Shown: one piece after another, positions 1-64,000 of the stretch
Numbering within the stretch: the first letter of the stretch is position 1
How the letters are laid out: the number at the start of each line of letters is the position of its first letter
Assembly: GCA_011523425.1 (NCBI GenBank)
Contig: WTGU01000120.1
Coordinates: forward strand, 1 to 64,000
DNA: 64,000 nt
Direction of reading: 5' to 3'
Origin: Alphaproteobacteria bacterium
Lineage (GTDB): Bacteria; Pseudomonadota; Alphaproteobacteria; UBA828
Position numbers and translations under genes: made by a program
The notes under the pieces: model-generated
Databases searched by the model: none
Seen by the model: only the letters and a program-made list of their open reading frames with translations
What the model was told of the DNA's origin: nothing

Positions 1-1
1 C

Positions 2-337
2 GTGGAGGAGGCGGCGCGCGACCTCGGCGCCAGCAACCTGCAGTCCCTGCGCTACGTGATGATCCCGATCCTGCTGCCGGGCATCATCGCGGTGGCGCTC
101 TTCGGCTTCACCCTTTCCTACGACGAGTTCCCGCGCAGCACCTTCACGGTCGGCGCCCGTAACACGCTGCCGCTTGAGATCTGGAGCATGACCACCAACA
201 TCACCTCGCCCGCGCTCTACGCGCTCGGAACGGTGACGACGGCGATTTCCTTCTTCATCATCGCTGTATCGCTGACGGCGATCGGCCTGATCCAGGCGAG
301 GCGGCAGCGCGCCTTGCGGAGGAGGGAGGGGCCCTAA
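2..337 (+). CDS. ABC transporter permease, PotC-like (3' part only)
   Basis: C-terminal 111 residues of an inner-membrane permease of a spermidine/putrescine-type ABC importer; the 5' end lies outside the window. The EAA-type loop that contacts the ATPase is at the left edge (EEAARDLGAS, then LLPGI), followed by two hydrophobic segments and a very basic tail. The stretch LFGFTLSYDEFPR is nearly the same as in the complete permease at 10444-11307, so the window holds parts of two paralogous importers of one subclass. The substrate cannot be read from this fragment; polyamine or a related organic cation is the family expectation. Confidence 0.88.
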   Translation: MEEAARDLGASNLQSLRYVMIPILLPGIIAVALFGFTLSYDEFPRSTFTVGARNTLPLEIWSMTTNITSPALYALGTVTTAISFFIIAVSLTAIGLIQARRQRALRRREGP

Positions 338-788
338 GCACTAGGGCATTTTTCGTTCAGACGCGATCGCAGCGAGCTGCCGCGGGTGCCCACTCCCCGT
401 CCGCGCACGCCGGGTACCCCGCACCATGGTGCGGTGCCGCTCTGGGGTGGGCGTGCGAGGGTGGCGGCATGACGTGCGAGAGCGGGGACGGGCGGGAAGG
501 AGCGGGGCGCGGCAGTGGAGCCGGTGCTCAAGTGGGAGTCAAAGTGGGATATGGAGGCCGCCTGTCCCGCCGGAATCCCTCGTTATCCCACGAAATCCCG
601 CATGCCCCCCCCTCCGGCGAATCCCACTTTCGGTCGCCGGGCGGGCCGCGACGGTCGGCCCCCGTCGCGCCATGGCCGGCCCCCGGACCGAGTCCGCATG
701 ACGAAGGGAGGGGGCGGGGGGAGCGACTGTCGTTCGAGCCGTGGCGACCTCGTATGGTCGGATCGTGCTCTAGCCTTGAGTTGCGCCT
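338..788. other. Non-coding block with repeated TGGGA boxes and inverted end motifs
   Basis: No convincing gene is seen; the open frames here are GC-rich and low in complexity. The left end has CTAGGGCA (341-348) and the right end TGCTCTAG (766-773), a near-inverted pair resembling half-sites of alphaproteobacterial REP elements. Inside, AAGTGGGA occurs at about 530 and AAAGTGGGAT at about 540, and the inverted form ATCCCACTTT near 619. A perfect 16-base palindrome (CCGCACCATGGTGCGG) sits at 419-434. Function unknown. Confidence 0.4.
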
Positions 789-1328
789 TCAAGTCCTCTG
801 GCGCGTCACCATCCGCTTCGTCCCCTCGTAGCGGAGGCTCTTGCAGAGGCGGGCGAAGCCGTCGAGGTTCTCCACGATGCGGGCGAAGATGCAGCCCTGA
901 TTGGGATGGGGCGTGCCGCCGTACCAGAGCGTGGTGGGGAAGCGCATGCCGGCATGGCGGCCGTAGGCGAAGGTGACCTCCTTGAGCCAGGGGTCCCAGA
1001 TGAAGTCGCCGGGCGCCATGCGGGTCTGCCGGTTCTCCAGCTCGTAGCCGAGCGCCGGCACCATGTCGACGCGATCGAGGTAGAAGGCGGCGTGGCCGAA
1101 GAAGGCGCAATGGATGATGTAGGCGTCGATCGGCATCATCTGCCAGAAGGCATCGCAGGTTTTGGGCGCGGCGGTCTCGAGCAGCGCGCCGACGCAGACC
1201 TCGCCGTCGATCTCGATCTCGAAACGGCGGAAGTGATCGGGGACGTCGTTGGGAATCTCGAACTGGTCGTACCACCACTCGTCCCACATCTCGCGCTGCG
1301 CAACCGTGTCGACCGTCTTGTCCGCCAT
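789..1328 (-). CDS. DUF3830 family protein
   Basis: A 179-residue cytoplasmic protein of the DUF3830 (cyclophilin-like fold) family, whose activity is not established. Family hallmarks are present: LLETAAPKTCDAFWQMMP, an HCAFFGHAAFY segment, then ENRQTRMAPGDFIWDP and a YG..G.RFPTTLW...NQGCIF end. I place the start at 1328 because AAGGAGG lies six bases upstream; the open frame runs further upstream without family similarity. It stands alone on this strand, back to back with a toxin-antitoxin pair. DUF3830 genes are often seen near hydantoin or ureide degradation genes, and such genes occur elsewhere in this window, but a functional link is only inference. Confidence 0.85.
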   Translation of the reverse strand: MADKTVDTVAQREMWDEWWYDQFEIPNDVPDHFRRFEIEIDGEVCVGALLETAAPKTCDAFWQMMPIDAYIIHCAFFGHAAFYLDRVDMVPALGYELENRQTRMAPGDFIWDPWLKEVTFAYGRHAGMRFPTTLWYGGTPHPNQGCIFARIVENLDGFARLCKSLRYEGTKRMVTRQRT

Positions 1329-1461
1329 GGATGCCTCCTTCGTTTTGGCCCCGTACGCCCAGAGTACGGCGGTCATAGCACGAAATCGTTGCCGGCACCG
1401 GGCAGCCTCTTGCTGTCCGGCACCGATGGAGCCGGAGCGCGCCTGCGAACCAGCGCCCGGA

Positions 1462-1512
1462 TGGACAGGAACGCGCTGTTGAGCTACAATGTAGCTCAAC
1501 AGCGCGTTCCTG
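1462..1512 (+). promoter_or_regulatory. Promoter and operator of the toxin-antitoxin operon
   Basis: A -35 hexamer TGGACA (1462-1467), a 17-base spacer and a -10 hexamer TACAAT (1485-1490) form a good sigma-70 promoter for the antitoxin gene at 1524. The -10 box sits at the centre of a long perfect inverted repeat: arms 1466-1488 and 1490-1512 (23 bases each) around the single base A1489, with the core TTGAGCTACA / TGTAGCTCAA. Binding there would block RNA polymerase, as expected for autorepression by a DinJ-type antitoxin. Confidence 0.8.
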
Positions 1513-1523
1513 AGGATCGGATC

Positions 1524-1781
1524 ATGAACACCGTCGTCCGTGCCCGCATAGACGAAAAGACCAAGGAGGAGGCTGCTGCCGTGCTGGACGCGATCGGCCT
1601 CACGGTATCCGACGCCTTCCGCCTGATGATGGTGCGAATCGCCGCCGAGAAGCGACTGCCCTTCGAGCCCCTGGTGCCCAACGACGAGACGATCGAAGCC
1701 ATGAAGGCTGCCCGGCGCGGCGACTTGATCGCCGTCGGCGGTGTGGATGAACTGATGGCCGATCTGAATGCGGACGATTAG
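1524..1781 (+). CDS. dinJ: RelB/DinJ family antitoxin
   Basis: An 85-residue antitoxin of the RelB/DinJ family. The N-terminal part (VVRARIDEKTKEEAAAVL, then IGLTVSDAFRLMM) is the ribbon-helix-helix DNA-binding domain; the acidic C-terminal part would wrap the toxin. The ATG follows the long operator palindrome by about 12 bases, giving a short leader. The stop overlaps the toxin start by 14 bases, which implies translational coupling. It should neutralise the downstream YafQ-type RNase and, with it, repress the operon through the palindrome at 1466-1512. Confidence 0.9.
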   Translation: MNTVVRARIDEKTKEEAAAVLDAIGLTVSDAFRLMMVRIAAEKRLPFEPLVPNDETIEAMKAARRGDLIAVGGVDELMADLNADD

Positions 1782-2049
1782 ACGGACCGCAGCCTTCAAA
1801 CGAGACTACAGACGCGAGAAGAAAGGCCGCTTCGCCAGGACCCTCGACCTGGAGGTCAAGAGCGTCGTGGCCGATCTGGCAGCCGATCGGCCCCTGCCGC
1901 AACGCCATCACGATCATGCGCTGACCGGGCCGTGGAAAGACCATCGCGACTGCCACGTTCGGCCCGACCTGGTGTTGATCTATCGCAAGCCGGATACCGA
2001 CCACCTCGACCTCGTACGCCTGGGTTCCCACAGCAGGCTCGGTCTTTGA
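1768..2049 (+). CDS. yafQ: YafQ family mRNA interferase toxin
   Basis: A 93-residue RelE-fold toxin of the YafQ type, which in E. coli cuts mRNA on the ribosome. Catalytic residues known from YafQ are visible: His50 (in HDHALTG), His63 and Asp67 (in HVRPD), and a C-terminal His88 (in GSHSRLG) matching His87. The aromatic residue near the end of E. coli YafQ (Phe91) is not conserved; the tail reads LGL. The gene overlaps its antitoxin by 14 bases. The pair looks intact, so it may be functional. Confidence 0.9.
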   Translation: MRTIRRTAAFKRDYRREKKGRFARTLDLEVKSVVADLAADRPLPQRHHDHALTGPWKDHRDCHVRPDLVLIYRKPDTDHLDLVRLGSHSRLGL

Positions 2050-2093
2050 CCGGGGCCGTTCGACGGCGTGCGGGTTTGATATAATGGCACGCC

Positions 2094-3473
2094 ATGAACC
2101 TTCATCGGATGCTCGAGGAGCGCGCCCGGGCGGGAAAACCCGTACGCGTCGGTCTGATCGGCGCCGGCAAGTTCGGCACCATGTTTCTCGCCCAGGCCAG
2201 GCGCACTCCCGGCCTCCACGTGATGGCGGTGGCCGACCTCGCGCCGGCCCGCGCCGACGCCGCGCTCGCCCGCGCCGGCTGGTCGGCGGAGGAACGCGGC
2301 GCTCCCTCCTTCGCCGCTGCGCTGGAGCGAGGCGGCACCCACGTCTGCGACGACGCATACGCGCTGATCGCGGCGGACGGGCTCGACGTGGCGATCGACG
2401 CGACCGGGCAGCCGGCCGCCGGAATCGCCCATGCCCGTGCCTGCTTCGCGGCCGGGCGCCACGTGGTGATGGTCAACGTCGAGGCCGACGCGCTCGCCGG
2501 CCCCCTGCTCGCGCGGGAGGCGGCCGAGGCCGGCGTCGTCTATTCGCTCGCCTACGGCGACCAGCCGGCGCTGATCGCGGAGATGGTCGACTGGGCGCGG
2601 GCTTCGGGCCTCGATGTGATCGCCGCCGGCAAGGGCACGCGCTATCTGCCGGGCTTCCACCACGTGACGCCGGACGACGTCTGGACCCACTACGGGCTGA
2701 CCCCGGCCGAAGCCGAGGCCGGCGGCATGAACCCGCAGATGTTCAACTCCTTCCTCGACGGCACCAAGTCGGCGATCGAGATGGCCGCGGTCGCCAATGC
2801 GACGGGCCTGACGCCGGCGCCGGACGGGCTCGGCTTCCCGCCGTGTGCGACCGACGAGCTGGCAGAGGTGCTGCGGCCGCGCGAGGACGGCGGCACGCTG
2901 CACCACAAGGGCCAGGTCGAGGTGATCGCGAGCGAGAGGCGGGACGGCAGCGCGATCGACGCGCATCTGCGCTGGGGCGTCTATGCGGTGTTCGAGGCGG
3001 GCACCCACTATGTCGCCGCCTGCTTCCGCGAGTACGGGCTGCAGACCGATTCCACCGGGCGCTATGCCGCGATGTACAAGCCCTATCACCTGATCGGGCT
3101 GGAGCTCGGCATCTCCGTGGCGAGCATCGCGTTGCGCGGGGAGCCGACGGGTGCCCCCACCGGCTTCCGGGCCGATGCCGTCGCCTGCACCAAGGCGCAT
3201 CTGCAGGCCGGCACGCGGCTGGATGGCGAAGGGGGCTACACCGTCTACGGCCGGCTGATGCCGGCAGCCGCGAGCCTCGCAGGCGGCCATCTGCCCATCG
3301 GGCTTGCGCACGGGGTCGAGCTGAAGCGCGCGGTCGAGCCCGACACGCCGCTGACCTGGGACGACGTGACCGCTGCCGAGGGCGCTGCGGCAGACGCGGT
3401 GGACGCCAGGCGCGCCATGGAGGCGGCGTTCGCGCCGGACGAGCCGGCCCGCGCCGCGCGCGCCGGCGCCTGA
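2094..3473 (+). CDS. NAD(P)-dependent oxidoreductase, homoserine-dehydrogenase-like, with SAF-type C-terminus
   Basis: A 459-residue cytoplasmic dehydrogenase. A Rossmann motif is at the N-terminus (VGLIGAGKFGTMF, residues about 19-31), followed by VAIDATGQPAAG and a long substrate domain. The C-terminal third (LGISVASIALRGEPTG onward) resembles the SAF-containing oxidoreductases often annotated as homoserine-dehydrogenase-like; it is not a biosynthetic homoserine dehydrogenase. The substrate is unknown. Twelve bases separate it from the phytanoyl-CoA dioxygenase homologue downstream, so the two are probably co-transcribed and may act on the same compound. Confidence 0.82.
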   Translation: MNLHRMLEERARAGKPVRVGLIGAGKFGTMFLAQARRTPGLHVMAVADLAPARADAALARAGWSAEERGAPSFAAALERGGTHVCDDAYALIAADGLDVAIDATGQPAAGIAHARACFAAGRHVVMVNVEADALAGPLLAREAAEAGVVYSLAYGDQPALIAEMVDWARASGLDVIAAGKGTRYLPGFHHVTPDDVWTHYGLTPAEAEAGGMNPQMFNSFLDGTKSAIEMAAVANATGLTPAPDGLGFPPCATDELAEVLRPREDGGTLHHKGQVEVIASERRDGSAIDAHLRWGVYAVFEAGTHYVAACFREYGLQTDSTGRYAAMYKPYHLIGLELGISVASIALRGEPTGAPTGFRADAVACTKAHLQAGTRLDGEGGYTVYGRLMPAAASLAGGHLPIGLAHGVELKRAVEPDTPLTWDDVTAAEGAAADAVDARRAMEAAFAPDEPARAARAGA

Positions 3474-3485
3474 GGGAAGGGGACC

Positions 3486-4310
3486 ATGCCGAAGCATCTT
3501 TCGGAAGAGGCGATCGCGGCGTACGAGCGCGACGGCTACTACTTTCCGCTGCGGGCGGTCTCGGCGGCGGACGCGCATGCGATCCGCGCAGACGTCGAGG
3601 CCGCCGAGCACCACTTCGCCGCGCAGGGCGAGCGCATGCGCCATCGGCCCCACCTGCTGGTGACCGCGCTCGACCGTCTGATCCGCAACCAGACGGTGCT
3701 GGACGCGGTCGAGGACCTGATCGGCCCCAACATCCTCTGCTGGACCTCTCTCTTCTTCACCAAGGATGCGCACGATCCGGCCTTCGTCTCGTGGCACCAG
3801 GATTCGACCTATTGGGGCCTCAGCACCGCCGAGGTGGTCACGGCCTGGATCGCCCTCTCGCCCAGCACCGTCGAATCGGGGGCCATGCGGTTCGCGCCCG
3901 GCACCCACAAGCTGGACCAGATCCCCCATCGCGACACCTTCGACGAGCACAACATGCTCACCCGGGGCCAGATCGTCGCGCACGAGGTGGACGAAGAGGC
4001 GGCGGTGGATGTCGTCCTGCAGCCGGGCGAGGCCTCGCTGCACCATGTCCGCCTGATCCACGGCTCCGGCCCCAACGACTCGGACGACCGGCGCATCGGC
4101 TTCGCCGTCCGCTACATCCCGACCCATGTGCGCAACGTCGTCGGCCGCGACTACGCGGCGCTGGTGCGCGGCGCCGACGACTACGGTTATTTCGACGCCG
4201 AGCGCCGGCCGGTGCGCGATCTGGAGCCCGAGGCGCTGGCGGCCTACGAGGCCGCGAACGCGAGCCACAACGCCGTACTCTACGCCGGCGCGGCCCAGAT
4301 GCGCGGCTGA
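3486..4310 (+). CDS. Phytanoyl-CoA dioxygenase (PhyH) family protein
   Basis: A 274-residue Fe(II)/2-oxoglutarate-dependent oxygenase of the PhyH family. The iron-binding facial triad is visible as His104-x-Asp106 (in SWHQDSTYWG) and His192 (in LIHGSGPNDS), with an arginine about ten residues later (DDRRIGFAVRY) placed to bind 2-oxoglutarate. Members hydroxylate very diverse small molecules, so the name does not fix the substrate. A GGGAAGGGGACC segment precedes the ATG. It forms a likely two-gene unit with the oxidoreductase at 2094 and converges on the CoA-transferase gene. Confidence 0.88.
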   Translation: MPKHLSEEAIAAYERDGYYFPLRAVSAADAHAIRADVEAAEHHFAAQGERMRHRPHLLVTALDRLIRNQTVLDAVEDLIGPNILCWTSLFFTKDAHDPAFVSWHQDSTYWGLSTAEVVTAWIALSPSTVESGAMRFAPGTHKLDQIPHRDTFDEHNMLTRGQIVAHEVDEEAAVDVVLQPGEASLHHVRLIHGSGPNDSDDRRIGFAVRYIPTHVRNVVGRDYAALVRGADDYGYFDAERRPVRDLEPEALAAYEAANASHNAVLYAGAAQMRG

Positions 4311-4347
4311 CCTTTGCCGCGCTGCGCCGCGCCTGCCGGCGCTGCAC

Positions 4348-5583
4348 TCAGCGGGCTTGGTGGACCGTGCCGTCCGCCTCCAGGGCCTTGATCTCGTTCG
4401 CGTCGTAGCCGACCTCCGTCAGGATGGCGGCGGTATCGGCGCCGAGCGCAGGCGCGGCGCTACGCGGCATGACGGCGCCGTCCACCGTGATCGGCTGGCG
4501 CACCAGGCGCATCGTGCCGCGTGCCGGATGCGCCACCTCCTGCACGATACGCCGTTGCTCGGCGAAGCCGCTCGCGAGGGCGCCGGCGACATCGTTGACC
4601 GGTGCGATGGGGAGGACGCCCGAGAGCCGCTCCAGCCACGCCTCGGTGGTGCGCGTCTGGAACACCGCCTCCAGCCGGCGCACGACCTCGTCCCGGTTCT
4701 CGTAGCGCGCGGCGAAATCCCGCATCAGGGGATCGTCGATCCACTCCGGCCGCTCCATGGCGCGGCAGAGCGCAGGCCAGAAGTTGGCCTTGTTGGCCAT
4801 GACGAAGAGCCAGCCGTCCTCGGTGCGATAGAGCTCGCTCGGTACCAGCGAGGGATGGCCGGAGCGTGCCACCCGCTTCGGCTCGAAGCCCTCGTTGAGG
4901 TGCCAGGTCGCCGGATAGCTCAGATTGTTCATGGCCACGTCGTAGAGCGGGGTGTCGATGTCCATGCCCTGGCCGGTGGCGCGCGCCCGCATGACGCCGG
5001 AGACCAGCGCGAGCGCTGCCGTGAGCCCGCCCATGAAGTCGACGATCGAGAGTCCGAACCGGGTCGGCACGCTGTCCGGCTCGCCGGTCATGGAGAGGTA
5101 ACCGGCCTCGGCCTGCATCACGTAGTCGAGGCCGGGCCAGGCGGCGCGCTCGTTCTCGCGGCCGTAGGCCGAGAGGTGCACGCAGACGAGGCGCGGGTTG
5201 GCGGCTGCGAGGCTCGCATGGTCGAGCCCGAGCGTGCCCGGCAGGTCGCCCCGCAGGTTGTTGATCAGCGCGTCGGCGCGGGCCGCCAGCCGCTCCAGCA
5301 CCTCGCGGCCGCGCGGCATCTTGAGGTCCAGCGCCAGGCAGCGCTTGTTGCAGCTAAAGGTCTGGTAGAAGAGGCTGTCGCCGTCCTCGGCATAGGGCAG
5401 GACGTGGCGGCCCATCTCGCCGCCAGTCCTGTGGTTCTCGATCTTGATGACGTCGGCGCCGAGGTCGGCGAGGTACATGGTGCCGAAGGGGGCCGCGCCG
5501 TACTGCTCGATGGAGACGACCGTGAGCCCTTCGAGCGGCCGGATCGGGACCGCCTGCGGCGCTGTGGCGTCCTCGTCGCTCAC
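4348..5583 (-). CDS. CaiB/BaiF family CoA-transferase
   Basis: A 411-residue class III CoA-transferase, which moves CoA between carboxylic acids through aspartyl intermediates. Recognisable parts are the N-terminal PLEGLTVVSIEQYGAAPFG, the DVIKIENHRTGGEMGR segment, CVHLSAYGRENERAAWPG, and SIVDFMGGLTAALALVSG, which carries the likely catalytic Asp. The length is normal for the family. Its ATG overlaps the stop of the acyl-CoA dehydrogenase gene by four bases, so the pair is translationally coupled: one enzyme would activate an acid as CoA ester, the other desaturate it. The specific acid is unknown. Confidence 0.9.
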   Translation of the reverse strand: MSDEDATAPQAVPIRPLEGLTVVSIEQYGAAPFGTMYLADLGADVIKIENHRTGGEMGRHVLPYAEDGDSLFYQTFSCNKRCLALDLKMPRGREVLERLAARADALINNLRGDLPGTLGLDHASLAAANPRLVCVHLSAYGRENERAAWPGLDYVMQAEAGYLSMTGEPDSVPTRFGLSIVDFMGGLTAALALVSGVMRARATGQGMDIDTPLYDVAMNNLSYPATWHLNEGFEPKRVARSGHPSLVPSELYRTEDGWLFVMANKANFWPALCRAMERPEWIDDPLMRDFAARYENRDEVVRRLEAVFQTRTTEAWLERLSGVLPIAPVNDVAGALASGFAEQRRIVQEVAHPARGTMRLVRQPITVDGAVMPRSAAPALGADTAAILTEVGYDANEIKALEADGTVHQAR

Positions 5584-6749
5584 GCCGGATGTCGCTCGAT
5601 CAGCTGCCGCGCAATGATCAGCCGCTGGATCTCGTTGGTGCCCTCGCCGATGCAGAGCAGGGGCGCATCGCGGTACATCCGCTCGATGGGGAACTCCTTG
5701 GAATAGCCGTAGCCGCCGTGGATGCGCATGGCCTCGATGCTGTTCTCGAGCGCCGCCTCCGTGGCGAAGAGCTTGGCGATGCCGGCCTCCATGTCGCAGC
5801 GTCGGCCGGTCTCGTAAGCGACCGCCGCCCGCTCGGTGAGGAGCCGCGCCGCCTCAGTGCGGGTCACCATGTCCGCAAGCTTGATCTGGATCGCCTGATG
5901 CTGGCAGATCGGCTTGCCGAAGGTCTTGCGCTCTTGGGCATAGCGCACGGCCTCGTCGAGGCAGGACTGGGCGACGCCGACGCCGCGGGCCGCGACGTTG
6001 ATGCGGCCGAGCTCCAGCCCGCTCAATACCTGCTGCAGGCCCTTGCCCTCCACCCCGCCGATGAGCTTGTCGGCATCGATGCGGTAGTCCTCGAAGGCGA
6101 GCTCGGCCGTGTCGATCCCGCGATAGCCGAGCTTTTGGAGTTTGCGGCTGACGCGGAAGCCCTCGGCCTTCTCGGCGAGGAACAGGCTGATGCCCTTGTG
6201 GCGCGGCTCGGCGTCCGGGTCGGTCTTGACCAGCAGCGCCAGGCAGGAGCCGTGAATGCTGTTGGTGATCCAGGTCTTGGCGCCGTTGATCACGTAGGCG
6301 CCGTTGCCTTCGCGCCGCGCGGTGGTGCGGATCGCCTGCAGGTCCGTGCCGCAGTCGGGCTCGGTAAGCGCGATGCCGCCCCTGAGCTCGCCGCTGGCGA
6401 AGCGGGGGAGGTAGGACTCCCGCTGCTCGTCGGTGCCGAAGCGCTCGACGGCAGCCGCCATGATGAGGTGGGAGTTGATGAGACCGCTCACCGACATCCA
6501 GGCGTGGGAGAGCCGCTCGATGATCTTGGCGTAGGTGGTAACGGGCAGGCCGAGGCCGCCATAGTCCTCGGAGATCGTGGCGCCGAAGAGGCCCATCTCC
6601 TTCATCTTCTCGACGATGTCGTCGGGATAGATGTCGTCGTGCTCGAGCGCGGAGACATGGGGACGGACGTCGCGGTCCAGGAATCGCTCGATTCCGTCCA
6701 GGATCAGCGCCTCCTGTTCCTCGTCTACGGTTTCAACCCGGTCCGCCAT
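5580..6749 (-). CDS. Acyl-CoA dehydrogenase
   Basis: A 389-residue FAD-dependent acyl-CoA dehydrogenase that introduces an alpha-beta double bond into an acyl-CoA and passes electrons to ETF. Family blocks are in order: ISEDYGGLGL, ALTEPDCGTDLQAIRTTA, INGAKTWITNS, a KTFGKPICQHQAIQ loop, and the C-terminal IHGGYGYSKEFPIER...GEGTNEIQ, whose glutamate is the expected catalytic base. First gene of a two-gene operon with the CoA-transferase (ATGA overlap). The substrate chain type cannot be told from sequence alone; short or branched acids are plausible. Confidence 0.92.
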   Translation of the reverse strand: MADRVETVDEEQEALILDGIERFLDRDVRPHVSALEHDDIYPDDIVEKMKEMGLFGATISEDYGGLGLPVTTYAKIIERLSHAWMSVSGLINSHLIMAAAVERFGTDEQRESYLPRFASGELRGGIALTEPDCGTDLQAIRTTARREGNGAYVINGAKTWITNSIHGSCLALLVKTDPDAEPRHKGISLFLAEKAEGFRVSRKLQKLGYRGIDTAELAFEDYRIDADKLIGGVEGKGLQQVLSGLELGRINVAARGVGVAQSCLDEAVRYAQERKTFGKPICQHQAIQIKLADMVTRTEAARLLTERAAVAYETGRRCDMEAGIAKLFATEAALENSIEAMRIHGGYGYSKEFPIERMYRDAPLLCIGEGTNEIQRLIIARQLIERHPA

Positions 6750-6853
6750 CGCCAGTTTCCCCCGTCCTCCGGTGTGAGGGCGGCGAGCATATCCCGCCGT
6801 CCCGGTCGAGAAAATGCTTGAGGCTGCGCCGCGTGGCGGTTATTCAAACTGTC

Positions 6854-6870
6854 TTGGCATAGAGAATGCG
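6854..6870 (+). promoter_or_regulatory. Possible sigma-54 (-24/-12) promoter
   Basis: TTGGCATAGAGAATGCG has the invariant GG (6856-6857) and GC (6868-6869) exactly ten bases apart, as in the consensus TTGGCACRNNNNTTGC. It deviates at one position of each half. It lies 27-54 bases upstream of the two candidate starts of the importer ATPase. RpoN control would fit a nitrogen-compound transporter. No enhancer protein gene is adjacent. Confidence 0.4.
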
Positions 6871-6896
6871 GACCCCAAGGGAGCGGGAAGGCTCCC

Positions 6897-8048
6897 ATGC
6901 GGGCCGAGGGGGCGGTGATAGCCATGGCCGAACGTGGCGATGTCGAAATCAGGGGCGTGACCAAGCGGTTCGGCCCCACGATTGCCGTCGAGGATATCAA
7001 CATCACGATTCCCGACGGCAGCTACTGCTGCCTGCTCGGGCCGAGCGGCTGCGGCAAGACAACTCTCCTGCGCATCATCGCGGGTCACGAGGTGCCGACC
7101 GAAGGCGACGTGCTGATCGGCGGCGAGTCGGTGATCGGCAAGCCCACCGGCCAACGCGGCACGTCGATGATGTTCCAGAGCTACGCGCTCTTCCCGCACC
7201 TGACGGTGCTGGACAACGTCGCCTTCAGCCTGAAGATGAAAAGGGTCGCCAAGGGCGAGCGGCGCGAACGCGCCTACGAGGTGCTGAAGCGCGTGCAGCT
7301 CGACCCCCTGGCCGACCGCATGCCGGCGCAGCTCTCCGGCGGGCAGCAGCAGCGCGTCGCACTCGCCCGCTCGCTGATCACCAACCCCAAGGTGCTGCTG
7401 CTGGACGAGCCGCTGTCGGCGCTGGACGAGTTCCTGCGCCTGCAGATGCGCGCCGAGCTCAAGCACATCCAGATCGACCTCGGCATCACCTTCATCCACG
7501 TCACCCACACCCAGCCCGAGGCGCTGGCGATCGCCGACATGGTGGTGGTCATGGACACGGGCCACATCGAGCAGGCGGCGACGGGGCCGGAAATCTACGA
7601 CGAGCCGCGCACCACCTACGTGGCGGAGTTCATGGGCGGTTGGAACGTGTTCACCGGCAAGGTGTCCGGGGTCGAGAACGAACTGGTGACGGTCGCGGGT
7701 ACCGAGGGCGACAGCTTCCATCTGCCGCGCGACGGTCACGAGGTCGGCCAGGATGTCAACTTCGGCATACGCCGCGACAAGGTGCATCTGGCGGGCGGAA
7801 GCATCGATCTGGACCGGGGCAACGCCCTGGGCGGCACGGTGCACGCCATCGAGTACCAGGGCAACTGGGTTAAGCTCACCATGACCAGGGAAGAGAAGCG
7901 GGATCTCGTCGCGGTCATCGAGGATCGCGAGTATTTCGCCAATCCCACCAAGGTGGGCGACCAGGTCACCGTCACCTGGGCCAGTGAGGACGTGCGCGTG
8001 ATGGAGCGTGCCACTGGCGCCCAGAACCTGATCGGAGAGAACTTTTAG
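6897..8048 (+). CDS. ABC transporter ATP-binding protein, PotA-like
   Basis: ATPase subunit (383 residues) of a spermidine/putrescine-type importer. Walker A is GPSGCGKTT (residues 48-56), the signature is LSGGQQQRVALARS, Walker B is VLLLDEPLSALD, and the switch histidine is in FIHVTHTQPEAL. A C-terminal TOBE-like domain follows (NVFTGKVSGVENELVTV ... VKLTMTREE). An alternative start at 6924 (MAERGDVEI) is equally possible; the first has GGAAGG five bases upstream. It heads a run with the binding protein, two permeases and hyuAB, so it probably powers import of the compound that the hydantoinase handles. Confidence 0.93.
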   Translation: MRAEGAVIAMAERGDVEIRGVTKRFGPTIAVEDINITIPDGSYCCLLGPSGCGKTTLLRIIAGHEVPTEGDVLIGGESVIGKPTGQRGTSMMFQSYALFPHLTVLDNVAFSLKMKRVAKGERRERAYEVLKRVQLDPLADRMPAQLSGGQQQRVALARSLITNPKVLLLDEPLSALDEFLRLQMRAELKHIQIDLGITFIHVTHTQPEALAIADMVVVMDTGHIEQAATGPEIYDEPRTTYVAEFMGGWNVFTGKVSGVENELVTVAGTEGDSFHLPRDGHEVGQDVNFGIRRDKVHLAGGSIDLDRGNALGGTVHAIEYQGNWVKLTMTREEKRDLVAVIEDREYFANPTKVGDQVTVTWASEDVRVMERATGAQNLIGENF

Positions 8049-8064
8049 GACACTTTTCTACGTT

Positions 8065-8084
8065 GGCGGCCGCCGGCGGCCGCC
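8065..8084. repeat. Perfect 20-base GC palindrome between ATPase and binding-protein genes
   Basis: GGCGGCCGCCGGCGGCCGCC reads the same on both strands. It sits 17 bases after the ATPase stop and 80 bases before the binding-protein start. It has no U-tract, so it is unlikely to be a simple terminator; a stable mRNA hairpin that protects or separates the downstream message is one possibility. Confidence 0.6.
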
Positions 8085-8164
8085 GCACTGCATCGACCGA
8101 GGAAACCATCGCCCAAGCCGGCGACAGGGCGACCATTCGAGGAACGCAGGCGAGGGAGGAAAGC

Positions 8165-9472
8165 ATGCGCAAGACCAAGAGCGACAGGAGCAAGACCGGC
8201 GTGAGCCGCCGCTCGATCCTCAAGGGGACGGCGGCCGCGGCCGGCGTCGCCGCCGCGACCCAGCTCGGCGGCGGATTCCCGACCGTTTGGGCGCAGGACA
8301 TCAAGGACATCACCGTCCGCACCGTCGGCATGGCGGTGTCCAATATGAAGCCGCTCGAGGACATGGCCAACGAGGCCCTGGACTTCCAGGTCAGGCAGAC
8401 GGCCGCCGAGATCCCGGCGATTCAGTCGCGCGCGCTGACCCAGCCCAACTCGGGTGACCTCTTCGAGCCGCCCTACATGCTGATGAAGTTCATGTGGCCG
8501 TCCGGCAACTTCCAAGCCTGGGACACCACCCAGCTGCCCGAGTGGGACGCGGTGGTCAACCTCTACAAGGCGCCGGGCAAGATCTGGGATGACGCCTGGT
8601 TCGGCGATGGCCAGAACCCGAGCACGGTGGCCTACACCTCCGGCATCGACGCGACCGACTTTGTCGAGCCGGGTTCGACCCAGTGGATCACCAACCATCC
8701 GGTGCTGCACAACGCCGACACCCTCGGCATCAGGCCCGACCTGATCGGTCGGCCCATCGATTCCTGGGCAGAGCTGATCAATCCGGAGTTCGCCGGCAAG
8801 GCGGCGCTCGTCGCCTTCCCGCAAATCGGCCTCATGGACGCCGCCCAGGCCTTCCAGGCCAATGGCGAGATTGAGTACGGCGACAAGGGCAACATGACCC
8901 GCGAGGAGATCGACTACTCCATCGACCGTCTCATCGAGCTCAAGGACAACGGCCACTGGCGCGTCCTCTGGTCGACCTTCAACGAATCGGTCCAGCTCAT
9001 GGTCGAGGGTGAGGTCGTCATCCAGTCCATGTGGTCGCCGGCGGTGACCGCCGTGCGTGAGCAGGGCGTGCCCTGCATCTACCAGGATCTCAAGGAAGGC
9101 TACCGTTCCTGGACGCTGGGGCATCTGCTGCCGAAGCACGTCGAGGGCAAGAAGCTTGGCGCCGTCTACGACTACGTGACCTGGTATCATTCGGGTCCGG
9201 CCGGCGCATTCTTTGCCCGCCAGGGCTACTATGTGGTGACGCCCAGCAACACCCAGAAGCACCTGCCCGAAGCCGAGTGGGATTTCTGGTTCGAGGGCAA
9301 GCCTGCCACCGTGGATATCTACAGCCCCTTCGGCAAGCTGATGGAGAAGCCAGGCGCGGTGCGCGACGGCGGCTCCTACAAGAACCGCATGGGCCGCGTC
9401 GCGGTGTGGAACTCGGTCATGGACGAGAACGAGTACCTCACTGACCGCTGGAACGAGTTCATCGCCGCGTAA
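8165..9472 (+). CDS. Polyamine-type extracellular solute-binding protein (Tat-exported)
   Basis: A 435-residue periplasmic binding protein of the PotD-like class. The start at 8165 is set by AGGGAGGAAAGC directly upstream. The N-terminus is a twin-arginine signal (SRRSILKG, then an alanine-rich hydrophobic stretch ending near TVWAQD), so the protein is probably exported folded. The body contains ITNHPVLHNADTLGI, INPEFAGKAALVAFPQ and a C-terminal NEYLTDRWNEF. It delivers substrate to the two permeases at 9572 and 10444. It is larger than E. coli PotD (348), which suggests a substrate other than plain spermidine. A strong hairpin follows the gene. Confidence 0.9.
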   Translation: MRKTKSDRSKTGVSRRSILKGTAAAAGVAAATQLGGGFPTVWAQDIKDITVRTVGMAVSNMKPLEDMANEALDFQVRQTAAEIPAIQSRALTQPNSGDLFEPPYMLMKFMWPSGNFQAWDTTQLPEWDAVVNLYKAPGKIWDDAWFGDGQNPSTVAYTSGIDATDFVEPGSTQWITNHPVLHNADTLGIRPDLIGRPIDSWAELINPEFAGKAALVAFPQIGLMDAAQAFQANGEIEYGDKGNMTREEIDYSIDRLIELKDNGHWRVLWSTFNESVQLMVEGEVVIQSMWSPAVTAVREQGVPCIYQDLKEGYRSWTLGHLLPKHVEGKKLGAVYDYVTWYHSGPAGAFFARQGYYVVTPSNTQKHLPEAEWDFWFEGKPATVDIYSPFGKLMEKPGAVRDGGSYKNRMGRVAVWNSVMDENEYLTDRWNEFIAA

Positions 9473-9486
9473 GCGGCGAACGCATT

Positions 9487-9530
9487 GGGGGTTGCAGGGC
9501 GCGACGCCGCTCTGCAACCCCGCTTTCTTT
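9487..9530 (+). terminator. Hairpin after the binding-protein gene (attenuator-like)
   Basis: GGGGTTGCAG (9488-9497) pairs with CTGCAACCCC (9512-9521), with extra GGCG/CGCC pairing in the loop, followed by GCTTTCTTT. It lies between the binding-protein gene and its permease genes on the same strand. It probably terminates part of transcription or protects the upstream message, keeping the binding protein in excess over the membrane subunits. Confidence 0.75.
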
Positions 9531-9571
9531 GCTAAATCCCGAAGCGCGATAGTGCCGAAGAGTCAGCAATA

Positions 9572-10441
9572 ATGGCGGCGGTCAACGCTTTCTTGAAACG
9601 CTACGCGACGGCGTTGCAGATCTCGCCGCTGTTGATCACGCTCGTGTTCTTCCTCGTGGGGCCGGTGATCGTGATCCTGATCATCAGTCTGTGGAATTTC
9701 AATGGATTCATGATGGTGGAGGGCGACTGGACGTTCTCCAACTACACCAAATTGTTTTCGAAAAACCTGACTTTCGACAACTATGTACAAACCTTGAAGA
9801 TGCTGGCGATCACGCTAGCAATCACGACGGTTCTCGGCTTTACCCTTGCTTATTTTCTTGTTTTCGACCTAATCCAACTCCGGACCAAGCTGCTCCTGTT
9901 CCTGCTCTGCGTCGTGCCGTTCTGGACCTCCGGCGTCATCCGCATGGTCGCCTGGATACCGTTCCTGGGGAAGGAAGGCATCATCAACCAGGCGGTGATG
10001 GCAGTCGGCATATCCGACACGCCCCTTGAATTCCTCTTGTTCTCGGAATTCGCCGTATTCCTGTCCTATGTGCAGATATTCACGCTCTTCATGATGGCGC
10101 CGCTCTTCAACGTCATGGCGCGTATCAACCGCGATCTCATCGAGGCGGCAAAGGATAACGGCGCCTCCGGGATCCAGATCCTGATGCACGTGATCGTCCC
10201 GCTCTGCAAGCCGGGCCTTGCGATCGGGGCGATCTTCGTCATCGCGCTGGTGGCGAGCGACTTCACGGCGATCCGCATCCTCAGCGGCGCCCGGGTCGGC
10301 ACGGTCATGGCGTCGATGAGCAACCAGATTTACAATGTCCAGTATCCGCCGGCGGCCGCCTCGGCCATCGTCCTGATGCTGGCCGTGTTGATCATCGTCG
10401 GCATCATCATGCGCCTCGTCGACGTGCGAAAGCAGCTTTAG
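9572..10441 (+). CDS. ABC transporter permease, PotB-like
   Basis: A 289-residue inner-membrane permease with about six hydrophobic segments, beginning with LLITLVFFLVGPVIVILIIS. The EAA loop that docks on the ATPase reads IEAAKDNGASGIQILMHVIV, then PLCKPGL. It pairs with the PotC-like permease two bases downstream and is served by the binding protein at 8165. No strong ribosome site precedes the ATG; GAAGAG occurs 13 bases upstream. The coding sequence is slightly richer in A+T than its neighbours near the 5' end. Confidence 0.92.
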   Translation: MAAVNAFLKRYATALQISPLLITLVFFLVGPVIVILIISLWNFNGFMMVEGDWTFSNYTKLFSKNLTFDNYVQTLKMLAITLAITTVLGFTLAYFLVFDLIQLRTKLLLFLLCVVPFWTSGVIRMVAWIPFLGKEGIINQAVMAVGISDTPLEFLLFSEFAVFLSYVQIFTLFMMAPLFNVMARINRDLIEAAKDNGASGIQILMHVIVPLCKPGLAIGAIFVIALVASDFTAIRILSGARVGTVMASMSNQIYNVQYPPAAASAIVLMLAVLIIVGIIMRLVDVRKQL

Positions 10442-10443
10442 CC

Positions 10444-11307
10444 ATGGGCCACGAAACCAGACGAGCACCGGGCTACTGGCCGCGTGCAGCGGTCTTCTAC
10501 CTCTACCTCCTGTTCCTCTACGGGCCCATCATCATCATCGTGGTGCTTTCGTTCCAGGACGACGGCGCCTCGCTCTCTTTCCCGATGCAGGGCTTCTCAC
10601 TCTTCTGGTTCAAGGAGGTGATCGACCCGTCCTACATCGGCGACTTCCGCTGGCCCTTCGGGCGCTCGCTCATTCTTGGCCTGATCGTCATGTTCCTCAC
10701 CATGGGCATCTCGTTCCTTGCCGGTCTCGCGTTCCGCAGGAACTTCACCGGCAACATCGTGGTCTTCTATATCGTCGTGGCCAGCCTGATTTGCCCGTCG
10801 ATCCTGATCAGCCTGGGCATCGGGCTGGGCTTCTCCAACCTGGGCATGACCAGCCAGTGGTGGTCCGGCGCCCTCGGCGCGCACCTGAGCTGGACGCTGC
10901 CGTTCGGCGTTCTCATCATGCTGGCGGTGTTCAGCCGGCTCGACCCGAGGCTCGAGGAGGCGGCAAGGGACCAAGGAGCGACCCAGTGGCAAACGCTCCG
11001 CCACGTGATCGTGCCGATCACGCTGCCGGGGTTGATCGGCGTCGCCCTCTTCGGGTTCACGCTCTCTTACGACGAGTTCCCGCGCACGTCGTCCGTGGCG
11101 GGCGAGTTCAACACGCTTCCGGTCGAGCTTGTGAACACGCTCACGCTGGCCGCCACGCCGGCGATCTACGCCATCGGAACGATGACGACGGTGTTCTCGC
11201 TCGTGGTGATTTTCGTGAGCTTCTTGGCCGTTTACATCATCCAGAAGCGGCGCACCGGCGCCGGATTCAATATCGCAAGGAAGGCCGGGAAGGCGTCGGA
11301 CGGCTAG
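10444..11307 (+). CDS. ABC transporter permease, PotC-like
   Basis: A 287-residue permease, the second membrane half of the importer. Hydrophobic segments include FYLYLLFLYGPIIIIVVLSF and VVFYIVVASLICPSILISLG. The EAA loop is LEEAARDQGATQWQTLRHVI, followed by PITLPGL. The block LFGFTLSYDEFPR is shared with the partial permease at the left edge of the window, so the two importers are paralogous. It starts only two bases after the PotB-like gene and is followed by the hydantoinase genes on the same strand. Confidence 0.93.
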   Translation: MGHETRRAPGYWPRAAVFYLYLLFLYGPIIIIVVLSFQDDGASLSFPMQGFSLFWFKEVIDPSYIGDFRWPFGRSLILGLIVMFLTMGISFLAGLAFRRNFTGNIVVFYIVVASLICPSILISLGIGLGFSNLGMTSQWWSGALGAHLSWTLPFGVLIMLAVFSRLDPRLEEAARDQGATQWQTLRHVIVPITLPGLIGVALFGFTLSYDEFPRTSSVAGEFNTLPVELVNTLTLAATPAIYAIGTMTTVFSLVVIFVSFLAVYIIQKRRTGAGFNIARKAGKASDG

Positions 11308-11415
11308 GCCGGGCGGCCATCGCGGGCAGGATCCGGTTCCGCTCGATACCGGATACCGGCCGTCACGGTGTGCCGGCGCGGCTTCCGCCGGCCCCGCCGA
11401 CCGGAAGGAGGAAGC

Positions 11416-13470
11416 ATGGCATTTCGCTTAGGCGTCGACGTCGGCGGCACCTTCACCGATCTCCTGCTGATCGACGAAACGAGCGGCGGCACCTTCCGGG
11501 CGAAGGTTCCCTCGACTCCGCATGATTCGTCGATCGGCGTGCTCAACGGCATCGAGCGCGTGTGCGAGAACGCCGGCGTCGAGCCCGCCCAGATCACCCA
11601 CGTGATGCACGGCACCACCGTCGCCACGAACACCATCCTGGAGGGCAAGGGCGCCCGCGTCGGCCTCGTGACCACTGAGGGCTACGGGCAGATGCTGCAG
11701 ATCGCACGCTCCTTCGTGCCCGGCATCCTCGCCGGCTGGATCATCTGGCCCAAGCCGGAGCCGCTGGCGCCGCTGGAGCTGACGGTCGAGGCCCGGGAAC
11801 GCTCCAGCGCGCGCGGCGAGGTCGTCCGCGAGCTGAAGGAGGACGACCTGCGCGAGAAGCTCGGCCACCTCAAGGCGCAGGGGATCGAGGCGCTGACCGT
11901 TTGCCTGATGAACGCCTACGCGGGCGGCGAGCACGAGGAGCGGATCCGCGAGATCGCGAACGAGGTGATGCCGGGCGTGCCGGTTTCGATCTCCTCCGAG
12001 GTCCTGCCGGAGATGTACGAGTACGAGCGCGCCATCACCACGGTCGCCAACTCCTACGTGGCGCCGGTGGTGCAGGGCTACGTCGCCAACCTGGAGCGCG
12101 AGCTGGAGCAGCGCAGGATCGACGCCCATCTCCACATCCTGCGCTCGGACGGCGGGCTCGCCTCGGTGGAGGCCAGTCGCAACTCGCCGGTGAACGTGCT
12201 GATGAGTGGGCCTGCCGGCGGCGTCGCCGGGGCGCTCTGGATCGCCAGGCAGGCGGGCTACCAGAACCTGCTCACCCTCGACATGGGTGGCACGTCGACC
12301 GATGTGGCCCTGATCCTCGACGGCGTGCCGCGCAAGCGGCGCGAGACCACGGTGGGCGACGTGACGGTGCGAGCGCCCTCGCTCGACGTCCGCACCGTGG
12401 GTGCGGGCGGCGGCTCGATCGCGCACGTGCCTGAGATCACGGGCGCGCTCCGCGTCGGCCCGCAGAGCGCAGGCGCCGATCCCGGTCCCGCCGCCTACGG
12501 GCAGGGTGGCGATCAGCCGACCGTCACGGATGCCAATGTCGTGCTCGGCTACCTGCCGAGCGATCTGATCGGCGGCGAGATGAAGCTCGACGTGGATGCC
12601 TCCGTCGCCGCGGTGCAGACCGTGGCCACGGCCCTCGGCCTCGACCTCAAGCGGGCTGCGGCCGGGATCATCGACATCGTCAACGAGAACATGTTCGGCG
12701 CGCTCAGGCTGGTCTCGGTGCAGCAGGGCTTCGACCCGCGCGACTTCGCGCTGATCGCGTTCGGCGGGGCCGGGCCGTTGCACGCCAACGCGCTCGCCAG
12801 GCTGATGAACTCGTGGCCCGTCATCATCCCGCCCTCGCCGGGTGTGCTGTGCGCCTACGGCGACGCCACGACGCGGGTCACCGACGAGGCCTCGATGAGC
12901 TTCGTGCGGCGCTTCTCGGAGACCTCGGACGCCGAGGTGCGCGGCATCCTGGACGACCTGGAGGCCCGCGCCCGGCAGGAGCTCGACGCCGAGGGCATCG
13001 GCCGGGACGACCAGTCCGTGCAGTACGAGGTGGACCTGCGCTACCACGGCCAGGGGCTGCAGCTTCCCGTGAGCTTCACCGGGGAGGAGTTCGAGCGCGA
13101 CGGGCTTGGCTGGCTCGCCAGGCAGTTCGACGACGAGCACACCCAGCTCTTCACCTTCGCGCTGGACGCCGAGCACGAGATCGTGACGCTCCGCGCCATC
13201 GTCCGGGGGGCGGAGACCTTCGTCGAGGCCGGCACCGTGCCGGAAGGCGGGCCCGACCCGGCGGAGGCCAAGGTTGCGAGCGGCACGGTTTACGTCGACA
13301 ATCGCGACCAGGAGGCGGCCGTCTACGACCGTGTCAGGCTCAAGGCCGGCAACAGGATCGAGGGGCCGGCGATCGTGACCGAGATGGATTCGACCACGCT
13401 GGTCCTGCCGGGCCATGTCGGCGTGGTCGACGGATACGGCAACATCATCATCAACCCGGTCGGCCACTGA
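11416..13470 (+). CDS. hyuA: Hydantoinase/oxoprolinase family protein, subunit A
   Basis: A 684-residue HyuA-type subunit, which with HyuB forms an ATP-dependent enzyme that opens hydantoin, N-methylhydantoin or 5-oxoproline rings. The actin-like ATP-binding start is GVDVGGTFTDLLLID; MHGTTVATNTILEGKGA, LTLDMGGTSTDVALI and GGAGPLHA follow. Start at 11416 is fixed by GGAAGGAGGAAGC upstream. The C-terminal end (GPAIVTEMDSTTLVLPG) resembles the partial HyuA at the right edge of the window. The gene lies 17 bases before hyuB and downstream of the importer, which suggests that the imported solute is the ring compound. Confidence 0.93.
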   Translation: MAFRLGVDVGGTFTDLLLIDETSGGTFRAKVPSTPHDSSIGVLNGIERVCENAGVEPAQITHVMHGTTVATNTILEGKGARVGLVTTEGYGQMLQIARSFVPGILAGWIIWPKPEPLAPLELTVEARERSSARGEVVRELKEDDLREKLGHLKAQGIEALTVCLMNAYAGGEHEERIREIANEVMPGVPVSISSEVLPEMYEYERAITTVANSYVAPVVQGYVANLERELEQRRIDAHLHILRSDGGLASVEASRNSPVNVLMSGPAGGVAGALWIARQAGYQNLLTLDMGGTSTDVALILDGVPRKRRETTVGDVTVRAPSLDVRTVGAGGGSIAHVPEITGALRVGPQSAGADPGPAAYGQGGDQPTVTDANVVLGYLPSDLIGGEMKLDVDASVAAVQTVATALGLDLKRAAAGIIDIVNENMFGALRLVSVQQGFDPRDFALIAFGGAGPLHANALARLMNSWPVIIPPSPGVLCAYGDATTRVTDEASMSFVRRFSETSDAEVRGILDDLEARARQELDAEGIGRDDQSVQYEVDLRYHGQGLQLPVSFTGEEFERDGLGWLARQFDDEHTQLFTFALDAEHEIVTLRAIVRGAETFVEAGTVPEGGPDPAEAKVASGTVYVDNRDQEAAVYDRVRLKAGNRIEGPAIVTEMDSTTLVLPGHVGVVDGYGNIIINPVGH

Positions 13471-13487
13471 GTCGGGGGAGGAGCGAC

Positions 13488-15413
13488 ATGCCAGTCACCA
13501 TCGTCCAGACCAACGACGCGCCCTTCGAGCCGGTCGAGATGGATCCGATCACTCTCGACATCATCGAGAGCGCGCTGCGCAGCGCCCGCTACGAGATGGA
13601 CGCCGTGCTCTACCGCACCGCCATGTCGCCGGGAATCCGCGAGCAGCACGACGAGTTCCCGATGATCGCCAACCCCGACGGCAAGATGGTCGTCGGCCAG
13701 TTCGGCTCCTTCATCCACGGCTTCAAGCGCGAGTATGACGGCACGATCGAGGAGGGGGACATCTTCCTCACCTCCGATCCCTACAGCTGCGCCGGCGCCA
13801 TCAGCCACGCGCCGGACTGGCTGATCCTGCGCCCTGTCTATCGCGACGGTCGGCTCATCGCCTACGCCTCGATGTTCGGCCACATGACCGACGTCGGCGG
13901 CAAGGTGCCGGGGAGCCTGCCGACCGATGCCAACCAGATCTACGAGGAAGGCGTCGTCATCCCGGTGGTCAAGATCTACAAGAACGACATGCTGCAGGAA
14001 GACGTCCTCAAGGTGATCCTGCACCAGTGCCGCATGCCGCAGTGGAACCGGAGCGACTTCAACGCGCTGATTGCCGCCGTCCGGCTCGCCGAGAAGCGCA
14101 TCCACGAGCTCTGCGACCGCTTCGGCGTCGATACCGTGATCGCGGCGATGGACGAGCTGCTGGAGCGCAACCGGCGCGCCATGCTGCACCTGATCCGCAA
14201 CACCGTCGGCGAGGACGAGACCCTCTATTTCGAGGACTACATCTGCGACGACGGGCTCGGCATGGGCCCCTACAAGATGGCCTGCAAGATGTGGCGCGAC
14301 GGCGACGTGCTGGTCTTCGATTTCGACGGCACCGATCCGCAGTCCGAGAGCTCGATCAACTTCTTCCTCAACGAAGAAATGTTCAAGATGTTCGTCGGCG
14401 TCTACATGATCAACGTGTTCGATCCGCAGATCATGTTCAACGACGGCTTCTACGACCATGTCGACGTGCGGATCCCGCCGGGAACACTGCTCAAGCCGCT
14501 GAAGCCCGCGGCGCTCTCGTCCAGGACCCATGCGCTGGGGCGCATCTTCGACGTGCTCGGCGGCCTGCTCGGCCAGCGGGCGCCCAACCTCATGGTGGCG
14601 GCCGGCTTCTCCGACAGCCCGCACTTCATGTATTCGGGCTACTCCGGCGAGGGCGAGTGGTACCAGCTCTACCAGATCGGCTTCGGCGGCATCCCCGGCC
14701 GGCCGGCCGGAGACGGCCCCGACGGGCACTCGCTCTGGCCCTCGTTCACCAACGTCCCCAACGAGTTCCTGGAGGCCTACTTCCCGCTCCGGATCGAGGT
14801 CTACGAGACGATCCCGGATTCCGGCGGGCCCGGCCTCCATCGCGGCGGCAACGGCGTCACCATCGGCTACCGCGCGCTGGAGCCCGGCGAGATGTCGCTG
14901 CACGACGACCGCTGGCTCACCTATCCGTGGGGGGTCAACGGCGGCCTGCCCGGCGGGCGCAGCCGCAAGGAGATCCACCGCGCCGACGGCTCGTTCGAGG
15001 TGCTGCCGTCCAAGTGCGACCATGTGAAGGTCGAGGCCGGCGACCTGCTGCTCTTCAAGACCTGGGGCGGCGGCGGCTGGGGCGACCCCTACGAGCGCGA
15101 CCCGGCGCTGGTGGCGCTCGAGGTCGAGCGCGGCCTCGTCACGCGCGCCGGCGCCGAGCGCTACGGCGTGGTGCTGAAGGACGACCTGATGGTCGACGAG
15201 GAGGCGACGGCGGCGTTGCGGGAGAAGCTCCGCGCAGAGCGGGGCGAGGTGCAGCTCTTCGATCGCGGCGGGACGGTGGAGGAGCTTCGCGCCCGGTGCG
15301 AGGAGGAGACGCTGCTCGCGCCGCCGAAGCCGCCGGAGTTCAACCGCCGCGTGCTGCGCTTCCTGCAGGAGCGGGAGGCCAAGGCCGCCGAGGCCGGCGC
15401 CGCCGCCGAATAG
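13488..15413 (+). CDS. hyuB: Hydantoinase B family protein
   Basis: A 641-residue HyuB-type subunit, partner of the upstream HyuA. The N-terminal block DPITLDIIESALRSARYEMD and MSPGIREQHDEFPM are family features, as are IFLTSDPYSCAGAISHAPD, a dense TDVGGKVPGSLPTDA loop, and a C-terminal GLHRGGNGVTIGYRALEPG. GGGGGAGGAGCGAC precedes the ATG. Together the two subunits would hydrolyse a cyclic amide with ATP cleavage in the cytoplasm; the exact ring substrate is not evident. A clear terminator follows 26 bases after the stop. Confidence 0.93.
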   Translation: MPVTIVQTNDAPFEPVEMDPITLDIIESALRSARYEMDAVLYRTAMSPGIREQHDEFPMIANPDGKMVVGQFGSFIHGFKREYDGTIEEGDIFLTSDPYSCAGAISHAPDWLILRPVYRDGRLIAYASMFGHMTDVGGKVPGSLPTDANQIYEEGVVIPVVKIYKNDMLQEDVLKVILHQCRMPQWNRSDFNALIAAVRLAEKRIHELCDRFGVDTVIAAMDELLERNRRAMLHLIRNTVGEDETLYFEDYICDDGLGMGPYKMACKMWRDGDVLVFDFDGTDPQSESSINFFLNEEMFKMFVGVYMINVFDPQIMFNDGFYDHVDVRIPPGTLLKPLKPAALSSRTHALGRIFDVLGGLLGQRAPNLMVAAGFSDSPHFMYSGYSGEGEWYQLYQIGFGGIPGRPAGDGPDGHSLWPSFTNVPNEFLEAYFPLRIEVYETIPDSGGPGLHRGGNGVTIGYRALEPGEMSLHDDRWLTYPWGVNGGLPGGRSRKEIHRADGSFEVLPSKCDHVKVEAGDLLLFKTWGGGGWGDPYERDPALVALEVERGLVTRAGAERYGVVLKDDLMVDEEATAALREKLRAERGEVQLFDRGGTVEELRARCEEETLLAPPKPPEFNRRVLRFLQEREAKAAEAGAAAE

Positions 15414-15439
15414 GGCCGCCGCCCACTCATGTGATGACA

Positions 15440-15466
15440 GGCCCCGCCGGAGACGGCGGGGCCTTC
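15440..15466 (+). terminator. Rho-independent-type terminator after hyuB
   Basis: GGCCCCGCCG (15440-15449), loop GAGA, CGGCGGGGCC (15454-15463), then TTCGTCT. It ends the importer-hydantoinase run and abuts the stop of the convergent gene at 15469, so it may serve both directions. Confidence 0.8.
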
Positions 15467-15468
15467 GT

Positions 15469-16362
15469 CTATTCGGCCGCCTCGGCCTCAGGCCGGGCCC
15501 AGCGCCGCTCGAAGGCCCAGACGTCCTCGAACCCCATGAGCGTGTGCATCTCGGGCAGCGAGATCATCGGCGCATCGACGTTGGCGGTGGAGCCGTCGCG
15601 CAGCAGGGCTTCGAAGGCGCTCTTCATGGCGCCGGCCGCCGGCAGCATGCCGATGGCGGGATAGATCGCGATGCTGAAGCCCAGCTCCGCGAGCCGGTCC
15701 GCCGGCACGATCGGGGTCTTGCCGCTGTCCACCATGTTCGCCAGCAGCGGCTTGTCGAAGGTCTCGCCGATGCGCGCGATCTCCGCTTCGTTCTCCGGCG
15801 CCTCGATGAAGATCACGTCGGCGCCCGCTTCCGCATAGGCCTGGCCGCGCGCCAGGGCCTCGTCGAGGCCAAGGCCGGTGCGCGCGTCGGTACGCGCGAT
15901 GATCAGGAAGTTGGGGTCCGAGCGCGCCTCCACCGCGACCCGCACCTTCTCGACCATGTCGTCCATCGGCACGACGCGGCGGTCCGGCGTGTGCCCGCAC
16001 TTCTTGGGAATCTCCTGGTCCTCGAGCTGGATCGCGCTGCAGCCGGCGCCCTCGTAGCCCTGCACGGTATGGCGGACGTTGAGGAGGCCGCCGAAGCCCG
16101 TGTCCGCGTCGCAGATCAGCGGCGAAGCGGTGCGGCCCGCGATGGTGCGGACCCTGCCCACCACGTCGGCATAGCTCGCGATTCCGGCGTCGGGCAGGCC
16201 GAGATGGGAGGCGGCCACGCCGTAGCCGGTCATGTAGAGCGCCCGGAAGCCCATGCTGTCGGCGAGCCGGGCGGAGATCATGTCGTAGACGCCGGGGGCG
16301 ACGACGAACTGCCCCTCCCTGATCGCGCCGGCAAGCGCGGCACGCTTCTCGCTCGCATTCAT
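15469..16362 (-). CDS. Isocitrate lyase / PEP mutase family protein
   Basis: A 297-residue TIM-barrel enzyme of the isocitrate lyase/phosphoenolpyruvate mutase superfamily. The Mg-binding DADTGFGG motif, QLEDQEIPKKCGH and IIARTDARTG are visible. KKCGH carries the catalytic-loop cysteine found in lyases such as 2-methylisocitrate lyase and oxaloacetate hydrolases. Such proteins cleave C-C bonds in 2-oxo or 2-hydroxy acids; which acid is not resolved. The gene converges on hyuB across a shared terminator and lies 39 bases downstream of the iminopeptidase-like gene on the same strand. Confidence 0.88.
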   Translation of the reverse strand: MNASEKRAALAGAIREGQFVVAPGVYDMISARLADSMGFRALYMTGYGVAASHLGLPDAGIASYADVVGRVRTIAGRTASPLICDADTGFGGLLNVRHTVQGYEGAGCSAIQLEDQEIPKKCGHTPDRRVVPMDDMVEKVRVAVEARSDPNFLIIARTDARTGLGLDEALARGQAYAEAGADVIFIEAPENEAEIARIGETFDKPLLANMVDSGKTPIVPADRLAELGFSIAIYPAIGMLPAAGAMKSAFEALLRDGSTANVDAPMISLPEMHTLMGFEDVWAFERRWARPEAEAAE

Positions 16363-16401
16363 GGTCGTTCCTCCGTCTGGGGGCGGCTCCGGCTCACGGG
16401 C

Positions 16402-17289
16402 CTAGCCGCGATGGGCGTCGAGGAAGCCCAGCAGGGTTTCGAAATAGGCCTCCGGCTCCTCGTACATCGGCAGGTGGGACGAGTTCGGGAACACCTTGAT
16501 CTGCGAGTTGGGGAGTGCGGCGTGGAGCTTCATGGAGCACGCCGGCGTCAGCTCGTCGTGCTGGCCGCAGAGCACCAGCGCCGGCTGATGCACCCGGTGC
16601 AGCTCGGGCAGCCAGTTCTTGTCCTTGATGGAGCCGGTGTAGCAGAACTCGTTGGGGCCCTGGATCGCCTCGTAGGGGCCCATGTTCCAGTCGCCGAGGG
16701 AGCGCGTGACCGGGGCCGGCCAGTGGTCCAGCCGGCAGACGTGGCGATAGTTGAGGATCGTGATCGCCGCCTGATAGGTGGGGTGGTCGATGGTGCCTTC
16801 CGCCTCGTGGCGCTGCATCATCGCCTCGGTCTCCGGCCCCAGCGCGTGGCGGAGCCGATGCAGCTCGCTCACCAGATGCGGGATGTCGCCGGCGCCGTTG
16901 GCGAGGATGAAGGTCTTGAAGCTGTCGGGATAGGCGAGCGCGTACTCCTGGCCGAGCCAGGTGCCCCAGGACTGGCCGTAATAGTGGACCCGGCCGAGCC
17001 CGAGGGCGGTGCGCACGGTCTCCACCTCCTCGACGTAGCGCTCGATAGTCCAGAGCGCGGCGTCCTCCGGGCGATCCGACCTGCCGGTGCCGAGCTGGTC
17101 GAAGGCCACGACCCGGTATCCCTTGTCCGCGAGCCAGGAGTGGGCGTCGCGCACGTAATCGCAGGGCAGGCCCGGCCCGCCGTTGACGCAGAACAGGACC
17201 TCGTCGCCTGAGCCGAAGCTGTAGGCGACGACGTTGTAGCCGTCGACGGTGACGTCGATGGTCTCGTCCGGTGCGCGATCGTCCATCAT
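16402..17289 (-). CDS. Alpha/beta hydrolase, proline iminopeptidase (S33) type
   Basis: A 295-residue alpha/beta hydrolase. The S33-type oxyanion-hole motif NGGPG (HGGPG in most members), the nucleophile Ser107 in GQSWGT, Asp245 in GQHDELTP and His272 in NSSHLPM form a complete triad. I start at 17289 because GGAGGG lies nine bases upstream of a double ATG. Proline iminopeptidases release N-terminal proline, but this family also includes amide hydrolases. Its position before the PEP-mutase-family gene suggests joint action on a small amide, which is inference. Confidence 0.87.
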   Translation of the reverse strand: MMDDRAPDETIDVTVDGYNVVAYSFGSGDEVLFCVNGGPGLPCDYVRDAHSWLADKGYRVVAFDQLGTGRSDRPEDAALWTIERYVEEVETVRTALGLGRVHYYGQSWGTWLGQEYALAYPDSFKTFILANGAGDIPHLVSELHRLRHALGPETEAMMQRHEAEGTIDHPTYQAAITILNYRHVCRLDHWPAPVTRSLGDWNMGPYEAIQGPNEFCYTGSIKDKNWLPELHRVHQPALVLCGQHDELTPACSMKLHAALPNSQIKVFPNSSHLPMYEEPEAYFETLLGFLDAHRG

Positions 17290-17379
17290 GGCCGCCGCTC
17301 CCTCCAGAATGGCGCGGCGGAGTGTTCCACAATTGCCGACCGCCTCCAAGCGGGCGCGCGCGACGCCGGGCTGGCGCGC

Positions 17380-18483
17380 CTATTCGACGACGAAGGTGGG
17401 GTTGAAATCGGCAGGCGCGAGGGAGAGGCGGGTGCTGAAGGCATCGAGATTGGCCTGCTCGACGATGTGGATGAAGGGGCCGGCGTGCAGGTGTTCGAGC
17501 TTGCCTTCGAGCAGTCGCACCGCCATCTCGATCCCCATCCGCCCCTGCAGGGCGGGAAAATCGGTGGGCGCGGCGACGATGCGGTCGCGCTTGATGCCGC
17601 GATAGACGGCGTGGGTGAAGTAGTCGGCGAGCACCCGGATCTGCCCGGTGAGGCCGCGCGCGCGGAGCAGGCTCACCGCAGCGCCCGCGGTAACGGCGCT
17701 GCCCACGATGTAGTCGATGTCCGGCCGCTCCTCGAGCGCCTCCTCCACCAGGATGAGCTGGATCTCGCGCCCGGTGTCGCCCCACTTGCGCACCACGATC
17801 TCGACGGCGCTGCCCGCGAGCGCCTCGGTGAATCCTTCCTCCACGAAGTGGGCCCACTGGGATTCACGCGGGCCGGGGAACCACGCGACCTTGACCGGCG
17901 GCGTGCCCGCCGGATGGAGGCCGGCGAGATAGGCGCCGGTCACCTCGCCCATCGTGACCCAGGAGACCGCGGCCTTGGCGCTGATACCGGGGTCGGCGAT
18001 GTCGTTGACCACGGCGATCACGGGAATGCTCTCGCTGATCGCGAGCACCGCCTCCGTCAACCCGTCGAAGCTCACCGCCCCCAGCGCCAGGATGTCCGCC
18101 TCGCGCGCGCAGTCGGTGATCTGGGCGATCTGGCGGGCGAGGTTGGGGTAGCCGCCGGCCTCGACGACGCGGAGCGCGACGCCCAGCCGCTTCGCCTCCT
18201 CGACCATGCCGTAGTTGACGCTCAGCCAGTACGAATCCTTGAGGTGGGGGTAGGACGCGCAGATCCGCCACTTCCGCGAGGCGCTGGAGAGGGGCCGATG
18301 GGTGATGGTCGTCGTCGGGCTGCGAAAGTCGAAGGGCGGGGACCAGACCTCGAGAGACCACGTGGATGGGGTCGTGTCCGCGGCTGCCGGCGCGGCCCCC
18401 TGCGCCAGCCCCGCTACCAGCGCGAGGCCCGCGAGGAGCCCGAGAGCCAGCCGTGACGGGCGCCCCGGTTTCATGCTCGGCAT
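17380..18483 (-). CDS. torT: TorT-like periplasmic TMAO-binding sensor protein
   Basis: A 367-residue periplasmic protein with an N-terminal signal peptide (LALGLLAGLALVAGLAQG, cut near AAADT). It resembles TorT, the periplasmic binding protein that presents trimethylamine N-oxide to the sensor kinase TorS. TorT-like blocks are YPHLKDSYWLSVNYGMVEEA, EAGGYPNLARQIAQITDC and VKVAWFPGPRESQWA. It is divergent from the torS-like gene with only 47 bases between the two starts, so both are probably controlled from one short region. No TMAO reductase genes are nearby; the neighbours are a TMAO importer and demethylase. Confidence 0.88.
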   Translation of the reverse strand: MPSMKPGRPSRLALGLLAGLALVAGLAQGAAPAAADTTPSTWSLEVWSPPFDFRSPTTTITHRPLSSASRKWRICASYPHLKDSYWLSVNYGMVEEAKRLGVALRVVEAGGYPNLARQIAQITDCAREADILALGAVSFDGLTEAVLAISESIPVIAVVNDIADPGISAKAAVSWVTMGEVTGAYLAGLHPAGTPPVKVAWFPGPRESQWAHFVEEGFTEALAGSAVEIVVRKWGDTGREIQLILVEEALEERPDIDYIVGSAVTAGAAVSLLRARGLTGQIRVLADYFTHAVYRGIKRDRIVAAPTDFPALQGRMGIEMAVRLLEGKLEHLHAGPFIHIVEQANLDAFSTRLSLAPADFNPTFVVE

Positions 18484-18530
18484 TCTGCGGCTGATTGCCT
18501 TTCGATTCCAACCGGTGTTCTACTTCCGCG

Positions 18531-21500
18531 ATGTTCGGTCGCTTCGGTATCGCGAGCCGGCTGTTCGCCGCCTTCTTCGGCGTCGCAGCGCTTTCCATCG
18601 CTGCCGGCGTCATCGGCTGGGTGGTCCTGCGCAACGTCGATACGGCGCAGACCACGATCGTCGACCAGGCCATGCCGGCGATCGCCGAGGCGCGGATCAT
18701 CGCCGAGACGTCGTCGCAGATCGCCGCGCACGGCGCGCTCCTGGCCAATGCCGAGAGCGAGGCTGAACGCCAGGCCGAGACCCACACTCTGCGCTCCACC
18801 ACCGATCTGCTCTCGGCCCGCCTGGACGCGCTGGAAGGATACGGCTTTCCCGAGCAGGAGGTTGCCGAGCTGCGCGGCGTGGTCTCGGCGCTGGCGTCCA
18901 ACCTCGATCGGCAGGGAGAGATCGTCGCGGCGCGTATCGGGGTGAGCGCCGTCCTGGCCGCTTCGATTGCGCGCACGCTGGAGGCGGCCGGCGATCTCTC
19001 TGTCCTGTCGGAGACCCTCACCTCCAACGCCGCGTCGGGCGCGACGGTCGTCATCTCCAACCTCTACGAGCTCGCCGAGGATCCGGCGCGCCTTCCGGCC
19101 ACTTTCGATGCCTTCGACCGGCTGGTCGAGGCCGACCTCTTCCTCCTCGAGCGGATGTTCGAGCTCAGGATGCGCGCCTCCGAGCAGGGGCTGCTGTTGA
19201 ACCAGCTCGGCCGCGCGCGCGACACGGGCGAGATCAACTGGATCGAGGAGCGTTACAGCGGCAACCTCCGCATCCTCACGCGCCGCGTGGCCCTGATCGA
19301 CGACCCGATCCGCCGCGAACAGGCGGCGACGCTGGTCGCCGCGCTCTCGTCGGACGGCCCCCCCGGCACGCTCGGCCTCTTCGACCTCCGTCGCGAGGCG
19401 CTTGGCCTCGATGCGGCGCTCGCGGCCCTCGCCGCCGACAACCGGGCGCTGACCGAGACGATGAACGAGCATGTCGCCGCGGTCGTCTCCCGCTCGCAGC
19501 TGATCGCCGCGGGCGCGTCGGAAGCGGCAGACAGTGCCGTCGAGTTCGGCGGGCTCACCGTCCTCCTCCAGATCGTGCTGTTCATCGCCATCGCCGGCGC
19601 CATCGCCTGGCTCTACGTGCACCGCAACCTCGTTCACCGGCTGTCCGCGCTGCACCGGGTGATGCAAAGCCTAGCGGCGGGGCGCATGGACGTGGCTGTG
19701 CCGACGGGCGGTCGCGACGAGCTCTCTGACATGGCCGATACGGTGCGCGTGTTCCGCGACCAGGCGATCGTCAAGCAGCAGTTGGAGGAAGAGCGTGAAC
19801 GGACGAACGCCGAGCTGCGCCAGCACAAGGAGGAGCTGGAAAGGCTCGTCGCCGAGCGCACCGCGCAGCTGACCGAGGCCAACGCCCGGCTCGTGGAGGA
19901 AGTAGAGAACCATGATCGGGCCCGCGCCCGCGCGGAGCAGGCGAGCCGCGCCAAGTCCGAGTTCCTGGCGACGATGAGCCACGAGATCCGCACCCCGATG
20001 AACGGGGTTCTCGGCATGTTGCGGCTGATGGCCGACGGTCCTTTGAACGAGAAGCAGCGGCAGCAGGTCAGGGTGATGCGCTCATCGAGCGAGATCCTGC
20101 TCGGCATCCTCAACGACATCCTCGACTATTCCCGGGTCGAGTCCGGAGAGATCGAGGTGGAGCACGCCGTCTTCGACCTGCACGAGCTGGTCGAGGACAT
20201 CGTGGTGCTCATGCAGGGCCGGGCGCGGGAGAAGAACCTCGCCCTCGAGCTCGCGATCGCAGACGGCGTGCCGACAGCGGTGGCGGGCGATCGGCAGAAG
20301 CTGAGCCAGGTCCTGCTCAACCTGCTGGGCAACGGCATCAAGTTCACCGATCGCGGCTCCGTCACGCTGTCGCTCGCCGACGACGAGGAGCCGGACACCG
20401 TGCGTCTCGCAGTGCGGGACACAGGCCCCGGCATCGCCGAGCAGGACCGCGCCCATCTCTTCGAGCCCTTCTACCAGGCGGCCGCGTCTCGCCGGCACGG
20501 ACAGCAGACCGGCACCGGCCTCGGCCTCGCGATCTCGCGGCGGCTGGTCACGGCGATGGAGGGCCGGATCGGGGTCGAGACGGAGCCTGGGCGGGGAAGC
20601 TGCTTCTCGGTCACACTGCCGCTGCCGCAGGCGGAGGCTGCCATTCAGCCGTCGGCCGCGGAGGCGCTGCCCTACGAGGCGGGCGTTCCCCTCAGCGCGA
20701 TGAGCGTCCTCATCGTCGAGGACAATGTGGTCAACGCGATGGTCGTAGAGGCCTTCGTCACCAGAATGGGCCACGAGCCGCTCGTCGCGTCGACCGCCGA
20801 GGAGGGGCTGGCGCTCCTGGAGAGGCAGTCGTTCGATCTGGTCCTCATGGACATCAGCCTGCCGGGCATCGACGGAATCGAGGCGACGCAGCGCATCCGC
20901 GCACACGCGGATTCCGCGATCCACTCGCTGCCGGTCATTGCGATGTCGGCCCACGTCTTCGAGAGCGAGGTCGCCCAGCATCTTCAATCCGGAATGGATG
21001 CCTTCATCGGCAAGCCCATCGCGCCGGAGGCCCTGGCTCAGACCATCTCGAGCGTCCTCGGCCGTGCGCCCGGCTGGCGCGACCAGGAGGACCGGGGCCG
21101 GGCCGGCGACGGCGACACGTCGATCATCGATCCCGCCGTGCTGGCGCAGGATCGTGCGGCGCTCGGCGCCGAGCGCGGTGTCCTGATGATCGAGACCTTC
21201 GTCGAGACGGCGCCGGTTCAGATCGACGGCATCAGGAGCGCACTCGCCGACGGTCGCGCCGAGCGGGCGGCGGACCTGGCCCATGCGCTGAGGGGCGCGG
21301 CGGGCAGTCTCGGGCTGCGCCGCCTCGCGGACCGTTGCGGCGCGCTGGAAGCCCGCGCCCGCACGCCGGAGGCGGCAGCCCTGGCCGACGAGCTACAGCG
21401 TCTGTTCGAGGAATCGCGGGAGGCGCTGGTGACGCTCTGGTCGGGTCTCGATTCCGGCGCGCGCGACGATCAGGCCGTCACGGCCGGGGTGAACACGTAA
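18531..21500 (+). CDS. torS: TorS-like hybrid sensor histidine kinase
   Basis: A 989-residue membrane phosphorelay kinase. Order: TM1 (about 9-31), a helical periplasmic domain, TM2 (about 341-362), HAMP, coiled coil, kinase domain with phospho-accepting His484 ([12 protein letters not shown]), ATPase domain (GTGLGLAIS), receiver with Asp774 ([12 protein letters not shown]) and a C-terminal HPt domain with His918 ([13 protein letters not shown]). This H-D-H architecture matches TorS, which reads TorT-TMAO and passes phosphate to TorR. I use the ATG at 18531, the first methionine; no strong ribosome site is seen. The 3' end overlaps torR by 31 bases on the opposite strand. Confidence 0.9.
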
Positions 21501-22174
21501 CCCTCGCCGTGCACCGTCACGATGAGCTCGGGCGCGCCCGGGTTCTCCTCGATCTTGCGCCGGAGCCGGCGGACCAGGACGTCGATGGTGCGATCGCTGG
21601 GATCCCAGGACCTGTGGGTGATCAGCGCGAGAAGACGCTCTCGCGAGAGGACCTGGCCGGGATGCTCCGCCAGGGCAGCGAGCAATTCGTGCTCGGCGCG
21701 GGTGAGCTGCACGATCTCGCCCTCCGGCGAGATCAGCTTGCGCGCCGCCGTCGAGAACGTCCAGCCGGCGAAGCGGCGGCCGGGCGAGGGCTCCCGCGGG
21801 CCGTCGCCCGCACGGCGCAAGACGCTCTTGACGCGGGCCAGCAGCTCGCGCGGGTTGAACGGCTTGGTGATGTAGTCGTCGGCGCCGATCTCCAGGCCGA
21901 CGATCCTGTCCACCTCGTCGGTCCGCACCGTGACGAGGATGATCCCGACCCTGCTCTGGGCCCGAAGCTTGCGGGTCAGGTCGAGGCCGTCCTCGCGCGG
22001 CAGGTTGATGTCGAGCAGGATCAGGTCGGCGGCATCCCGCTCCAGGATCCGCCACATGCCGTCGCCGTCCTCCGCCTCGCTCACCCGGTGGCCGGCGGCT
22101 TCCGCGTAGCCGGCGAGCTTGGTACGGGTTACGGCGTCGTCCTCGACCACAACGATGTGGTAGGGATCGGTCAT
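21470..22174 (-). CDS. torR: TorR-like response regulator (OmpR family)
   Basis: A 234-residue OmpR-type regulator: an N-terminal receiver (VVVEDDAVTRTKLAGYAE, phospho-Asp in ILLDINLPREDG, Lys in ITKPFNPREL) and a C-terminal winged helix (LTRAEHELLAALAEHPGQVL, TIDVLVRRLRRKIEENP). It is the expected output of TorS. It is transcribed toward torS, overlapping its last 31 bases, and divergently from the importer gene tmoX across 172 bases. Its likely target is that intergenic region, which would connect TMAO sensing to TMAO uptake. Direct DNA binding is inferred, not shown. Confidence 0.88.
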   Translation of the reverse strand: MTDPYHIVVVEDDAVTRTKLAGYAEAAGHRVSEAEDGDGMWRILERDAADLILLDINLPREDGLDLTRKLRAQSRVGIILVTVRTDEVDRIVGLEIGADDYITKPFNPRELLARVKSVLRRAGDGPREPSPGRRFAGWTFSTAARKLISPEGEIVQLTRAEHELLAALAEHPGQVLSRERLLALITHRSWDPSDRTIDVLVRRLRRKIEENPGAPELIVTVHGEGYVFTPAVTA

Positions 22175-22346
22175 TCCGCGGTCACGCGCGTCGCCTTTGG
22201 CTGATTGTCACATCTTATACCATTTTTTACAGGCCATTTACGGGATGGGTCTGTCTTGTTCACAACGCCTCTCTACGCTGCGGCTTAGCTGCGCGGATTC
22301 CTGCGCAGGCGAGAGACTGCACGCAAGGAACAGTGAGGAGGCGACT
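22175..22346. promoter_or_regulatory. torR-tmoX divergent control region
   Basis: A 172-base region between divergent starts, locally A+T-rich (CTTATACCATTTTTTACAG near 22214-22232), unlike its surroundings. TTGTTCACAA at 22256-22265 matches seven of ten positions of the E. coli tor-box decamer CTGTTCATAT; TTGTCACAT at 22205-22213 is a weaker relative. I could not find a good -35/-10 pair for tmoX, which fits an activator-dependent promoter. GAGGAGG at 22336-22342 is the ribosome site of tmoX. Confidence 0.4.
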
Positions 22347-23315
22347 ATGGTGGGAACGAAGGTGAGGCGGTGGGTGATCGCCCTCGTCGCGGGGGCCGCG
22401 GTCGGCCTTGCGGGCGCCGTGTCCGGCGTGGCGCAGGCGGCGGACTCCGACGACCCGATCAAGATCCCGATCCACAACTGGTCGAGCCAGATCGTGGGTG
22501 CCCATGTCCTGGGCAAGGTGCTCAACGGCCAGGGCTTCGCGACAGAGTTCATCAACGCCGACAGCCAGGTGGTCTACACCTCGATGTGTGAAGGCGATAT
22601 CGACGTCGTTCACGAGGTCTGGCAGGGCGCATTCGGCGTGGCCTTCGAGCAGGTGGTGGCGGAAGGCTGCGTGATCGACGCCGCGACCCATGACGCCAAG
22701 ACCCGCGAGGAGTGGTGGTATCCCTCCTATGTCGAGGAGCAGTGCCCGGGTCTGCCCGACTGGCAGGCGCTGAATGCCTGCGCCGAGCTCTTCGCGACCC
22801 CCGAGACGGCCCCGAAGGGCCGCTTCCTCGGTGGCCCGGTCGACTGGCTGAAGCACGACGCCGAGCGCGTTGAAGGCCTCGGCATGGACTTCGAGGTGGT
22901 GAACGCAGGCTCGGCCGCGGCGATCTGGGCCGAGCTCGCATCGGCGTTCGAGCGCAAGGCCGCCATCGTGCACTTCAACTGGACGCCCAACTTCATCGAG
23001 GCGATCTACGACGGCAAGTTCGTCGAGTTCCCGGAGTATGGCGAGGCCTGCAAGGATGACCCGGCCTGGGGTCTCAACCCCGACATGACCTACGACTGCG
23101 GCAACCCGAAGGACGGCTATCTCAAAATCGGCGTCTGGAACGGTATGCCCGACAAGTGGCCGACGGCCTACGCCATCATCTCAAAGATGAACCTGACCAA
23201 CCTCGACATCGCGGTGATGTCCAAGCTCGTCGACATCGACGGCATGGAGATCGAAGAGGCCGCCGACAAGTGGCTGGCCGACAACGAAGCCAAGTGGATG
23301 GGCTGGGTGAACTAG
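22347..23315 (+). CDS. tmoX: TMAO/glycine-betaine-type ABC transporter substrate-binding protein
   Basis: A 322-residue periplasmic binding protein of the OpuAC (type II betaine-binding) family with a Sec signal peptide (WVIALVAGAAVGLAGAVSG, cut near AQAADS). Trp-rich segments such as INADSQVVYTSMCEGDIDVV, HEVWQGAF and HFNWTPNF are the sort that cage a quaternary or N-oxide group. I call it TmoX because it is followed by a matching ATPase, a fused permease and a demethylase of the Tdm type, and preceded by torTSR. From its own sequence alone glycine betaine, choline or TMAO would all be possible. The start is set by GAGGAGG four bases upstream. Confidence 0.82.
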   Translation: MVGTKVRRWVIALVAGAAVGLAGAVSGVAQAADSDDPIKIPIHNWSSQIVGAHVLGKVLNGQGFATEFINADSQVVYTSMCEGDIDVVHEVWQGAFGVAFEQVVAEGCVIDAATHDAKTREEWWYPSYVEEQCPGLPDWQALNACAELFATPETAPKGRFLGGPVDWLKHDAERVEGLGMDFEVVNAGSAAAIWAELASAFERKAAIVHFNWTPNFIEAIYDGKFVEFPEYGEACKDDPAWGLNPDMTYDCGNPKDGYLKIGVWNGMPDKWPTAYAIISKMNLTNLDIAVMSKLVDIDGMEIEEAADKWLADNEAKWMGWVN

Positions 23316-23332
23316 CCCAAAACCGTTGGCGA

Positions 23333-23379
23333 CGAGGGCGCCGCCTTTCTCCCTGTGGCGGCGCCCTCGCTTTATTTCG
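23333..23379 (+). terminator. Strong hairpin after tmoX (attenuator-like)
   Basis: CGAGGGCGCCGCC (23333-23345) pairs perfectly with GGCGGCGCCCTCG (23357-23369) around an 11-base loop and is followed by CTTTATTTCG. It lies inside the tmoX-tmoW gap of 186 bases. It probably cuts transcription into the ATPase and permease genes, or stabilises tmoX mRNA, so that the binding protein is made in excess. Confidence 0.8.
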
Positions 23380-23501
23380 TGCCCCTGCCGGCCCATAGTA
23401 CCGGTACAAGGCGGTCGCGCCCCGTGCCGCAGGCTCAGGGGCGGCATGTCGCGAGCACGGGGCTGCGGCACGGGTTCCGCTGCAAGCGGGGGAGGCGCCC
23501 T

Positions 23502-24524
23502 TTGGCCGAACCAATTCTCACGTGCAGCGGCGTCTGGAAGCTGTTCGGTCCCAAGCCCCGCTCGTTCATGCAACGGCACGGAGGCGCGCCGGACCTCGCC
23601 ACCATTCTGGAAGAAGGCTACATCCCCGCCGTGCGCGATGCCTCGCTGGAGGTCAATGCCGGCGAGATCCTGGTGATCATGGGGCTCTCGGGCTCGGGCA
23701 AGTCCACGCTCCTGCGCTGCCTCGCCCGCCTGATCGAGCCGACCGCCGGCGCGATCATGTTCGAGGGCCAGGACCTGCTCAGGGCGAGCAACCGGGAGCT
23801 CACGCAGCTCCGCCGGCACAAGATGGGCATGGTGTTCCAGCACTTCGCGCTGCTGCCGCACCGCACCGTGCTGCAGAACGTTGCCTTCCCGCTCGAGGTC
23901 CAGGGTATCGACCGCCGCACGCGGGAGGCTCGTGCCCGGGAGATGATCGAGCTCGTCGGCCTCGAGGGGCGTGAGCGCTACTACCCGCGCGAGCTCTCCG
24001 GCGGCCAGCAGCAGAGGGTCGGGATCGCCCGCTCGCTCGCGGTGGGGCCCGAGCTCTGGTTCCTGGACGAGCCCTTCTCCGCCCTCGACCCGCTCATCCG
24101 CCGCGAGATGCAGAACGAGTTCCTGCGCCTCCAGAACATGCTGCACAAGACGATCCTGTTCATCACCCATGACTTCGACGAGGCCATCAGGCTCGCGGAC
24201 CGGATCATCATCATGAAGGACGGCATCATCGAGCAGTCCGGTACCGCCACGGAGCTCATCGAGAACCCGCTGACCGACTATGTGCGCGAGTTCACCAAGG
24301 ACGTGGCGCGGGATCGCCTGCTCAGGGTAGCGACGGCCATGCGCCCCGCCGCCGCTGGCGAGGCGACGCACGGCGAGGTCAGCGCGGACGCCACGCTCGC
24401 GGAGGTTGCGCCGCAGGTGATCGAGGCGGAGCGCCCGGTGGCGGTGGTCGGCGACAGGGGCGAGATCGTGGGCGTGCTCGACCGCTTCCGCCTGGTCGAC
24501 GCGATGTACGCCGACCGCACCTGA
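23502..24524 (+). CDS. tmoW: TMAO/betaine-type ABC transporter ATP-binding protein
   Basis: A 340-residue ATPase of the ProV/OpuAA type. Walker A GLSGSGKST (residues 61-69), signature LSGGQQQRVGIARS, Walker B ELWFLDEPFSALD and the switch His in FITHDFDEAI are intact. A short C-terminal CBS-like tail (VAVVGDRGEIVGVLDRF) follows. I choose a TTG start at 23502 because GGGGGAGG lies eight bases upstream and the product then begins like its relatives; an upstream ATG at 23355 falls within the tmoX terminator hairpin and is unlikely. Three bases separate it from the permease gene. Confidence 0.87.
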   Translation: MAEPILTCSGVWKLFGPKPRSFMQRHGGAPDLATILEEGYIPAVRDASLEVNAGEILVIMGLSGSGKSTLLRCLARLIEPTAGAIMFEGQDLLRASNRELTQLRRHKMGMVFQHFALLPHRTVLQNVAFPLEVQGIDRRTREARAREMIELVGLEGRERYYPRELSGGQQQRVGIARSLAVGPELWFLDEPFSALDPLIRREMQNEFLRLQNMLHKTILFITHDFDEAIRLADRIIIMKDGIIEQSGTATELIENPLTDYVREFTKDVARDRLLRVATAMRPAAAGEATHGEVSADATLAEVAPQVIEAERPVAVVGDRGEIVGVLDRFRLVDAMYADRT

Positions 24525-24527
24525 GCC

Positions 24528-26528
24528 GTGGCCGCCGAGCGAACCGTCGGGGGATCGATCGGGGCCCCGGTTGCGGCGTCCCGCCGCCTGCTGCGCATGC
24601 CAGGCGCGGTGCCGCTGCTCGTGCTGGTGCCGTTCGTCATTCTGCTGGCGCTCAAGCCCATCCTTCCCGAGGCCGGGATCGTCTGGCCCAAGAGCATCGC
24701 GGTCCCCTTCATCGACTGGATCAACGTCGTCGTCGACGTCTTCCGCAAGCATGAGATATTCGGCGTCTTCACGGTCAAGGACGCGACACGGACGATCGCG
24801 TACGGGATCGAGTGGCCGCTCGACATCATGGAGGGCCTGCTGGCAGGCGGCTTCAAGTCGATCGGCATTCCCGCCATCCCGTGGGTGATGATCGCGGGCC
24901 TGGCCGCGGTCTTCGGCTGGTGGCTGAAGGGCTGGCGGCTGGCACTGCTCGCCGGCGGCTGCATCGTCTACTTCGCGCTCTTCGGCAAGTGGTCGCTGTC
25001 GATGACCACGCTCTCCCTCGTCCTGGTTGCGGCCCCCATCGCGGGCGCGGTCGGCGTGGCGCTCGGGGTCCTCGCGGCCAAGTGGCCGCCCTTCGAGCGC
25101 GTCCTGTGGCCGATCCTCAACGTCATGCAGTCGTTACCGCACTTCTCCTACCTGATCCCGGTGGCGCTCTTCATCGGCGTGTCGCACCGCGCGGGCGCCA
25201 TCGCCACTATCCTCTTCGCCATACCGCCGATGACGCGGCTCACGGTGCTCGGGATCAAGGGCGTGGCGGAGGAAGTGCGCGAGGCCGGCCGTATGGCTGG
25301 CTGCACGCGCTGGCAGATGCTGTTCAAGGTCGAGATTCCGGCGGCGCGCGATTCGCTCATGCTCGGCGTCAACCAGGTCATCATGCAGTGCCTGGCGATG
25401 GTCGTGATCGCCTGCTTCATCGGTGCCAAGGGACTGGGGCAGGACCTCCTGCTCCGTCTTCAGAACCTGAGCCTCGGGCAGGCGCTGGAGAACGGTATTG
25501 CCGTGGTGCTCATGGCCGTGATGCTCGACAGGCTCAGCCGCGCGCTCTCCGAGAAGCAGCCCGAGCGTCGGCCCGAGGGCCCGTTCTGGCGTGTGCATCC
25601 CTATCTCGTGGCGGCTGCCATCGTCATCGTCGCCTCCATCGTCGCGGCGGTGCTGACGCCCTATGCCCAGGAGTTACCCCGGTCCGCCACCATCACGACC
25701 GCGCCGTTCTGGGACGCGGTCGTCAGATTCATCACCATCACGCTCTACGACCCGCTCTCCTTCATCCGCGACGGCCTCCTGATCCACGTGCTGATCCCTC
25801 TGCGCACGGGCTTCCAGTGGATGCCGTGGATCGCGGTTGCGGCGCTGGCCGGCGCCATCGGCTGGCGCGTCGCGGGCCCGCGGCTCGCGGCGACGGTGGC
25901 GGGCTTCGTGAGCTTCATCGCGCTCACCGGTTTTTGGGAGCGCGCCTCGATCACCGCCTACATGGTCTTCTTCGCGCTGCTGCTCTGCGTGATCTTCGGG
26001 CTGCCGCTCGGCATCTGGGCATCCAAGACGGCGCGCCGCACCCGCTTCGTGCAGCTCCTCTGCGACACCTTCCAGACCTTCCCCTCGTTCATCTACCTGA
26101 TCCCGGTGATCATGCTGTTCCGGGTGGGCGACGTGGCGGCGATCACCGCCATCGTGATCTACGCGGCGATCCCCATCGTCCGCTACACCGTCTTCGGCCT
26201 GCGCGGCGTACCCAGCGAGACAATCGAGGCGGCCGTCACCGCAGGCTGCACGCCGCGGCAGATCCTGTGGAAGGTGCGGATGCCGCTCGCCTTTCCCGAG
26301 ATCATGCTCGGGGTCAACCAGACCATCATGTTCGGCCTCTTCATGGTGATCATCGCCGCCTTCATCGGCACCAAGGATCTCGGCCAGGAGATCTTCAGGG
26401 CGCTCACCTTCAATGACGCGGGCAAGGGCCTCGTCATCGGCCTCTGCGTCGCCTTTATCGGGCTGACGGTGGATCGCCTGGTCACGGAGTGGTCGGCGCA
26501 GCGGCGGCGCCAGCTCGGGCTCGCCTGA
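24528..26528 (+). CDS. tmoV: Fused double-domain TMAO/betaine-type ABC permease
   Basis: A 666-residue inner-membrane protein with two consecutive MetI/ProW-type permease domains. The first has the motif VREAGRMAGCTRWQMLFKVE, then PAARDSLMLGVNQVIMQ; the second repeats it as IEAAVTAGCTPRQILWKVRM, then LAFPEIMLGVNQTIMF. Thus a whole permease pair is encoded as one chain, about twice the length of E. coli ProW. About twelve or more membrane segments are expected. GTG start three bases after tmoW. It completes the importer TmoXWV and is followed 23 bases later by the demethylase gene. Confidence 0.85.
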   Translation: MAAERTVGGSIGAPVAASRRLLRMPGAVPLLVLVPFVILLALKPILPEAGIVWPKSIAVPFIDWINVVVDVFRKHEIFGVFTVKDATRTIAYGIEWPLDIMEGLLAGGFKSIGIPAIPWVMIAGLAAVFGWWLKGWRLALLAGGCIVYFALFGKWSLSMTTLSLVLVAAPIAGAVGVALGVLAAKWPPFERVLWPILNVMQSLPHFSYLIPVALFIGVSHRAGAIATILFAIPPMTRLTVLGIKGVAEEVREAGRMAGCTRWQMLFKVEIPAARDSLMLGVNQVIMQCLAMVVIACFIGAKGLGQDLLLRLQNLSLGQALENGIAVVLMAVMLDRLSRALSEKQPERRPEGPFWRVHPYLVAAAIVIVASIVAAVLTPYAQELPRSATITTAPFWDAVVRFITITLYDPLSFIRDGLLIHVLIPLRTGFQWMPWIAVAALAGAIGWRVAGPRLAATVAGFVSFIALTGFWERASITAYMVFFALLLCVIFGLPLGIWASKTARRTRFVQLLCDTFQTFPSFIYLIPVIMLFRVGDVAAITAIVIYAAIPIVRYTVFGLRGVPSETIEAAVTAGCTPRQILWKVRMPLAFPEIMLGVNQTIMFGLFMVIIAAFIGTKDLGQEIFRALTFNDAGKGLVIGLCVAFIGLTVDRLVTEWSAQRRRQLGLA

Positions 26529-26551
26529 GAGGCTGCGGGAAAGGAGGCGTC

Positions 26552-28882
26552 GTGGAGAGAGCGTCGGTCGGGGCGGGGCGCGCGCCGCGCGGCGTACGAC
26601 TGCCGGGTCTGCCCGCCCTGCCGCCGGGCGTGGAGCGCTACGTCGTGCCGGGACGGAGCGCGCGGGCCATCCGGATCGCCGGCGGCGACGTCATCCGCCT
26701 GGTCGACCGGGAGGGCGGGCAGGCCTGCGAGCTGGTTTGCTTGGCGGACGACGGCCGCCATGCCGCCGGCCTGCTGGGCGAGCGTGCCCGCGGTGCGGCC
26801 GCCGGCCTCGTGCGTCTGGTCGCGGACGGTGCCGTGCGCGTGGACCTGGACCTCGCCGGCGTCGCCTCGCTCGATCTCTTCGGGCCGGAGAGCCGAGCCG
26901 GCGAGGCGGAGTCATACACCGCCACGGGCCCCGGCACGGTGATCGTCGCCGCATCCGGCGGGCCGATGGCCGTGGACGCGCAGAATCCGCCGACTCCCGT
27001 CGAGGTCTTCGTCGAGCGGGCCGCCGGCGCGCCTCCGCCCTGCGAGCCAGTTCTGCCCGAGCCGCTGGCGGAGGCGCGGCTCGACCAGCGGATCGAGCGT
27101 TGCACGGCGGCCAGCTACGAGGTGCGCGCCGGCGAGTGGATCCAGATCATCGACGTCGAGGGGCGCCAGTGCTCCGATTTCCAGGCCTTTCACCGCGCGC
27201 GGCTTGATGCGGGCGTCGAGCGCTGCCTCGACGTGACCACGACGCGCACGCTGATGGGCCTCGGCTATCCCCATCCGGGGCAGCGGGCCAACTATCTGGA
27301 CCAGGACTTCGAGGCCCTGGTCGAGGTGGTGCAGGACACCTGCATGCGTCACGACGCCTTCGGCCTCGCCTGCACCGCCAGGTACTACGAGGACCAGGGC
27401 TATCCCGGTCACGCCAACTGCTCGGACAATTTCAACGCTGCCCTTGAGCCTTACCCGATTCAGCCCCGGCGGGGCTGGATGGCGATGAACTTCTTCTACA
27501 ACACCGAGGTCGACGGCCAGAACCTGTTCGTTCTCGACGAGCCGTGGTCGCGCCCCGGCGACTACGTGCTGCTGCGGGCGCTGACCGATCTGGTGTGCGT
27601 CTCGTCCGCCTGCCCGGACGACATCGACGCCGCGAACGGCTGGAACCCCACCGACATGCACGTGCGCGTCTATCCGGCGACGGCCTCGTTCACGCGCGCC
27701 ATCGGCTACCGCAAACAACCGGACGCGGACGCGACCATGACCAAGGAATCCGGCTTCCACGCCCGAACAAGCGGCTGCACGCGCGACTTCGTCGAGTACA
27801 ACGGCTACTGGCTACCCAACAGCTACACCGGCGCGGGCCCCATCGCCGAGTACTGGGCCTGTCGCGAGCGCGTTGCCGCCATCGACCTCTCGCCGCTGCG
27901 GAAGTTCGAGGTGTTGGGTCCAGGGGCGGAGGCTTTGCTGCAGCATTGCCTGACCCGCAACGTGCGCAAGCTCGCGGTGGGGCAGGTCGTCTACACGGCC
28001 ATGTGCTACGACACCGGAACGATGCTCGATGACGGAACCCTGTTCCGTCTGGGCCGCGACAATTTTCGATGGATCGGCGGCTGCGATCAGGGCGGCGACT
28101 GGCTGCGCGAGCAGGCGCGCGCGCTCGACCTCGACGTGTGGGTGCGCTCCTCCACCGACCAGCTCCACAATCTCTCCGTGCAGGGCCCGCTGAGCCGGCA
28201 GGTCATGAGCGGGATCGTCTGGACGCCGCCGGCGCAGGCGACCGTGGAGGAGCTTGGCTGGTTCCGCTTCACCATCGGGCGGCTGGGCGGCTCCGGCGGG
28301 GTGCCGGTGTTGGTCTCGCGTACCGGCTACACCGGCGAGCTCGGCTACGAGGTCTTCTGCCACCCGAACGATTGCGGGGCGGTGTGGGATGCCGTGCAGG
28401 CAGCCGGCGAGCCGCATGGTCTCAGCCCGCTCGGCCTCGAGGCCCTCGACATCCTGCGGATCGAGGCTGGCCTGGTCTTCCCCGGCTTCGAGTTCGACGA
28501 TCAGACCGACCCCTTCGAGGCCGGCATCGGCTTCACCGTGCCGCTCAAGTCGAAGGAGGAGGATTTCATCGGTAAGGAGGCGCTGGTGAGGCGCAAGACC
28601 AGTCCCCAGCGGGTTCTGACGGGCCTCGAGCTGGCCGGCGACGAGGTGGCGGGCCATGGCGAGAGTGTCTTCGTCGGCCGCCACCGTGTGGGTACCGTCA
28701 CCTCCGGCACCCGCTCGCCGATGACGGGCAGGTCCATCGCCCTCTGCCGCATGGCGGTGGAGCATGCGGACCTTGGCACCGCCGTCGAGGTCGGCCGCAT
28801 CGACGGCCAGCAGAAGCGGCTCGAAGCGACGATCGTCCCGGTTCCCTTCTACGATCCCGAGAAGTCACGGGTCCGGATGTAG
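26552..28882 (+). CDS. tdm: TMAO demethylase (DUF1989 + GcvT-like fusion)
   Basis: A 776-residue two-part enzyme resembling Tdm, which splits TMAO into dimethylamine and formaldehyde, the latter caught by tetrahydrofolate. Residues about 190-390 are a DUF1989 domain with candidate metal ligands Cys207, Cys264, His267, Cys274 and Cys290 (GRQCSDF, TCMRHDAFGLAC, HANCSDNF). Residues about 410-770 are a GcvT-type folate domain (AAIDLSPLRKFEVLG, TRTGYTGELGYEVF style blocks). The N-terminal 185 residues look like a degenerate copy of the DUF1989 half (GGDVIRLVDREGGQACEL against GEWIQIIDVEGRQCSDF). GTG start with AAGGAGG four bases upstream. It ends the probable tmoXWV operon. Confidence 0.85.
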   Translation: MERASVGAGRAPRGVRLPGLPALPPGVERYVVPGRSARAIRIAGGDVIRLVDREGGQACELVCLADDGRHAAGLLGERARGAAAGLVRLVADGAVRVDLDLAGVASLDLFGPESRAGEAESYTATGPGTVIVAASGGPMAVDAQNPPTPVEVFVERAAGAPPPCEPVLPEPLAEARLDQRIERCTAASYEVRAGEWIQIIDVEGRQCSDFQAFHRARLDAGVERCLDVTTTRTLMGLGYPHPGQRANYLDQDFEALVEVVQDTCMRHDAFGLACTARYYEDQGYPGHANCSDNFNAALEPYPIQPRRGWMAMNFFYNTEVDGQNLFVLDEPWSRPGDYVLLRALTDLVCVSSACPDDIDAANGWNPTDMHVRVYPATASFTRAIGYRKQPDADATMTKESGFHARTSGCTRDFVEYNGYWLPNSYTGAGPIAEYWACRERVAAIDLSPLRKFEVLGPGAEALLQHCLTRNVRKLAVGQVVYTAMCYDTGTMLDDGTLFRLGRDNFRWIGGCDQGGDWLREQARALDLDVWVRSSTDQLHNLSVQGPLSRQVMSGIVWTPPAQATVEELGWFRFTIGRLGGSGGVPVLVSRTGYTGELGYEVFCHPNDCGAVWDAVQAAGEPHGLSPLGLEALDILRIEAGLVFPGFEFDDQTDPFEAGIGFTVPLKSKEEDFIGKEALVRRKTSPQRVLTGLELAGDEVAGHGESVFVGRHRVGTVTSGTRSPMTGRSIALCRMAVEHADLGTAVEVGRIDGQQKRLEATIVPVPFYDPEKSRVRM

Positions 28883-29079
28883 TCGCCCGGCCGGACTCCC
28901 GAAGGCGAGGGCCGACCGATATCCGCGCGCCGGGAGGCGCGACGCGTTGCCATTTGCGAACCGTCTTCCGGCCGGGCAGAATCGGACGTGAACGGCACAC
29001 TCGGCTCTCGGTCGAGCGGCCAGGGGCTCGGCCCGTGCCAGGGTGTGGTGCGGGCGCGCTAAGAGGGAGGACGACGACC

Positions 29080-30444
29080 ATGATCATCAAACGCCGCGGA
29101 ACACGGAGAGAGGAGGGTGCGCGCAAGCGCTTCCTCGCAAGCCGTCGCAGCTTCATGAAGGCTGCGGGCCTCGGGGGTATCGGCGCCGCCGCCATGTCGA
29201 GCGGTCTGCTCGCCGACATCAACGACGGCGCGCGCGCCGAGGGCGAGCCGATCCCGGTCGGCGGCTGCGTGCCGCTCACCGGCTGGGCTGCCGCTGACGG
29301 CCTCTCGTTCAAGAGCGGTCTGGAGCTCGCCTGCGAGGAGATCAACGCCATGGGCGGCATCCTCGGCCGGCCGCTGTCACCCGTCTTCGAGGACAGCAAG
29401 GAACAGGGCGCCGACAACATCATCCCGGCGATGCAGCGCCTGCTCGACCGCCACGAGGTCCACGCGATCATCAACGGCTACAACACCGGCGCGGTCACGG
29501 CGGAGTACGACACCATTGCCGACGCCGGCGTACCCTACATCCACCACAACACCGATATCGTGCACCACGAGACCGTGGGCAACGATCCGGAGACCTATTA
29601 CAGCATCTTCATGGCCGACCCCGCCGAGTACTGGTACGGCGAGGGCTTCATGAAGTTCATCAGCGACCTCAAGGACTCCGGCAAGTGGGAGGCGCCGAAC
29701 AACAAGGTCGCCATCGTCACCGGCTCGCAGAACTACAGCGTCGTCATCGCCAACGCGATGCGCGATTCGGCCTCCAAGTACGGCTGGGACATCAGCCTCT
29801 ACGAGACCGTGGTGGTGCCGATCTCCGAATGGGGGCCGACGCTGCAAAAGATCCGCAACGACCCGCCGGCAGCCATCGCGATCACCCACTGGGTGCCGCA
29901 GGATCTCGCGCAATTCATGATCCAGTTCGTGCCCAATCCCACCAACAGCCTGGTCTACATGCAGTATGGCCCGCTGCTCGCGGCCTTCCGCGAGATCGGC
30001 AAGGAGGCGACCAACGGGGTGCTCTTCGCCACCGTGGTCGGCGCGCTGCAGGATGACCTCGGCCAGGCGTACTTCCAGCGCTTCAACTCGGCGTTCGGCG
30101 AGAGCGCGAGCCCGCTCACCGGCTCGCAGCCCTACGATTCGTGCCACTACTGGGCGATCGCGTCGGCACTCGCCGGCGGCACGGGCGGCCCCGGCGAGTT
30201 CGAGCAGAACGAGAAGGTCTGCGAACGCATCCGCCGCATGATCTACCGCGGCGTGCAGGGGGCGACGGCGTGGGTGCTGCCCTACCAGGCGGCCCGCACC
30301 TATCCCACCGAGACCCCGGACCCCTCGCTCGGCATGCCCCACCAGTTCCTCCAGGTGCACGACCATATGGAGCAGGGCAAGCTGATCGCGCCGTCACCCT
30401 ACGAGACGGCAGCCTTCCAGGTGCCGCCGTGGATTAGCGCGTAA
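29080..30444 (+). CDS. Branched-chain/amide-type ABC substrate-binding protein (Tat-exported)
   Basis: A 454-residue periplasmic binding protein of the LivJ/amide-urea class (type I fold). The twin-arginine signal SRRSFMKAAGL precedes a short hydrophobic stretch. Features include GGCVPLTGWAAADGLSFK, EINAMGGILGRP, and VYMQYGPLLAAFREIG. GAGGGAGG lies nine bases upstream of the ATG at 29080. It is the first gene of a five-gene importer (two ATPases and two permeases follow). Relatives bind branched-chain amino acids, short amides or urea; this sequence does not settle which. Its place directly after tdm may be chance or may indicate a related nitrogen compound. Confidence 0.87.
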   Translation: MIIKRRGTRREEGARKRFLASRRSFMKAAGLGGIGAAAMSSGLLADINDGARAEGEPIPVGGCVPLTGWAAADGLSFKSGLELACEEINAMGGILGRPLSPVFEDSKEQGADNIIPAMQRLLDRHEVHAIINGYNTGAVTAEYDTIADAGVPYIHHNTDIVHHETVGNDPETYYSIFMADPAEYWYGEGFMKFISDLKDSGKWEAPNNKVAIVTGSQNYSVVIANAMRDSASKYGWDISLYETVVVPISEWGPTLQKIRNDPPAAIAITHWVPQDLAQFMIQFVPNPTNSLVYMQYGPLLAAFREIGKEATNGVLFATVVGALQDDLGQAYFQRFNSAFGESASPLTGSQPYDSCHYWAIASALAGGTGGPGEFEQNEKVCERIRRMIYRGVQGATAWVLPYQAARTYPTETPDPSLGMPHQFLQVHDHMEQGKLIAPSPYETAAFQVPPWISA

Positions 30445-30452
30445 CACCCGTC

Positions 30453-31253
30453 ATGGAGCGGACGGCAACGGAGCCGCTGCTCTCGTGCCAGGGCGTCGAC
30501 AAGTATTTCGGCGCCCTGGCCGCCGTTCGCGACATGACCTTCGATGTCTTTCAGGGCGAGGCGTTGGGCATCGGCGGCCCCAACGGCGCCGGCAAGACGA
30601 CCCTCTTCGACGTCATTTCCGGCCTCAACCCCGCGACCGCCGGCACCATCACGTTCGACGGCAAGACCATCACGCGGGCGACGCCCGACCGCACCTGCCA
30701 ACTCGGCATGGCGCGCACCTTCCAGTTCAACGCCGGCTTTGACACGCTCACGGCGCGTGAGAACACCCTGATCGCGGCCTATTTCGGCCGCCATAACCGG
30801 ATGATTCCCGGCATGAAGTTCGACCGGGAAACCCAGCGGCTGGCCGACGAGGCGATGGCGTTCGTCGGCATGGACGAGGTCGCGCACGAGACCGTGCGGA
30901 CGCTCCCGGTCTATCACCGCAAGCTCCTGATGGTGGCCGGCGCGCTCGCGACCCAGCCGAAGATGCTGCTAATGGACGAGCCGGTCGGCGGCCTCAATCC
31001 GCAGGAGATCGACGAGGTGATGGCGCTCGTCCAGCGGCTAAAGGAGTGCGGCCTCACCATCATGCTCATCGAGCACGTGATGCGCTTCCTGGTGCGCCTC
31101 TCGGACCGGGTGCTGATCATGCATCACGGCGAGAAGATCTTCGAGGGATCGGCGTCCGGCCTCGTCCACGACAAGACGGTGGTCGACGTCTATCTCGGGG
31201 AGGGCTCGTCGCGCCGCCTCCAGCACATTCTTGAGGACCAGCCCGCACCATGA
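30453..31253 (+). CDS. ABC transporter ATP-binding protein, LivG-like
   Basis: A 266-residue ATPase of a branched-chain-amino-acid-type importer. Walker A GPNGAGKTT (residues 42-50), a LivG-style MARTFQFNAGFDTLTAREN block and Walker B MLLMDEPVGGLNPQE are visible. The signature region VYHRKLLMVAGALAT departs from the usual LSGGQ; this degenerate form occurs in some LivG members but is worth noting. Its stop overlaps the start of the LivF-like gene by four bases, indicating coupled translation of the two ATPases. Confidence 0.92.
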   Translation: MERTATEPLLSCQGVDKYFGALAAVRDMTFDVFQGEALGIGGPNGAGKTTLFDVISGLNPATAGTITFDGKTITRATPDRTCQLGMARTFQFNAGFDTLTARENTLIAAYFGRHNRMIPGMKFDRETQRLADEAMAFVGMDEVAHETVRTLPVYHRKLLMVAGALATQPKMLLMDEPVGGLNPQEIDEVMALVQRLKECGLTIMLIEHVMRFLVRLSDRVLIMHHGEKIFEGSASGLVHDKTVVDVYLGEGSSRRLQHILEDQPAP

Positions 31254-31966
31254 GCACGCCGCTGCTGGAGGTAGACTCCCTCGATGCCGGCTATCACGGC
31301 CAGCGCGTGCTGCGGGACGTCTCGTTCGCCGTGCCGGAGGGCGGCCTCATCACCATCATCGGGCCGAACGGGCACGGCAAGACGACGCTGCTGCGCGCCG
31401 TTTCCGGTCTGATCCAGCCCATGGCCGGCGAGATCCGGTTCGACGGCCGCGGGCTCGGCCGGGCGCGGGTGGACCAGATCGTCGCCCTCGGCATCGTCCA
31501 CATTCCGCAGGGCGACATGATCTTCTCGGAGATGACGGTGCGCGACAATCTGCTCATGGGCGCCTACCTGCCGGGGCCCTACCGCCAGATGGAAGCGAGT
31601 CTCAAGGAGGTCTACGCGCTGCTCCCGAGGCTCCAGGAGCGCGAGAGCCAGGTCGCGTCCACGCTCTCGGGCGGCGAGCGGCGGATGCTCGCGATCGGGC
31701 GCGGGATGATGACCGGCGGCCGCATCCTGCTGATCGACGAGCCCTCGCTGGGGCTCGCCCCTATCGCGATCGACACCATCTACGGCCTCATCCGGGCGCT
31801 CAAGGAGGCGGGCCGCACGATCCTGCTGGTGGAAGAGAACGCGAGCCGCGTCCACGATCTCGCAGACCGCATCTATCTGCTCGACCACGGCGAGTTCGTC
31901 TGGCAGGGCACCGCGAGCGAGCTCGACCTCCACGAGGAGATCGTCGAGACCTACCTCGGCGGCTGA
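31250..31966 (+). CDS. ABC transporter ATP-binding protein, LivF-like
   Basis: A 238-residue ATPase, partner of the LivG-like subunit. Walker A is GPNGHGKTT (residues 38-46), the signature is LSGGERRMLAIGRGMM, Walker B is ILLIDEPSLGLAP, and the chain ends with the LivF-type EIVETYLGG. The start overlaps the upstream gene by four bases (ATGA). The two ATPases would form a heterodimer under the two permeases that follow. Confidence 0.94.
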   Translation: MSTPLLEVDSLDAGYHGQRVLRDVSFAVPEGGLITIIGPNGHGKTTLLRAVSGLIQPMAGEIRFDGRGLGRARVDQIVALGIVHIPQGDMIFSEMTVRDNLLMGAYLPGPYRQMEASLKEVYALLPRLQERESQVASTLSGGERRMLAIGRGMMTGGRILLIDEPSLGLAPIAIDTIYGLIRALKEAGRTILLVEENASRVHDLADRIYLLDHGEFVWQGTASELDLHEEIVETYLGG

Positions 31967-31975
31967 GACGGCGCA

Positions 31976-32854
31976 GTGGAAACCTTCGTCCAGATTCTCG
32001 TCAGCGGCCTCACGCTCGGCGCCATGTATGCCGCGAGCACGATTGGCCTCTCCCTCGTCTGGGGCGCGATGGGCGTGCTCAACATGGCGCACGGCGCGCT
32101 GCTCACCATCGGCGGCTATGCGTCCTACTCGGCCGTGATCCAGCTCGGCCTGCCGTGGTACCTCGGCCTGCCGGCGGCGATGGTCGTGAGCTTCGTGGTG
32201 GGCCTCGCCATCTACCACATCATCTTCCGCTTCATGTACCGTCACCCGGCGTTCGAGACCAACGTCATCATCGCCACCGTCGGGCTGGCCATCTTCCTCG
32301 AGCAGGTGACGCTGCTCATCTACGGCGCCTATCCGTTTCCGCAGCCCTTCGCCATCGAGGAGGGTTTTTATGTTTCCAGCGTCTTCGTTCGCTTCCAGAA
32401 CGTGCTGATCCTGGTGCTGGCGGTCGTGACCATGCTGCTGGTCGCGCTGCTGCTCTCGCGCACGCGGGTGGGCCGGGCGATCCGCGCGACCGCGTTGAAT
32501 CGCGAGGCGGCGCAGCTCATGGGGGTCAACGTCGGGCGTGTCTTCGCCCAGGTGATGGGGATTGCCGGCATCGTGGCCGCGATCTCCGGGGTCATGCTGA
32601 GCTCGATCACCACGCTCGCGCCGACCATGGGCTACGACCCCATGCTCAAGGCGTTCATCATCTGCGTGATCGCGGGCCTGGGCAACGTGCCGGGCGCGCT
32701 CATCGCGGCCTTCGTCCTCGGCCTCTTCGAGGCGGTGGTCCAGTTCGTGCTCGGCGTCCGCTTCGGTTTCCCGGCGCTGCTGCTGCTGGTCATCGCCGCC
32801 CTCATCTGGCGCCCCTACGGCGTCTTCGGGCGGCGTGTGGTGCGGCGCGTCTGA
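31976..32854 (+). CDS. ABC transporter permease, LivH-like
   Basis: A 292-residue inner-membrane permease with about eight hydrophobic stretches. LivH-type blocks are ILVSGLTLGAMYAASTIGLS, VLNMAHGALLTIGGYASY, and AAQLMGVNVGRVFAQVMGIA, which is the ATPase-docking loop. It uses a GTG start nine bases after the LivF-like stop. Its last base is shared with the first base of the next gene (TGATG), so it is coupled to the LivM-like permease. Confidence 0.93.
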   Translation: METFVQILVSGLTLGAMYAASTIGLSLVWGAMGVLNMAHGALLTIGGYASYSAVIQLGLPWYLGLPAAMVVSFVVGLAIYHIIFRFMYRHPAFETNVIIATVGLAIFLEQVTLLIYGAYPFPQPFAIEEGFYVSSVFVRFQNVLILVLAVVTMLLVALLLSRTRVGRAIRATALNREAAQLMGVNVGRVFAQVMGIAGIVAAISGVMLSSITTLAPTMGYDPMLKAFIICVIAGLGNVPGALIAAFVLGLFEAVVQFVLGVRFGFPALLLLVIAALIWRPYGVFGRRVVRRV

Positions 32855-33918
32855 TGTTCGAGACAGGCCCCAACTGGCGGCGGGATGTCGCCATCGGCGC
32901 GATCCTGATCGCGGTGATGATCGCCATCCCCTTTCTCGGACCCTCGCGCTACTTCATTGGGCAGCTCACGCTCTTCTTCCTCTGGGCGACGGTCGTCTCG
33001 CAGTGGAACCTGGTGTTCGGCGTTGGCGGCATCTTCTCGCTCGCCCAGATGGCGATCTTCGCCTTCGGCGGCTTCGCCACCGGCATGATGGGGCTCTACC
33101 TCGGCATCTCGCTCTGGATCGCGCTGCCGCTCGCCGGTATCGGCTCGATCCTCTTCAGCCTGCTGATCGGCCTCGCCTGCCTGAGGCTGCGCGGGCCCTA
33201 CGTGGCGCTCCTCACGCTCGCCATCGCTCAGGTGATGTACCTGCTCATCATCACCGATACCGCGTGCTTCTACATGGAGGGCGTGACCTGCCGGAACTTC
33301 ACCGGCGGCACGCGGGGCCTCGCCAAGTTCGGCGACTTCGGCTTCCGCGAGATGCTCGGCCGGCGCGAGTATCTGAAGGGCGACTACTACCTCTCGCTCT
33401 TCGTGCTGACGCTGGCGGTGGTCTTCTCGTTCGCCATCATCCGCAGCCCGCTCGGCTTCGCCTTTCGCGCGCTCCGCGACAATCCGGAGTACGGCATCTC
33501 GCGCGGCCTCAACCGCTTCAAGTACCAGCTCCTCGTGTTCGCCATGTCAGCCTTCTTCACCGGGCTCGCGGGTGGCGTCTTCGCCGGGCACTTCCGGGTC
33601 ATCGGCGCCAACGTCCTGCACCTGCCGCTGCTGCTCTTCCTGATCTCGATGATGGTGGTCGGCGGGCTGGGGCGCGCCTGGGGGCCGATCCTCGGCGCTG
33701 CCCTGGTGATGCTGGCGGACGAGGGGATGAAGGATTTCGTCGAGATCAGGAACATGGGCTACGGCGCACTGATCGTGGCCATCGTCGTGCTCCTGCCTCA
33801 GGGCGCCGCCGGCGGGCTGGAGCAGATCTGGGACTGGGGGCACCGGCAACTGCTCAGGCTGCGGGGAGGGCGCGACCCGGCTGCGACGGGCAGAGCCGAA
33901 GTGAGGCAGCGCAAGTGA
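32854..33918 (+). CDS. ABC transporter permease, LivM-like
   Basis: A 354-residue permease, second membrane subunit of the importer. LivM-type blocks are WNLVFGVGGIFSLAQMAIFA, LRLRGPYVALLTLAIAQVMY and FRALRDNPEYGISRGLN. The start at 32854 overlaps the preceding stop by one base. A soluble loop with a CFYMEGVTCRNFTGG segment separates two hydrophobic halves. The hydrophilic C-terminus is short. It completes the five-gene importer that began at 29080. Confidence 0.93.
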   Translation: MFETGPNWRRDVAIGAILIAVMIAIPFLGPSRYFIGQLTLFFLWATVVSQWNLVFGVGGIFSLAQMAIFAFGGFATGMMGLYLGISLWIALPLAGIGSILFSLLIGLACLRLRGPYVALLTLAIAQVMYLLIITDTACFYMEGVTCRNFTGGTRGLAKFGDFGFREMLGRREYLKGDYYLSLFVLTLAVVFSFAIIRSPLGFAFRALRDNPEYGISRGLNRFKYQLLVFAMSAFFTGLAGGVFAGHFRVIGANVLHLPLLLFLISMMVVGGLGRAWGPILGAALVMLADEGMKDFVEIRNMGYGALIVAIVVLLPQGAAGGLEQIWDWGHRQLLRLRGGRDPAATGRAEVRQRK

Positions 33919-33968
33919 CGAAAGCCGTCGTTACCGCCCATACCACCTAAGCGATCGCGGAGCGCACC

Positions 33969-34865
33969 ATGGCAGACGTGCCCAACGAGCCCATCCTCTA
34001 TCTCGACGGCGAGTTCGTGCCCCTTCGCGAGGCCAGGATATCGGTGCTCGACCAGGGTTTTCTGCTCGGCGACGGGGTCTTCGACGTGGTCTCCGCTTGG
34101 AAGGGCTCGATCTTCAAGCTCGACCAGCATATCGAGCGCTTCTTCGATTCCCTGCGCGCGACCCGGCTCGAGACCGCCATGACCCGCGCCGACTGGCGCA
34201 CGGCCATCGTCGAGACTTGCCGGCGCAACGGACTCCGCGACGCCAGCATCCGCTTTATCGTGACCCGCGGCACGCCGAACGCCGTCGTCGCCGACCCGCG
34301 CGACTTCGAGCCCACCCGGATCGTCTGGGCCGCGCCCTACATCTTCCTCGCCGACGAGGCGACGCGGCAGAGCGGCATCCGCCTCCACATCACCCACTTG
34401 CGGGCGTTCTCTCCCGACACGCTCGATGCGCGCTACAAGTGCCTCGACCGGCTGCATTCGCAGATGGCGCGAATCGAGGCGCTGGAAGCCGGCTACGACG
34501 ATGTGATCTGGCTGGACCAAGCCGGCTACGCCTGCGAGGGACCGGCCTCCAACATCTTCGCGGTCAAGGACGGCGTGGTGCGCACGCCGGGGCGCAACGT
34601 GCTGCGCGGCATCACCCGGCAGACCTTCATCGAGCTCACCGGAGAGGCGGGTCTTCCGCTCGAAGAATGCGACCTCACGCCCTTCGACCTCTACGCCGCG
34701 GACGAGGTCTTCACCTGCAGCACGGCGGGCGGTGCGCTCTCGGTGCGCGAGATCGCCGGACGCAGAATGCCGCAGCCCTGCCCCGGGCCGGTCACCGAGC
34801 GGCTGGACGGGCTCTACTGGGCGCTCCGCGATTCCGGCACCCACGGCACGCCGGTGTTCGATTGA
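33969..34865 (+). CDS. Class IV aminotransferase (branched-chain/D-amino-acid type)
   Basis: A 298-residue PLP enzyme of fold type IV, which includes branched-chain aminotransferase, D-amino-acid aminotransferase and aminodeoxychorismate lyase. The PLP lysine is Lys157 (in DARYKCLDRLHSQ); SVLDQGFLLGDGVFD and the phosphate-binding CEGPASNIFAVKDG, NVLRGITRQ and FTCSTAGGALSV follow in order. The chain length suits a transaminase. It lies 50 bases after the importer genes on the same strand, so it may process the amino acid or amide that they bring in. The substrate is not determined. Confidence 0.88.
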   Translation: MADVPNEPILYLDGEFVPLREARISVLDQGFLLGDGVFDVVSAWKGSIFKLDQHIERFFDSLRATRLETAMTRADWRTAIVETCRRNGLRDASIRFIVTRGTPNAVVADPRDFEPTRIVWAAPYIFLADEATRQSGIRLHITHLRAFSPDTLDARYKCLDRLHSQMARIEALEAGYDDVIWLDQAGYACEGPASNIFAVKDGVVRTPGRNVLRGITRQTFIELTGEAGLPLEECDLTPFDLYAADEVFTCSTAGGALSVREIAGRRMPQPCPGPVTERLDGLYWALRDSGTHGTPVFD

Positions 34866-34877
34866 CGAGAAGCGTCC

Positions 34878-35876
34878 CTACGGGCGCGGCTCCGCATAGG
34901 GCCCCCGGCCGTAGAGCGCCGCCTCGAACGCCCGCAGGCGCTTGTAGACCGAGATCAGCTCGACGATGACCGTCCAGCTGTGGACGAGGAACTGGAAGGC
35001 AGATTCGACGCGGCCGAAGGCCCGGACGATCTGTTGCATGACGCCGAGGGTGATGGCACCGGCGACGATGGTCGGCGCCAGCACGATATAGGGGACGAGG
35101 ACGGCGAACTGCAAGTAGGACCATTTCGCGATATCGAAATACATGTAGTGGAAGAAAAGTCTGAAGTAATTCCGGCGAACGTTGAAGAACAGTTCCCTCA
35201 CCGTTGGCGGGTCCGCCCGTTCCTCGTGGTCCTCTCCGTACACCAATTCCTTCCGGTAGGCGGCCTCGACGACCTGGTTGTTGAACTCCAGGCCCGGCAA
35301 TCTGATCCCGACGACGGCGAGTACCGCGGTGCCGAACAGTGCGAGGATAATGGCGGTGTAGACCAGCGCATGGTCCAGCGGGCCGATCACCGGCACCACC
35401 TTGATGGACTTCGACAACTGCCACAGGATCGGCAGGAAGGCGAAGAGCGTCATGATTGAATCGAGAAGGCGGCTGCCCAGCGATTCCATGATGATGGCGA
35501 AGCGGCGGGTGTCTTCCTGGATGCGCTGGCTGGCGCCTTCGATGTGGCGCAGGCGCGCCCAGCGGGCCATGTAGAAGTCGTTCATCGCATGGCGCCAGCG
35601 GAACACCCAGTGTTTCGTGAAGAAGCTCAGCATTACGGCGACGACGATGTAGATGCCGGCAATGCGCGCGAAGGTGAATATCAGCGCGTAGAATTCCTCG
35701 ATGGTCATGCTGCCCGGCTCGCCGAGCGCCATCTGGACGGCGTCGTAGAACTCGCCGAACCACTCGTTGATCTGTACGTCGACCTGCACCTGATACCAGG
35801 TGCCGCCGATAATAATGGCCATGCCGCCCCAGGCCCATAACGCCCACTCGCGGGACATAAAAAAGGAGCGAAACAT
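34878..35876 (-). CDS. SbmA/BacA-like peptide transporter
   Basis: A 332-residue inner-membrane protein very like SbmA/BacA, proton-driven importers of antimicrobial peptides and modified antibiotics. Matching blocks are HWVFRWRHAMNDFYMARW, LRHIEGASQRIQEDTRRFA, EAAYRKELVYGEDHEERADP and NYFRLFFHYMYFDIAKW. SbmA has about 406 residues; this copy starts with MFRSFF, also the SbmA start, then continues at the third membrane segment, so about 75 N-terminal residues are absent. GTGGAGGATGC precedes the ATG. In rhizobia and Brucella BacA matters for life inside hosts and for very-long-chain lipid A. Confidence 0.88.
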   Translation of the reverse strand: MFRSFFMSREWALWAWGGMAIIIGGTWYQVQVDVQINEWFGEFYDAVQMALGEPGSMTIEEFYALIFTFARIAGIYIVVAVMLSFFTKHWVFRWRHAMNDFYMARWARLRHIEGASQRIQEDTRRFAIIMESLGSRLLDSIMTLFAFLPILWQLSKSIKVVPVIGPLDHALVYTAIILALFGTAVLAVVGIRLPGLEFNNQVVEAAYRKELVYGEDHEERADPPTVRELFFNVRRNYFRLFFHYMYFDIAKWSYLQFAVLVPYIVLAPTIVAGAITLGVMQQIVRAFGRVESAFQFLVHSWTVIVELISVYKRLRAFEAALYGRGPYAEPRP

Positions 35877-35978
35877 GCATCCTCCACGTCAAGCACTCGG
35901 CGACAAACGGAATTACTTCAGGACAAACCCGCTAGTGCGTGTTGCTTTGGGGACGGAAATAAACGTCACGTCGGCGAG

Positions 35979-36007
35979 ATAGTGTATACGGCCTGTCTCA
36001 ACTTCAA
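35979..36007 (-). promoter_or_regulatory. Possible sigma-70 promoter of the SbmA-like gene
   Basis: Read on the minus strand: TTGAAG (36007-36002), a 17-base spacer, CACTAT (35984-35979). Each hexamer matches four of six consensus positions. The leader to the start at 35876 would be about 95 bases and is relatively A+T-rich. Confidence 0.4.
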
Positions 36008-36075
36008 GTCACGATGCGGTGTTGGACGTCTCCCGCCGGTCCCGGTTCGCGGTTCCGGCGGCCGCACGGCCGCTC

Positions 36076-36531
36076 TCAGCCCCAGTAGCGGCCCGTCGCG
36101 GCTATCACCAGGGTCGCGACTCCGAGGGCGAGATTGACGGTGATGATCCAGCGGATCCCCTCGATCGCCTGTCCCGCAGCGGGTGGCGAGCCCGCGTCGA
36201 GCGCCTTGAGAAAGCGGCGATAGGGGCCGAGCAGCAGGACCAGGAAGAGCAGGGCCATGAGCACGCCGGTCCCCTGCATCAGATGCACCGACAGGCCGAT
36301 GGCGCCGAAGCCGCCGAGCTCCACCAGGATCATGGCATGACCGGTCGCCAGCAGCGCCAGCACGGAGACGCCGACGGCGGGGAAAAAGCGCGCGAAGACC
36401 CGCCGCCAGAGCGCGAGTCTCTCCGCCGGCGCCATCGGGCCGACCGCCGGCCTCAGCACGATGAGGGCGAAGAACATGCCGCCCACCCAGACGACGGCGC
36501 TCAGGACATGGATCGCGGCGAGGTAGGCCAT
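36076..36531 (-). CDS. CopD-like membrane protein
   Basis: A 151-residue protein with four hydrophobic segments, resembling the CopD/DUF2269-type integral membrane domain. The conserved start MAYLAAIHVLSAVVWVGGMF carries a membrane-embedded histidine; a second His lies in ATGHAMILVE and a third in GLSVHLMQGTG. CopD domains are linked to copper uptake or haem-like redox roles, but small stand-alone members are poorly characterised. It stands between the SbmA-like gene and erpA without an obvious operon partner. Confidence 0.8.
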   Translation of the reverse strand: MAYLAAIHVLSAVVWVGGMFFALIVLRPAVGPMAPAERLALWRRVFARFFPAVGVSVLALLATGHAMILVELGGFGAIGLSVHLMQGTGVLMALLFLVLLLGPYRRFLKALDAGSPPAAGQAIEGIRWIITVNLALGVATLVIAATGRYWG

Positions 36532-36616
36532 GGCTCAGGCTCGCAGGTTCGCATGCGGGCTCGTAGCACGCGGCGGCGCCGGAGGCCACGGTGCGCGAAC
36601 GCTCCGGCCCCGAGAA

Positions 36617-36646
36617 TTGACAAGTTCTCCGGCAGCGCTATCTAAT
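36617..36646 (+). promoter_or_regulatory. Sigma-70 promoter of erpA
   Basis: A perfect -35 TTGACA (36617-36622), an 18-base spacer and -10 TCTAAT (36641-36646, five of six matches). The erpA ATG is 36 bases downstream of the -10 box. This is one of the best promoter matches in the window. Confidence 0.7.
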
Positions 36647-36681
36647 CCCTGAAGGGATCGCAGGCAGGGCCGCGCAGCGCC

Positions 36682-37056
36682 ATGGCAGTTTCGTTCGACA
36701 CGATGGAACCGGTCGCCGCAGGCGAGGGGCCGATCACGCTCTCGGCCAGCGCCGCCCGCCGGATCGCGGCACTGATCGCCGACGAGGCCGATTCGGGGAC
36801 GATGCTCCGGGTCAGCGTCTCGGGCGGCGGCTGCTCGGGCTTCCAGTACGGGTTCGCCTTCGAGTCGGAGCGGCGGCCGGACGACATCGCCATCGAGCGG
36901 GACGGAGTCGTGGCGCTGGTGGACCGGGTCTCGGCCGGCTACATGGCAGGCGCCGAGATCGACTACGTGGAGGATCTGATCGGCGCCGCCTTCCAGGTGA
37001 AGAACCCGAACGCGGTCTCCGGCTGCGGCTGCGGCACCTCCTTCTCCCTCGTCTGA
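36682..37056 (+). CDS. erpA: Iron-sulfur cluster insertion protein ErpA
   Basis: A 124-residue A-type carrier that hands [4Fe-4S] or [2Fe-2S] clusters to client proteins. The three invariant cysteines are present: Cys51 in GGGCSGFQY and Cys115/Cys117 in SGCGCGTSF. The length is usual for ErpA/IscA, and the VSAGYMAGAEIDYVEDLIGA block fits ErpA. Four bases separate it from exonuclease III, so the genes probably share the promoter at 36617. Confidence 0.93.
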   Translation: MAVSFDTMEPVAAGEGPITLSASAARRIAALIADEADSGTMLRVSVSGGGCSGFQYGFAFESERRPDDIAIERDGVVALVDRVSAGYMAGAEIDYVEDLIGAAFQVKNPNAVSGCGCGTSFSLV

Positions 37057-37060
37057 GCCC

Positions 37061-37834
37061 GTGCTCAAGATAGCGAGCTGGAACGTCAACTCGATCAAGG
37101 TCCGGCTGCCCGCCCTGCTGCGGTGGGTAAGCGACGCCGCGCCCGACGTGGTGCTGCTGCAGGAGACCAAGTCGCTCGACGAGGCCTTTCCGCGCCTCGA
37201 GATCGAGGACTGCGGCTACAACCTCGCGGTCCACGGGCAGAAGACCTACAACGGTGTCGCCATCCTCAGCAAGCGACCGCTCGAGGACGTCAGCGTCGGC
37301 CTCGACGGCGATGACGACGACCGCCAGGCGCGATACATCGAGGCCGTGACCGGCGGCGTACGCGTCGCCTCGATCTACCTGCCCAACGGCAACCCGGTCG
37401 CGAGCGAGAAGTTCCCCTACAAGCTCGCCTGGATGGAGAGGCTCGCCGCTCATGCCGCGACGCTGCTCGAGCACGAGGAGGCCGTGGTGCTCGGCGGCGA
37501 CTACAACGTCATGCCGGCCGACCTCGACTGCTACGACCCGCCCGCCTGGCGCGACGACGCGCTCTGCCGCACGGAATCGCGCGCCCGCTTCCGCACCATC
37601 CTCCACGGCGGCTACGTGGAGGCCTTCCGCACGCTGCATCCGCACCGGCGCGCCTACACCTTCTGGGACTATCAGGCCGGCCGCTGGCAGCGGGGCGAGG
37701 GCCTGCGCATCGACCACCTGCTGCTGTCGCCCGAGGCGGCGGACCGGCTGGAGGCCTGCGAGATCGACACGGACCCGCGGGGCCGCGAGAAGGCCTCGGA
37801 TCACACGCCGATCTGGTGCACGCTGCGGGAATGA
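37061..37834 (+). CDS. xth: Exodeoxyribonuclease III
   Basis: A 257-residue AP endonuclease / 3'-5' exonuclease for base excision repair. Catalytic motifs of the ExoIII (EEP) family are intact: IASWNVNSIKVR, LLQETKS with the metal-binding Glu, GGDYNVMPADLD, and the C-terminal ASDHTPIW with the catalytic Asp-His. GTG start four bases after erpA; the stop overlaps the next start (ATGA). Operon of three genes with erpA and a GFA protein. Confidence 0.95.
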   Translation: MLKIASWNVNSIKVRLPALLRWVSDAAPDVVLLQETKSLDEAFPRLEIEDCGYNLAVHGQKTYNGVAILSKRPLEDVSVGLDGDDDDRQARYIEAVTGGVRVASIYLPNGNPVASEKFPYKLAWMERLAAHAATLLEHEEAVVLGGDYNVMPADLDCYDPPAWRDDALCRTESRARFRTILHGGYVEAFRTLHPHRRAYTFWDYQAGRWQRGEGLRIDHLLLSPEAADRLEACEIDTDPRGREKASDHTPIWCTLRE

Positions 37835-38262
37835 GCGGGGCCGAGACCATCGAGGGCGGCTGCCGCTGCGGGGCGGTGCGCTATCGGGCGGGCGGCGGAC
37901 CGCTCTGGGTCACTCACTGCCATTGCGAGGAGTGTCGGCGCTCGTCCGGCGCGCCGGTCTCGACCTTCGTCGGCGTGCGCTCAGGCGAGTTCGCCTTCGT
38001 CGCCGGCACGCCCTCGGCCTACGAAAGCTCGCCCGAGGTGATGCGCAGGTTCTGCGGTGCCTGCGGGACCCCGCTCACCTACGAAGCCGCGGTCTATCCG
38101 GGCGAGGTGCACATCATGGCCGGCACGCTGGATTCGCCGGCAGGGCTGATGCCGGAGCGGCACGTCTTCGTGCGCGAGCGCATGCCCTGGATGGACGTGG
38201 CGGACGGGCTCGCCCGCCACGACACCCTGCCGCAGGGCGTCCCGCGGGTTCCGCGGGCCTGA
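37831..38262 (+). CDS. GFA family zinc protein
   Basis: A 143-residue member of the GFA (glutathione-dependent formaldehyde-activating enzyme / CENP-V) family. Zinc-binding cysteines are visible in GGCRCGAVRY, THCHCEECRRSSGAP and FCGACGTPLTYE. Most such proteins have no proven substrate; the formaldehyde-glutathione role belongs to Gfa itself. It overlaps the exonuclease III stop by four bases. A 9-base-pair hairpin covers its stop codon. Confidence 0.88.
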   Translation: MSGAETIEGGCRCGAVRYRAGGGPLWVTHCHCEECRRSSGAPVSTFVGVRSGEFAFVAGTPSAYESSPEVMRRFCGACGTPLTYEAAVYPGEVHIMAGTLDSPAGLMPERHVFVRERMPWMDVADGLARHDTLPQGVPRVPRA

Positions 38263-38273
38263 AGAGGCCCGCG
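38252..38273 (+). terminator. Hairpin over the stop of the GFA gene
   Basis: CGCGGGCCT (38252-38260), loop GAAG, AGGCCCGCG (38265-38273). It covers the TGA of the erpA-xth-GFA operon and lies between convergent genes. There is no U-tract, so it is a plausible 3' end structure rather than a textbook terminator. Confidence 0.5.
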
Positions 38274-38318
38274 CTCCGGCGCCGCTTGGCGTGACGGCTG
38301 TGGGGTGGTGCTGCGGCC

Positions 38319-38780
38319 TCAGGCGGCGGCGGCAAAGCGGCCGAACTCGTAGCGCTTGCGCGCGGTCGGCCCCTTGCTGCCTTTCGGCTCCTTTTCCACC
38401 TCGAAGTTGAGCTCGATGACGACGCCGCTGGGGTCGAGCACGAAGAGCTGCCAGAGCTTGAAGTCGGGGATGTTCATCTGGCGCCATTCGCACTTGTGCT
38501 TCATGAAGGTCTTCTTCATCTCGTCGAAGCCCGTGGCGCGGAGCGCAATGTGGTCCACCGGTGAGGTGCGCTGGTTGTACCGGTAGTTGCCGCTGTGGGT
38601 CTTGGCGGCGTTGCCGCCATAGATGTGGAACATTGTCTCGCCCATCTGGAGCCAGGCGCCGGGAAACGGGAAGTCCGGGCGTTCGACCTGTTCCATGCCG
38701 AGGACCTCGGTATAGAAGGCCACCGTCTCCTCGAGGTTCTTCGACTTGATGGCCACGTGGTGCAGGTCGAGCAGGGGCAT
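38319..38780 (-). CDS. VOC family (glyoxalase-like) protein
   Basis: A 153-residue vicinal-oxygen-chelate protein. DLHHVAIKSKNLEETVAFYT opens the first beta-alpha module with a metal-ligand His; WLQMGETMFHIYGG, VDHIALRATGFDEMKKTF and LWQLFVLDPSGVVIELNFE follow, the last with the usual terminal Glu. I start at 38780, where AAGGAGAG lies upstream; the longer frame has no family match. VOC members isomerise, cleave or bind small molecules; no substrate can be named. It is monocistronic and convergent with the GFA gene. Confidence 0.88.
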   Translation of the reverse strand: MPLLDLHHVAIKSKNLEETVAFYTEVLGMEQVERPDFPFPGAWLQMGETMFHIYGGNAAKTHSGNYRYNQRTSPVDHIALRATGFDEMKKTFMKHKCEWRQMNIPDFKLWQLFVLDPSGVVIELNFEVEKEPKGSKGPTARKRYEFGRFAAAA

Positions 38781-38911
38781 GGGATCTCTCCTTCGCGCGC
38801 GCGGGGCGTGGCCGTATCTTAGCCGCTCCGCCTGGCGAGACAACGGGATTGCATGCGGGATCGCATGCGGGCTTCCGCCGGCGGGCGGGCAGATGGGGAG
38901 GAGGGGAGGCC

Positions 38912-40021
38912 ATGAGCGCCTTGCACCGGGACCTGATCGTCATCGACGGACTGATCGTCTCCAACTGGTCGGAGGCGGTCTTCCGCGACATGCGGGCGGG
39001 AGGGCTGACCGCCGCCAACTGCACCTGCTGCGTGTGGGAGGGGTTCGACGAAACCATGACCAACATCGCCGCGTGGAACGGATGGTTCCGCGAGCACGGC
39101 GATCTCATCGTCAAGGCGCGCACCACTGCCGACATCCGCCGGGCCAAGGAGGAGGGCCGCACGGCGATCGTTCTCGGCTTTCAGAACGTCTCCGCCTTCG
39201 AGGATCGGCTCGGTGCGGTGCAGCTTTTCAAGGACGCGGGCGTCGGCATCGCCCAGCTCGCCTACAACACCCAGAACTACGCGGGCGCCGGCTGCTACGA
39301 GACTCGCGATTCCGGACTGAGCGACTGGGGGCGCGAGCTGGTGGCCGAGATGAACCGGGCGGGGATGCTGATAGACCTCAGCCACGTGGGCTCCCGCACG
39401 TCCGAGGACGCGATTCGCGAATCGGCCAAGCCGGTCGCCTACACCCACTGCTGCCCGTCCGCCCTCAAGCCACACCCGCGCAACAAGAGCGACGCGGAGC
39501 TCCGCTTCATCGCCGATAAAGGCGGCATGATCGGGGTCACCATGTTTCCCGCCTTCCTCAGGCGCGGCACCGAATCCACGGTTGATGACTACGTGGAGGC
39601 GATCGAGCATGTCATCGGGGTAGCTGGCGAGGATCATGTCGCCTTCGGCACGGACTTCACGCAAGGGCACGGCCGCGCCTTCTTCGACTGGATCACCCAC
39701 GACAAGGGCAGCGCCCGCAGGCTGGTCGAGTTCGGCGAGATCGAGGGCCTGGAGGGCATCGAGACCATCGGGCGGCTCCCCAACCTGACAGGCGCCATGG
39801 AGCGCGCCGGCTGGCCGGAAGGGCGCATCCGCAAGGTCATGGGCGAGAACTGGCTGCGCTTCCTCGACGAGATCTGGGGCGAACAGGGCGAGGGGGCGGA
39901 CCCTCATGCGCCGGCAGGCCGGCGCAGCCCCGGCCTTGCCGGCGGCGCGGCGATGAGGCAAAGAACCGCAGCGGGCGCGCCGCCCGCGGCCGGACGCAGA
40001 GGGAGCACAGCATCGCCGTGA
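38912..40021 (+). CDS. Membrane dipeptidase (M19) family protein with altered metal site
   Basis: A 369-residue member of the renal-dipeptidase (M19) family. The core His158 (IDLSHVGS), His179 (AYTHCCPSALKPHPRN) and Asp248 (VAFGTDF) match ligands of the binuclear zinc site. The usual N-terminal HxD pair is missing: the segment reads VIDGLIVSN, with Leu14 and Val16 in its place. The bridging Glu also seems replaced by Gln91 (VLGFQNVSAFE). So it may use one metal, other ligands, or no longer be a dipeptidase. GAGGGGAGG precedes the ATG. The stop overlaps the amidotransferase start. Confidence 0.83.
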   Translation: MSALHRDLIVIDGLIVSNWSEAVFRDMRAGGLTAANCTCCVWEGFDETMTNIAAWNGWFREHGDLIVKARTTADIRRAKEEGRTAIVLGFQNVSAFEDRLGAVQLFKDAGVGIAQLAYNTQNYAGAGCYETRDSGLSDWGRELVAEMNRAGMLIDLSHVGSRTSEDAIRESAKPVAYTHCCPSALKPHPRNKSDAELRFIADKGGMIGVTMFPAFLRRGTESTVDDYVEAIEHVIGVAGEDHVAFGTDFTQGHGRAFFDWITHDKGSARRLVEFGEIEGLEGIETIGRLPNLTGAMERAGWPEGRIRKVMGENWLRFLDEIWGEQGEGADPHAPAGRRSPGLAGGAAMRQRTAAGAPPAAGRRGSTASP

Positions 40022-40728
40022 CGCGCATCGTCCTCGTGACCCATTCCGAACGCGCCAATCCCGGCAGGGTGCGCGAGGCGCTGCACGCGCGCGGCTGCGA
40101 GACCGAGGTCTGCCACGTCGCCGGCGGCGCGGACCTGCCGCCGATGAACGGCGTCCGCCTGCGGGGATACGACGCGGCGGTGGTGTTCGGCGGGCCGATG
40201 AGCGCGTGCGACGTCGACGAGCACGCCTTCCTGCGGGAAGAGACCGCCTGGATCGGCGCCCAGCTCGCGGCGGACGCTCCCATTCTCGGCATCTGCCTCG
40301 GCGCCCAGATCATGGCACGTGCGCTCGGCGGGCGCGTCTATCCCCACCCCGACGGTCTCTGCGAGGTCGGCTATCAGCCGCTCTACCCAGCCAGCACGGA
40401 CTGCCCGCTCTTCCCCTCGACGATCCACGTCTATCACTGGCATCGCGAGGGCTTCGACCTGCCGCCGGGGGCGAACCTGCTGGCGCGGGGCGGCATCTTC
40501 GAGAACCAGGCCTTCGGCCACGGCGAACGCGCGTTCGGCGTCCAGTTCCACCCGGAGATGATGCCCGCGACGCTCGAACGCTGGCTCGGCAACGAGAAGG
40601 CCCAGAAATACTTTTCGCGCCCGGAGGTGCCATCCGCCGACCGGCAGCGTGCCGACGCCCCCCGCTACGACCCGGGGGTGCAGCGCTGGCTGGATCGCTT
40701 TCTCGATCGCTGGCTGGAGCGCTTCTGA
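40018..40728 (+). CDS. Class I glutamine amidotransferase-like protein
   Basis: A 236-residue stand-alone GATase domain. The nucleophile Cys93 (GICLGAQIMARALGG), His178 and Glu180 (GVQFHPEMM) form the triad. Free-standing members hydrolyse gamma-glutamyl bonds or transfer amide nitrogen to unknown acceptors (GMP-synthase-like, GuaA N-domain-like). A GTG start overlaps the dipeptidase stop by four bases, so the two are coupled; both could act on small gamma-glutamyl or dipeptide-like molecules, which is inference. Confidence 0.88.
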   Translation: MTRIVLVTHSERANPGRVREALHARGCETEVCHVAGGADLPPMNGVRLRGYDAAVVFGGPMSACDVDEHAFLREETAWIGAQLAADAPILGICLGAQIMARALGGRVYPHPDGLCEVGYQPLYPASTDCPLFPSTIHVYHWHREGFDLPPGANLLARGGIFENQAFGHGERAFGVQFHPEMMPATLERWLGNEKAQKYFSRPEVPSADRQRADAPRYDPGVQRWLDRFLDRWLERF

Positions 40729-40816
40729 GAAGCGGGGCGGGCGCGGGGCTTATTTGTCGCTCACGGTAGCCGGCCGCCCCGCGATTCCGCGCGCCTGCCG
40801 GCACCTGCGTGGGCGC

Positions 40817-40879
40817 GCCGCATAAGCGGCGGGCCGCAGTTGCGGCTTGTCGCGTATCCGTCGAAGACGGATACGCTCT
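40817..40879. repeat. Cluster of three hairpins, including REP-like copy A
   Basis: Three inverted repeats stand in a row between convergent genes: GCCGCATAAGCGGC (40817-40830), GCCGCAGTTGCGGC (40833-40846), and GCGTATCCGTC-GAA-GACGGATACGC (40852-40876). The third, with its TCT flank, matches the palindrome at 53165-53192 in 27 of 28 bases, so the two are copies of one dispersed element. The rest of 40729-40959 contains no gene that I can support. Confidence 0.75.
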
Positions 40880-40959
40880 CATCCTCCGCCCGCTTCAAGC
40901 GAAAAGAGGCGGGAGGCGGCGAGGGTGCGCAGACTCCCCGCTGCCTCCCTTGAAGAACG

Positions 40960-43254
40960 CTACGCGGACGCGAGCTGGTCGCCGATCGGCAGCCTCCGGA
41001 TGCGCTTGCCGGTGGCCTGATAGATGGCGTTGACCAACGCCGGCGCGTAGGGCGGCACGCCCGGCTCTCCCACCCCGCAGGGCCGCAGATGCGTGAAGTC
41101 CTCCACGATGTGCGTGCGCACGTCGAGAGGCGCGTCGTCCATGCGGGTGATGGTGTAGTCGTGGAAGTTGCTCTGGTCGACCGCCCCGTGGGTGGTGGTG
41201 ATCTGCCCGTGCATCGCGACCGAGTGGCCGTAGATGGCAGCACCCTCCATCTGCTTCTTCACGCCCTCCGGATTGACGTAGCGACCGCAGTCGATCGCCA
41301 TGTCCACCTGGGGGATGTGGAGGGAGCCGTCGCTCCGTACCACGACATGCACCGCGCACCCCACGTAGCTGTGGAAGCTGCGGTGACAGGCGATGCCGAG
41401 CCCGTGACCCGCCGGCAGTGACTTGCCATAGCCCGACTTCTCGGCCACCACGCGGAGCACGTTCGAGAGCCGCTTCGGCATGATCGGCCAGTCCTCGATG
41501 GAATCGCCGTAGTTCCAGTGCTCCGGGACGCCGTCCTGGGTCAGGTCCATGACGTCCGCATCGCCGATGAGCTCCAGCAGGAACTCGACCGGGTCGCGGC
41601 CGGCGGCCTCCGCCAGCTCGTTCGTGAAGCAGTTCATCGCATACGCGTGCTGGATGTTGTTGACCGAGCGGTACCAGCCGACCCGGATCATGGCGTCGGC
41701 CTCCCCGTTCTCGATGCGGAGGTTCGGCACCTCGTTGTAGGGCGTGTCGATGAGGCCGAGCCCGTACTCCAGGGCATGGCCGGTCCGCATCGCCGGCGCC
41801 CAGAGCGCGATGAGCGTGGGCCACGCGCCCGAGTGATGCCAGGCCGTGACCTTGCCGGATTCGTCCATCCCCGCCTTCAGGCGATGGGCGCTCGCGGCGT
41901 GGTAGAAGCCGTGCCGGATCTCGTCCTCGCGCGTCCACTGCACCCGCACCGGCGCGCCGATCTTGGCGGAGAGAATCGCCGCCTCGCAGGCGAAGTCGGG
42001 CTTCGACTTGCGGCCGAAGCCGCCGCCCAGCAGCGTCACCTCGCACTCGACGTCGGTCTGCTCGAGACCGAGCGCCTCCGCCACGTATTGCCGAACCCAG
42101 TTGGGCGCCTGGGTGGAGGTCACGACCTTGACCGGCATCTGCGTGGCGTCGACCAGGGCGACCGGCGGCTCCATCGGCGTGTGGATGAAGTAGGGCACGA
42201 AGTACTCGGCCTCGAGCGCCTGGGCGGCCGAGGCGAGCGCCTCGTCGACGTTGCCGCGGTCGCGGATGACGTGACCTCCGGCATGGGCTGAGGCCATGAG
42301 CTCGTCGTCGTACGTGCTCGAATCGTGCCTGACGTTCGGGCCGTCATCCCACTCGATGACGAGCCGATCGCGCCCCTCCATCACCGACCAGGTGTTGGTG
42401 CCGATCACGGCGACGCCGCCCAGCGCCCGGAACTCCGCCGGCTTGTCGTCGGCCAGCGCCGGGATCTCCATCACCTGCTCCACGCCCTGAACCTTGAGCG
42501 CCTCGGTGGCGTCGAACGACTTCACCTTGCCGCGGTAGACCGGCGGGCGCGCCACGACGGCGATCTTCATGCCGGGCACGCTGATGTCGGCGCCGTAAGT
42601 GGCGCCGCCGGTGCTCATGTCGTAGTTATCGACCACCGGCATGTCGCGGCCGATGTACTTCCACTGCGACTTGTCCTTGAGCTTGGGCGCGGCATCGCCC
42701 GTCGGCACGACGATATCGGCCGCCGCATCCACCACCTCCCCGAAATCGAACCAGCGGCCGGTGGCGGTGTGGTAGAGGCGATGATCCTTGGCATACACCT
42801 CGCCGGGATCGACGCCCCACTTCTTCGCCGCGGCCTGCTCGAGCACGTAGCGGCCCGCGGCGCCCAGCTCCCGCATGATCTCGAAATGATGGCGGGTGCT
42901 GCGCGAGCCGTCGGTGTTCTGCTGGTCCTTGCCGGCCGGGTCGAACTTGGTCTCGTCGCCTGGCGCTTGCCAGATCTTCACCCGCTGCCAGTCGGCCTCG
43001 AGCTCGTCGGCCAGGATCATCGGGATGCCCGTGCGCACGCCCTGCCCCATCTCGGAGCGGCTGCACGTGAGGGTCACCGATCCGTCGTCGGCAATCTCGA
43101 CGAAGAGATTGGGCTTGACCGAGCTGCCGTTGCCCTGGCCGCGCGCCGTCCCGATCATGGAGCCGGTGGTGACGTTGGCGCCGAGCACCAGGGCGCCGGT
43201 GACGCCGGAGGCCTTGAGGAAGGTCCGCCGGCTGATGTTCTGTACGCCCAGCAT
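40960..43254 (-). CDS. Molybdopterin-binding large subunit, isoquinoline-1-oxidoreductase (IorB) type
   Basis: A 764-residue catalytic subunit of the xanthine dehydrogenase/aldehyde oxidase superfamily. The N-terminus is a twin-arginine signal (SRRTFLKASG), so the holoenzyme is exported folded to the periplasm. Molybdopterin-binding blocks include SRSEMGQGVRTGIPMIL, VEVTLLGGGFGRKSK-like ECEVTLLGGGFGRKSK, and the C-terminal CGVGEPGVPPYAPALVNAI with the likely catalytic Glu. It is paired with the [2Fe-2S] subunit upstream (2 bases apart). No FAD subunit is present, as in IorAB and aldehyde dehydrogenases that feed cytochromes. The substrate could be an aldehyde or N-heterocycle. Confidence 0.9.
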   Translation of the reverse strand: MLGVQNISRRTFLKASGVTGALVLGANVTTGSMIGTARGQGNGSSVKPNLFVEIADDGSVTLTCSRSEMGQGVRTGIPMILADELEADWQRVKIWQAPGDETKFDPAGKDQQNTDGSRSTRHHFEIMRELGAAGRYVLEQAAAKKWGVDPGEVYAKDHRLYHTATGRWFDFGEVVDAAADIVVPTGDAAPKLKDKSQWKYIGRDMPVVDNYDMSTGGATYGADISVPGMKIAVVARPPVYRGKVKSFDATEALKVQGVEQVMEIPALADDKPAEFRALGGVAVIGTNTWSVMEGRDRLVIEWDDGPNVRHDSSTYDDELMASAHAGGHVIRDRGNVDEALASAAQALEAEYFVPYFIHTPMEPPVALVDATQMPVKVVTSTQAPNWVRQYVAEALGLEQTDVECEVTLLGGGFGRKSKPDFACEAAILSAKIGAPVRVQWTREDEIRHGFYHAASAHRLKAGMDESGKVTAWHHSGAWPTLIALWAPAMRTGHALEYGLGLIDTPYNEVPNLRIENGEADAMIRVGWYRSVNNIQHAYAMNCFTNELAEAAGRDPVEFLLELIGDADVMDLTQDGVPEHWNYGDSIEDWPIMPKRLSNVLRVVAEKSGYGKSLPAGHGLGIACHRSFHSYVGCAVHVVVRSDGSLHIPQVDMAIDCGRYVNPEGVKKQMEGAAIYGHSVAMHGQITTTHGAVDQSNFHDYTITRMDDAPLDVRTHIVEDFTHLRPCGVGEPGVPPYAPALVNAIYQATGKRIRRLPIGDQLASA

Positions 43255-43256
43255 GG

Positions 43257-43709
43257 CTAGACCTCCTGCGCGGCGGTGCGGACCGCAGCGAAGATCCGCT
43301 GGTAGGTGCCGCAGCGACAGATGTTGCCGGCCATGCCGTCGACGATCTCCTCGTCGCTCGGGTCGGGGTTCTCGTTGAGCAGCGCCGCCGCCGACATGAT
43401 CTGTCCGGACTGGCAGTAGCCGCATTGCGGCACGTTGTTCGCGCGCCAGGCCCGCTGCACGGGGTGGTTGCCCTCGGTATCGAGCCCTTCGATAGTGGTC
43501 ACTTCCTTCCCGTCGGCTTCCGCAACGGGCGTGACGCAGGAGCGGACGGCCTCACCGTCCACGTGCAGGGTGCAGGCGCCGCAGAGCGCCGCGCCGCAGC
43601 CGAACTTGGTGCCCGTCAGCCCGAGCTCGTCCCGGACATACCAGAGAAGAGGCATGTCCGGAGAGCCGTGGAACTGACGGCTGATTCCGTTGATCTTCAT
43701 GGATATCAT
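43257..43709 (-). CDS. (2Fe-2S)-binding small subunit, IorA type
   Basis: A 150-residue iron-sulfur subunit with two [2Fe-2S] clusters. The plant-ferredoxin-type cysteines are Cys38, Cys43, Cys46 and Cys58 ([20 protein letters not shown]). The helical C-terminal cluster uses Cys96, Cys99, Cys131 and Cys133 ([19 protein letters not shown]). It has no signal peptide and would be carried through the Tat system with the large subunit. GGGAGG lies six bases upstream of the ATG at 43709. First gene of the two-gene operon. Confidence 0.93.
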
Positions 43710-43828
43710 CGAGTTCCTCCCTTGGTCATCGACCTGTCCTCGCCGGGAAGACTGTCGGGAATGTTAGTCGATGCCCGGTGCCGTCTCCAGCATGATCGGG
43801 CCGGCACGCCGAAATCGCGCGGGCGCGC

Positions 43829-44686
43829 TCAGAGCCCGTAGCGGGACCACCACAGGCGGGCCTCGATCGCGCCCAGAAGATCGCCCGCGAGCGAGGTCCC
43901 GTCCTCGCCGCTTTCCGCCAGCAGGATGCCGGGCCTGAGCCGCCGCGCGAGCCAGCCGCGCGGGCGACCGACCCGGCGCAGGACGACCTTGCGCCCGTAG
44001 CGCTCGCGCAGGACGCTGCGGATATCGCCGATACCGTCGGCGAGACCGAGCCCGATCGCCTTGCGGCCGAGCCAGAACTCGCCGCTGAAGAGATCCGGAT
44101 CGCTTTCGGCCAGCCGTGCGCCGCGCCGGGCGCGCACCAGCTCCCTGAAGTTGCCGTGAAGCTCCTCCTGGATGCGGCGCAGGCGGTCGAGGTCGTCCGG
44201 CTCGACCGCAAGGAACGGGTCGAGCATCGCCTTCTTCTCGCCGGCGGTGTAGAGCCGCCGCTCGATGCCGAGTCTGCCGAGCGCCTCCTGGAAGCCGAAG
44301 CCGGAATAGACGACGCCGATGCTGCCCACGATCGAGTTGTCGTCCACGAAGATCTCGTCCGCCGCGGCGGCGAGCCAATAGCCGCCGGACGCCGCGACAT
44401 CCTCGACGAAGGCCATGACCGGCACGTCGCGCTCGCCCGCAAGGGCGCGAATGCGGTTGTGGATCAGCGCCGCCTGGGCGGGCGAGCCTCCGGGTGAGTT
44501 GATCTCGAGCGCCACGGCCTTGAGCCCCGGCAGCCGGAACGCCCGCTGCAGCACGGGCCCGGCCGCTTCCATGTTGATGCGGCCGCCGATCATGCTCGTC
44601 TGCCCGATCACGCCGGCGAGACGGACGACGGCGACGATCGGCGGCGGCCGCCGGAAGGTCGCGCGCGCCAGCACCCGGCGCATCAT
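43829..44686 (-). CDS. S49 family signal-peptide-peptidase-like protease
   Basis: A 285-residue serine protease of the SppA/SohB family, acting at the membrane on signal peptides or membrane proteins. The nucleophile is Ser100 (VEDVAASGGYWLA) and the general base Lys151 or Lys152 (YTAGEKKAMLDPF). ALEINSPGGSPAQAALI is the family oxyanion region. There is no strong N-terminal membrane segment beyond VAVVRLAGVIG. The start overlaps the methyltransferase stop by one base (TGATG), with GGAGG upstream. Third gene of an operon with DUF2007 and a TrmN-like protein, a common alphaproteobacterial set. Confidence 0.9.
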   Translation of the reverse strand: MMRRVLARATFRRPPPIVAVVRLAGVIGQTSMIGGRINMEAAGPVLQRAFRLPGLKAVALEINSPGGSPAQAALIHNRIRALAGERDVPVMAFVEDVAASGGYWLAAAADEIFVDDNSIVGSIGVVYSGFGFQEALGRLGIERRLYTAGEKKAMLDPFLAVEPDDLDRLRRIQEELHGNFRELVRARRGARLAESDPDLFSGEFWLGRKAIGLGLADGIGDIRSVLRERYGRKVVLRRVGRPRGWLARRLRPGILLAESGEDGTSLAGDLLGAIEARLWWSRYGL

Positions 44687-45504
44687 CACGACTCCTCCTC
44701 CCGCTCTTCCTCCTGCTCCTCGTCCTGTGAAAGCGGCAGCGCGCTGCCGCCGCGCAGGACGCGGTCGGCCGCGTGGGTGTACTTGCCGTCCGCCTCGTGC
44801 AGGATCATGCCGCCCGAGAGCTGCAGGGGCCCGCCGTGCTCGGCCGTCGCCTGCACGATGATCCGGTTTGCGGCCCTCTTGGTCCGGGCGCCCCCGAAGG
44901 GATTGTGCGACCAGAGCGGATAGACGATGACGGCGCCGGCACGCGAGAGCGAGAAAGCGCCCAGAATCTGCGCCAGCCGCTCCGGCCGGTGGATGATCGT
45001 GATCGAGCCGCCCGGACGCACCATCCTGGTGCAGAAGTCGAGCCAGGCATCGAGCCCTCCCGTGCCCTCCACTGTCGCCTGCGCTCGGGCGCGCGACGAG
45101 GGTGGCTGGCTCGACTTTTGCTCGAAGAAGGGCGGATTCGCGAAGACATGGTCGAAGCTCTTCGGCGCCAGCTTGGGCGGCGGCCGCTCGAAGTCGCCGA
45201 GCAGGACGTCGATCCGGTCTTCGAGCCCGTTCAGCGCCGCATTGTCGGCGGCCTGCTGCGCGAATGACCGCTCGATCTCGATCCCGGTGACTTGCAGGCC
45301 GTTCACGCGGCTCGCGAGGCAAAGGGCGCCCGCGCCCACGCCGCAGCCCACGTCGAGAGCCCGCTCCCCGTCCGACGCCGGCACCGAGGCCGCGAGCAGG
45401 ACCGGATCGATGGCGACCCGATAGCCCGCCGCCGGCTGCTGCAGGGCGACCCTGCCGCCGAGCAGCGTATCGCTCGTCACCCGCGCGGACTCGGACTCAG
45501 ACAT
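44686..45504 (-). CDS. TrmN6-like N6-adenine methyltransferase
   Basis: A 272-residue SAM-dependent methyltransferase. The SAM motif ALDVGCGVGAGALCLA and the catalytic NPPF tetrapeptide (VFANPPFFEQ) identify it as an amino-methylating enzyme like YfiC/TrmN6, which modifies A37 of tRNA1(Val). The N-terminal LLGGRVALQQPAAGYRVAID block is typical. The C-terminus is a run of acidic residues (QDEEQEEEREEES), which is unusual. It overlaps DUF2007 upstream by eight bases and the S49 protease downstream by one base. Confidence 0.9.
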   Translation of the reverse strand: MSESESARVTSDTLLGGRVALQQPAAGYRVAIDPVLLAASVPASDGERALDVGCGVGAGALCLASRVNGLQVTGIEIERSFAQQAADNAALNGLEDRIDVLLGDFERPPPKLAPKSFDHVFANPPFFEQKSSQPPSSRARAQATVEGTGGLDAWLDFCTRMVRPGGSITIIHRPERLAQILGAFSLSRAGAVIVYPLWSHNPFGGARTKRAANRIIVQATAEHGGPLQLSGGMILHEADGKYTHAADRVLRGGSALPLSQDEEQEEEREEES

Positions 45505-45709
45505 CGAGCGCGCCCACCTCCCTGAGAATGCGCCGCGCCGCCTCCGCATCCTCGTCGCTGACCATGAGGCGTCGCGGGATCGCCCCGGCGCTGCCCTCGA
45601 GCACGCTCATGTGCTGATCCAGCACGACCGGCTCGATTCCGCCGTCCCTCAGCACGGCGTCGAGAAACGAGAGCTGCACCAGATCGTTCGTGCGAAGGAG
45701 CTCGATCAT
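45497..45709 (-). CDS. DUF2007 domain protein
   Basis: A 70-residue cytoplasmic protein of the DUF2007 (putative signal-transducing) family. It opens with MIELLRTNDLVQLSFLDAVL and contains GIEPVVLDQHMSVLEG and RRLMVSDEDAEAARRILRE, the usual ferredoxin-like fold pattern. The function is not known. It is first in the operon with the TrmN-like methyltransferase and S49 protease and is divergent from the polyprenyl synthase gene. Confidence 0.9.
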   Translation of the reverse strand: MIELLRTNDLVQLSFLDAVLRDGGIEPVVLDQHMSVLEGSAGAIPRRLMVSDEDAEAARRILREVGALDV

Positions 45710-45829
45710 TCTATTCCGCCTTCCGGCCTACGCGGTCCGTGCCGGGTCGCGTGCCGGATGCTAGGGTGCGGCGTAGCGCGATCGTGCATGGATGCCCTTG
45801 CGCGCGCGCCCCGTCAAGCGAGAGGGTCG

Positions 45830-46879
45830 ATGACGGATACGATCGTTCCGCTCAAGCGGGCGCAGGCGGAGCGGCCTGCCGCGCGGCGCAAGGGTGCGGA
45901 GGGCGCGTCGCTGGACCATCTTCACGGTCTGGTCGCGGACGACCTGCGCGCCGTCAACGGCGTCATCCTCGACAACATGCAGAGCCCGGTGGTGCTCATC
46001 TCCGAGCTTGCCGCGCACATCGTCGCGGCGGGCGGAAAGCGGCTCCGACCGATGCTGACGCTCGGCGCCGCCCGCCTCTGTGGCTATACCGGCAAGCGTC
46101 ACGTCGATCTCGCCGCCTGCGTCGAGTTCATCCATACCGCGACGCTGCTCCACGACGATGTCGTCGACGACAGCGCGCTCAGGCGGGGCGCGGCGACGGC
46201 GAACGCGGTATGGGGCAACAAGCCGAGCGTTCTCGTCGGCGACTTCCTGTTCAGCCGCGCCTTCCAGATCTCCGTCGCCGACGGCTCGCTCCGGGTGCTC
46301 GGCATCCTCGCCGATACCGCCGCCACGCTCGCCGAGGGCGAGGTGATGCAGCTCACCACCTCCAACGACACCGAGACCAGCGAGGCCGCCTACCTGAAGG
46401 TCGTCACGGCGAAGACCGCCGCGCTCTTCGCTGCCGCCTGCCGGCTCGGCGCGGTGGTGGCGGAGCGTCCCGCCGCAGAGGAGGAGGCTCTCAGGAGCTT
46501 CGGCCTCAACCTCGGCATCGCCTATCAGCTCGTCGACGACGCGCTCGACTACGGCGCCCGGGAAGCGGTCCTCGGCAAGTCGGTCGGCGACGACTTCCGG
46601 GACGGCAAGATCACCCTGCCGGTGGTGCTCGCGTTCCGCCGGGGCGACGAGGAAGAGCGCGCCTTCTGGCGCCGCACCATGGAGGAGGGGGAGCTGGAGG
46701 AGGAGGACTTCTCCCGGGCGATGGCGCTGCTCACCCGCCACGGCACGATCGAGGACTCGATCGAGCGGGCGCGCCACTACAGCGCCATGGCGTGCGATGC
46801 GCTCGGCCTCTTCCCCGCGTCGGACGCGAAGGACGCCCTGCTTGCCGTCGTGGAATTCTGCACCCGCCGGGCACACTGA
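45830..46879 (+). CDS. Polyprenyl diphosphate synthase
   Basis: A 349-residue trans-prenyltransferase that makes the ubiquinone side chain by adding isoprene units. The two aspartate-rich motifs are LLHDDVVDDSALRRG and QLVDDALDYG; GGKRLRP and the KTAALF block are also present. The residues upstream of the first DDxxD are small, which fits a long product (octa- to decaprenyl). The N-terminal 30 residues are basic and poorly conserved. Start at 45830 is a short-spaced ATG after AGAGGG. Convergent with the SixA-like gene 17 bases beyond its stop. Confidence 0.92.
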   Translation: MTDTIVPLKRAQAERPAARRKGAEGASLDHLHGLVADDLRAVNGVILDNMQSPVVLISELAAHIVAAGGKRLRPMLTLGAARLCGYTGKRHVDLAACVEFIHTATLLHDDVVDDSALRRGAATANAVWGNKPSVLVGDFLFSRAFQISVADGSLRVLGILADTAATLAEGEVMQLTTSNDTETSEAAYLKVVTAKTAALFAAACRLGAVVAERPAAEEEALRSFGLNLGIAYQLVDDALDYGAREAVLGKSVGDDFRDGKITLPVVLAFRRGDEEERAFWRRTMEEGELEEEDFSRAMALLTRHGTIEDSIERARHYSAMACDALGLFPASDAKDALLAVVEFCTRRAH

Positions 46880-46896
46880 CACCGGGGGTCAGGGTC

Positions 46897-47415
46897 TCAG
46901 CCCAGCTCCTTCGCCATCCTGAAGTCCACGAGGCGAGCGCTGTCGGCGCGGAAGGCGGACCAGCTCTCGATGCCGGTCTCGAAGACGGCGAGCGCCGCGG
47001 TCGGAAACCGCGTGGAGAGCCGCCTGAACGCCGGCCCCGGCCCGTATCGGCCGAGAGCGAGCGCCAGCGCGTGGAGGCCGGGATTGTGGCCGACGACGAG
47101 GACCCCGGATTCGGCCCCGCCCGCGTCTGCCACGGCGTGCAGCAGGGTCTCGGGGCTGCCCATGTAGAGGCTTTCCACAACCCGCCGCGCCAGGCTTTCG
47201 CCGAAGCCTTCGCAGAACGAGTCGCACGTCTCCACGGTGCGCCGCGCAGGTGAGCAGAGGATCAGCGTCGGCGGTGCGGCCTGTTCCCGGCAGAAGGCGC
47301 CCACGCGTCGGCTCTCCCGACGTCCCCTACCGACCAGCGAGCGCTCGCGATCGCCGCCGCCGGGCGGCATGCCGGCCTCGGCCTTGCCGTGGCGCATCAG
47401 ATAGAGCCGCCGCAC
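46897..47415 (-). CDS. sixA: SixA-type histidine phosphatase
   Basis: A 172-residue phosphohistidine phosphatase. The phospho-accepting His9 is in RRLYLMRHGKAE, with a typical CSPARRTVET segment and the second catalytic His in VVGHNPGLHALAL. SixA removes phosphate from HPt-domain histidines. I prefer the GTG at 47415, which has GGGGAGCGAGG upstream and gives the standard N-terminus; another GTG at 47469 would add 18 residues. It is divergent from the acyl-CoA synthetase. Confidence 0.88.
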   Translation of the reverse strand: MRRLYLMRHGKAEAGMPPGGGDRERSLVGRGRRESRRVGAFCREQAAPPTLILCSPARRTVETCDSFCEGFGESLARRVVESLYMGSPETLLHAVADAGGAESGVLVVGHNPGLHALALALGRYGPGPAFRRLSTRFPTAALAVFETGIESWSAFRADSARLVDFRMAKELG

Positions 47416-47516
47416 ACCTCGCTCCCCGTCACGTGTGCCTCTGTGGCCGCATTCGCCGTTTGCATTCACCGTGGCGCGCGACCAGAATTGCGCCCCCTTT
47501 CGACGACCGGGAGATC

Positions 47517-49160
47517 ATGATGGGCGGGCAGCGCACCGGCAAGAGTCCGTATGAGGACGGGCTCGGGCGCAACGACGCGAATTACGTTCCCCTGACTCCG
47601 CTTTCCTTCCTGCGCCGCGCCGCGGCGGTCTTCCCCGAGCGGACGGCGTGGATCCACGGCTCCCGCCGGGCGAGCTACGCCGCGTTCTACGCGCGCTGCC
47701 GGCGCCTTGCCTCCGCCCTGGCCGCACGCGGCATCGTCAAGGGCGACACGGTGGCGATCATGTCCCCCAACACGCCCGCGATGCTGGAGGCGCACTACGG
47801 CGTACCCATGTGCGGCGCCGTCCTCAACGCGCTGAACTACCGGCTCGATGCGGCCTCGCTCGCCTTCATCCTCGATCACGCCCGGGTCGAGGTGCTGCTC
47901 ACCGACCGCTCGTTCTCGCCGGTGATCGCGGATGCGCTGGCCCAGGCCGAGGTGACGCCGCTCGTCATCGACATCGACGATACGCCGGAAGACGGCGGCG
48001 ACCTGATCGGGGCGCTCGAGTACGAGACGCTGCTCGCCGAGGGCGATCCCGACTACGACTGGCCCTGGCCCGGCGACGAGTGGGACGCGATCTCCCTCAA
48101 CTACACTTCAGGCACCACCGGCAACCCGAAGGGCGTCGTCTATCACCACCGGGGCGCTTATCTGAACGCGCTCGGCGATGGCGTCACCTGGGCCATGCCG
48201 CACGGGCCGGTCTATCTCTGGACGCTGCCCATGTTCCACTGCAACGGCTGGTGCTTTCCCTGGGCGGTCTGCGCCTATGCCGGCACCCATGTCTGCCTGC
48301 GCCGGGTCGAGGCCGGTGCCATCTTCCAGGCGATCGCCGAGCACCGCGTCACGCACTTCTGCGGCGCGCCCATCGTCCTCAACCTGCTCAACAATGCGAG
48401 CAACGAGGAGCGTGTGCCCTTCGACCACCCGGTCGAGGTGATGACCGCGGCCGCGCCGCCGCCGGCCGCCGTCATCGCGCGGATGGAGGAGGCCGGCTTC
48501 CGCGTCACCCACGTCTACGGCCTCACCGAGGTCTACGGCCCGGTGACGGTGTGCGACTGGCACGACGAGTGGAACGCGCTGCCGCTCGACGAGCAGGCGG
48601 CGCTGAAGGCGCGCCAGGGCGTGCCCTACGCCACGCTCGACGGGCTCATGGTGGCCGACTCCGGGACGCTGGAGCCGGTGCCGGCGGACGGCGAGACCAT
48701 GGGCGAGGTCTTCATGCGCGGCAACACGGTGATGAAGGGCTATCTCGGCAACCCGCAGGCGACCGAGGAGGCCTTCGCCGGCGGCTGGTTCCATACCGGC
48801 GACCTCGGCGTCGTCCACGCCGACGGCTACATCCAGCTCAAGGACCGGGCTAAGGACATTATCATCTCGGGCGGCGAGAACATCTCCACTATCGAGGTGG
48901 AGGGCGCGCTCTACCGCCACCCGGCGGTGCTGGAGGCGGCCGTGGTGGCGCGTCCCGACGAGACCTGGGGCGAGACGCCGTGCGCCTTCGTCACCCTCAA
49001 GGAAGGCGCCGAGGCGGACGAGGCGTCGCTGATCGCGTTCTGCCGGGGCGAGCTTGCCCACTTCAAGTGCCCGAAGACCGTGGTGTTCGGCTCGCTGCCG
49101 AAGACCTCGACCGGCAAGATCCGCAAGTACGTTCTCAGGGAGCGCGCCGCCGCGCTCTGA
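47517..49160 (+). CDS. Acyl-CoA synthetase (AMP-binding)
   Basis: A 547-residue fatty-acid/short-chain acyl-CoA ligase of the ANL superfamily. The P-loop is LNYTSGTTGNPKGVVYHHRG, the adenine region is VYGLTEVYGPVTV, the hinge motif is WFHTGDLGVVHADGY, and the catalytic C-terminal Lys is in TSTGKIRKYVLRE. The overall pattern (PLTPLSFLRRAAAVFPERTA) matches the medium-chain/methylmercaptopropionate-CoA-ligase-like group; the acid cannot be specified. Two consecutive ATGs at 47517 and 47520 are possible starts. Single transcription unit or followed by the PCMT gene 26 bases downstream. Confidence 0.9.
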   Translation: MMGGQRTGKSPYEDGLGRNDANYVPLTPLSFLRRAAAVFPERTAWIHGSRRASYAAFYARCRRLASALAARGIVKGDTVAIMSPNTPAMLEAHYGVPMCGAVLNALNYRLDAASLAFILDHARVEVLLTDRSFSPVIADALAQAEVTPLVIDIDDTPEDGGDLIGALEYETLLAEGDPDYDWPWPGDEWDAISLNYTSGTTGNPKGVVYHHRGAYLNALGDGVTWAMPHGPVYLWTLPMFHCNGWCFPWAVCAYAGTHVCLRRVEAGAIFQAIAEHRVTHFCGAPIVLNLLNNASNEERVPFDHPVEVMTAAAPPPAAVIARMEEAGFRVTHVYGLTEVYGPVTVCDWHDEWNALPLDEQAALKARQGVPYATLDGLMVADSGTLEPVPADGETMGEVFMRGNTVMKGYLGNPQATEEAFAGGWFHTGDLGVVHADGYIQLKDRAKDIIISGGENISTIEVEGALYRHPAVLEAAVVARPDETWGETPCAFVTLKEGAEADEASLIAFCRGELAHFKCPKTVVFGSLPKTSTGKIRKYVLRERAAAL

Positions 49161-49186
49161 CGCGGCGCCGAGAGGGCGGGCGAGCG

Positions 49187-49948
49187 ATGCGACCCACCGT
49201 GACCGCCCTCGCCGCGCTCGCTCTCGCCGCGCTGCTGCCGTTCGCGGCCGGCCCTGCCGCCATCTCTGCCGCTGCCGCCGCGGACGATCCGTTCGCCGAC
49301 GCGCGGGCCGCCATGGTGCGCGCCGTCGCCCTCGATGCGGAACAGACCGCCGTGTGGATCGGCAAGTCGGCGCTGGCGCCCCGGGTGATGGAGGCGATGG
49401 GGCGGGTGCCGCGCCATCTCTTCGTGCCGCCTGAGCTGCAGAGCCTCGCCTACGAGAACAGGCCGCTCCCCATCGGCTACGGCCAGACCATCTCGCAGCC
49501 CTACATCGTCGCGCTTATGACCGACCTGCTGGCGCCGGAGCCCGGCGACATGGCGTTCGAGCTCGGCACCGGGTCAGCCTATCAGGCGGCGGTGCTGGCG
49601 GAGTTGGTGGCCGAGGTCAAGACGATCGAGATCGTGCCGCCGCTCGCGACCAACGCCGCCCGGCGGCTCGAGCTGCTCGGCTACGACAACGTGGAGGTGC
49701 GCGCCGGCGACGGCTATCACGGCTGGCCGGAGCATGCGCCCTTCGACGTCATCGTCGTCACGGCCGCCGCGAGCCACGTGCCACCGCCGCTGATTGCCCA
49801 GCTTAGACCCGGCGGGCGCATGGTGATTCCGGTGGGCAGCCCCTTCCTCACCCAGCAGCTCCTGCTCGTCGAGAAGGGGACGGATGGCACCGTCACCAGC
49901 CGCCAGATCCTGCCGGTGATCTTCGTACCGCTCACCGGCGGGCACTGA
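49187..49948 (+). CDS. Protein-L-isoaspartate O-methyltransferase with signal peptide
   Basis: A 253-residue PCMT homologue, the enzyme that starts repair of isoaspartyl damage by methylating it with SAM. The catalytic block YGQTISQPYIVALMTDLL and the SAM motif FELGTGSAYQAAVLAEL are intact. It begins with a hydrophobic, alanine-rich leader (VTALAALALAALLPFAAG, cut near AAAADD), so it is predicted to be exported. The start at 49187 follows GAGAGGGCGGG. A periplasmic SAM enzyme would need an unexplained SAM source. Seven bases before the membrane spermidine-synthase-like gene. Confidence 0.88.
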   Translation: MRPTVTALAALALAALLPFAAGPAAISAAAAADDPFADARAAMVRAVALDAEQTAVWIGKSALAPRVMEAMGRVPRHLFVPPELQSLAYENRPLPIGYGQTISQPYIVALMTDLLAPEPGDMAFELGTGSAYQAAVLAELVAEVKTIEIVPPLATNAARRLELLGYDNVEVRAGDGYHGWPEHAPFDVIVVTAAASHVPPPLIAQLRPGGRMVIPVGSPFLTQQLLLVEKGTDGTVTSRQILPVIFVPLTGGH

Positions 49949-49954
49949 CGCAAC

Positions 49955-52420
49955 GTGACGGGCGAGGGCGCGCGCGGCCTCTCCCGACCCGGCGTCTTCG
50001 CTGCCGTGGCGCTGCTTTCGGCCGGCGTGCTGGGCTATGAGATCTTGCTGGCGCGCCTGCTGGCGATCGTCCATTGGCATCACTTCGCCTACATGATCAT
50101 CGCGGTGGCGCTGCTGGGCTTCGGCGCCGCCGGCAGCCTGGTCGCGGTGCTTCAGCGGCCGCTCCTCGACCGCTTCCGGTGGACCTTCGGCAGCGCTGCG
50201 CTCGGCTTCGGCGCCGGCGCGCCACTCGCCTTCGCGCTGGCGCAGTCGCTCCCCTTCAACGCGCTCGAGATCGCCTGGGACCGTGCGCAGCCGGGCTGGC
50301 TCTTCGCCCTTTATCTGGTGCTTTCGCTGCCGTTCCTCTCGGCGGCGCTGGCGCTGGCGCTCGCCTTCAGGATGCACGCCGCGCGCGCCGGCGCGCTCTA
50401 TCGCATGGACCTGGTGGGCGCCGGCCTCGGCGCGCTGGGCATGGTCTTCCTGCTCGATGCCCTGGCGCTGGCGGACGCGCTGCGGGTCGTCGGAGGACTG
50501 GGCGCCGCCTCGGGTGGGATCGTCCTGCTGTCGTCGGGAGGCTTGCGCCGGCTCGTACGCGGCGGCGCGCTGCTGGCGGTCGCCGCCGGGCTCGCCCTGC
50601 CGGCGGCGCTTCCCGATCACTGGCTCCGCCCGCAGCCCTCGCCCTACAAGGGGCTGAGCCTCGCGCTCACCGCCCCCGACGCACGCATCGTGGCGGAGCG
50701 TCACGGCCCCCTCGGCTGGATCGCCGCGGTCGAGAGCCCGCGCGTGCCGTTCCGCCATGCGCCGGGCCTCAGCCTGATGGCTGAGGTCGGCCCGCCGGCG
50801 CAGACCGGTCTCTTCACCGATGGCGGCGCGCCATCCGCGATCACCCCTGCCGACGCCGACCTCCGCTACCTGGAGGCCGAGACCGCCGCGCTGCCCTACC
50901 ATCTGCTCGACCGTCCGTCCCGGGTGCTGGTGCTGGGCGCCGGCGGCGGGGCCGAGGTGCTGCGGGCGCTGCACCTGGGCGCCCGCGCGGTCGATGCGGT
51001 TGAGCTGAACCCGGAGGTGCTCGCCCTGGTGCGCGACGTGCTGGCGGATGCGCCGGGCGCGTCGTGGGAGGGCGGGACGGTCCACACGCACGTTGCGGAC
51101 GCCCGCAGCTTCGCCGCGCGTTCCTCCGAACAGTGGGACCTGATCCAGATCGCACTGGTCGATTCCTTCAGCGCGGCGGCGGCGGGTGTTCATGCGCTCG
51201 ACGAGTCGCTCCTCTACACGGTGGAGGCGCTCGGCGTCTTCCTCGACCGCCTCGCGCCGGGCGGCGTGCTCGCCGTCACACGCTGGCTCAAGCTGCCGCC
51301 GCGGGACTCGCTCAAGTTGCTCTGGACCGCGCGGGAAGCGCTGGAGGCGCGGGGCGCGGACGACCCCGCGTCGCGGCTCGCCATGATCCGGGGCTGGAAG
51401 ACCACGACTCTGGTGATCGGCGCGCGGTCCTTCGAGCGGGACGCCATCGCCGGGCTGCGCGCCTTCGCGGCGGCTCAAGGATTCGATCTGATCTGGCATC
51501 CGGGTATCGCGGAGGGTGACGCCAACCGCCGCAACCGCCTCGCCGCGCCCGAGTTCCATCGCGGCGCCGCCGCCATCCTCGGCCCCGACCCGGAAGGCTT
51601 CGCTGCGCGCTACAAGTTCGCGCTCCGGCCCGCCACCGACGACCGCCCGTTCTTCTTCCACACCCTCAAGTGGTCGACGCTGCCGGAACTCCTGGCGCTG
51701 CGGGCGCAGGGCGGCCTGCCGCTGGTGGAGTGGGGCTTCGTCATCCTGGTCGCGACCCTGGTGCAGGGCGCGATCGCAGCGGCGCTCCTGATCCTGCTGC
51801 CGCTGCTGGCCCTGCGTGCGCCGCGCGGGGCGGCCGCGGCCAAACCCGCCCGCTGGCGGGTGGCGATCTTCTTCGCGAGCCTGGGGCTGGCGTTCCTCTT
51901 CGTCGAGATCGCCTTCATGCAGCGTTTCGCGGTGTTTCTCGGGCATCCGCTCTACGCCATCGCGGTGGTGCTCGCCGGGCTTCTGGTCTTCGCCGGCCTC
52001 GGCGCCGGCGCGATCGACCGGCTCGCGCGCCTGGCCGGCGGCAGGCCGCCGATCACGGTCGCCGCCGCCGGGATCGCCCTCGTCGTCGGCGCCTATCTCG
52101 GGCTCCTGCCCTGGGTATTCGAGGCCGCGCAGGGCTGGCCCGTCGCCGCCCGCATCGCCGTGGCGCTCGCGCTGCTCGGGCCGGTCGGCTTTCTCTTGGG
52201 CATGCCCTTCCCGCTCGGGCTCAGGGCGCTCGGCGCCCGCGCGCCCGCGCTCGTGCCCTGGGCCTGGGGAATCAACGCCTGCGCCTCGGTGGTGAGCGCC
52301 GCGCTCGCGACCTTCATCGCGCTCCATGTCGGCTTCACGCCGGTGCTCGGCTGTGCTTTGGTGCTCTATGCCGTCGCCGCCGCGGTCCAGCCCAAGGCGG
52401 CGGCAGAGGCGCCCCGGTAG
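49955..52420 (+). CDS. Polytopic membrane protein with spermidine-synthase-like domain
   Basis: An 821-residue protein: about six N-terminal membrane segments (from LLSAGVLGYEILLARLLAIV), a soluble spermidine-synthase/SAM-type Rossmann domain in the middle (SRVLVLGAGGGAEVLRALHL, VDAVELNPEVLALV), then about seven more membrane segments. Such fusions are widespread but functionally uncharacterised; the soluble domain need not make polyamines. GTG start seven bases after the exported PCMT gene, so both SAM-fold proteins are probably co-expressed at the envelope. Confidence 0.82.
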   Translation: MTGEGARGLSRPGVFAAVALLSAGVLGYEILLARLLAIVHWHHFAYMIIAVALLGFGAAGSLVAVLQRPLLDRFRWTFGSAALGFGAGAPLAFALAQSLPFNALEIAWDRAQPGWLFALYLVLSLPFLSAALALALAFRMHAARAGALYRMDLVGAGLGALGMVFLLDALALADALRVVGGLGAASGGIVLLSSGGLRRLVRGGALLAVAAGLALPAALPDHWLRPQPSPYKGLSLALTAPDARIVAERHGPLGWIAAVESPRVPFRHAPGLSLMAEVGPPAQTGLFTDGGAPSAITPADADLRYLEAETAALPYHLLDRPSRVLVLGAGGGAEVLRALHLGARAVDAVELNPEVLALVRDVLADAPGASWEGGTVHTHVADARSFAARSSEQWDLIQIALVDSFSAAAAGVHALDESLLYTVEALGVFLDRLAPGGVLAVTRWLKLPPRDSLKLLWTAREALEARGADDPASRLAMIRGWKTTTLVIGARSFERDAIAGLRAFAAAQGFDLIWHPGIAEGDANRRNRLAAPEFHRGAAAILGPDPEGFAARYKFALRPATDDRPFFFHTLKWSTLPELLALRAQGGLPLVEWGFVILVATLVQGAIAAALLILLPLLALRAPRGAAAAKPARWRVAIFFASLGLAFLFVEIAFMQRFAVFLGHPLYAIAVVLAGLLVFAGLGAGAIDRLARLAGGRPPITVAAAGIALVVGAYLGLLPWVFEAAQGWPVAARIAVALALLGPVGFLLGMPFPLGLRALGARAPALVPWAWGINACASVVSAALATFIALHVGFTPVLGCALVLYAVAAAVQPKAAAEAPR

Positions 52421-52445
52421 CACACGCCCCCTGGAGAGGCCGGCA

Positions 52446-53165
52446 ATGAGATTCCTCGTGCTCCAGCACATCGACATCGAGCATCCCGGCGTTTTCCGCG
52501 ACTTCATGCGGGCCGACGGAATCGCCTGGGACGCGGTGGAACTCGACGAGGGCGAGGCGATCCCGCCGCTCGACGGCTACGACGCGCTCATCTCCATGGG
52601 CGGGCCGATGGACGTCTTCGAGGAGGATGCCTACCCCTGGCTCGCCGACGAGAAGGTCGCGATCCGCGAGGCCGTGGCGGAACGGCACATGCCCTTCCTC
52701 GGGGTCTGCCTCGGGCATCAGCTCCTCGCCGATGCTCTGGGCGGCAGGGTGGAGACCATGGCCGAGCCCGAGGTCGGCGTCATGGAGGTCTCGCTCACCG
52801 AAGCAGGCCGCGCCGATGCCCTGCTCGCCGGCCTCGACGCGCGGGTGACCTGCCTGCAATGGCACGGCTGCGCGGTGACCGAACTGCCGGACGGCGCCGT
52901 CGGGCTCGCCTCCTCGCCGCTCTGCGCCATCCAGGCGTTCAGGGTCGGGCGCCACGCCTACGGGCTGCAGTATCACGTGGAGCTGACGCCGACGACGGTC
53001 GCCGAGTGGGGGGCCGTCCCCGCCTACCAGGAGTCGCTGGAGCGGGCGCTGGGGCCGGACGGCCTGGGACCCTTCGAGGCGGCGGCGGCCCGGCAGATGC
53101 CCGCCTTCAACCGCGACGCCCGCATCCTCTACGACAACTTCATCGCCCTGGTGCGGGATCGTTAG
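52446..53165 (+). CDS. Class I glutamine amidotransferase
   Basis: A 239-residue stand-alone GATase domain. The nucleophile Cys88 (FLGVCLGHQLLADALGG), His177 and Glu179 (GLQYHVELTP) form the triad. It differs from the family member at 40018 and is not an obvious biosynthetic subunit. The ATG lies 25 bases after the upstream membrane protein gene with GGAGAGG before it. The TAG stop lies inside a 17-base-pair palindrome. Confidence 0.9.
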   Translation: MRFLVLQHIDIEHPGVFRDFMRADGIAWDAVELDEGEAIPPLDGYDALISMGGPMDVFEEDAYPWLADEKVAIREAVAERHMPFLGVCLGHQLLADALGGRVETMAEPEVGVMEVSLTEAGRADALLAGLDARVTCLQWHGCAVTELPDGAVGLASSPLCAIQAFRVGRHAYGLQYHVELTPTTVAEWGAVPAYQESLERALGPDGLGPFEAAAARQMPAFNRDARILYDNFIALVRDR

Positions 53166-53197
53166 AGCGTATCCGTCAAAGACGGATACGCTCTAAC
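53161..53197. repeat. REP-like palindrome, copy B, spanning both stop codons
   Basis: A perfect 17-base-pair inverted repeat: arm 53161-53177 (GTTAGAGCGTATCCGTC), loop AAA, arm 53181-53197 (GACGGATACGCTCTAAC). Its outer ends provide TAG stop codons for both convergent genes, the amidotransferase (53163-53165) and purK (53195-53193 on the minus strand). Its core matches the copy at 40852-40879 in 27 of 28 bases. It probably serves as a two-way transcription end as well. Confidence 0.85.
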
Positions 53198-54308
53198 CCC
53201 GATCTCCCGCCGGCGGCCAGTCGGGGACGGGCGGCGTCGCGCCGAGCGGGCCGAGCCAGGTGACATGGCCCATCTTGCGGCCCGCGCGGGTCTCCGCCTT
53301 GCCGTAGAGATGCAGGTGCACCGCCGGGTCCGCCGCCAGCGCGGGCCAGAGCTCGACGTCGGCGCCGATCAGGTTCTTCATGGCGGCGCTGGCACGGCGC
53401 TCCGTGGAGCCGAGCGGCAGGCCGCAGACTGCGCGGATGTGCTGCGCGAACTGGCTGGTCTCACAGCCCTCGATGGTCCAGTGGCCCGAGTTGTGGACGC
53501 GGGGGGCGATCTCGTTGACCAGCAGCCGGCCGTCGCCGGTGACGAAGAGCTCGACGCAGAGCACGCCCACATGGTCGAGCGCCCGGGCGATGCGCCCGGC
53601 GCCCTCCCGCGTCGCCGCGGCGAGGGCAGGGGCGATGTCCGCCGGCGCCAGGGTCAGGTCGAGGATGCCGTGAACGTGGCGGTTCTCCACCGGATCGAAG
53701 GTCGCCGTCGCGCCGTCGCCCGCGCGGGCCACGATCACCGAGACCTCGCGCTCGATCGGCGCGAGGGCTTCGAGGATCGCGGGTCTCCCGCCGAGCCTGC
53801 CCCGCCAGGCATCGAGCAGGTCGTCGCCCTCGCCGAGCACCGTCTGGCCCTTGCCGTCGTAGCCGAGGGTCTGGGTCTTGAGCACGGCGGGCCGGCCGAT
53901 CCGCGCATCGGCGGCCGCGCCGCTCTCGGCTTCCTCCACCGCCGCATAGGGCGTCGTCTCCAGCCCGAGAGTGCGGCAGAAGTCCTTCTCCGCGATCCGG
54001 TTCTGGGCGATGCGGAGCGAGCGGGCGCCGGGCCGGACCGGCACCCGGTCCGCCAGCCGCTCCAGCGCCTCGGCCGGCACGTTCTCGAACTCGACCGTGA
54101 CGACGTCCACCGCTTCGGCAAACGCATCGAGCGCCGCGCCGTCGTCGTAGGCCGCCACGGTCTCCGCGGCGGAGACCTGCGCTGCGGGGCCCTCCGGCTC
54201 CGGCGCGTAGATGTGGCAGCGATAGCCGAGGCGGGCGGCGGCGATGGCCAGCATCCGGCCGAGCTGGCCGCCGCCGAGGATGCCGACGGTGGCTCCCGGC
54301 GGGATCAC
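53193..54308 (-). CDS. purK: N5-carboxyaminoimidazole ribonucleotide synthase
   Basis: A 371-residue ATP-grasp enzyme that turns AIR, bicarbonate and ATP into N5-CAIR in purine synthesis. GATVGILGGGQLGRMLAIAA opens the biotin-carboxylase-like N domain; TVEFENVPAEALERL, QNRIAEKDFCRTLG, KTQTLGYDGKGQ and VNEIAPRVHNSGHWTIEGC are all PurK-typical. It starts four bases after purE, and the two catalyse consecutive steps. The stop is in the palindrome shared with the convergent amidotransferase gene. Confidence 0.96.
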   Translation of the reverse strand: MIPPGATVGILGGGQLGRMLAIAAARLGYRCHIYAPEPEGPAAQVSAAETVAAYDDGAALDAFAEAVDVVTVEFENVPAEALERLADRVPVRPGARSLRIAQNRIAEKDFCRTLGLETTPYAAVEEAESGAAADARIGRPAVLKTQTLGYDGKGQTVLGEGDDLLDAWRGRLGGRPAILEALAPIEREVSVIVARAGDGATATFDPVENRHVHGILDLTLAPADIAPALAAATREGAGRIARALDHVGVLCVELFVTGDGRLLVNEIAPRVHNSGHWTIEGCETSQFAQHIRAVCGLPLGSTERRASAAMKNLIGADVELWPALAADPAVHLHLYGKAETRAGRKMGHVTWLGPLGATPPVPDWPPAGDRG

Positions 54309-54312
54309 GGGA

Positions 54313-54804
54313 TCAGGACTCCGGCGTTTCGGCGACCGCGGCGGTCTGCCTGGCCCGCCACTCGTCGAGCGCGGCCGCCACCCCTGCGTCGGACAGCGCG
54401 ACGATCGACGCGGCGAGCAGCGCGGCGTTGATCGCGCCCGCGCGCCCGATGGCGAGCGTGCCCACGGGCACGCCGGCCGGCATCTGAACGATGGAGAGCA
54501 GGCTGTCCATGCCTTTCAGGCTCTTGCTCTCGACCGGTACGCCGAGGACGGGCAGCGGCGTCATCGCTGCGGTCATGCCGGGCAGGTGCGCGGCCCCGCC
54601 GGCGCCGGCAATGATGACCTTGAGACCCCGGTCGCGGGCCTCCTCGGCGTAGGCGGAGAGCCGCCTGGGCGTGCGGTGGGCTGAGACGATGCGGCTCTCG
54701 AAGGGGACGCCGAGCGCCTCCAGCGTGTCCGCGGCGTGGCGCATGGTCTCCCAGTCGGACTGGCTTCCCATGATGATCCCGACCGCGGCGATGGCCTCGG
54801 TCAT
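54313..54804 (-). CDS. purE: N5-carboxyaminoimidazole ribonucleotide mutase
   Basis: A 163-residue class I PurE that moves the carboxyl group of N5-CAIR to C4 giving CAIR. The SAM-like start [16 protein letters not shown], the catalytic SAHRTPRRL (His) and [12 protein letters not shown] are intact, as is [29 protein letters not shown] lies just upstream of the ATG at 54804. First gene of the purEK operon, divergent from rpsU. Confidence 0.96.
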
Positions 54805-54890
54805 GATGCTCCTCCCTTGCGGGTTACGGCGGCGGGCGCGCTGGGCCATAATACCGTCGCGGAGGGGTTGCGGGCACCGCGCTCGGCGCC

Positions 54891-54919
54891 TTCACACCCC
54901 CGGCGGGCCGTGCTATAGA
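54891..54919 (+). promoter_or_regulatory. Sigma-70 promoter of rpsU
   Basis: -35 TTCACA (54891-54896, five of six), a 17-base spacer, -10 TATAGA (54914-54919). The start codon of rpsU is 50 bases downstream of the -10 box, giving a leader of about 44 bases that includes AGAGGAAG. Confidence 0.65.
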
Positions 54920-54969
54920 GCCGCCCGCCAGCCATTGAAACCCTCAGTCGAGCGAGAGGAAGCAGGAAT

Positions 54970-55173
54970 TTGGTTCATGTAGTCGTCCGCGAGAACAACG
55001 TCGATCAGGCGCTGAAGGCACTCAAGAAGAAAATGCAGCGCGAAGGAATCTTTCGGGAAATGAAGATGCGCCGCCACTACGAAAAGCCTTCGGAGCGGCG
55101 GGCGCGGGAGAAGGCCGAGGCAGTCCGGCGCGCCCGGAAGCTCGCCCGGAAACGCGCGCAGCGCGAGGAATAG
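54970..55173 (+). CDS. rpsU: 30S ribosomal protein S21
   Basis: A 67-residue ribosomal protein needed for initiation on the 30S subunit. The conserved core [20 protein letters not shown] and the very basic tail ([14 protein letters not shown]) are typical. It begins with TTG; the only in-frame upstream alternatives lack a ribosome site, and AGGAAG lies seven bases before. A TTG start on an abundant ribosomal protein is unusual and may set its level. Own promoter at 54891; hairpin at 55218 beyond the gene. Confidence 0.93.
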
Positions 55174-55217
55174 CACCCGCCCGGAGCGGGCTCGCGACTC
55201 TCCAGTTTCCCGTGTTG

Positions 55218-55244
55218 CGTGCCGGCCGAAAACGAGCCGGCACG
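55218..55244. terminator. Hairpin between convergent rpsU and pntB
   Basis: CGTGCCGGC (55218-55226) pairs with GCCGGCACG (55236-55244) around a loop containing AAAA. The plus strand then reads GATAATCATTTG. It lies 45 bases after rpsU and 33 bases beyond the pntB stop, so it could end transcription from both sides. Confidence 0.55.
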
Positions 55245-55276
55245 GATAATCATTTGCTCCGCCGGAAGGCCCGCAG

Positions 55277-56659
55277 TCAGAGAGACTTGACGATCTCCTC
55301 GACCATCTTCTTGGCGTCTCCGAAGAGCATCATCGTGTTGTCCCGGTAGAACACCGGATTGTCGATGCCGGCATAGCCCGGCGCCAGCGAGCGCTTCACG
55401 AACAGCACCGTCTTGCAGAGCTCCACGTCGAGAATCGGCATGCCGGCGATCGGGCTCTGGGGATCGGTCTTCGCCACCGGATTGACCACGTCGTTGGCGC
55501 CGATCACGAAGGCGACATCGGTGTTGGGCATGTCGCTGTTGATGTCCTCCAGCTCGTAGACCTCGTCGTAGGGGACGTTGGCCTCGGCCAGAAGCACGTT
55601 CATGTGGCCCGGCATGCGGCCGGCCACAGGGTGGATGGCGTAGCGGATCTCGACCCCCTCCTTGTGGAGCAGGTCGGCCATCTCGCGTACGGCGTGCTGG
55701 GCCTGGGCCACGGCGAGGCCGTAGCCCGGCACGATCACCACCGAGCCGGCATTCCGCATGATGAAGGCGGCGTCGTCGGCGCTGCCCGACTTGTGGGTAC
55801 GGTCGGCGGCGGTGGCGGGCCGCGAGGAATCGGTGCCGAAGCCGCCGAGGATCACGCTGATGAAGGAGCGGTTCATCGCGCGGCACATGATGTAGCTCAG
55901 GATCGCACCGGCCGAGCCCACCAGCGCGCCGACCACGATGAGCACCGTGTTCTCCAGGGTGAAGCCGATCCCCGCCGCCGCCCAGCCGGAATAGGAGTTC
56001 AGCATCGAGATCACCACCGGCATGTCGGCGCCGCCGATGGGAACGATCAGCAGCACGCCGAAGAGCAGCGCGAGCCCCGTCATGGCCCAGAAGACGCTCT
56101 CCTGCTGGTCGATCGAGAAGACCACTCCGAGCGCGACGATGGCGACGATGAGGGCGAGGTTGAGCAGGTGCTGGCCGCGGAAGACCAGCGGCGCGCCGGT
56201 CACCAGCTCCTGCAGCTTGGCGAAGGCGACGACCGAGCCGGTGAAGGTCAGCGCGCCGATGACCACGCCGAAGCTCATCTCGATCCGGCTGACCAGCCTG
56301 ATGTCGCCGGGCATGCCGATGTGGAAGGTCTCCGGCGCGTAGAGCGCGGCGCCAGCCACCAGCACCGCGGCGAGCCCCACCAGGCTGTGGAAGGCGGCCA
56401 CGAGCTGCGGCATCGCGGTCATGCGGATGCGGAGCGCGATCAGCGTGCCGATCAGGCCGCCGACGGCGATGCCGACGCCGATCCACAGATAGTCCTCGAC
56501 CCCCGGCTGGCCGAGGGTCGTGCCGATGGCGATCACCATGCCGGCGATGCCGAACAGGTTGCCGCTGCGCGCCGTTTTCGGCGAGGAGAGGCCCCTGAGG
56601 GCCATGATGAAGCAGACGCCGGCGATGAGGTAGAGAATCGCCGCCAGGTTCGAGGTCAT
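55277..56659 (-). CDS. pntB: NAD(P) transhydrogenase subunit beta
   Basis: A 460-residue membrane subunit of the proton-driven transhydrogenase, which reduces NADP+ with NADH. About nine N-terminal membrane segments are followed by the soluble NADP(H)-binding domain III (VVIVPGYGLAVAQAQHAV, HPVAGRMPGHMNVLLAEA, and the C-terminal VELCKTVLFVKRSLAPGYAG). The length is standard. It is last in the operon pntAa-pntAb-pntB; twelve bases separate it from pntAb. Confidence 0.95.
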   Translation of the reverse strand: MTSNLAAILYLIAGVCFIMALRGLSSPKTARSGNLFGIAGMVIAIGTTLGQPGVEDYLWIGVGIAVGGLIGTLIALRIRMTAMPQLVAAFHSLVGLAAVLVAGAALYAPETFHIGMPGDIRLVSRIEMSFGVVIGALTFTGSVVAFAKLQELVTGAPLVFRGQHLLNLALIVAIVALGVVFSIDQQESVFWAMTGLALLFGVLLIVPIGGADMPVVISMLNSYSGWAAAGIGFTLENTVLIVVGALVGSAGAILSYIMCRAMNRSFISVILGGFGTDSSRPATAADRTHKSGSADDAAFIMRNAGSVVIVPGYGLAVAQAQHAVREMADLLHKEGVEIRYAIHPVAGRMPGHMNVLLAEANVPYDEVYELEDINSDMPNTDVAFVIGANDVVNPVAKTDPQSPIAGMPILDVELCKTVLFVKRSLAPGYAGIDNPVFYRDNTMMLFGDAKKMVEEIVKSL

Positions 56660-56671
56660 CGGGACTGCCGC

Positions 56672-56974
56672 CTATTTCTTCTTCTTGAACATCGACAGCA
56701 TGCGCTGCGTGACCGTGAATCCCCCGAATATGTTGACCGCCGCAAGGCCGACGGCGACACCGCCGAATATCTTGGCCACGACGCTGCCTTCCGCCGGCGT
56801 CGCCGCCAGCAGGGCACCCACGATGATCACGCTCGAGATGGCGTTGGTCACCGACATCAGCGGCGTGTGCAGCGCGGGCGTGACGCTCCACACCACGTAG
56901 TAGCCGATGAACACCGCCAGCACGAAGACCGTCACCGCGATGACCAGGGGATGCAGCTCGAGCACGTGCTCCAC
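56672..56974 (-). CDS. pntAb: NAD(P) transhydrogenase subunit alpha, membrane part
   Basis: A 100-residue membrane subunit with three to four hydrophobic segments ([55 protein letters not shown]) and the conserved [17 protein letters not shown]. It ends in MLSMFKKKK. In enterobacteria this part is fused to PntA; here it is a separate gene, as in many alphaproteobacteria. I chose the GTG at 56974, with GGGGAG eight bases upstream and two bases after the pntAa stop. Confidence 0.93.
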
Positions 56975-56976
56975 GG

Positions 56977-58128
56977 CTACATCTCCCCGCCCTGCAGCGC
57001 CGGGTTCACGACCGCGCCGTCCCTGGTCAGCAGGGCTCCCCGGATCACCTCGTCCTCCCAGTCGATCTCGAGGCCGCGGCTTTCCCGGTCGATCATCGGC
57101 TCGATGAAGTTGAAGAGGTTGCGCGCGTAGAGCGTGCTGGTATCGACCGGAACCCGCGCCGGATAGTTGGCGTGGGCGACGATGGTGACGCCGTGGCGAA
57201 CGACCACCCGGTCGTGGGCGCTGAGCGCGCAGTTGCCGCCGCTCTCGATCGCCAGGTCGACGATCACCGAGCCGGGCTTCATCGCTCTCACCGTCTCCTC
57301 GGTGATCAGCACCGGTGCCGGCTTGCCCGGAATCTGGGCGGTGGTGATGCAAATGTCCTGCTTCGCCAGAGTCTCGTGGATGAGCGCGGCTTGGCGCGCC
57401 TTGTAAGCATCGTCCATCTCACGGGCATAGCCGCCTGCGGTCTCGGCATCGCCCGCGTCGGCATCCACGGAGACGAACTTGGCGCCGAGGCTCTCGACCT
57501 GCTCCTTGACCGCCGGCCGCACGTCGAAGGCAGACACCAGCGCGCCCAGGCGGCGTGCGGTGGCGATCGCCTGCAGCCCGGCGACGCCCGCGCCCAGCAC
57601 GACGACCCGCGCCGGGGCCACGGTGCCGGCGGCGGTCATCATCATGGGCAGGATGCGGCCGAAATGCTCGGCGGCGTCGATCACCGCCTTGTAGCCGGCG
57701 ATGTTGCTCTGCGACGACAGCGCATCCATCGATTGTGCGCGGCTGATGCGCGGAATCAGCTCCATGGCGAACGAGGTGATGCCGCGCGCCGCGTAGCTCT
57801 CCACCTGCTCGCGCTGCTGCAGCGGCGCGAGCAGCCCCACCAGCACCGCCTCGGGATTGACGAGGGAGAGCTCGTCGGCAGCGTTGCCGTCGCAGAGCGG
57901 CGCGCGGACCTTCGCCACCAGGTCGGCCTCGCCGTATACCGTCGACGCATCGGGGGCGATCCGGGCGCCGGCCTCCGCCAGCACCTCGTCCGACATCTGC
58001 GCGCCGACGCCGGCACCGCTCTCGACCATCATCTCGACGCCGAGAGCGGAGAACTTCTTGATGGAATCCGGGGACGCGGCGATCCGGGTCTCGCCCGGCA
58101 CGATCTCCTTCGGAACCCCGATCCTCAT
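56977..58128 (-). CDS. pntAa: NAD(P) transhydrogenase subunit alpha, NAD-binding part
   Basis: A 383-residue soluble NAD(H)-binding subunit (domain I) of the transhydrogenase. [20 protein letters not shown] opens it; the alanine-dehydrogenase-like [19 protein letters not shown], the Rossmann [20 protein letters not shown] and a [19 protein letters not shown] block follow. Start at 58128 gives the standard N-terminus; only a weak ribosome site is seen. First gene of the pnt operon, giving NADPH for biosynthesis and redox defence. Confidence 0.95.
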
Positions 58129-58261
58129 GCCTGCACCGACGACTCCGCCTGCCAGGGAGCGGCAGCACAATGCCCCGCCCGATGCCGTTTGCCAAGGCCC
58201 GGTTCGACTGTCTTCACGGAGGGGCGGGGGGAAGGCGGAAAACCCGCGGCGGCGCTGCGCG

Positions 58262-59608
58262 TCAGGCGGCTTCGGGCACGCCGCAACGCTCCAGCGCTGC
58301 GCCCTGACGGCGGGCCAGTCGGACGGCGTCGAACTCCTCGATCAGCGCCTCGACCAGCCGGTGCCAGTTGAGCTCCGCCTTCAGGTGGAGGAAGACCGAG
58401 CCGAGGCCGATCGCCGAGCGATCCATCAGCACGAACTCGCGCGGCGGGGTGACGCCGCCGAGCCGCCGTATCTCCCGGTGCACCTTGGCGGCGACCGCGC
58501 CACCGAAACGGCCGCTGCCCGATTCGTCGATGAGCCGGGTGCGGTCGTCGACCAGGGGCCCGTAGATGTAGTTCGCCCAGATGTTGAGCGCGTCGACCAT
58601 CTCGTTCGAGAGGTCGCTGAATCCCCAGGTCTCGTAGGCGTGCACCGCGAGCTCGCGATCGTCGTCCCGCACCGCGTGGTAGAGGTCGATCACGCCCTGC
58701 ACGAAAGGGCCTCCGAACACGCGGATGCAGCCATAGTCGAGGAGGTTGACCGCGCCGTCGGGGCGCACCGTGTAGTTGCCAAGGTGGGGGTCGCCGTGGA
58801 GCACGCCGTAGCGGTAAAATGGCACGTACCAGGCGTTGAACATGTGCAGCGCGATCGCGTTGCGCCGCTTGGCCGGGGCGTCGGTAAACTCGAGCAGCGG
58901 GGCGCCGCCGAGCCAGCTCATGGTGAGCAGCCGCTTCGTGGAAAGCCCCGGCTCCACCACCGGCACGTGAACGCCGGGCTCGTCCTCCAGCATCGCGCCA
59001 TAGAGAGCCATGTGGCGGGCCTCGCGCTCGTAGTCCAGCTCCTCGCGCAGCCGGGCCGCGATTTCGGCGTGAATCTCGGCGGTGTCGATCGCCCGGTCGT
59101 AGCGGGCATAGACGGCGAAGATCAGCTTGAGCTGGCGGATGTCGGCCGCCACCGCCGACGCCATGTCGGGATACTGCAGCTTGCAGGCGAGCGCCGCGCC
59201 GTCGTGCCCGGCCGCGCGGTGTACCTGGCCGAGAGAAGCCGCCGCCGCCGCCTCGGTCTCGAACTCGGCGAAGGCCTGTCGCCAGTCCGGGCCGAGCTCG
59301 GCCGCCATGCGCCGCTTGACGAAGCCCCAGCCCATCGCCGGCGCCCGCGACTGCAGCGCGCCGAGTGCCTCGGCATACTCGTCCGGAAGGCCGCCGGGAA
59401 CGGTCGCGAGCAGTTGCGCGACCTTCATCAGCGGTCCCTTGAGGCCGCCCAGTGCGCGCCGCAGCTCCTCGGCGTTCCGCTCCCGGTCGGCGGGCAGCCC
59501 CAGATAGCGCTGGCCCGCCATACGGGCGGCGATGCCGCCCACCGAGGTACCGACCCGCGCGTAGCGGCGCACGCGCCCGCTCAGCCTGTCATCCTCGCGT
59601 TCCGGCAT
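58262..59608 (-). CDS. ABC1/UbiB family kinase-like protein
   Basis: A 448-residue member of the ABC1/AarF/UbiB family of atypical kinases/ATPases linked to ubiquinone synthesis and lipid homeostasis. The family N-terminal KxGQ motif appears as KVAQ (residues 62-65), with Ala for Gly; the alanine-rich loop is AAAAASLGQVHRA, the catalytic loop HGDPHLGN and the metal motif NLLDYG. No C-terminal membrane segments are seen, unlike UbiB. The KxAQ form may alter nucleotide selectivity. Stands alone on this strand, divergent from the small cysteine-rich protein gene. Confidence 0.87.
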   Translation of the reverse strand: MPEREDDRLSGRVRRYARVGTSVGGIAARMAGQRYLGLPADRERNAEELRRALGGLKGPLMKVAQLLATVPGGLPDEYAEALGALQSRAPAMGWGFVKRRMAAELGPDWRQAFAEFETEAAAAASLGQVHRAAGHDGAALACKLQYPDMASAVAADIRQLKLIFAVYARYDRAIDTAEIHAEIAARLREELDYEREARHMALYGAMLEDEPGVHVPVVEPGLSTKRLLTMSWLGGAPLLEFTDAPAKRRNAIALHMFNAWYVPFYRYGVLHGDPHLGNYTVRPDGAVNLLDYGCIRVFGGPFVQGVIDLYHAVRDDDRELAVHAYETWGFSDLSNEMVDALNIWANYIYGPLVDDRTRLIDESGSGRFGGAVAAKVHREIRRLGGVTPPREFVLMDRSAIGLGSVFLHLKAELNWHRLVEALIEEFDAVRLARRQGAALERCGVPEAA

Positions 59609-59828
59609 GATCGGCGTCCCGGTGCCTCACCCTTGCGTCCTCGGGCGGCGTCCCGCGACGCCGTCCCCGACATGCGCCATGATAACACGGCGGTAAGGGT
59701 CTCTATTCGCGTGGTTTTCAGCCGTTGCGGCGGCGCAAGTCGGCGGATCAAGAGCGATCACATTCTTGCGATGTCGGTCGTTCGCCCCTTCCCGCCGTTC
59801 CATGCTTGGCCCATCATTCCGGCAGGTT

Positions 59829-59861
59829 GCATGCGAGACGCCTGCACGGGCGGTCGCATGC
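59829..59861 (+). promoter_or_regulatory. Leader hairpin before the cysteine-array gene
   Basis: GCATGCGA (59829-59836) and TCGCATGC (59854-59861) are complementary, with CGCC/GGCG extending the stem inside. TTGC and GCAA flank it on either side. It lies 35 bases before the ATG, between the upstream region and the ribosome site (GAGGAGAGG at 59880-59888). It could be a leader structure that tunes translation; no known riboswitch class is recognised. Confidence 0.45.
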
Positions 59862-59895
59862 GGCCGCAAGCAAAACCAACGAGGAGAGGCTACCG

Positions 59896-60099
59896 ATGAT
59901 CAAAGAGACCGTGATTGCCGTCAGCGTCGTGACCATGGCGGCGGGCGCCGCGCTTGCACCCTCCGCCGTCTCGGCCGCCGACCAGCCGATTGTCGTCGCA
60001 TCGTGTAATCCCTGCGATCCGTGCGGCGCTTGCAATCCCTGCGATCCGTGCGGCGGTTGCAATCCCTGCGACCCCTGCAATCCGTGCGCCAGCGGCTGA
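59896..60099 (+). CDS. Secreted cysteine-array mini-protein (CxxC repeats)
   Basis: A 67-residue protein with a signal peptide ([20 protein letters not shown], cut near SAADQ). The mature part ends in ten cysteines with perfect spacing of three: Cys37, 40, 43, 46, 49, 52, 55, 58, 61 and 64, mostly as CNPCDPC units joined by GA or GG. No family with known function is recognised. The array could bind thiophilic metals like a tiny metallothionein, be cross-linked, or be modified; no modification enzyme gene is adjacent. It has its own leader hairpin and a strong terminator, so it forms a one-gene unit. It is probably a real gene: GAGGAGAGG lies upstream. Confidence 0.8.
60004..60078 (+). repeat. 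27-base tandem repeats within the cysteine-array gene
   Basis: Unit 1 is 60004-60030, unit 2 is 60031-60057, and unit 3 is partial from 60058. Each unit encodes CNPCDPCG(A/G), and units differ at only two or three bases. The small number of differences suggests recent slippage or duplication, so copy number may vary between strains. Confidence 0.85.
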
Positions 60100-60121
60100 G
60101 CGGCTGACGCGTTATCTGAGG

Positions 60122-60156
60122 AGGACGCCGTCCCGATGGGGCGGCGTTCTTTTTTT
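60122..60156 (+). terminator. Rho-independent terminator of the cysteine-array gene
   Basis: GGACGCCGTCCC (with GU pairing) and GGGGCGGCGTTC form a stem around GAT, followed by seven T residues (60150-60156). It lies 23 bases after the stop of the mini-protein gene and separates it from acdS. This is the clearest T-tract terminator in the window. Confidence 0.85.
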
Positions 60157-60263
60157 GGGCCGGACCCAGGCCATGCGTGCGTGCCCGCCCACCGGTGGAC
60201 GCGGCAGGGCCGGTTGTGGTGGGATTGAGAGGGCCCCGGCCGGTGCAGGAGCGAGCGACGCGA

Positions 60264-61277
60264 ATGCTGGACAAGTTCGAACGCTATCCGCTGACCTTCG
60301 GCCCGACTCCCATCGAGAAGCTGAGCCGGCTGTCCGAGCATCTCGGCGGCGCAGTCGAGCTCTACGCCAAGCGCGAGGACTGCAATTCGGGCCTCGCCTT
60401 CGGCGGCAACAAGGTACGCAAGCTCGAATACATCGTTCCGGACGCCATCGCGTCGAACGCCGATACCCTCGTCACCATCGGCGGAGTCCAGTCGAACCAT
60501 ACGCGCCAGGTCGCCGCGGTCGCCGCCAAGCTCGGCATGAAGTGCCGCCTGGTGCAGGAAAGCTGGGTGCCGTTCGAGGACGCCGTCTACGACCGGGTCG
60601 GGAACATCCTGATGAGCCGCGTCATGGGGGCGGAGATCGAGCTGGTGGACGAAGGCTTCGACATCGGCATCAGGGAGAGCTGGGAACGGGCGATCGAGGA
60701 CGTGAAGGCGCGGGGCGGGAAGCCCTACGCCATCCCGGCCGGCGCCTCGGTTCACAGGCTGGGCGGGCTCGGCTACGTCGGCTTCGCCGAGGAGGTGCGG
60801 GCGCAGGAGGAGGCGCTCGGCTTCAGGTTCGACTACGTCATCGTCTGCACCGTCACCGGCTCGACCCATGCCGGCATGCTCGTCGGCTTCGCCAAGGACG
60901 GGCGCGCCGCGCGGGTGGTCGGGATCGACGCCTCCGGCACGCCGGCCCAGACGCGCGCCCAGGTCATGGAGATCGCCCGCAACACGGCGGAGCTCGTGGC
61001 GCTCGGCCGCGAGATCGCGGACGACGATCTCGTGCTGCTCGAGGACTACGCCTATCCCGCCTACGGCGTGCCGTCTGCCGAGACCAACGACGCGATCCGC
61101 CTCGCGGCCCGCACGGAAGGGATGATGACCGATCCCGTCTACGAGGGGAAATCCATGCAGGGGATGATCGACCTGGTACGGAAGGGCTACTTCCCGTCGG
61201 GCTCCAGGGTGCTCTACGCCCATCTCGGCGGCGTGCCGGCCATCAACGGCTACAGCTACGTCTATCGCAACGGCTAG
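60264..61277 (+). CDS. acdS: 1-aminocyclopropane-1-carboxylate deaminase
   Basis: A 337-residue PLP enzyme, one residue shorter than the reference AcdS. It splits the plant ethylene precursor ACC into 2-oxobutanoate and ammonia. PLP Lys50 is in [18 protein letters not shown], followed by [14 protein letters not shown]. The residues that separate true ACC deaminases from D-cysteine desulfhydrases, Glu295 and Leu322 in the reference, are present as Glu294 (VYEGKSMQG) and Leu321 (AHLGGVPA). No acdR regulator is next to it. Suggests access to plant- or alga-derived ACC. Confidence 0.94.
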
Positions 61278-61332
61278 CGGCGGCGGATACGCTCGCCGCC
61301 CGGCCCGATTCATCCGATTCAGGAGGGGGGAC

Positions 61333-62154
61333 ATGGCCGCTCAACGCATCGGTGCCTACGTCGAGGTCGCGCCCGGCGTCGACATCTACTACGAGGACGA
61401 GGGCGAGGGGAGCGCGCTGGTCCTCATTCCCGGCTGGACCTTCACCACCAGGGTCTTCGACCATCAGTTTGCCGCGTTCGCGGGCGACTATCGGGTGATC
61501 TCCTTCGACCCCCGCAGCCACGGCCGTTCGACGGTGACCAGTGATGGCAACAACTACGCCACCCAGGCGGCCGATCTCGCGGCGCTGCTGGAGCATCTGT
61601 CGGTCGAAAACCCGGTCCTCCTGGGCTGGTCGGCGGGGTCGCTGACGGCGTGGCACCACGTCCGCAACCGGGGCACCGAGGGGATCCGGGGCCTGGTCTC
61701 CGTCGACATGCCGCCGCTCGGCATGAGCTACGACCGGGACGACTGGGTCGAGGGGGCGATCCCCGATCTCGCCGAGTTCTTCCAGGGGGTCCAGACCGCC
61801 CAGGGCCAGCGCGGCGTCGTCACCTGGTACGCCGACAACGTCATGATCGAAGGCGAGATGACGCCGGAGGTGACCGCGTGGGTGGTGGAGCAGTCGCTCG
61901 CGACGCCGCCAATCGTCGCCGCCAATCTCATCGCCGACGTGTGCTTCGCCAACTATCTCGACGAGGCGAAGCAGGTGGATGCGGCGATTCCCTCCCTCTA
62001 TTACGTCGCCGATCACTGGGCCGGGACGGCCACGCCGTTCCTGGCCAGGCACTGTCCGAACGCGCGGGTCGAGGCCTTCGGCGGTCACATGATGTTCTGG
62101 GAGTATCCCGAGCGGTTCAATGCGACCTTGGCGGAGTTCCTGTCCGCCCTCTGA
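61333..62154 (+). CDS. Alpha/beta hydrolase
   Basis: A 273-residue alpha/beta hydrolase. An N-terminal oxyanion segment (LVLIPGWTFTTRVFDHQ), FDPRSHGRST, the nucleophile elbow GWSAGS and a C-terminal FGGHMMFWEYP histidine mark a haloperoxidase/esterase-like member. Substrate unknown. AGGAGGGG lies upstream of the ATG. It lies 55 bases downstream of acdS on the same strand and could be co-transcribed. Confidence 0.88.
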   Translation: MAAQRIGAYVEVAPGVDIYYEDEGEGSALVLIPGWTFTTRVFDHQFAAFAGDYRVISFDPRSHGRSTVTSDGNNYATQAADLAALLEHLSVENPVLLGWSAGSLTAWHHVRNRGTEGIRGLVSVDMPPLGMSYDRDDWVEGAIPDLAEFFQGVQTAQGQRGVVTWYADNVMIEGEMTPEVTAWVVEQSLATPPIVAANLIADVCFANYLDEAKQVDAAIPSLYYVADHWAGTATPFLARHCPNARVEAFGGHMMFWEYPERFNATLAEFLSAL

Positions 62155-62165
62155 ACGCGACCCTG

Positions 62166-62597
62166 TTACCGCTCCACGATCGTGACGTTCCCGATCCAGC
62201 GCTGCCTGCGGCGCACGAGGCGTTCGGGCACGTCTTCCGCCTCGTAGTCGGCGACGGGCACGCGCGCCCGGTCCACGGCGAGCGGCGGGGAGAGCAGGTT
62301 CGCGTTCATGACGGCATAGAGGCGGCCGTCGATCTCGCTCGTGGCGCAGGCCACCACGCCGCAGCGGCCGCAGACGAGAAAGGTCGCCGTCTCGTGGCCG
62401 AAGGCATAGCGGCTGACACGCTCGGGCTCGGCAAGCGTGACCGCAAGACGCGCGCCCGGCGCGGAGACATAGAGGCTGCCGTGCTTCTGGCAGAAGCTGC
62501 AGCCGCAATGACGCGGCGAGAGGCCGCCGGCGGCGTCCACCTCGAGAGCGACGCCGATCGCGCCGCAGTGGCAGGCGCCATGCAGGGTATCGGCCAC
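62166..62597 (-). CDS. GFA family zinc protein (second copy)
   Basis: A 143-residue GFA/CENP-V-type protein. Zinc-binding cysteines are in HGACHCGAIGVALE, RHCGCSFCQKHGSLY and VCGRCGVVACAT. I place the start at a GTG at 62597 with AGGGAG nine bases upstream; a longer frame extends without similarity. It is the second member of the family here (the other is at 37831), and the two are not close copies. Function unassigned. Confidence 0.85.
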   Translation of the reverse strand: MADTLHGACHCGAIGVALEVDAAGGLSPRHCGCSFCQKHGSLYVSAPGARLAVTLAEPERVSRYAFGHETATFLVCGRCGVVACATSEIDGRLYAVMNANLLSPPLAVDRARVPVADYEAEDVPERLVRRRQRWIGNVTIVER

Positions 62598-62704
62598 TGG
62601 ACATTCTCCCTCTTCGCGACGATGTATTCGCACGGGCGCGCAATGACTCTCAACGGGCGATCGCGCAAGCCCGGCCGCAGCGCCAGACAACCGAGGAGCC
62701 TTCC

Positions 62705-63547
62705 ATGAGCCGCGACGAGACAAGGGCAGAGCCGACGCCCACCTACACCATGGGCTACGGGCCCGAGTTCCGGAAGATGCTGGAGCGCCGCAACGCGGCG
62801 GACTGCGCCGCGCACCTGCTGCCCCATCTCGAGCCCGGCATGCGCCTTCTCGACCTCGGCTGCGGCCCCGGCACGATCTCGGTGGGGTTGGCGGATGCAG
62901 TGGCACCCGGCGCGCTGCACGGCGTCGACATGGAAGAGACGCAGATCGAGATGGCACGGGCGGCTGCCGCGGCCGGCGGGCACGCCAACGCGACGTTCCA
63001 GACCGGCGACGCCACCGCGCTCCCCTTCGAGGACGCGTCGTTCGACGTGGTCCACTGCCACGCCCTGCTCAACCATGCCCCGGACACGGCGGCCGTTCTG
63101 GCCGAGATGCGGCGGGTGCTGAAGCCCGGCGGCCTCGTCTCCGCGCGGGAGGTGATCGGCGACTCCTCGCTCTTCGAGCCCGCGCTCGCGATCGGCGGGA
63201 CGGGCCGTGATGCCGCGTGGGGCACGTTCCTCACGCTGCTGAGGGCCAACGGCGGCCATCCGCAGATGGGCAAGGAGTTGAAGGGTGCGCTCGTCGCGGC
63301 CGGCTTCACGGACATCCGCGCCGGCGCGTCTTTCGAATCCTACAATTCGGCCGACGACCTCGCCTTCCTCAACGGCCTCATCACCGGCTGGTACTTCGCC
63401 CCCCGGACCATGGAAGCGGCGATCGCGCACGGCGTGGCGAGCGAAGCGCAGTTCGACGGCTGGCGCCGCTCGCTCGAGCAGTGGATGAGCGAGCCCGGCG
63501 CCTTCGCCGCGTTCGCCTGGGGAGAGGCGATCGGCCGCAAGCCCTAG
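62705..63547 (+). CDS. Class I SAM-dependent methyltransferase
   Basis: A 280-residue methyltransferase. The SAM motifs are MRLLDLGCGPGTISVGLADA, HGVDMEETQIEMA, TGDATALPFEDASFDVVHCH and LKPGGLVSAREV. It resembles UbiE/Coq5-like small-molecule methyltransferases, but the substrate is not known. GAGGAG lies nine bases upstream of the ATG. It is convergent with the partial HyuA gene. Confidence 0.9.
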   Translation: MSRDETRAEPTPTYTMGYGPEFRKMLERRNAADCAAHLLPHLEPGMRLLDLGCGPGTISVGLADAVAPGALHGVDMEETQIEMARAAAAAGGHANATFQTGDATALPFEDASFDVVHCHALLNHAPDTAAVLAEMRRVLKPGGLVSAREVIGDSSLFEPALAIGGTGRDAAWGTFLTLLRANGGHPQMGKELKGALVAAGFTDIRAGASFESYNSADDLAFLNGLITGWYFAPRTMEAAIAHGVASEAQFDGWRRSLEQWMSEPGAFAAFAWGEAIGRKP

Positions 63548-63555
63548 CGGCGAGG

Positions 63556-64000
63556 TCAGGCAAGCCGTACCCGGTAGTTGCCGAGATCGTCCACGACGGC
63601 CGTGGCGTCCTCGGGCACGAGAACGGTCGTCGTCGCCTCCTCGACGATGGCCGGGCCCGCGACCCTGTGGCCGGGCGCGAGGTCGTCGCCGCGGTAGACC
63701 GGCACCGTGGCGTCGCCGACGCGGCCGGGCAGGTGGACCCGGCGCTCGCCGTAGGCGCGGGCCTCGCGCGCCGGCGCGGCGCCCGAGGCCGGTGCGAGGT
63801 CCGTCGCCGCCGGGCCGATAGCGCGCACCTTCCAGGTGGTGAACTCGACCAGGTCGTCCTCGTTCTTGATCGTGTAGATGCGCTCGTGCATGCGGTGGAA
63901 GGCATCGGCCAGCCCGGCCACGTCGGTAGCGGCGAGCGCGCCGTCCCGCGCGGCAAAGGGAACCTCGATCTCCCAAGACTGATACTGGTAGCGCCCGAGA
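63556..64000 (-). CDS. Hydantoinase A family protein (3' part only)
   Basis: The C-terminal 148 residues of a second HyuA-type protein; the 5' part lies to the right of the window. The frame stays open to the edge (SWEIEVPFA... up to 64000). Identifiable blocks are FHRMHERIYTIKNEDDLVEF and the C-terminal GPAIVEEATTTVLVPED, which parallels the GPAIVTEMDSTTLVLPG of the complete HyuA at 11416. So this genome region carries a second ATP-dependent ring-opening enzyme of this family. Confidence 0.88.
   Translation of the reverse strand, partial: LGRYQYQSWEIEVPFAARDGALAATDVAGLADAFHRMHERIYTIKNEDDLVEFTTWKVRAIGPAATDLAPASGAAPAREARAYGERRVHLPGRVGDATVPVYRGDDLAPGHRVAGPAIVEEATTTVLVPEDATAVVDDLGNYRVRLA

Follow-up and report, generated by a model that had tools for sequence, protein, structure and literature searches.

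Sensor genes of the locus

The window, by which we mean the entire 64,000-nucleotide stretch of DNA analyzed, is contig C89 of a draft genome of 3.62 Mb (159 contigs, 99.25% complete, ~2% contamination). Homologues of torT (17380–18483, reverse strand), torS (18531–21500, forward strand) and torR (21470–22174, reverse strand) lie where the first-pass annotation placed them, and all three products exceed the NCBI curated (NCBIfam) cut-offs. The likely start of torS is the ATG at 18531, and its product, a hybrid sensor kinase, scores 795 bits with TIGR02956 (cut-off 676.5). It contains the TorS sensor domain (PF21689), HAMP, HisKA, HATPase, receiver and Hpt domains, and thus a full His-Asp-Hpt relay, and TorS motifs including AHALRG are present. 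TorR is an OmpR-family response regulator (NF008034, 286.5 bits; cut-off 275) with the phospho-acceptor motif LLDINLP and a C-terminal RTxDVLxRRLRxK segment that is common to the window and E. coli proteins.

The torT gene, which starts at either 18483 or 18474, is predicted to encode a periplasmic TMAO-binding protein. It scores 375 bits with NF008185 (cut-off 200) and passes TIGR02955 narrowly (312 bits; cut-off 310). There are six aromatic or acidic positions that we take to form the TMAO pocket of Vibrio TorT (D42, Y44, W45, Y71, W140 and Y252), and all six aligned positions are kept in the window TorT. The resulting pattern, DYWYWY, is common to the proteins of the window, E. coli and Vibrio, and every other complete TorT from a torS-linked locus has it too. 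Position 140 is tryptophan in all torS-linked loci, and is phenylalanine, tyrosine or proline in TorT-like substrate-binding proteins (SBPs) without TorS. A tree built with a quick method, and with some long branches, splits the torS-linked from the TorS-less group with SH-aLRT support of 99 on each side, and places the window protein within the TorT clade. We favor a role for this TorT as a sensor rather than as a transport SBP, because of its separate clade, the retained W140, the neighboring torS, and the absence of sugar ABC genes beside torT. The top PDB match of the window TorT is 4yhs, and a sugar-ABC binding protein was considered as an alternative identity; this is ruled out by the tree, W140 and the torS neighbor.

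Several proteins that are named TorT, or matched as such by NF008185, are encoded without TorS. One example is in locus L173 (7902–8972) and another is on contig C62 of the window's own genome (G000; 12434–13405). In Ruegeria sp. TM1040, sugar ABC transporter genes come next after the annotated 'torT'. The sampled TorS-less proteins form their own clade and do not have W140, and 200 bits seems too permissive a cut-off for NF008185.

Importer and demethylase genes

The first-pass annotation described a TmoXWV-like importer and a Tdm-like demethylase directly beside torTSR, and the gene positions together with the family and PDB matches confirm this. The predicted TMAO-binding protein of the ABC importer is encoded by tmoX (22347–23315, forward strand) and is nearest to Ruegeria pomeroyi TmoX (PDB 4xz6; E 1e-116). 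All seven residues listed as TMAO contacts in the R. pomeroyi pocket (PMC8918994) are kept (W55, W102, F106, E131, W177, F220 and W222), and E131 is present in 55 of 55 compared sequences. The next gene, tmoW (23502–24524, forward strand), has an inferred TTG start at 23502 and codes for an ABC ATPase of the ProV/ChoV type (TIGR01186, 337 bits; cut-off 326.6). It is followed by tmoV (24528–26528, forward strand), coding for a fused double permease of the ProW/ChoW type that matches TIGR03416 (372 bits) and ProW (342 bits) over two stretches.

The spacing from tmoW through tdm is tight, and the putative TMAO demethylase gene tdm (26552–28882, forward strand) begins 23 bp past the tmoV stop. Its likely start is a GTG at 26552 preceded by a good ribosome-binding site, AAAGGAGG. 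The product matches NF053776 with 1159 bits (cut-off 1100) over residues 7–762 of 763, and is therefore full length; the nearest solved demethylase is PDB 9q59 (E 1.6e-281). Genes for a branched-chain amino acid/urea-type ABC transporter (a binding protein, two ATPases and permeases) follow tdm on the same strand at 28954–33950, and these may or may not be part of the tdm operon.

Between tmoX and tmoW is a GC-rich stem-loop with a 13 bp stem (23333–23369, forward strand; z -3.5). The stem is kept in four relatives, and the hairpin is followed by CTTTATTT. It is likely to be an attenuator or an mRNA-stability element, probably letting the cell produce more binding protein than ATPase and permease.

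Absence of a TMAO reductase

No PF00384 molybdopterin oxidoreductase is encoded on the window's contig, in agreement with the earlier observation that the window has no reductase gene. The whole genome encodes six PF00384 proteins: one is a formate dehydrogenase above cut-off, one is NuoG-like, and four are far below every curated cut-off. None is a TorA/DorA/BisC-type reductase: with TIGR00509, whose cut-off is 1017 bits, the top score genome-wide is 173.5 bits, and a second search gave 144 bits at best. In a comparable search the Thauera reductases reach about 1011–1017. A torCAD operon elsewhere under TorR control had been named as an observation that would count against the proposal, and a genome-wide search found none. 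A Tor respiration system would call for torC, torA, torD or another TMAO reductase, and neither the window nor the genome encodes an enzyme of the TorA/DorA/BisC type.

Distribution of the arrangement

The window TorT was scanned against one genome per GTDB species and the neighbors of the 80 loci obtained were mapped. In 55 of these, 54 of them distinct, torR adjoins tmoX, and they are distributed among Alphaproteobacteria and Gammaproteobacteria. The carriers include Rhodospirillales-like MAGs, Gammaproteobacteria, and Rhodobacterales of the genera Roseovarius, Paracoccus, Tabrizicola, Gemmobacter, Cypionkella and Rhodobacter. Cultured strains are represented by P. aminophilus JCM 7686 (on plasmid pAMI5), P. 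yeei, Leisingera thetidis and Gemmobacter fulvus, with complete plasmids among them. Five Oceanospirillaceae-type loci have another order, in which tmoXWV and torR are on one strand and tdm, where present, is upstream of tmoX. The arrangement is thus widespread, and the suggestion that it might be unique or rare is not borne out. Among 289 sampled alphaproteobacterial genomes TorS exceeds its cut-off in three, and all three have the torTSR-tmo arrangement. An assembly that is a draft of 159 contigs with ~2% contamination could in principle bring genes together by chance or through metagenome binning; this is refuted by 54 other loci in which the genes stand in that order, the complete plasmids of cultured strains included, and we regard its probability as negligible.

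Of 49 linked genomes, 47 encode Tdm; it is complete or almost complete in 44 of these, and partial or split in three. The 49 include G194, in which a contig edge puts the tmo genes out of sight. A full-length TorA/DorA/BisC-type enzyme is present in ten, and the other 39 are without an intact TorA-type reductase, so that the automatic name 'TMAO reductase system' is misleading for such genomes. Two Thauera genomes with TorTSR, used as controls, have the reverse pattern, with a reductase in both and Tdm in neither.

These data bear on the identity of the ligand. The same circuit could answer to a related osmolyte (glycine betaine, choline or DMSO, for instance), with Tdm being incidental. Choline and betaine transporters are indeed among the TmoX and TmoV relatives, and in the Rhodobacterales tmoV is often followed by an unrelated gene (for example, for a basic amino-acid decarboxylase), with tdm elsewhere in most. 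Nonetheless, this is an unlikely reading, as the window TmoX retains every TMAO-contact residue, the window TorT has the pocket pattern found in TMAO-sensing TorTs, Tdm is present in nearly all of the linked genomes, and in the window tdm is within the operon. We favor TMAO as the ligand of both sensor and importer. We note that in Roseovarius mucosus (L088, 3–1934) an Orn/Lys/Arg decarboxylase-like protein, and not Tdm, is encoded after tmoV.

A predicted four-box TorR promoter

The torC promoter of the Salmonella/E. coli type contains four TorR boxes, with boxes 1, 2 and 4 being CTGTTCATAT and box 3 CCGTTCATCC (PMC9239176). In the E. coli torC sequence the boxes begin at relative positions 0, 10, 31 and 53. 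A matrix and geometry taken from these four E. coli boxes only, and fixed beforehand, were tested on the torR-tmoX intergenic regions against dinucleotide shuffles, and 40 of 51 regions match at p ≤ 0.005 and 48 of 51 at p ≤ 0.05. Of the 7,938 spacings compared, that of E. coli comes out on top (z 7.3), and the opposite strand gave nothing in the spacing test. In addition, 43 of 43 loci have TANNNT exactly 18 nt past the first position of box 4, which is true of no other shift in the range 10 to 29; this putative -10 hexamer is TAAGAT in E. coli and TACGCT in the window. Because their promoters are related by descent, the 49 loci do not all count as independent. The geometry had been set in advance from E. 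coli, and the stronger arguments for a control link come from the existence of two gene orders and from the plasmid loci described below.

A per-box model trained on 44 of the promoters was run over both strands of 2.31 Mb and gives 64 matches above a score of 10, of which 47 are in torR-tmoX regions. The strong matches elsewhere include four before tdm in Oceanospirillaceae and one between torT and tmoW; others are at contig edges, upstream of torR. In the four Oceanospirillaceae genomes tdm is the first gene and the boxes precede it, several kb from torR. Four TorTSR-linked tmoX promoters of plasmid loci outside the training set score 47 to 63, whereas ten tmoX promoters without TorTSR nearby, two of tmoXWV-tdm operons among them, have no boxes and score -14 or less. 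No boxes were found upstream of unlinked tdm genes (L149–L164), and in most Rhodobacterales tdm is elsewhere with no boxes found close to it. From the tdm-upstream matches and the plasmid loci with and without TorTSR, the predicted boxes go with TorTSR and with whichever gene stands first in the TMAO operon. In Gammaproteobacteria bacterium F7 (L100, 4094–5953) there is a four-box TorR site before a gene for a secreted 557-residue protein rather than tmoX.

The window's own copy of the promoter, on the forward strand, is partly degenerate. Putative boxes 1 and 2 (22203–22222; box 1, ATTGTCACAT, at 22204–22213) are poor matches. Box 3, CCATTTACGG (22234–22243), is kept 22 nt ahead of box 4 as in E. 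coli torC, and box 4, TTGTTCACAA (22256–22265), is identical in L068, L069, L071 and L072; the -10 hexamer (22274–22279) is also kept. With the E. coli matrix alone the site is not significant (p = 0.27), and in the close relatives L068, L069 and L071, where boxes 1 and 2 are better kept, the sites are significant (p ≤ 0.01, E. coli matrix). The relatives' model gives the window site a score of 18, the only match above 15 in the 64 kb, and a perfect match to box 4 plus the -10 occurs once in the whole genome, at the torR-tmoX site. In the window, a search upstream of torT and in the gap between it and torS gave no TorR boxes.

One explanation to be weighed is that TorR controls only itself (with torTS) from this site, and that tmoXWV-tdm is merely adjacent and answers to another regulator. 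The intergenic region is common to torR and tmoX, and in R. pomeroyi other regulators, TmaR and TmoR, control TMA/TMAO pathway genes (PMC13390433). However, the boxes are directed toward tmoX and stand as far from the -10 as in E. coli torC, they are before tdm and several kb from torR in the Oceanospirillaceae, and they are missing from tmoX promoters without TorTSR nearby; we consider exclusive self-control quite improbable. The same boxes could additionally serve torR autoregulation.

A proposed circuit for TMAO uptake and demethylation

TorTSR is known as a switch for TMAO respiration. At this locus we think it very probable that a TMAO-sensing TorT-TorS-TorR phosphorelay controls uptake and demethylation through tmoXWV-tdm. 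Periplasmic TMAO would bind TorT, the TorT-TMAO complex would alter the activity of the hybrid kinase TorS (with transfer from His to Asp to the Hpt His), and TorS would phosphorylate TorR. Phosphorylated TorR is predicted to bind the four directly repeated boxes in the torR-tmoX intergenic region and to activate the tmoX promoter. A transcript running from tmoX through the hairpin to tmoW, tmoV and tdm would then provide the TMAO ABC importer and the demethylase, and Tdm would turn TMAO into dimethylamine and formaldehyde. Points against the circuit are the poor boxes 1 and 2 of the window, the stable hairpin that parts tmoX from tmoW, the common descent of the promoters, a possible use of the boxes for torR autoregulation, and the box-free position of tdm elsewhere in most Rhodobacterales. 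The first-pass proposal that TorTSR controls TMAO import and demethylation, and not TMAO respiration, is supported at the sequence level by the E. coli-type four-box promoter before tmoX or a first-gene tdm, and the absence of boxes from the tmoX promoters that have no TorTSR nearby lends the link further support.

Two parts of that proposal need qualification. The catabolism had been called aerobic, and the label has to be qualified since Methylocella silvestris Tdm is reported to be independent of O2 (Zhu et al. 2016, as cited in PMC13390433). The system had also been described as repurposed, which assumes that control of torCAD came first; the TorT tree does not settle the order. Most of the TorTSR loci found serve tmoXWV, in two classes and two gene orders, and for this reason we raise, tentatively and with some doubt, the possibility that TMAO control through a promoter with four TorR boxes is an old and transferable module, which governed import and demethylation before it governed torCAD respiration.

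Relationship to known systems

The window resembles the TorTSR-torCAD system for TMAO respiration of E. coli and Vibrio in its TorT, TorS and TorR families, and that of E. coli in having torR divergent from the target operon, four predicted boxes at 0, 10, 31 and 53, of which boxes 1 and 2 are degenerate in the window, and the -10 at an equal distance. It differs in that the target is an importer and a demethylase in a genome without a reductase gene, and in that torT and torS exchange places relative to torR. The promoter layout common to E. coli torC and alphaproteobacterial tmoX makes the control link directly testable in cultured strains, and TorTSR plus the four boxes provides a metagenome marker for TMAO uptake rather than respiration.

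The importer and demethylase are like those of the R. pomeroyi tmm-tmoXWV-tdm cluster. There, TmaR controls tdm and the genes downstream, and tmm is under both TmoR and TmaR; the TmaR effector is none of the methylated amines of the pathway, and neither TorR nor TorS is mentioned (PMC13390433). In contrast to TmaR and the GntR-type TmoR, the window has a periplasmic sensor-kinase relay, and Tmm and DmmB gave no match in the window's genome in a search that had no positive control and is thus a weak negative. The paper on P. aminophilus methylotrophy (PMC4543880) does not mention torT or torS, though the strain has the module on pAMI5. We found no report of TorTSR control of tmoXWV or tdm in the open-access literature, in which a sensor that detects TMAO before it is taken up as a nutrient is apparently undescribed.

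Salipiger abyssi (L179, 2633–12867) also has a tmoXWV-tdm operon flanked by a two-component system and a separate substrate-binding protein. Unlike in the window, the TorT, TorS and TorR matches are below threshold and there is no four-box promoter, and its binding protein, histidine kinase and response regulator may be another sensor for this operon, one unrelated to TorTSR.

Follow-up and report, generated by a model that had tools for sequence, protein, structure and literature searches.

The stretch of alphaproteobacterial DNA analysed here (64,000 nucleotides, hereafter the window) carries a small gene for a predicted exported, cysteine-rich mini-protein of 67 amino acids (59896..60099, plus strand; ATG at 59896, TGA at 60099). 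Its product begins with a predicted class I signal peptide of 27 residues (59896..59976, plus strand), recognised by its hydropathy peak and by a leader common to a paralogue in the same genome, with cleavage predicted after AVSA. Between it and the cysteine array (60004..60087, plus strand), in which ten Cys codons recur with a 9-nt period, is a short linker, IVVAS. The cysteines occupy residues 37, 40, 43, 46, 49, 52, 55, 58, 61 and 64, and all nine gaps equal 3, as stated in the original prediction of a secreted protein with ten exactly spaced cysteines. TGY codons at this period form a run of 10 in the gene; the longest run is 3 in the remainder of the window, and shuffled sequences never exceed 4. 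The tandem 27-base coding repeats of that prediction are also present (three repeats, 60004..60084, plus strand): 60004-60030 and 60031-60057 are 93% alike, and the third, from 60058, has diverged (70%). The description of the array as CNPCDPC units was slightly too narrow, as CNPC and CDPC units are accompanied by CGAC and CGGC. We rejected a possible lipobox (xxASC), since it lies too far from the h-region and the paralogue on contig C122 has lost the first Cys; cleavage by signal peptidase I is more likely.

A probable ribosome-binding site, AGGAGAGG (59882..59889, plus strand), lies 6 nt before the ATG and is kept in the orthologue of a sister genome. Downstream is an intrinsic terminator (60118..60156, plus strand), a hairpin with its stem proper at 60118-60154 (fold z −4.1) followed by T7; both orthologue and paralogue keep it, and the seven-T terminator was thus correctly called. 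The predicted RNA stem-loop in the 5′ leader, upstream of the coding sequence (59822..59867, plus strand), folds at z −3.5; the syntenic orthologue lacks this sequence, and its fold there is not significant (z −1.1). A consensus scan at the locus listed no sigma-70-like promoter and also missed the terminator. The idea of a self-contained expression unit with its own leader hairpin therefore stands for the terminator, while the hairpin lacks conservation and no such promoter was found. A stretch upstream of the gene, GCGATCACATTCTTGCGATG (window 59750-59785), has a similar counterpart at the orthologous locus and is a possible promoter or operator. Of the flanking genes (window 58262-61277), the one on the minus strand encodes an ABC1/UbiB-like kinase and the one on the plus strand an ACC deaminase-like protein; their functions look unrelated to the mini-protein gene.

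The gene is syntenic in the sister genome G016 (orthologue on G016:C129), where genes for the ABC1/UbiB kinase and ACC deaminase again flank it, and all ten cysteines of the two proteins align. For the whole gene dN is 0.077 and dS 0.67 (dN/dS about 0.11), for the array alone 0.13 and 1.46, and for the neighbouring ACC deaminase gene 0.033 and 0.38. With dN well under dS and every Cys matched, the codon comparison indicates purifying selection on the array, even with variation at D/N and G/A positions. The open frame on which the original prediction depended is kept in orthologue and paralogue alike. Taken with the relatives described below, these comparisons show that the gene is real and selected, and that its product is a probably exported member of a conserved family with partners.

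We found no significant match to the mini-protein in Pfam, NCBIfam or the PDB, and none in plasmid records. The homologue search and neighbour analysis that had been proposed did uncover relatives in many genera, with recurrent neighbours that include DUF6969. Of the genomes sampled from the order, 18 of 22 matched; an HMM built from 16 mini-proteins (the NPC HMM) matched 54 of 386 from the Alphaproteobacteria, and 34 of 398 in the phylum sample were positive. Thalassospira and Aestuariispira are cultivated relatives with the genes. NPC relatives extend to other Pseudomonadota, where a single family outside the class supplies 21 positive genomes. Across the arrays the unit is NPC and the gaps between cysteines are mostly 3 (930) or 6 (445), so the CxxC spacing of the window protein is one version of a broader repeat, which we describe as Asn/Asp/Gly-x-Cys with a Cys every 3 or 6 residues. 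Open-access text contained no paper on DUF6969 or on CNPCNPC, and other repeat strings returned only unrelated engineering, chemistry and tumour-modelling papers. These results suggest a widespread bacterial family of exported NPC-array proteins for which we found no description.

Signal peptides are seldom conserved in sequence. In this family two classes are unusually conserved across bacterial families. The class I leader (M[LI]K[KE]T...) occurs in 14 of 38 mini-protein family-groups, and the class II leader (RLLS[GST]TV[IV]P...) in 16 of 30 groups of NPC-P460 proteins (below) and 9 mini-protein groups. Among 783 neighbouring control ORFs the expressions matched 0 and 2 times, respectively, a descriptive contrast since they were written after inspection of the data. 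Given how rare such conservation is, a recognition step acting on the leaders is a reasonable inference. The window mini-protein combines a conserved leader and an NPC array with a DUF6969 gene in its genome.

The original prediction saw no obvious partner gene. This holds at the window locus and is wrong for the family, in which DUF6969, an NPC-array P460/c′-beta cytochrome, a secreted FGE-like protein and a cytochrome c recur at the paralogous and orthologous loci. In the window's own genome, contig C122 encodes the paralogue with the shared signal peptide and, 4.4 kb beyond it, a protein of 416 aa that combines a large NPC array with a Cytochrome_P460 domain at its C terminus; a cytochrome c gene comes next, and DUF6969 is on the same contig. 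In several relatives about 2.3 kb separate the mini-protein gene from the NPC-P460 gene, an interval that contains DUF6969 and the secreted FGE-domain protein.

The haem domain of the alphaproteobacterial partner has the P460/c′-beta fold (model pLDDT 88.2; Foldseek probability 1.0 to 7s5o, 2je2 and 9hqt), and its CxxCH haem site is invariant. An invariant K81, the candidate haem-crosslinking Lys, falls on Met79 of NeCP-beta in gapless register, with the HMMER alignment two columns off. The fold is the one known from cytochromes P460 and c′-beta, and the NPC partner differs from these in its additional N-terminal array. NPC arrays of the cytochrome partners contain up to about 100 Cys, and we found no cysteine-rich member in the text of a 2025 review. 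Every such haem domain found beside DUF6969 in 80 named loci has an upstream Cys stretch. In Betaproteobacteria and in the family outside the class, the NPC array is instead fused to a SoxA/TsdA-type domain. That two different haem domains carry the same array argues that the array is a functional module. Three loci of the latter family (L271, L272, L273) have pairs of NPC mini-protein and NPC-SoxA/TsdA cytochrome, and after these comes a multihaem cytochrome that weakly resembles the ExtKL selenite/tellurite proteins.

DUF6969 (PF22308) was present in 94 of the 386 alphaproteobacterial genomes sampled (about a quarter), distributed as 50 of 54 NPC-bearing genomes and 44 of 332 others (Fisher p about 1e-31, uncorrected for phylogeny). 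The two genes lie no more than 8 kb apart in 37 genomes of 23 families, and among the 80 named DUF6969 loci an NPC ORF was found no further than 6 kb away in 29, compared with 0 of 80 in a reversed-sequence control. The protein has invariant HxH and EHGHFH motifs and a further invariant His (His139), and a fold search of the PDB with its structure model (pLDDT 88.8) gave no match. Where DUF6969 occurs without an NPC gene close by, the neighbourhood still keeps genes for FGE-like, TAXI-TRAP, UspA, cytochrome c and rhodanese proteins. One DUF6969 locus with an alphaproteobacterial-type neighbourhood sits in a cyanobacterial record (L203, Phormidium willei contig LSZA01000129) and is probably contamination.

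Neighbours were counted by family-group (about 60), and DUF6969 leads with 37, a count inflated by loci that were chosen through it. It is followed by the FGE-like protein (19), cytochrome c (12), TVP38 (11), MerA-like reductase (10), TAXI-TRAP (10), YeeE-type sulfur transporter (9), a cupredoxin-like protein identified by motif (9), DUF302 (5) and rhodanese (5+3). The FGE-like neighbour has an FGE-sulfatase domain and scores well under the cut-offs for EgtB, OvoA, PvdO and SenA; it differs from the FGE/EgtB/SUMF1 family in an invariant CGxC loop. This loop, GGSWDDxGCGxCRPAAR, is nearly invariant in its sequence as a whole (L009:12007-12870 and orthologues), and the CGxC proteins may form a new, possibly Cu- or thiol-using subfamily. 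General formylglycine formation was rejected, since the FGE motif CxPxR, as CNPCR, is found in only a few arrays. A second conserved context consists of TVP38/TMEM64 (VTT), a MerA-like FAD disulfide reductase, an NPC mini-protein and a sensor histidine kinase, and adjoins the yidC/rnpA region (L086, L087, L088, L090, L092, L093, L103, L105). TAXI-type TRAP transporters and UspA recur near DUF6969 and NPC-P460 genes (L106, L114, L117, L226, L229) and at NPC-less DUF6969 loci, and secreted proteins that look DUF3179-like by eye recur near NPC genes (L237, L238, L276, L282). One alphaproteobacterial NPC/DUF6969 locus (L276:1810-4295) has adjoining ORFs that read by eye as MerT- and MerR-like.

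Two loci illustrate the sulfur context. In Sulfuritalea, genes for an NPC-SoxA/TsdA cytochrome, an NPC mini-protein, DUF6969, a cupredoxin-like protein, DUF302 and a YeeE-like protein lie on one strand. Genome G551 has, in order, rhodanese, two YeeE halves, a 77-aa NPC mini-protein, DUF6969 and a second rhodanese, ahead of soxC and a cytochrome c gene; soxC (NCBIfam equivalog, 604 bits against a cut-off of 420) is about 3 kb and soxY about 7 kb from the NPC/DUF6969 cluster. YeeE and DUF302 genes have been reported from sox clusters (PMC11582611, PMC11034169). Dependence of the NPC system on Sox was nevertheless rejected, as SoxY is not enriched in NPC genomes: outside the class it was found in 4 of 28 NPC-bearing genomes and 26 of 52 without NPC. 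SoxY was not found in the window's genome or in the control genomes of that search. Sulfur genes are missing from the surroundings of many alphaproteobacterial NPC loci, the YeeE of the window's genome stands apart from its NPC genes, and the window locus is without the pairing of sulfur-oxidation cytochrome and transporter seen in G551, Sulfuritalea and partly elsewhere.

Where the original prediction offered metal binding, cross-linking and modification as guesses, gene context adds sulfur or thiol redox, which we rank first. We tentatively place the mini-protein in a haem-linked module for sulfur or thiol redox chemistry, as a periplasmic carrier with many thiols that DUF6969 may help to mature. 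After Sec export these thiols would carry or buffer a cargo in the periplasm, most likely sulfane sulfur or other reactive sulfur, which the mini-protein would exchange with an array-bearing cytochrome (P460/c′-beta in Alphaproteobacteria, SoxA/TsdA in other Pseudomonadota) that takes up the electrons. Before the array is exported, it may be prepared or modified by cytosolic DUF6969, which has conserved His motifs. As a paralogue located away from the partner cluster on C122, the copy in the window would act in trans with that cluster. Sulfur is placed first because independent lineages pair NPC and DUF6969 with SoxA/TsdA domains, YeeE, rhodanese, DUF302 and sox genes. Besides the SoxY and YeeE results and the NPC loci that lack sulfur genes, two points count against it: the P460/c′-beta haems are known for NO and hydroxylamine chemistry, not for sulfur, and CxxC arrays are classic metal ligands. 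The role proposed resembles that of SoxYZ, in which a periplasmic protein thiol bears sulfane sulfur and is accompanied by a SoxA-type cytochrome and a YeeE-type transporter. SoxY has a single C-terminal carrier Cys, whereas the mini-protein is without the SoxY domain of Pfam and has ten Cys, with up to about 100 in the family.

The main and serious rival, which we consider possible and somewhat doubtful, is that the spaced thiols buffer soft metals in the periplasm, such as Cu(I) or Zn, and so protect or load the cytochromes, much as a metallothionein might do if exported, or a bufferin if left unmodified. The CxxC spacing of the array fits this, as does the CGxC of the secreted FGE-like neighbour, which falls in what we take to be the loop region of the Cu-dependent FGE cysteines; the cupredoxin-like neighbour (9 family-groups, inferred from its motif), the MerA-like reductase (10 family-groups) and the MerT- and MerR-like ORFs at a single locus point the same way. 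However, the recurrent neighbours of NPC genes include no copper ATPase, no Cu-responsive regulator and no MNIO, many members space their Cys by 6 (NPCAAKNPC) and are without CxxC, and Pfam, NCBIfam and the PDB reveal no relation to metal-binding families. Metallothioneins are similarly small, rich in Cys and spaced in a CxxC-like manner, but the mini-protein is predicted to be exported and has a strict NPC unit, and it matched no metallothionein in the same three libraries.

A RiPP-like peptide, whose leader would be recognised and whose array cysteines would be modified before or after export by DUF6969, alone or together with the FGE-like protein, is unlikely, though compatible with the other readings. 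The near-obligate co-occurrence and adjacency of DUF6969, its invariant histidines on a model without a PDB fold match, and the two conserved leader classes favour it, and the Sec-exported MNIO substrates are a precedent, with preliminary evidence of signal-peptide recognition from the bufferin work (PMC12452194). Against it, 44 sampled genomes combine DUF6969 with no detected NPC protein, DUF6969 is missing from some NPC genomes, and MNIO is absent. We know of no catalytic activity of DUF6969. The bufferins (BUF1/BUF2), MNIO-modified RiPPs, are likewise small, Sec-exported and Cys-containing, with a cytosolic partner encoded next door, and the mini-protein shares their predicted Sec signal peptide (from sequence and hydropathy) and several Cys. 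They are described with few conserved Cys, in contrast to an NPC-unit array with DUF6969 as partner and family arrays fused to cytochromes. We rejected a bufferin identity, since the genome (99% completeness) has no MNIO (DUF692, PF05114) where control genomes were positive, and the mini-protein matches no bufferin profile or BUF-type Cys pattern in Pfam or NCBIfam. A freyrasin-like ranthipeptide was also rejected (NCBIfam NF037957, 11.7 bits, E 0.2, cut-off 30 bits).

It is improbable that the arrays are structural envelope proteins cross-linked by disulfides in the manner of cornifin or keratin: their Cys repeats are proline-rich and of high copy and one array has weak Cornifin-like Pfam similarity, but composition explains that similarity, the 40-residue mature peptide is small for scaffolding, and the arrays associate with cytochromes, DUF6969 and redox enzymes. 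That the gene is an artefact, a frame open by chance across a GC-rich repeat, or encodes an sRNA is barely credible given the dN/dS, the frame kept in orthologue and paralogue and a family across many genera, and of two weak sub-threshold Rfam sRNA matches the better (20 bits against a gathering score of 191) aligned mainly on the terminator hairpin.

A bolder reading, which we regard as rather unlikely, is that DUF6969, as a metal-dependent maturase of a new kind, would read the conserved signal peptide and modify the array thiols, so that arrays and array-tagged haem proteins together would form a multi-site periplasmic sulfur (or metal) shuttle. The results describe a widespread pseudomonadotan system in which predicted exported Cys arrays are joined by haem proteins bearing such arrays and by a DUF whose fold has no known relative. 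In the libraries searched, neither a family profile nor any text matched this system. The results also tie the uncharacterised DUF6969 to a concrete partner and to probable thiol/haem redox chemistry, which makes the functions of both directly testable.
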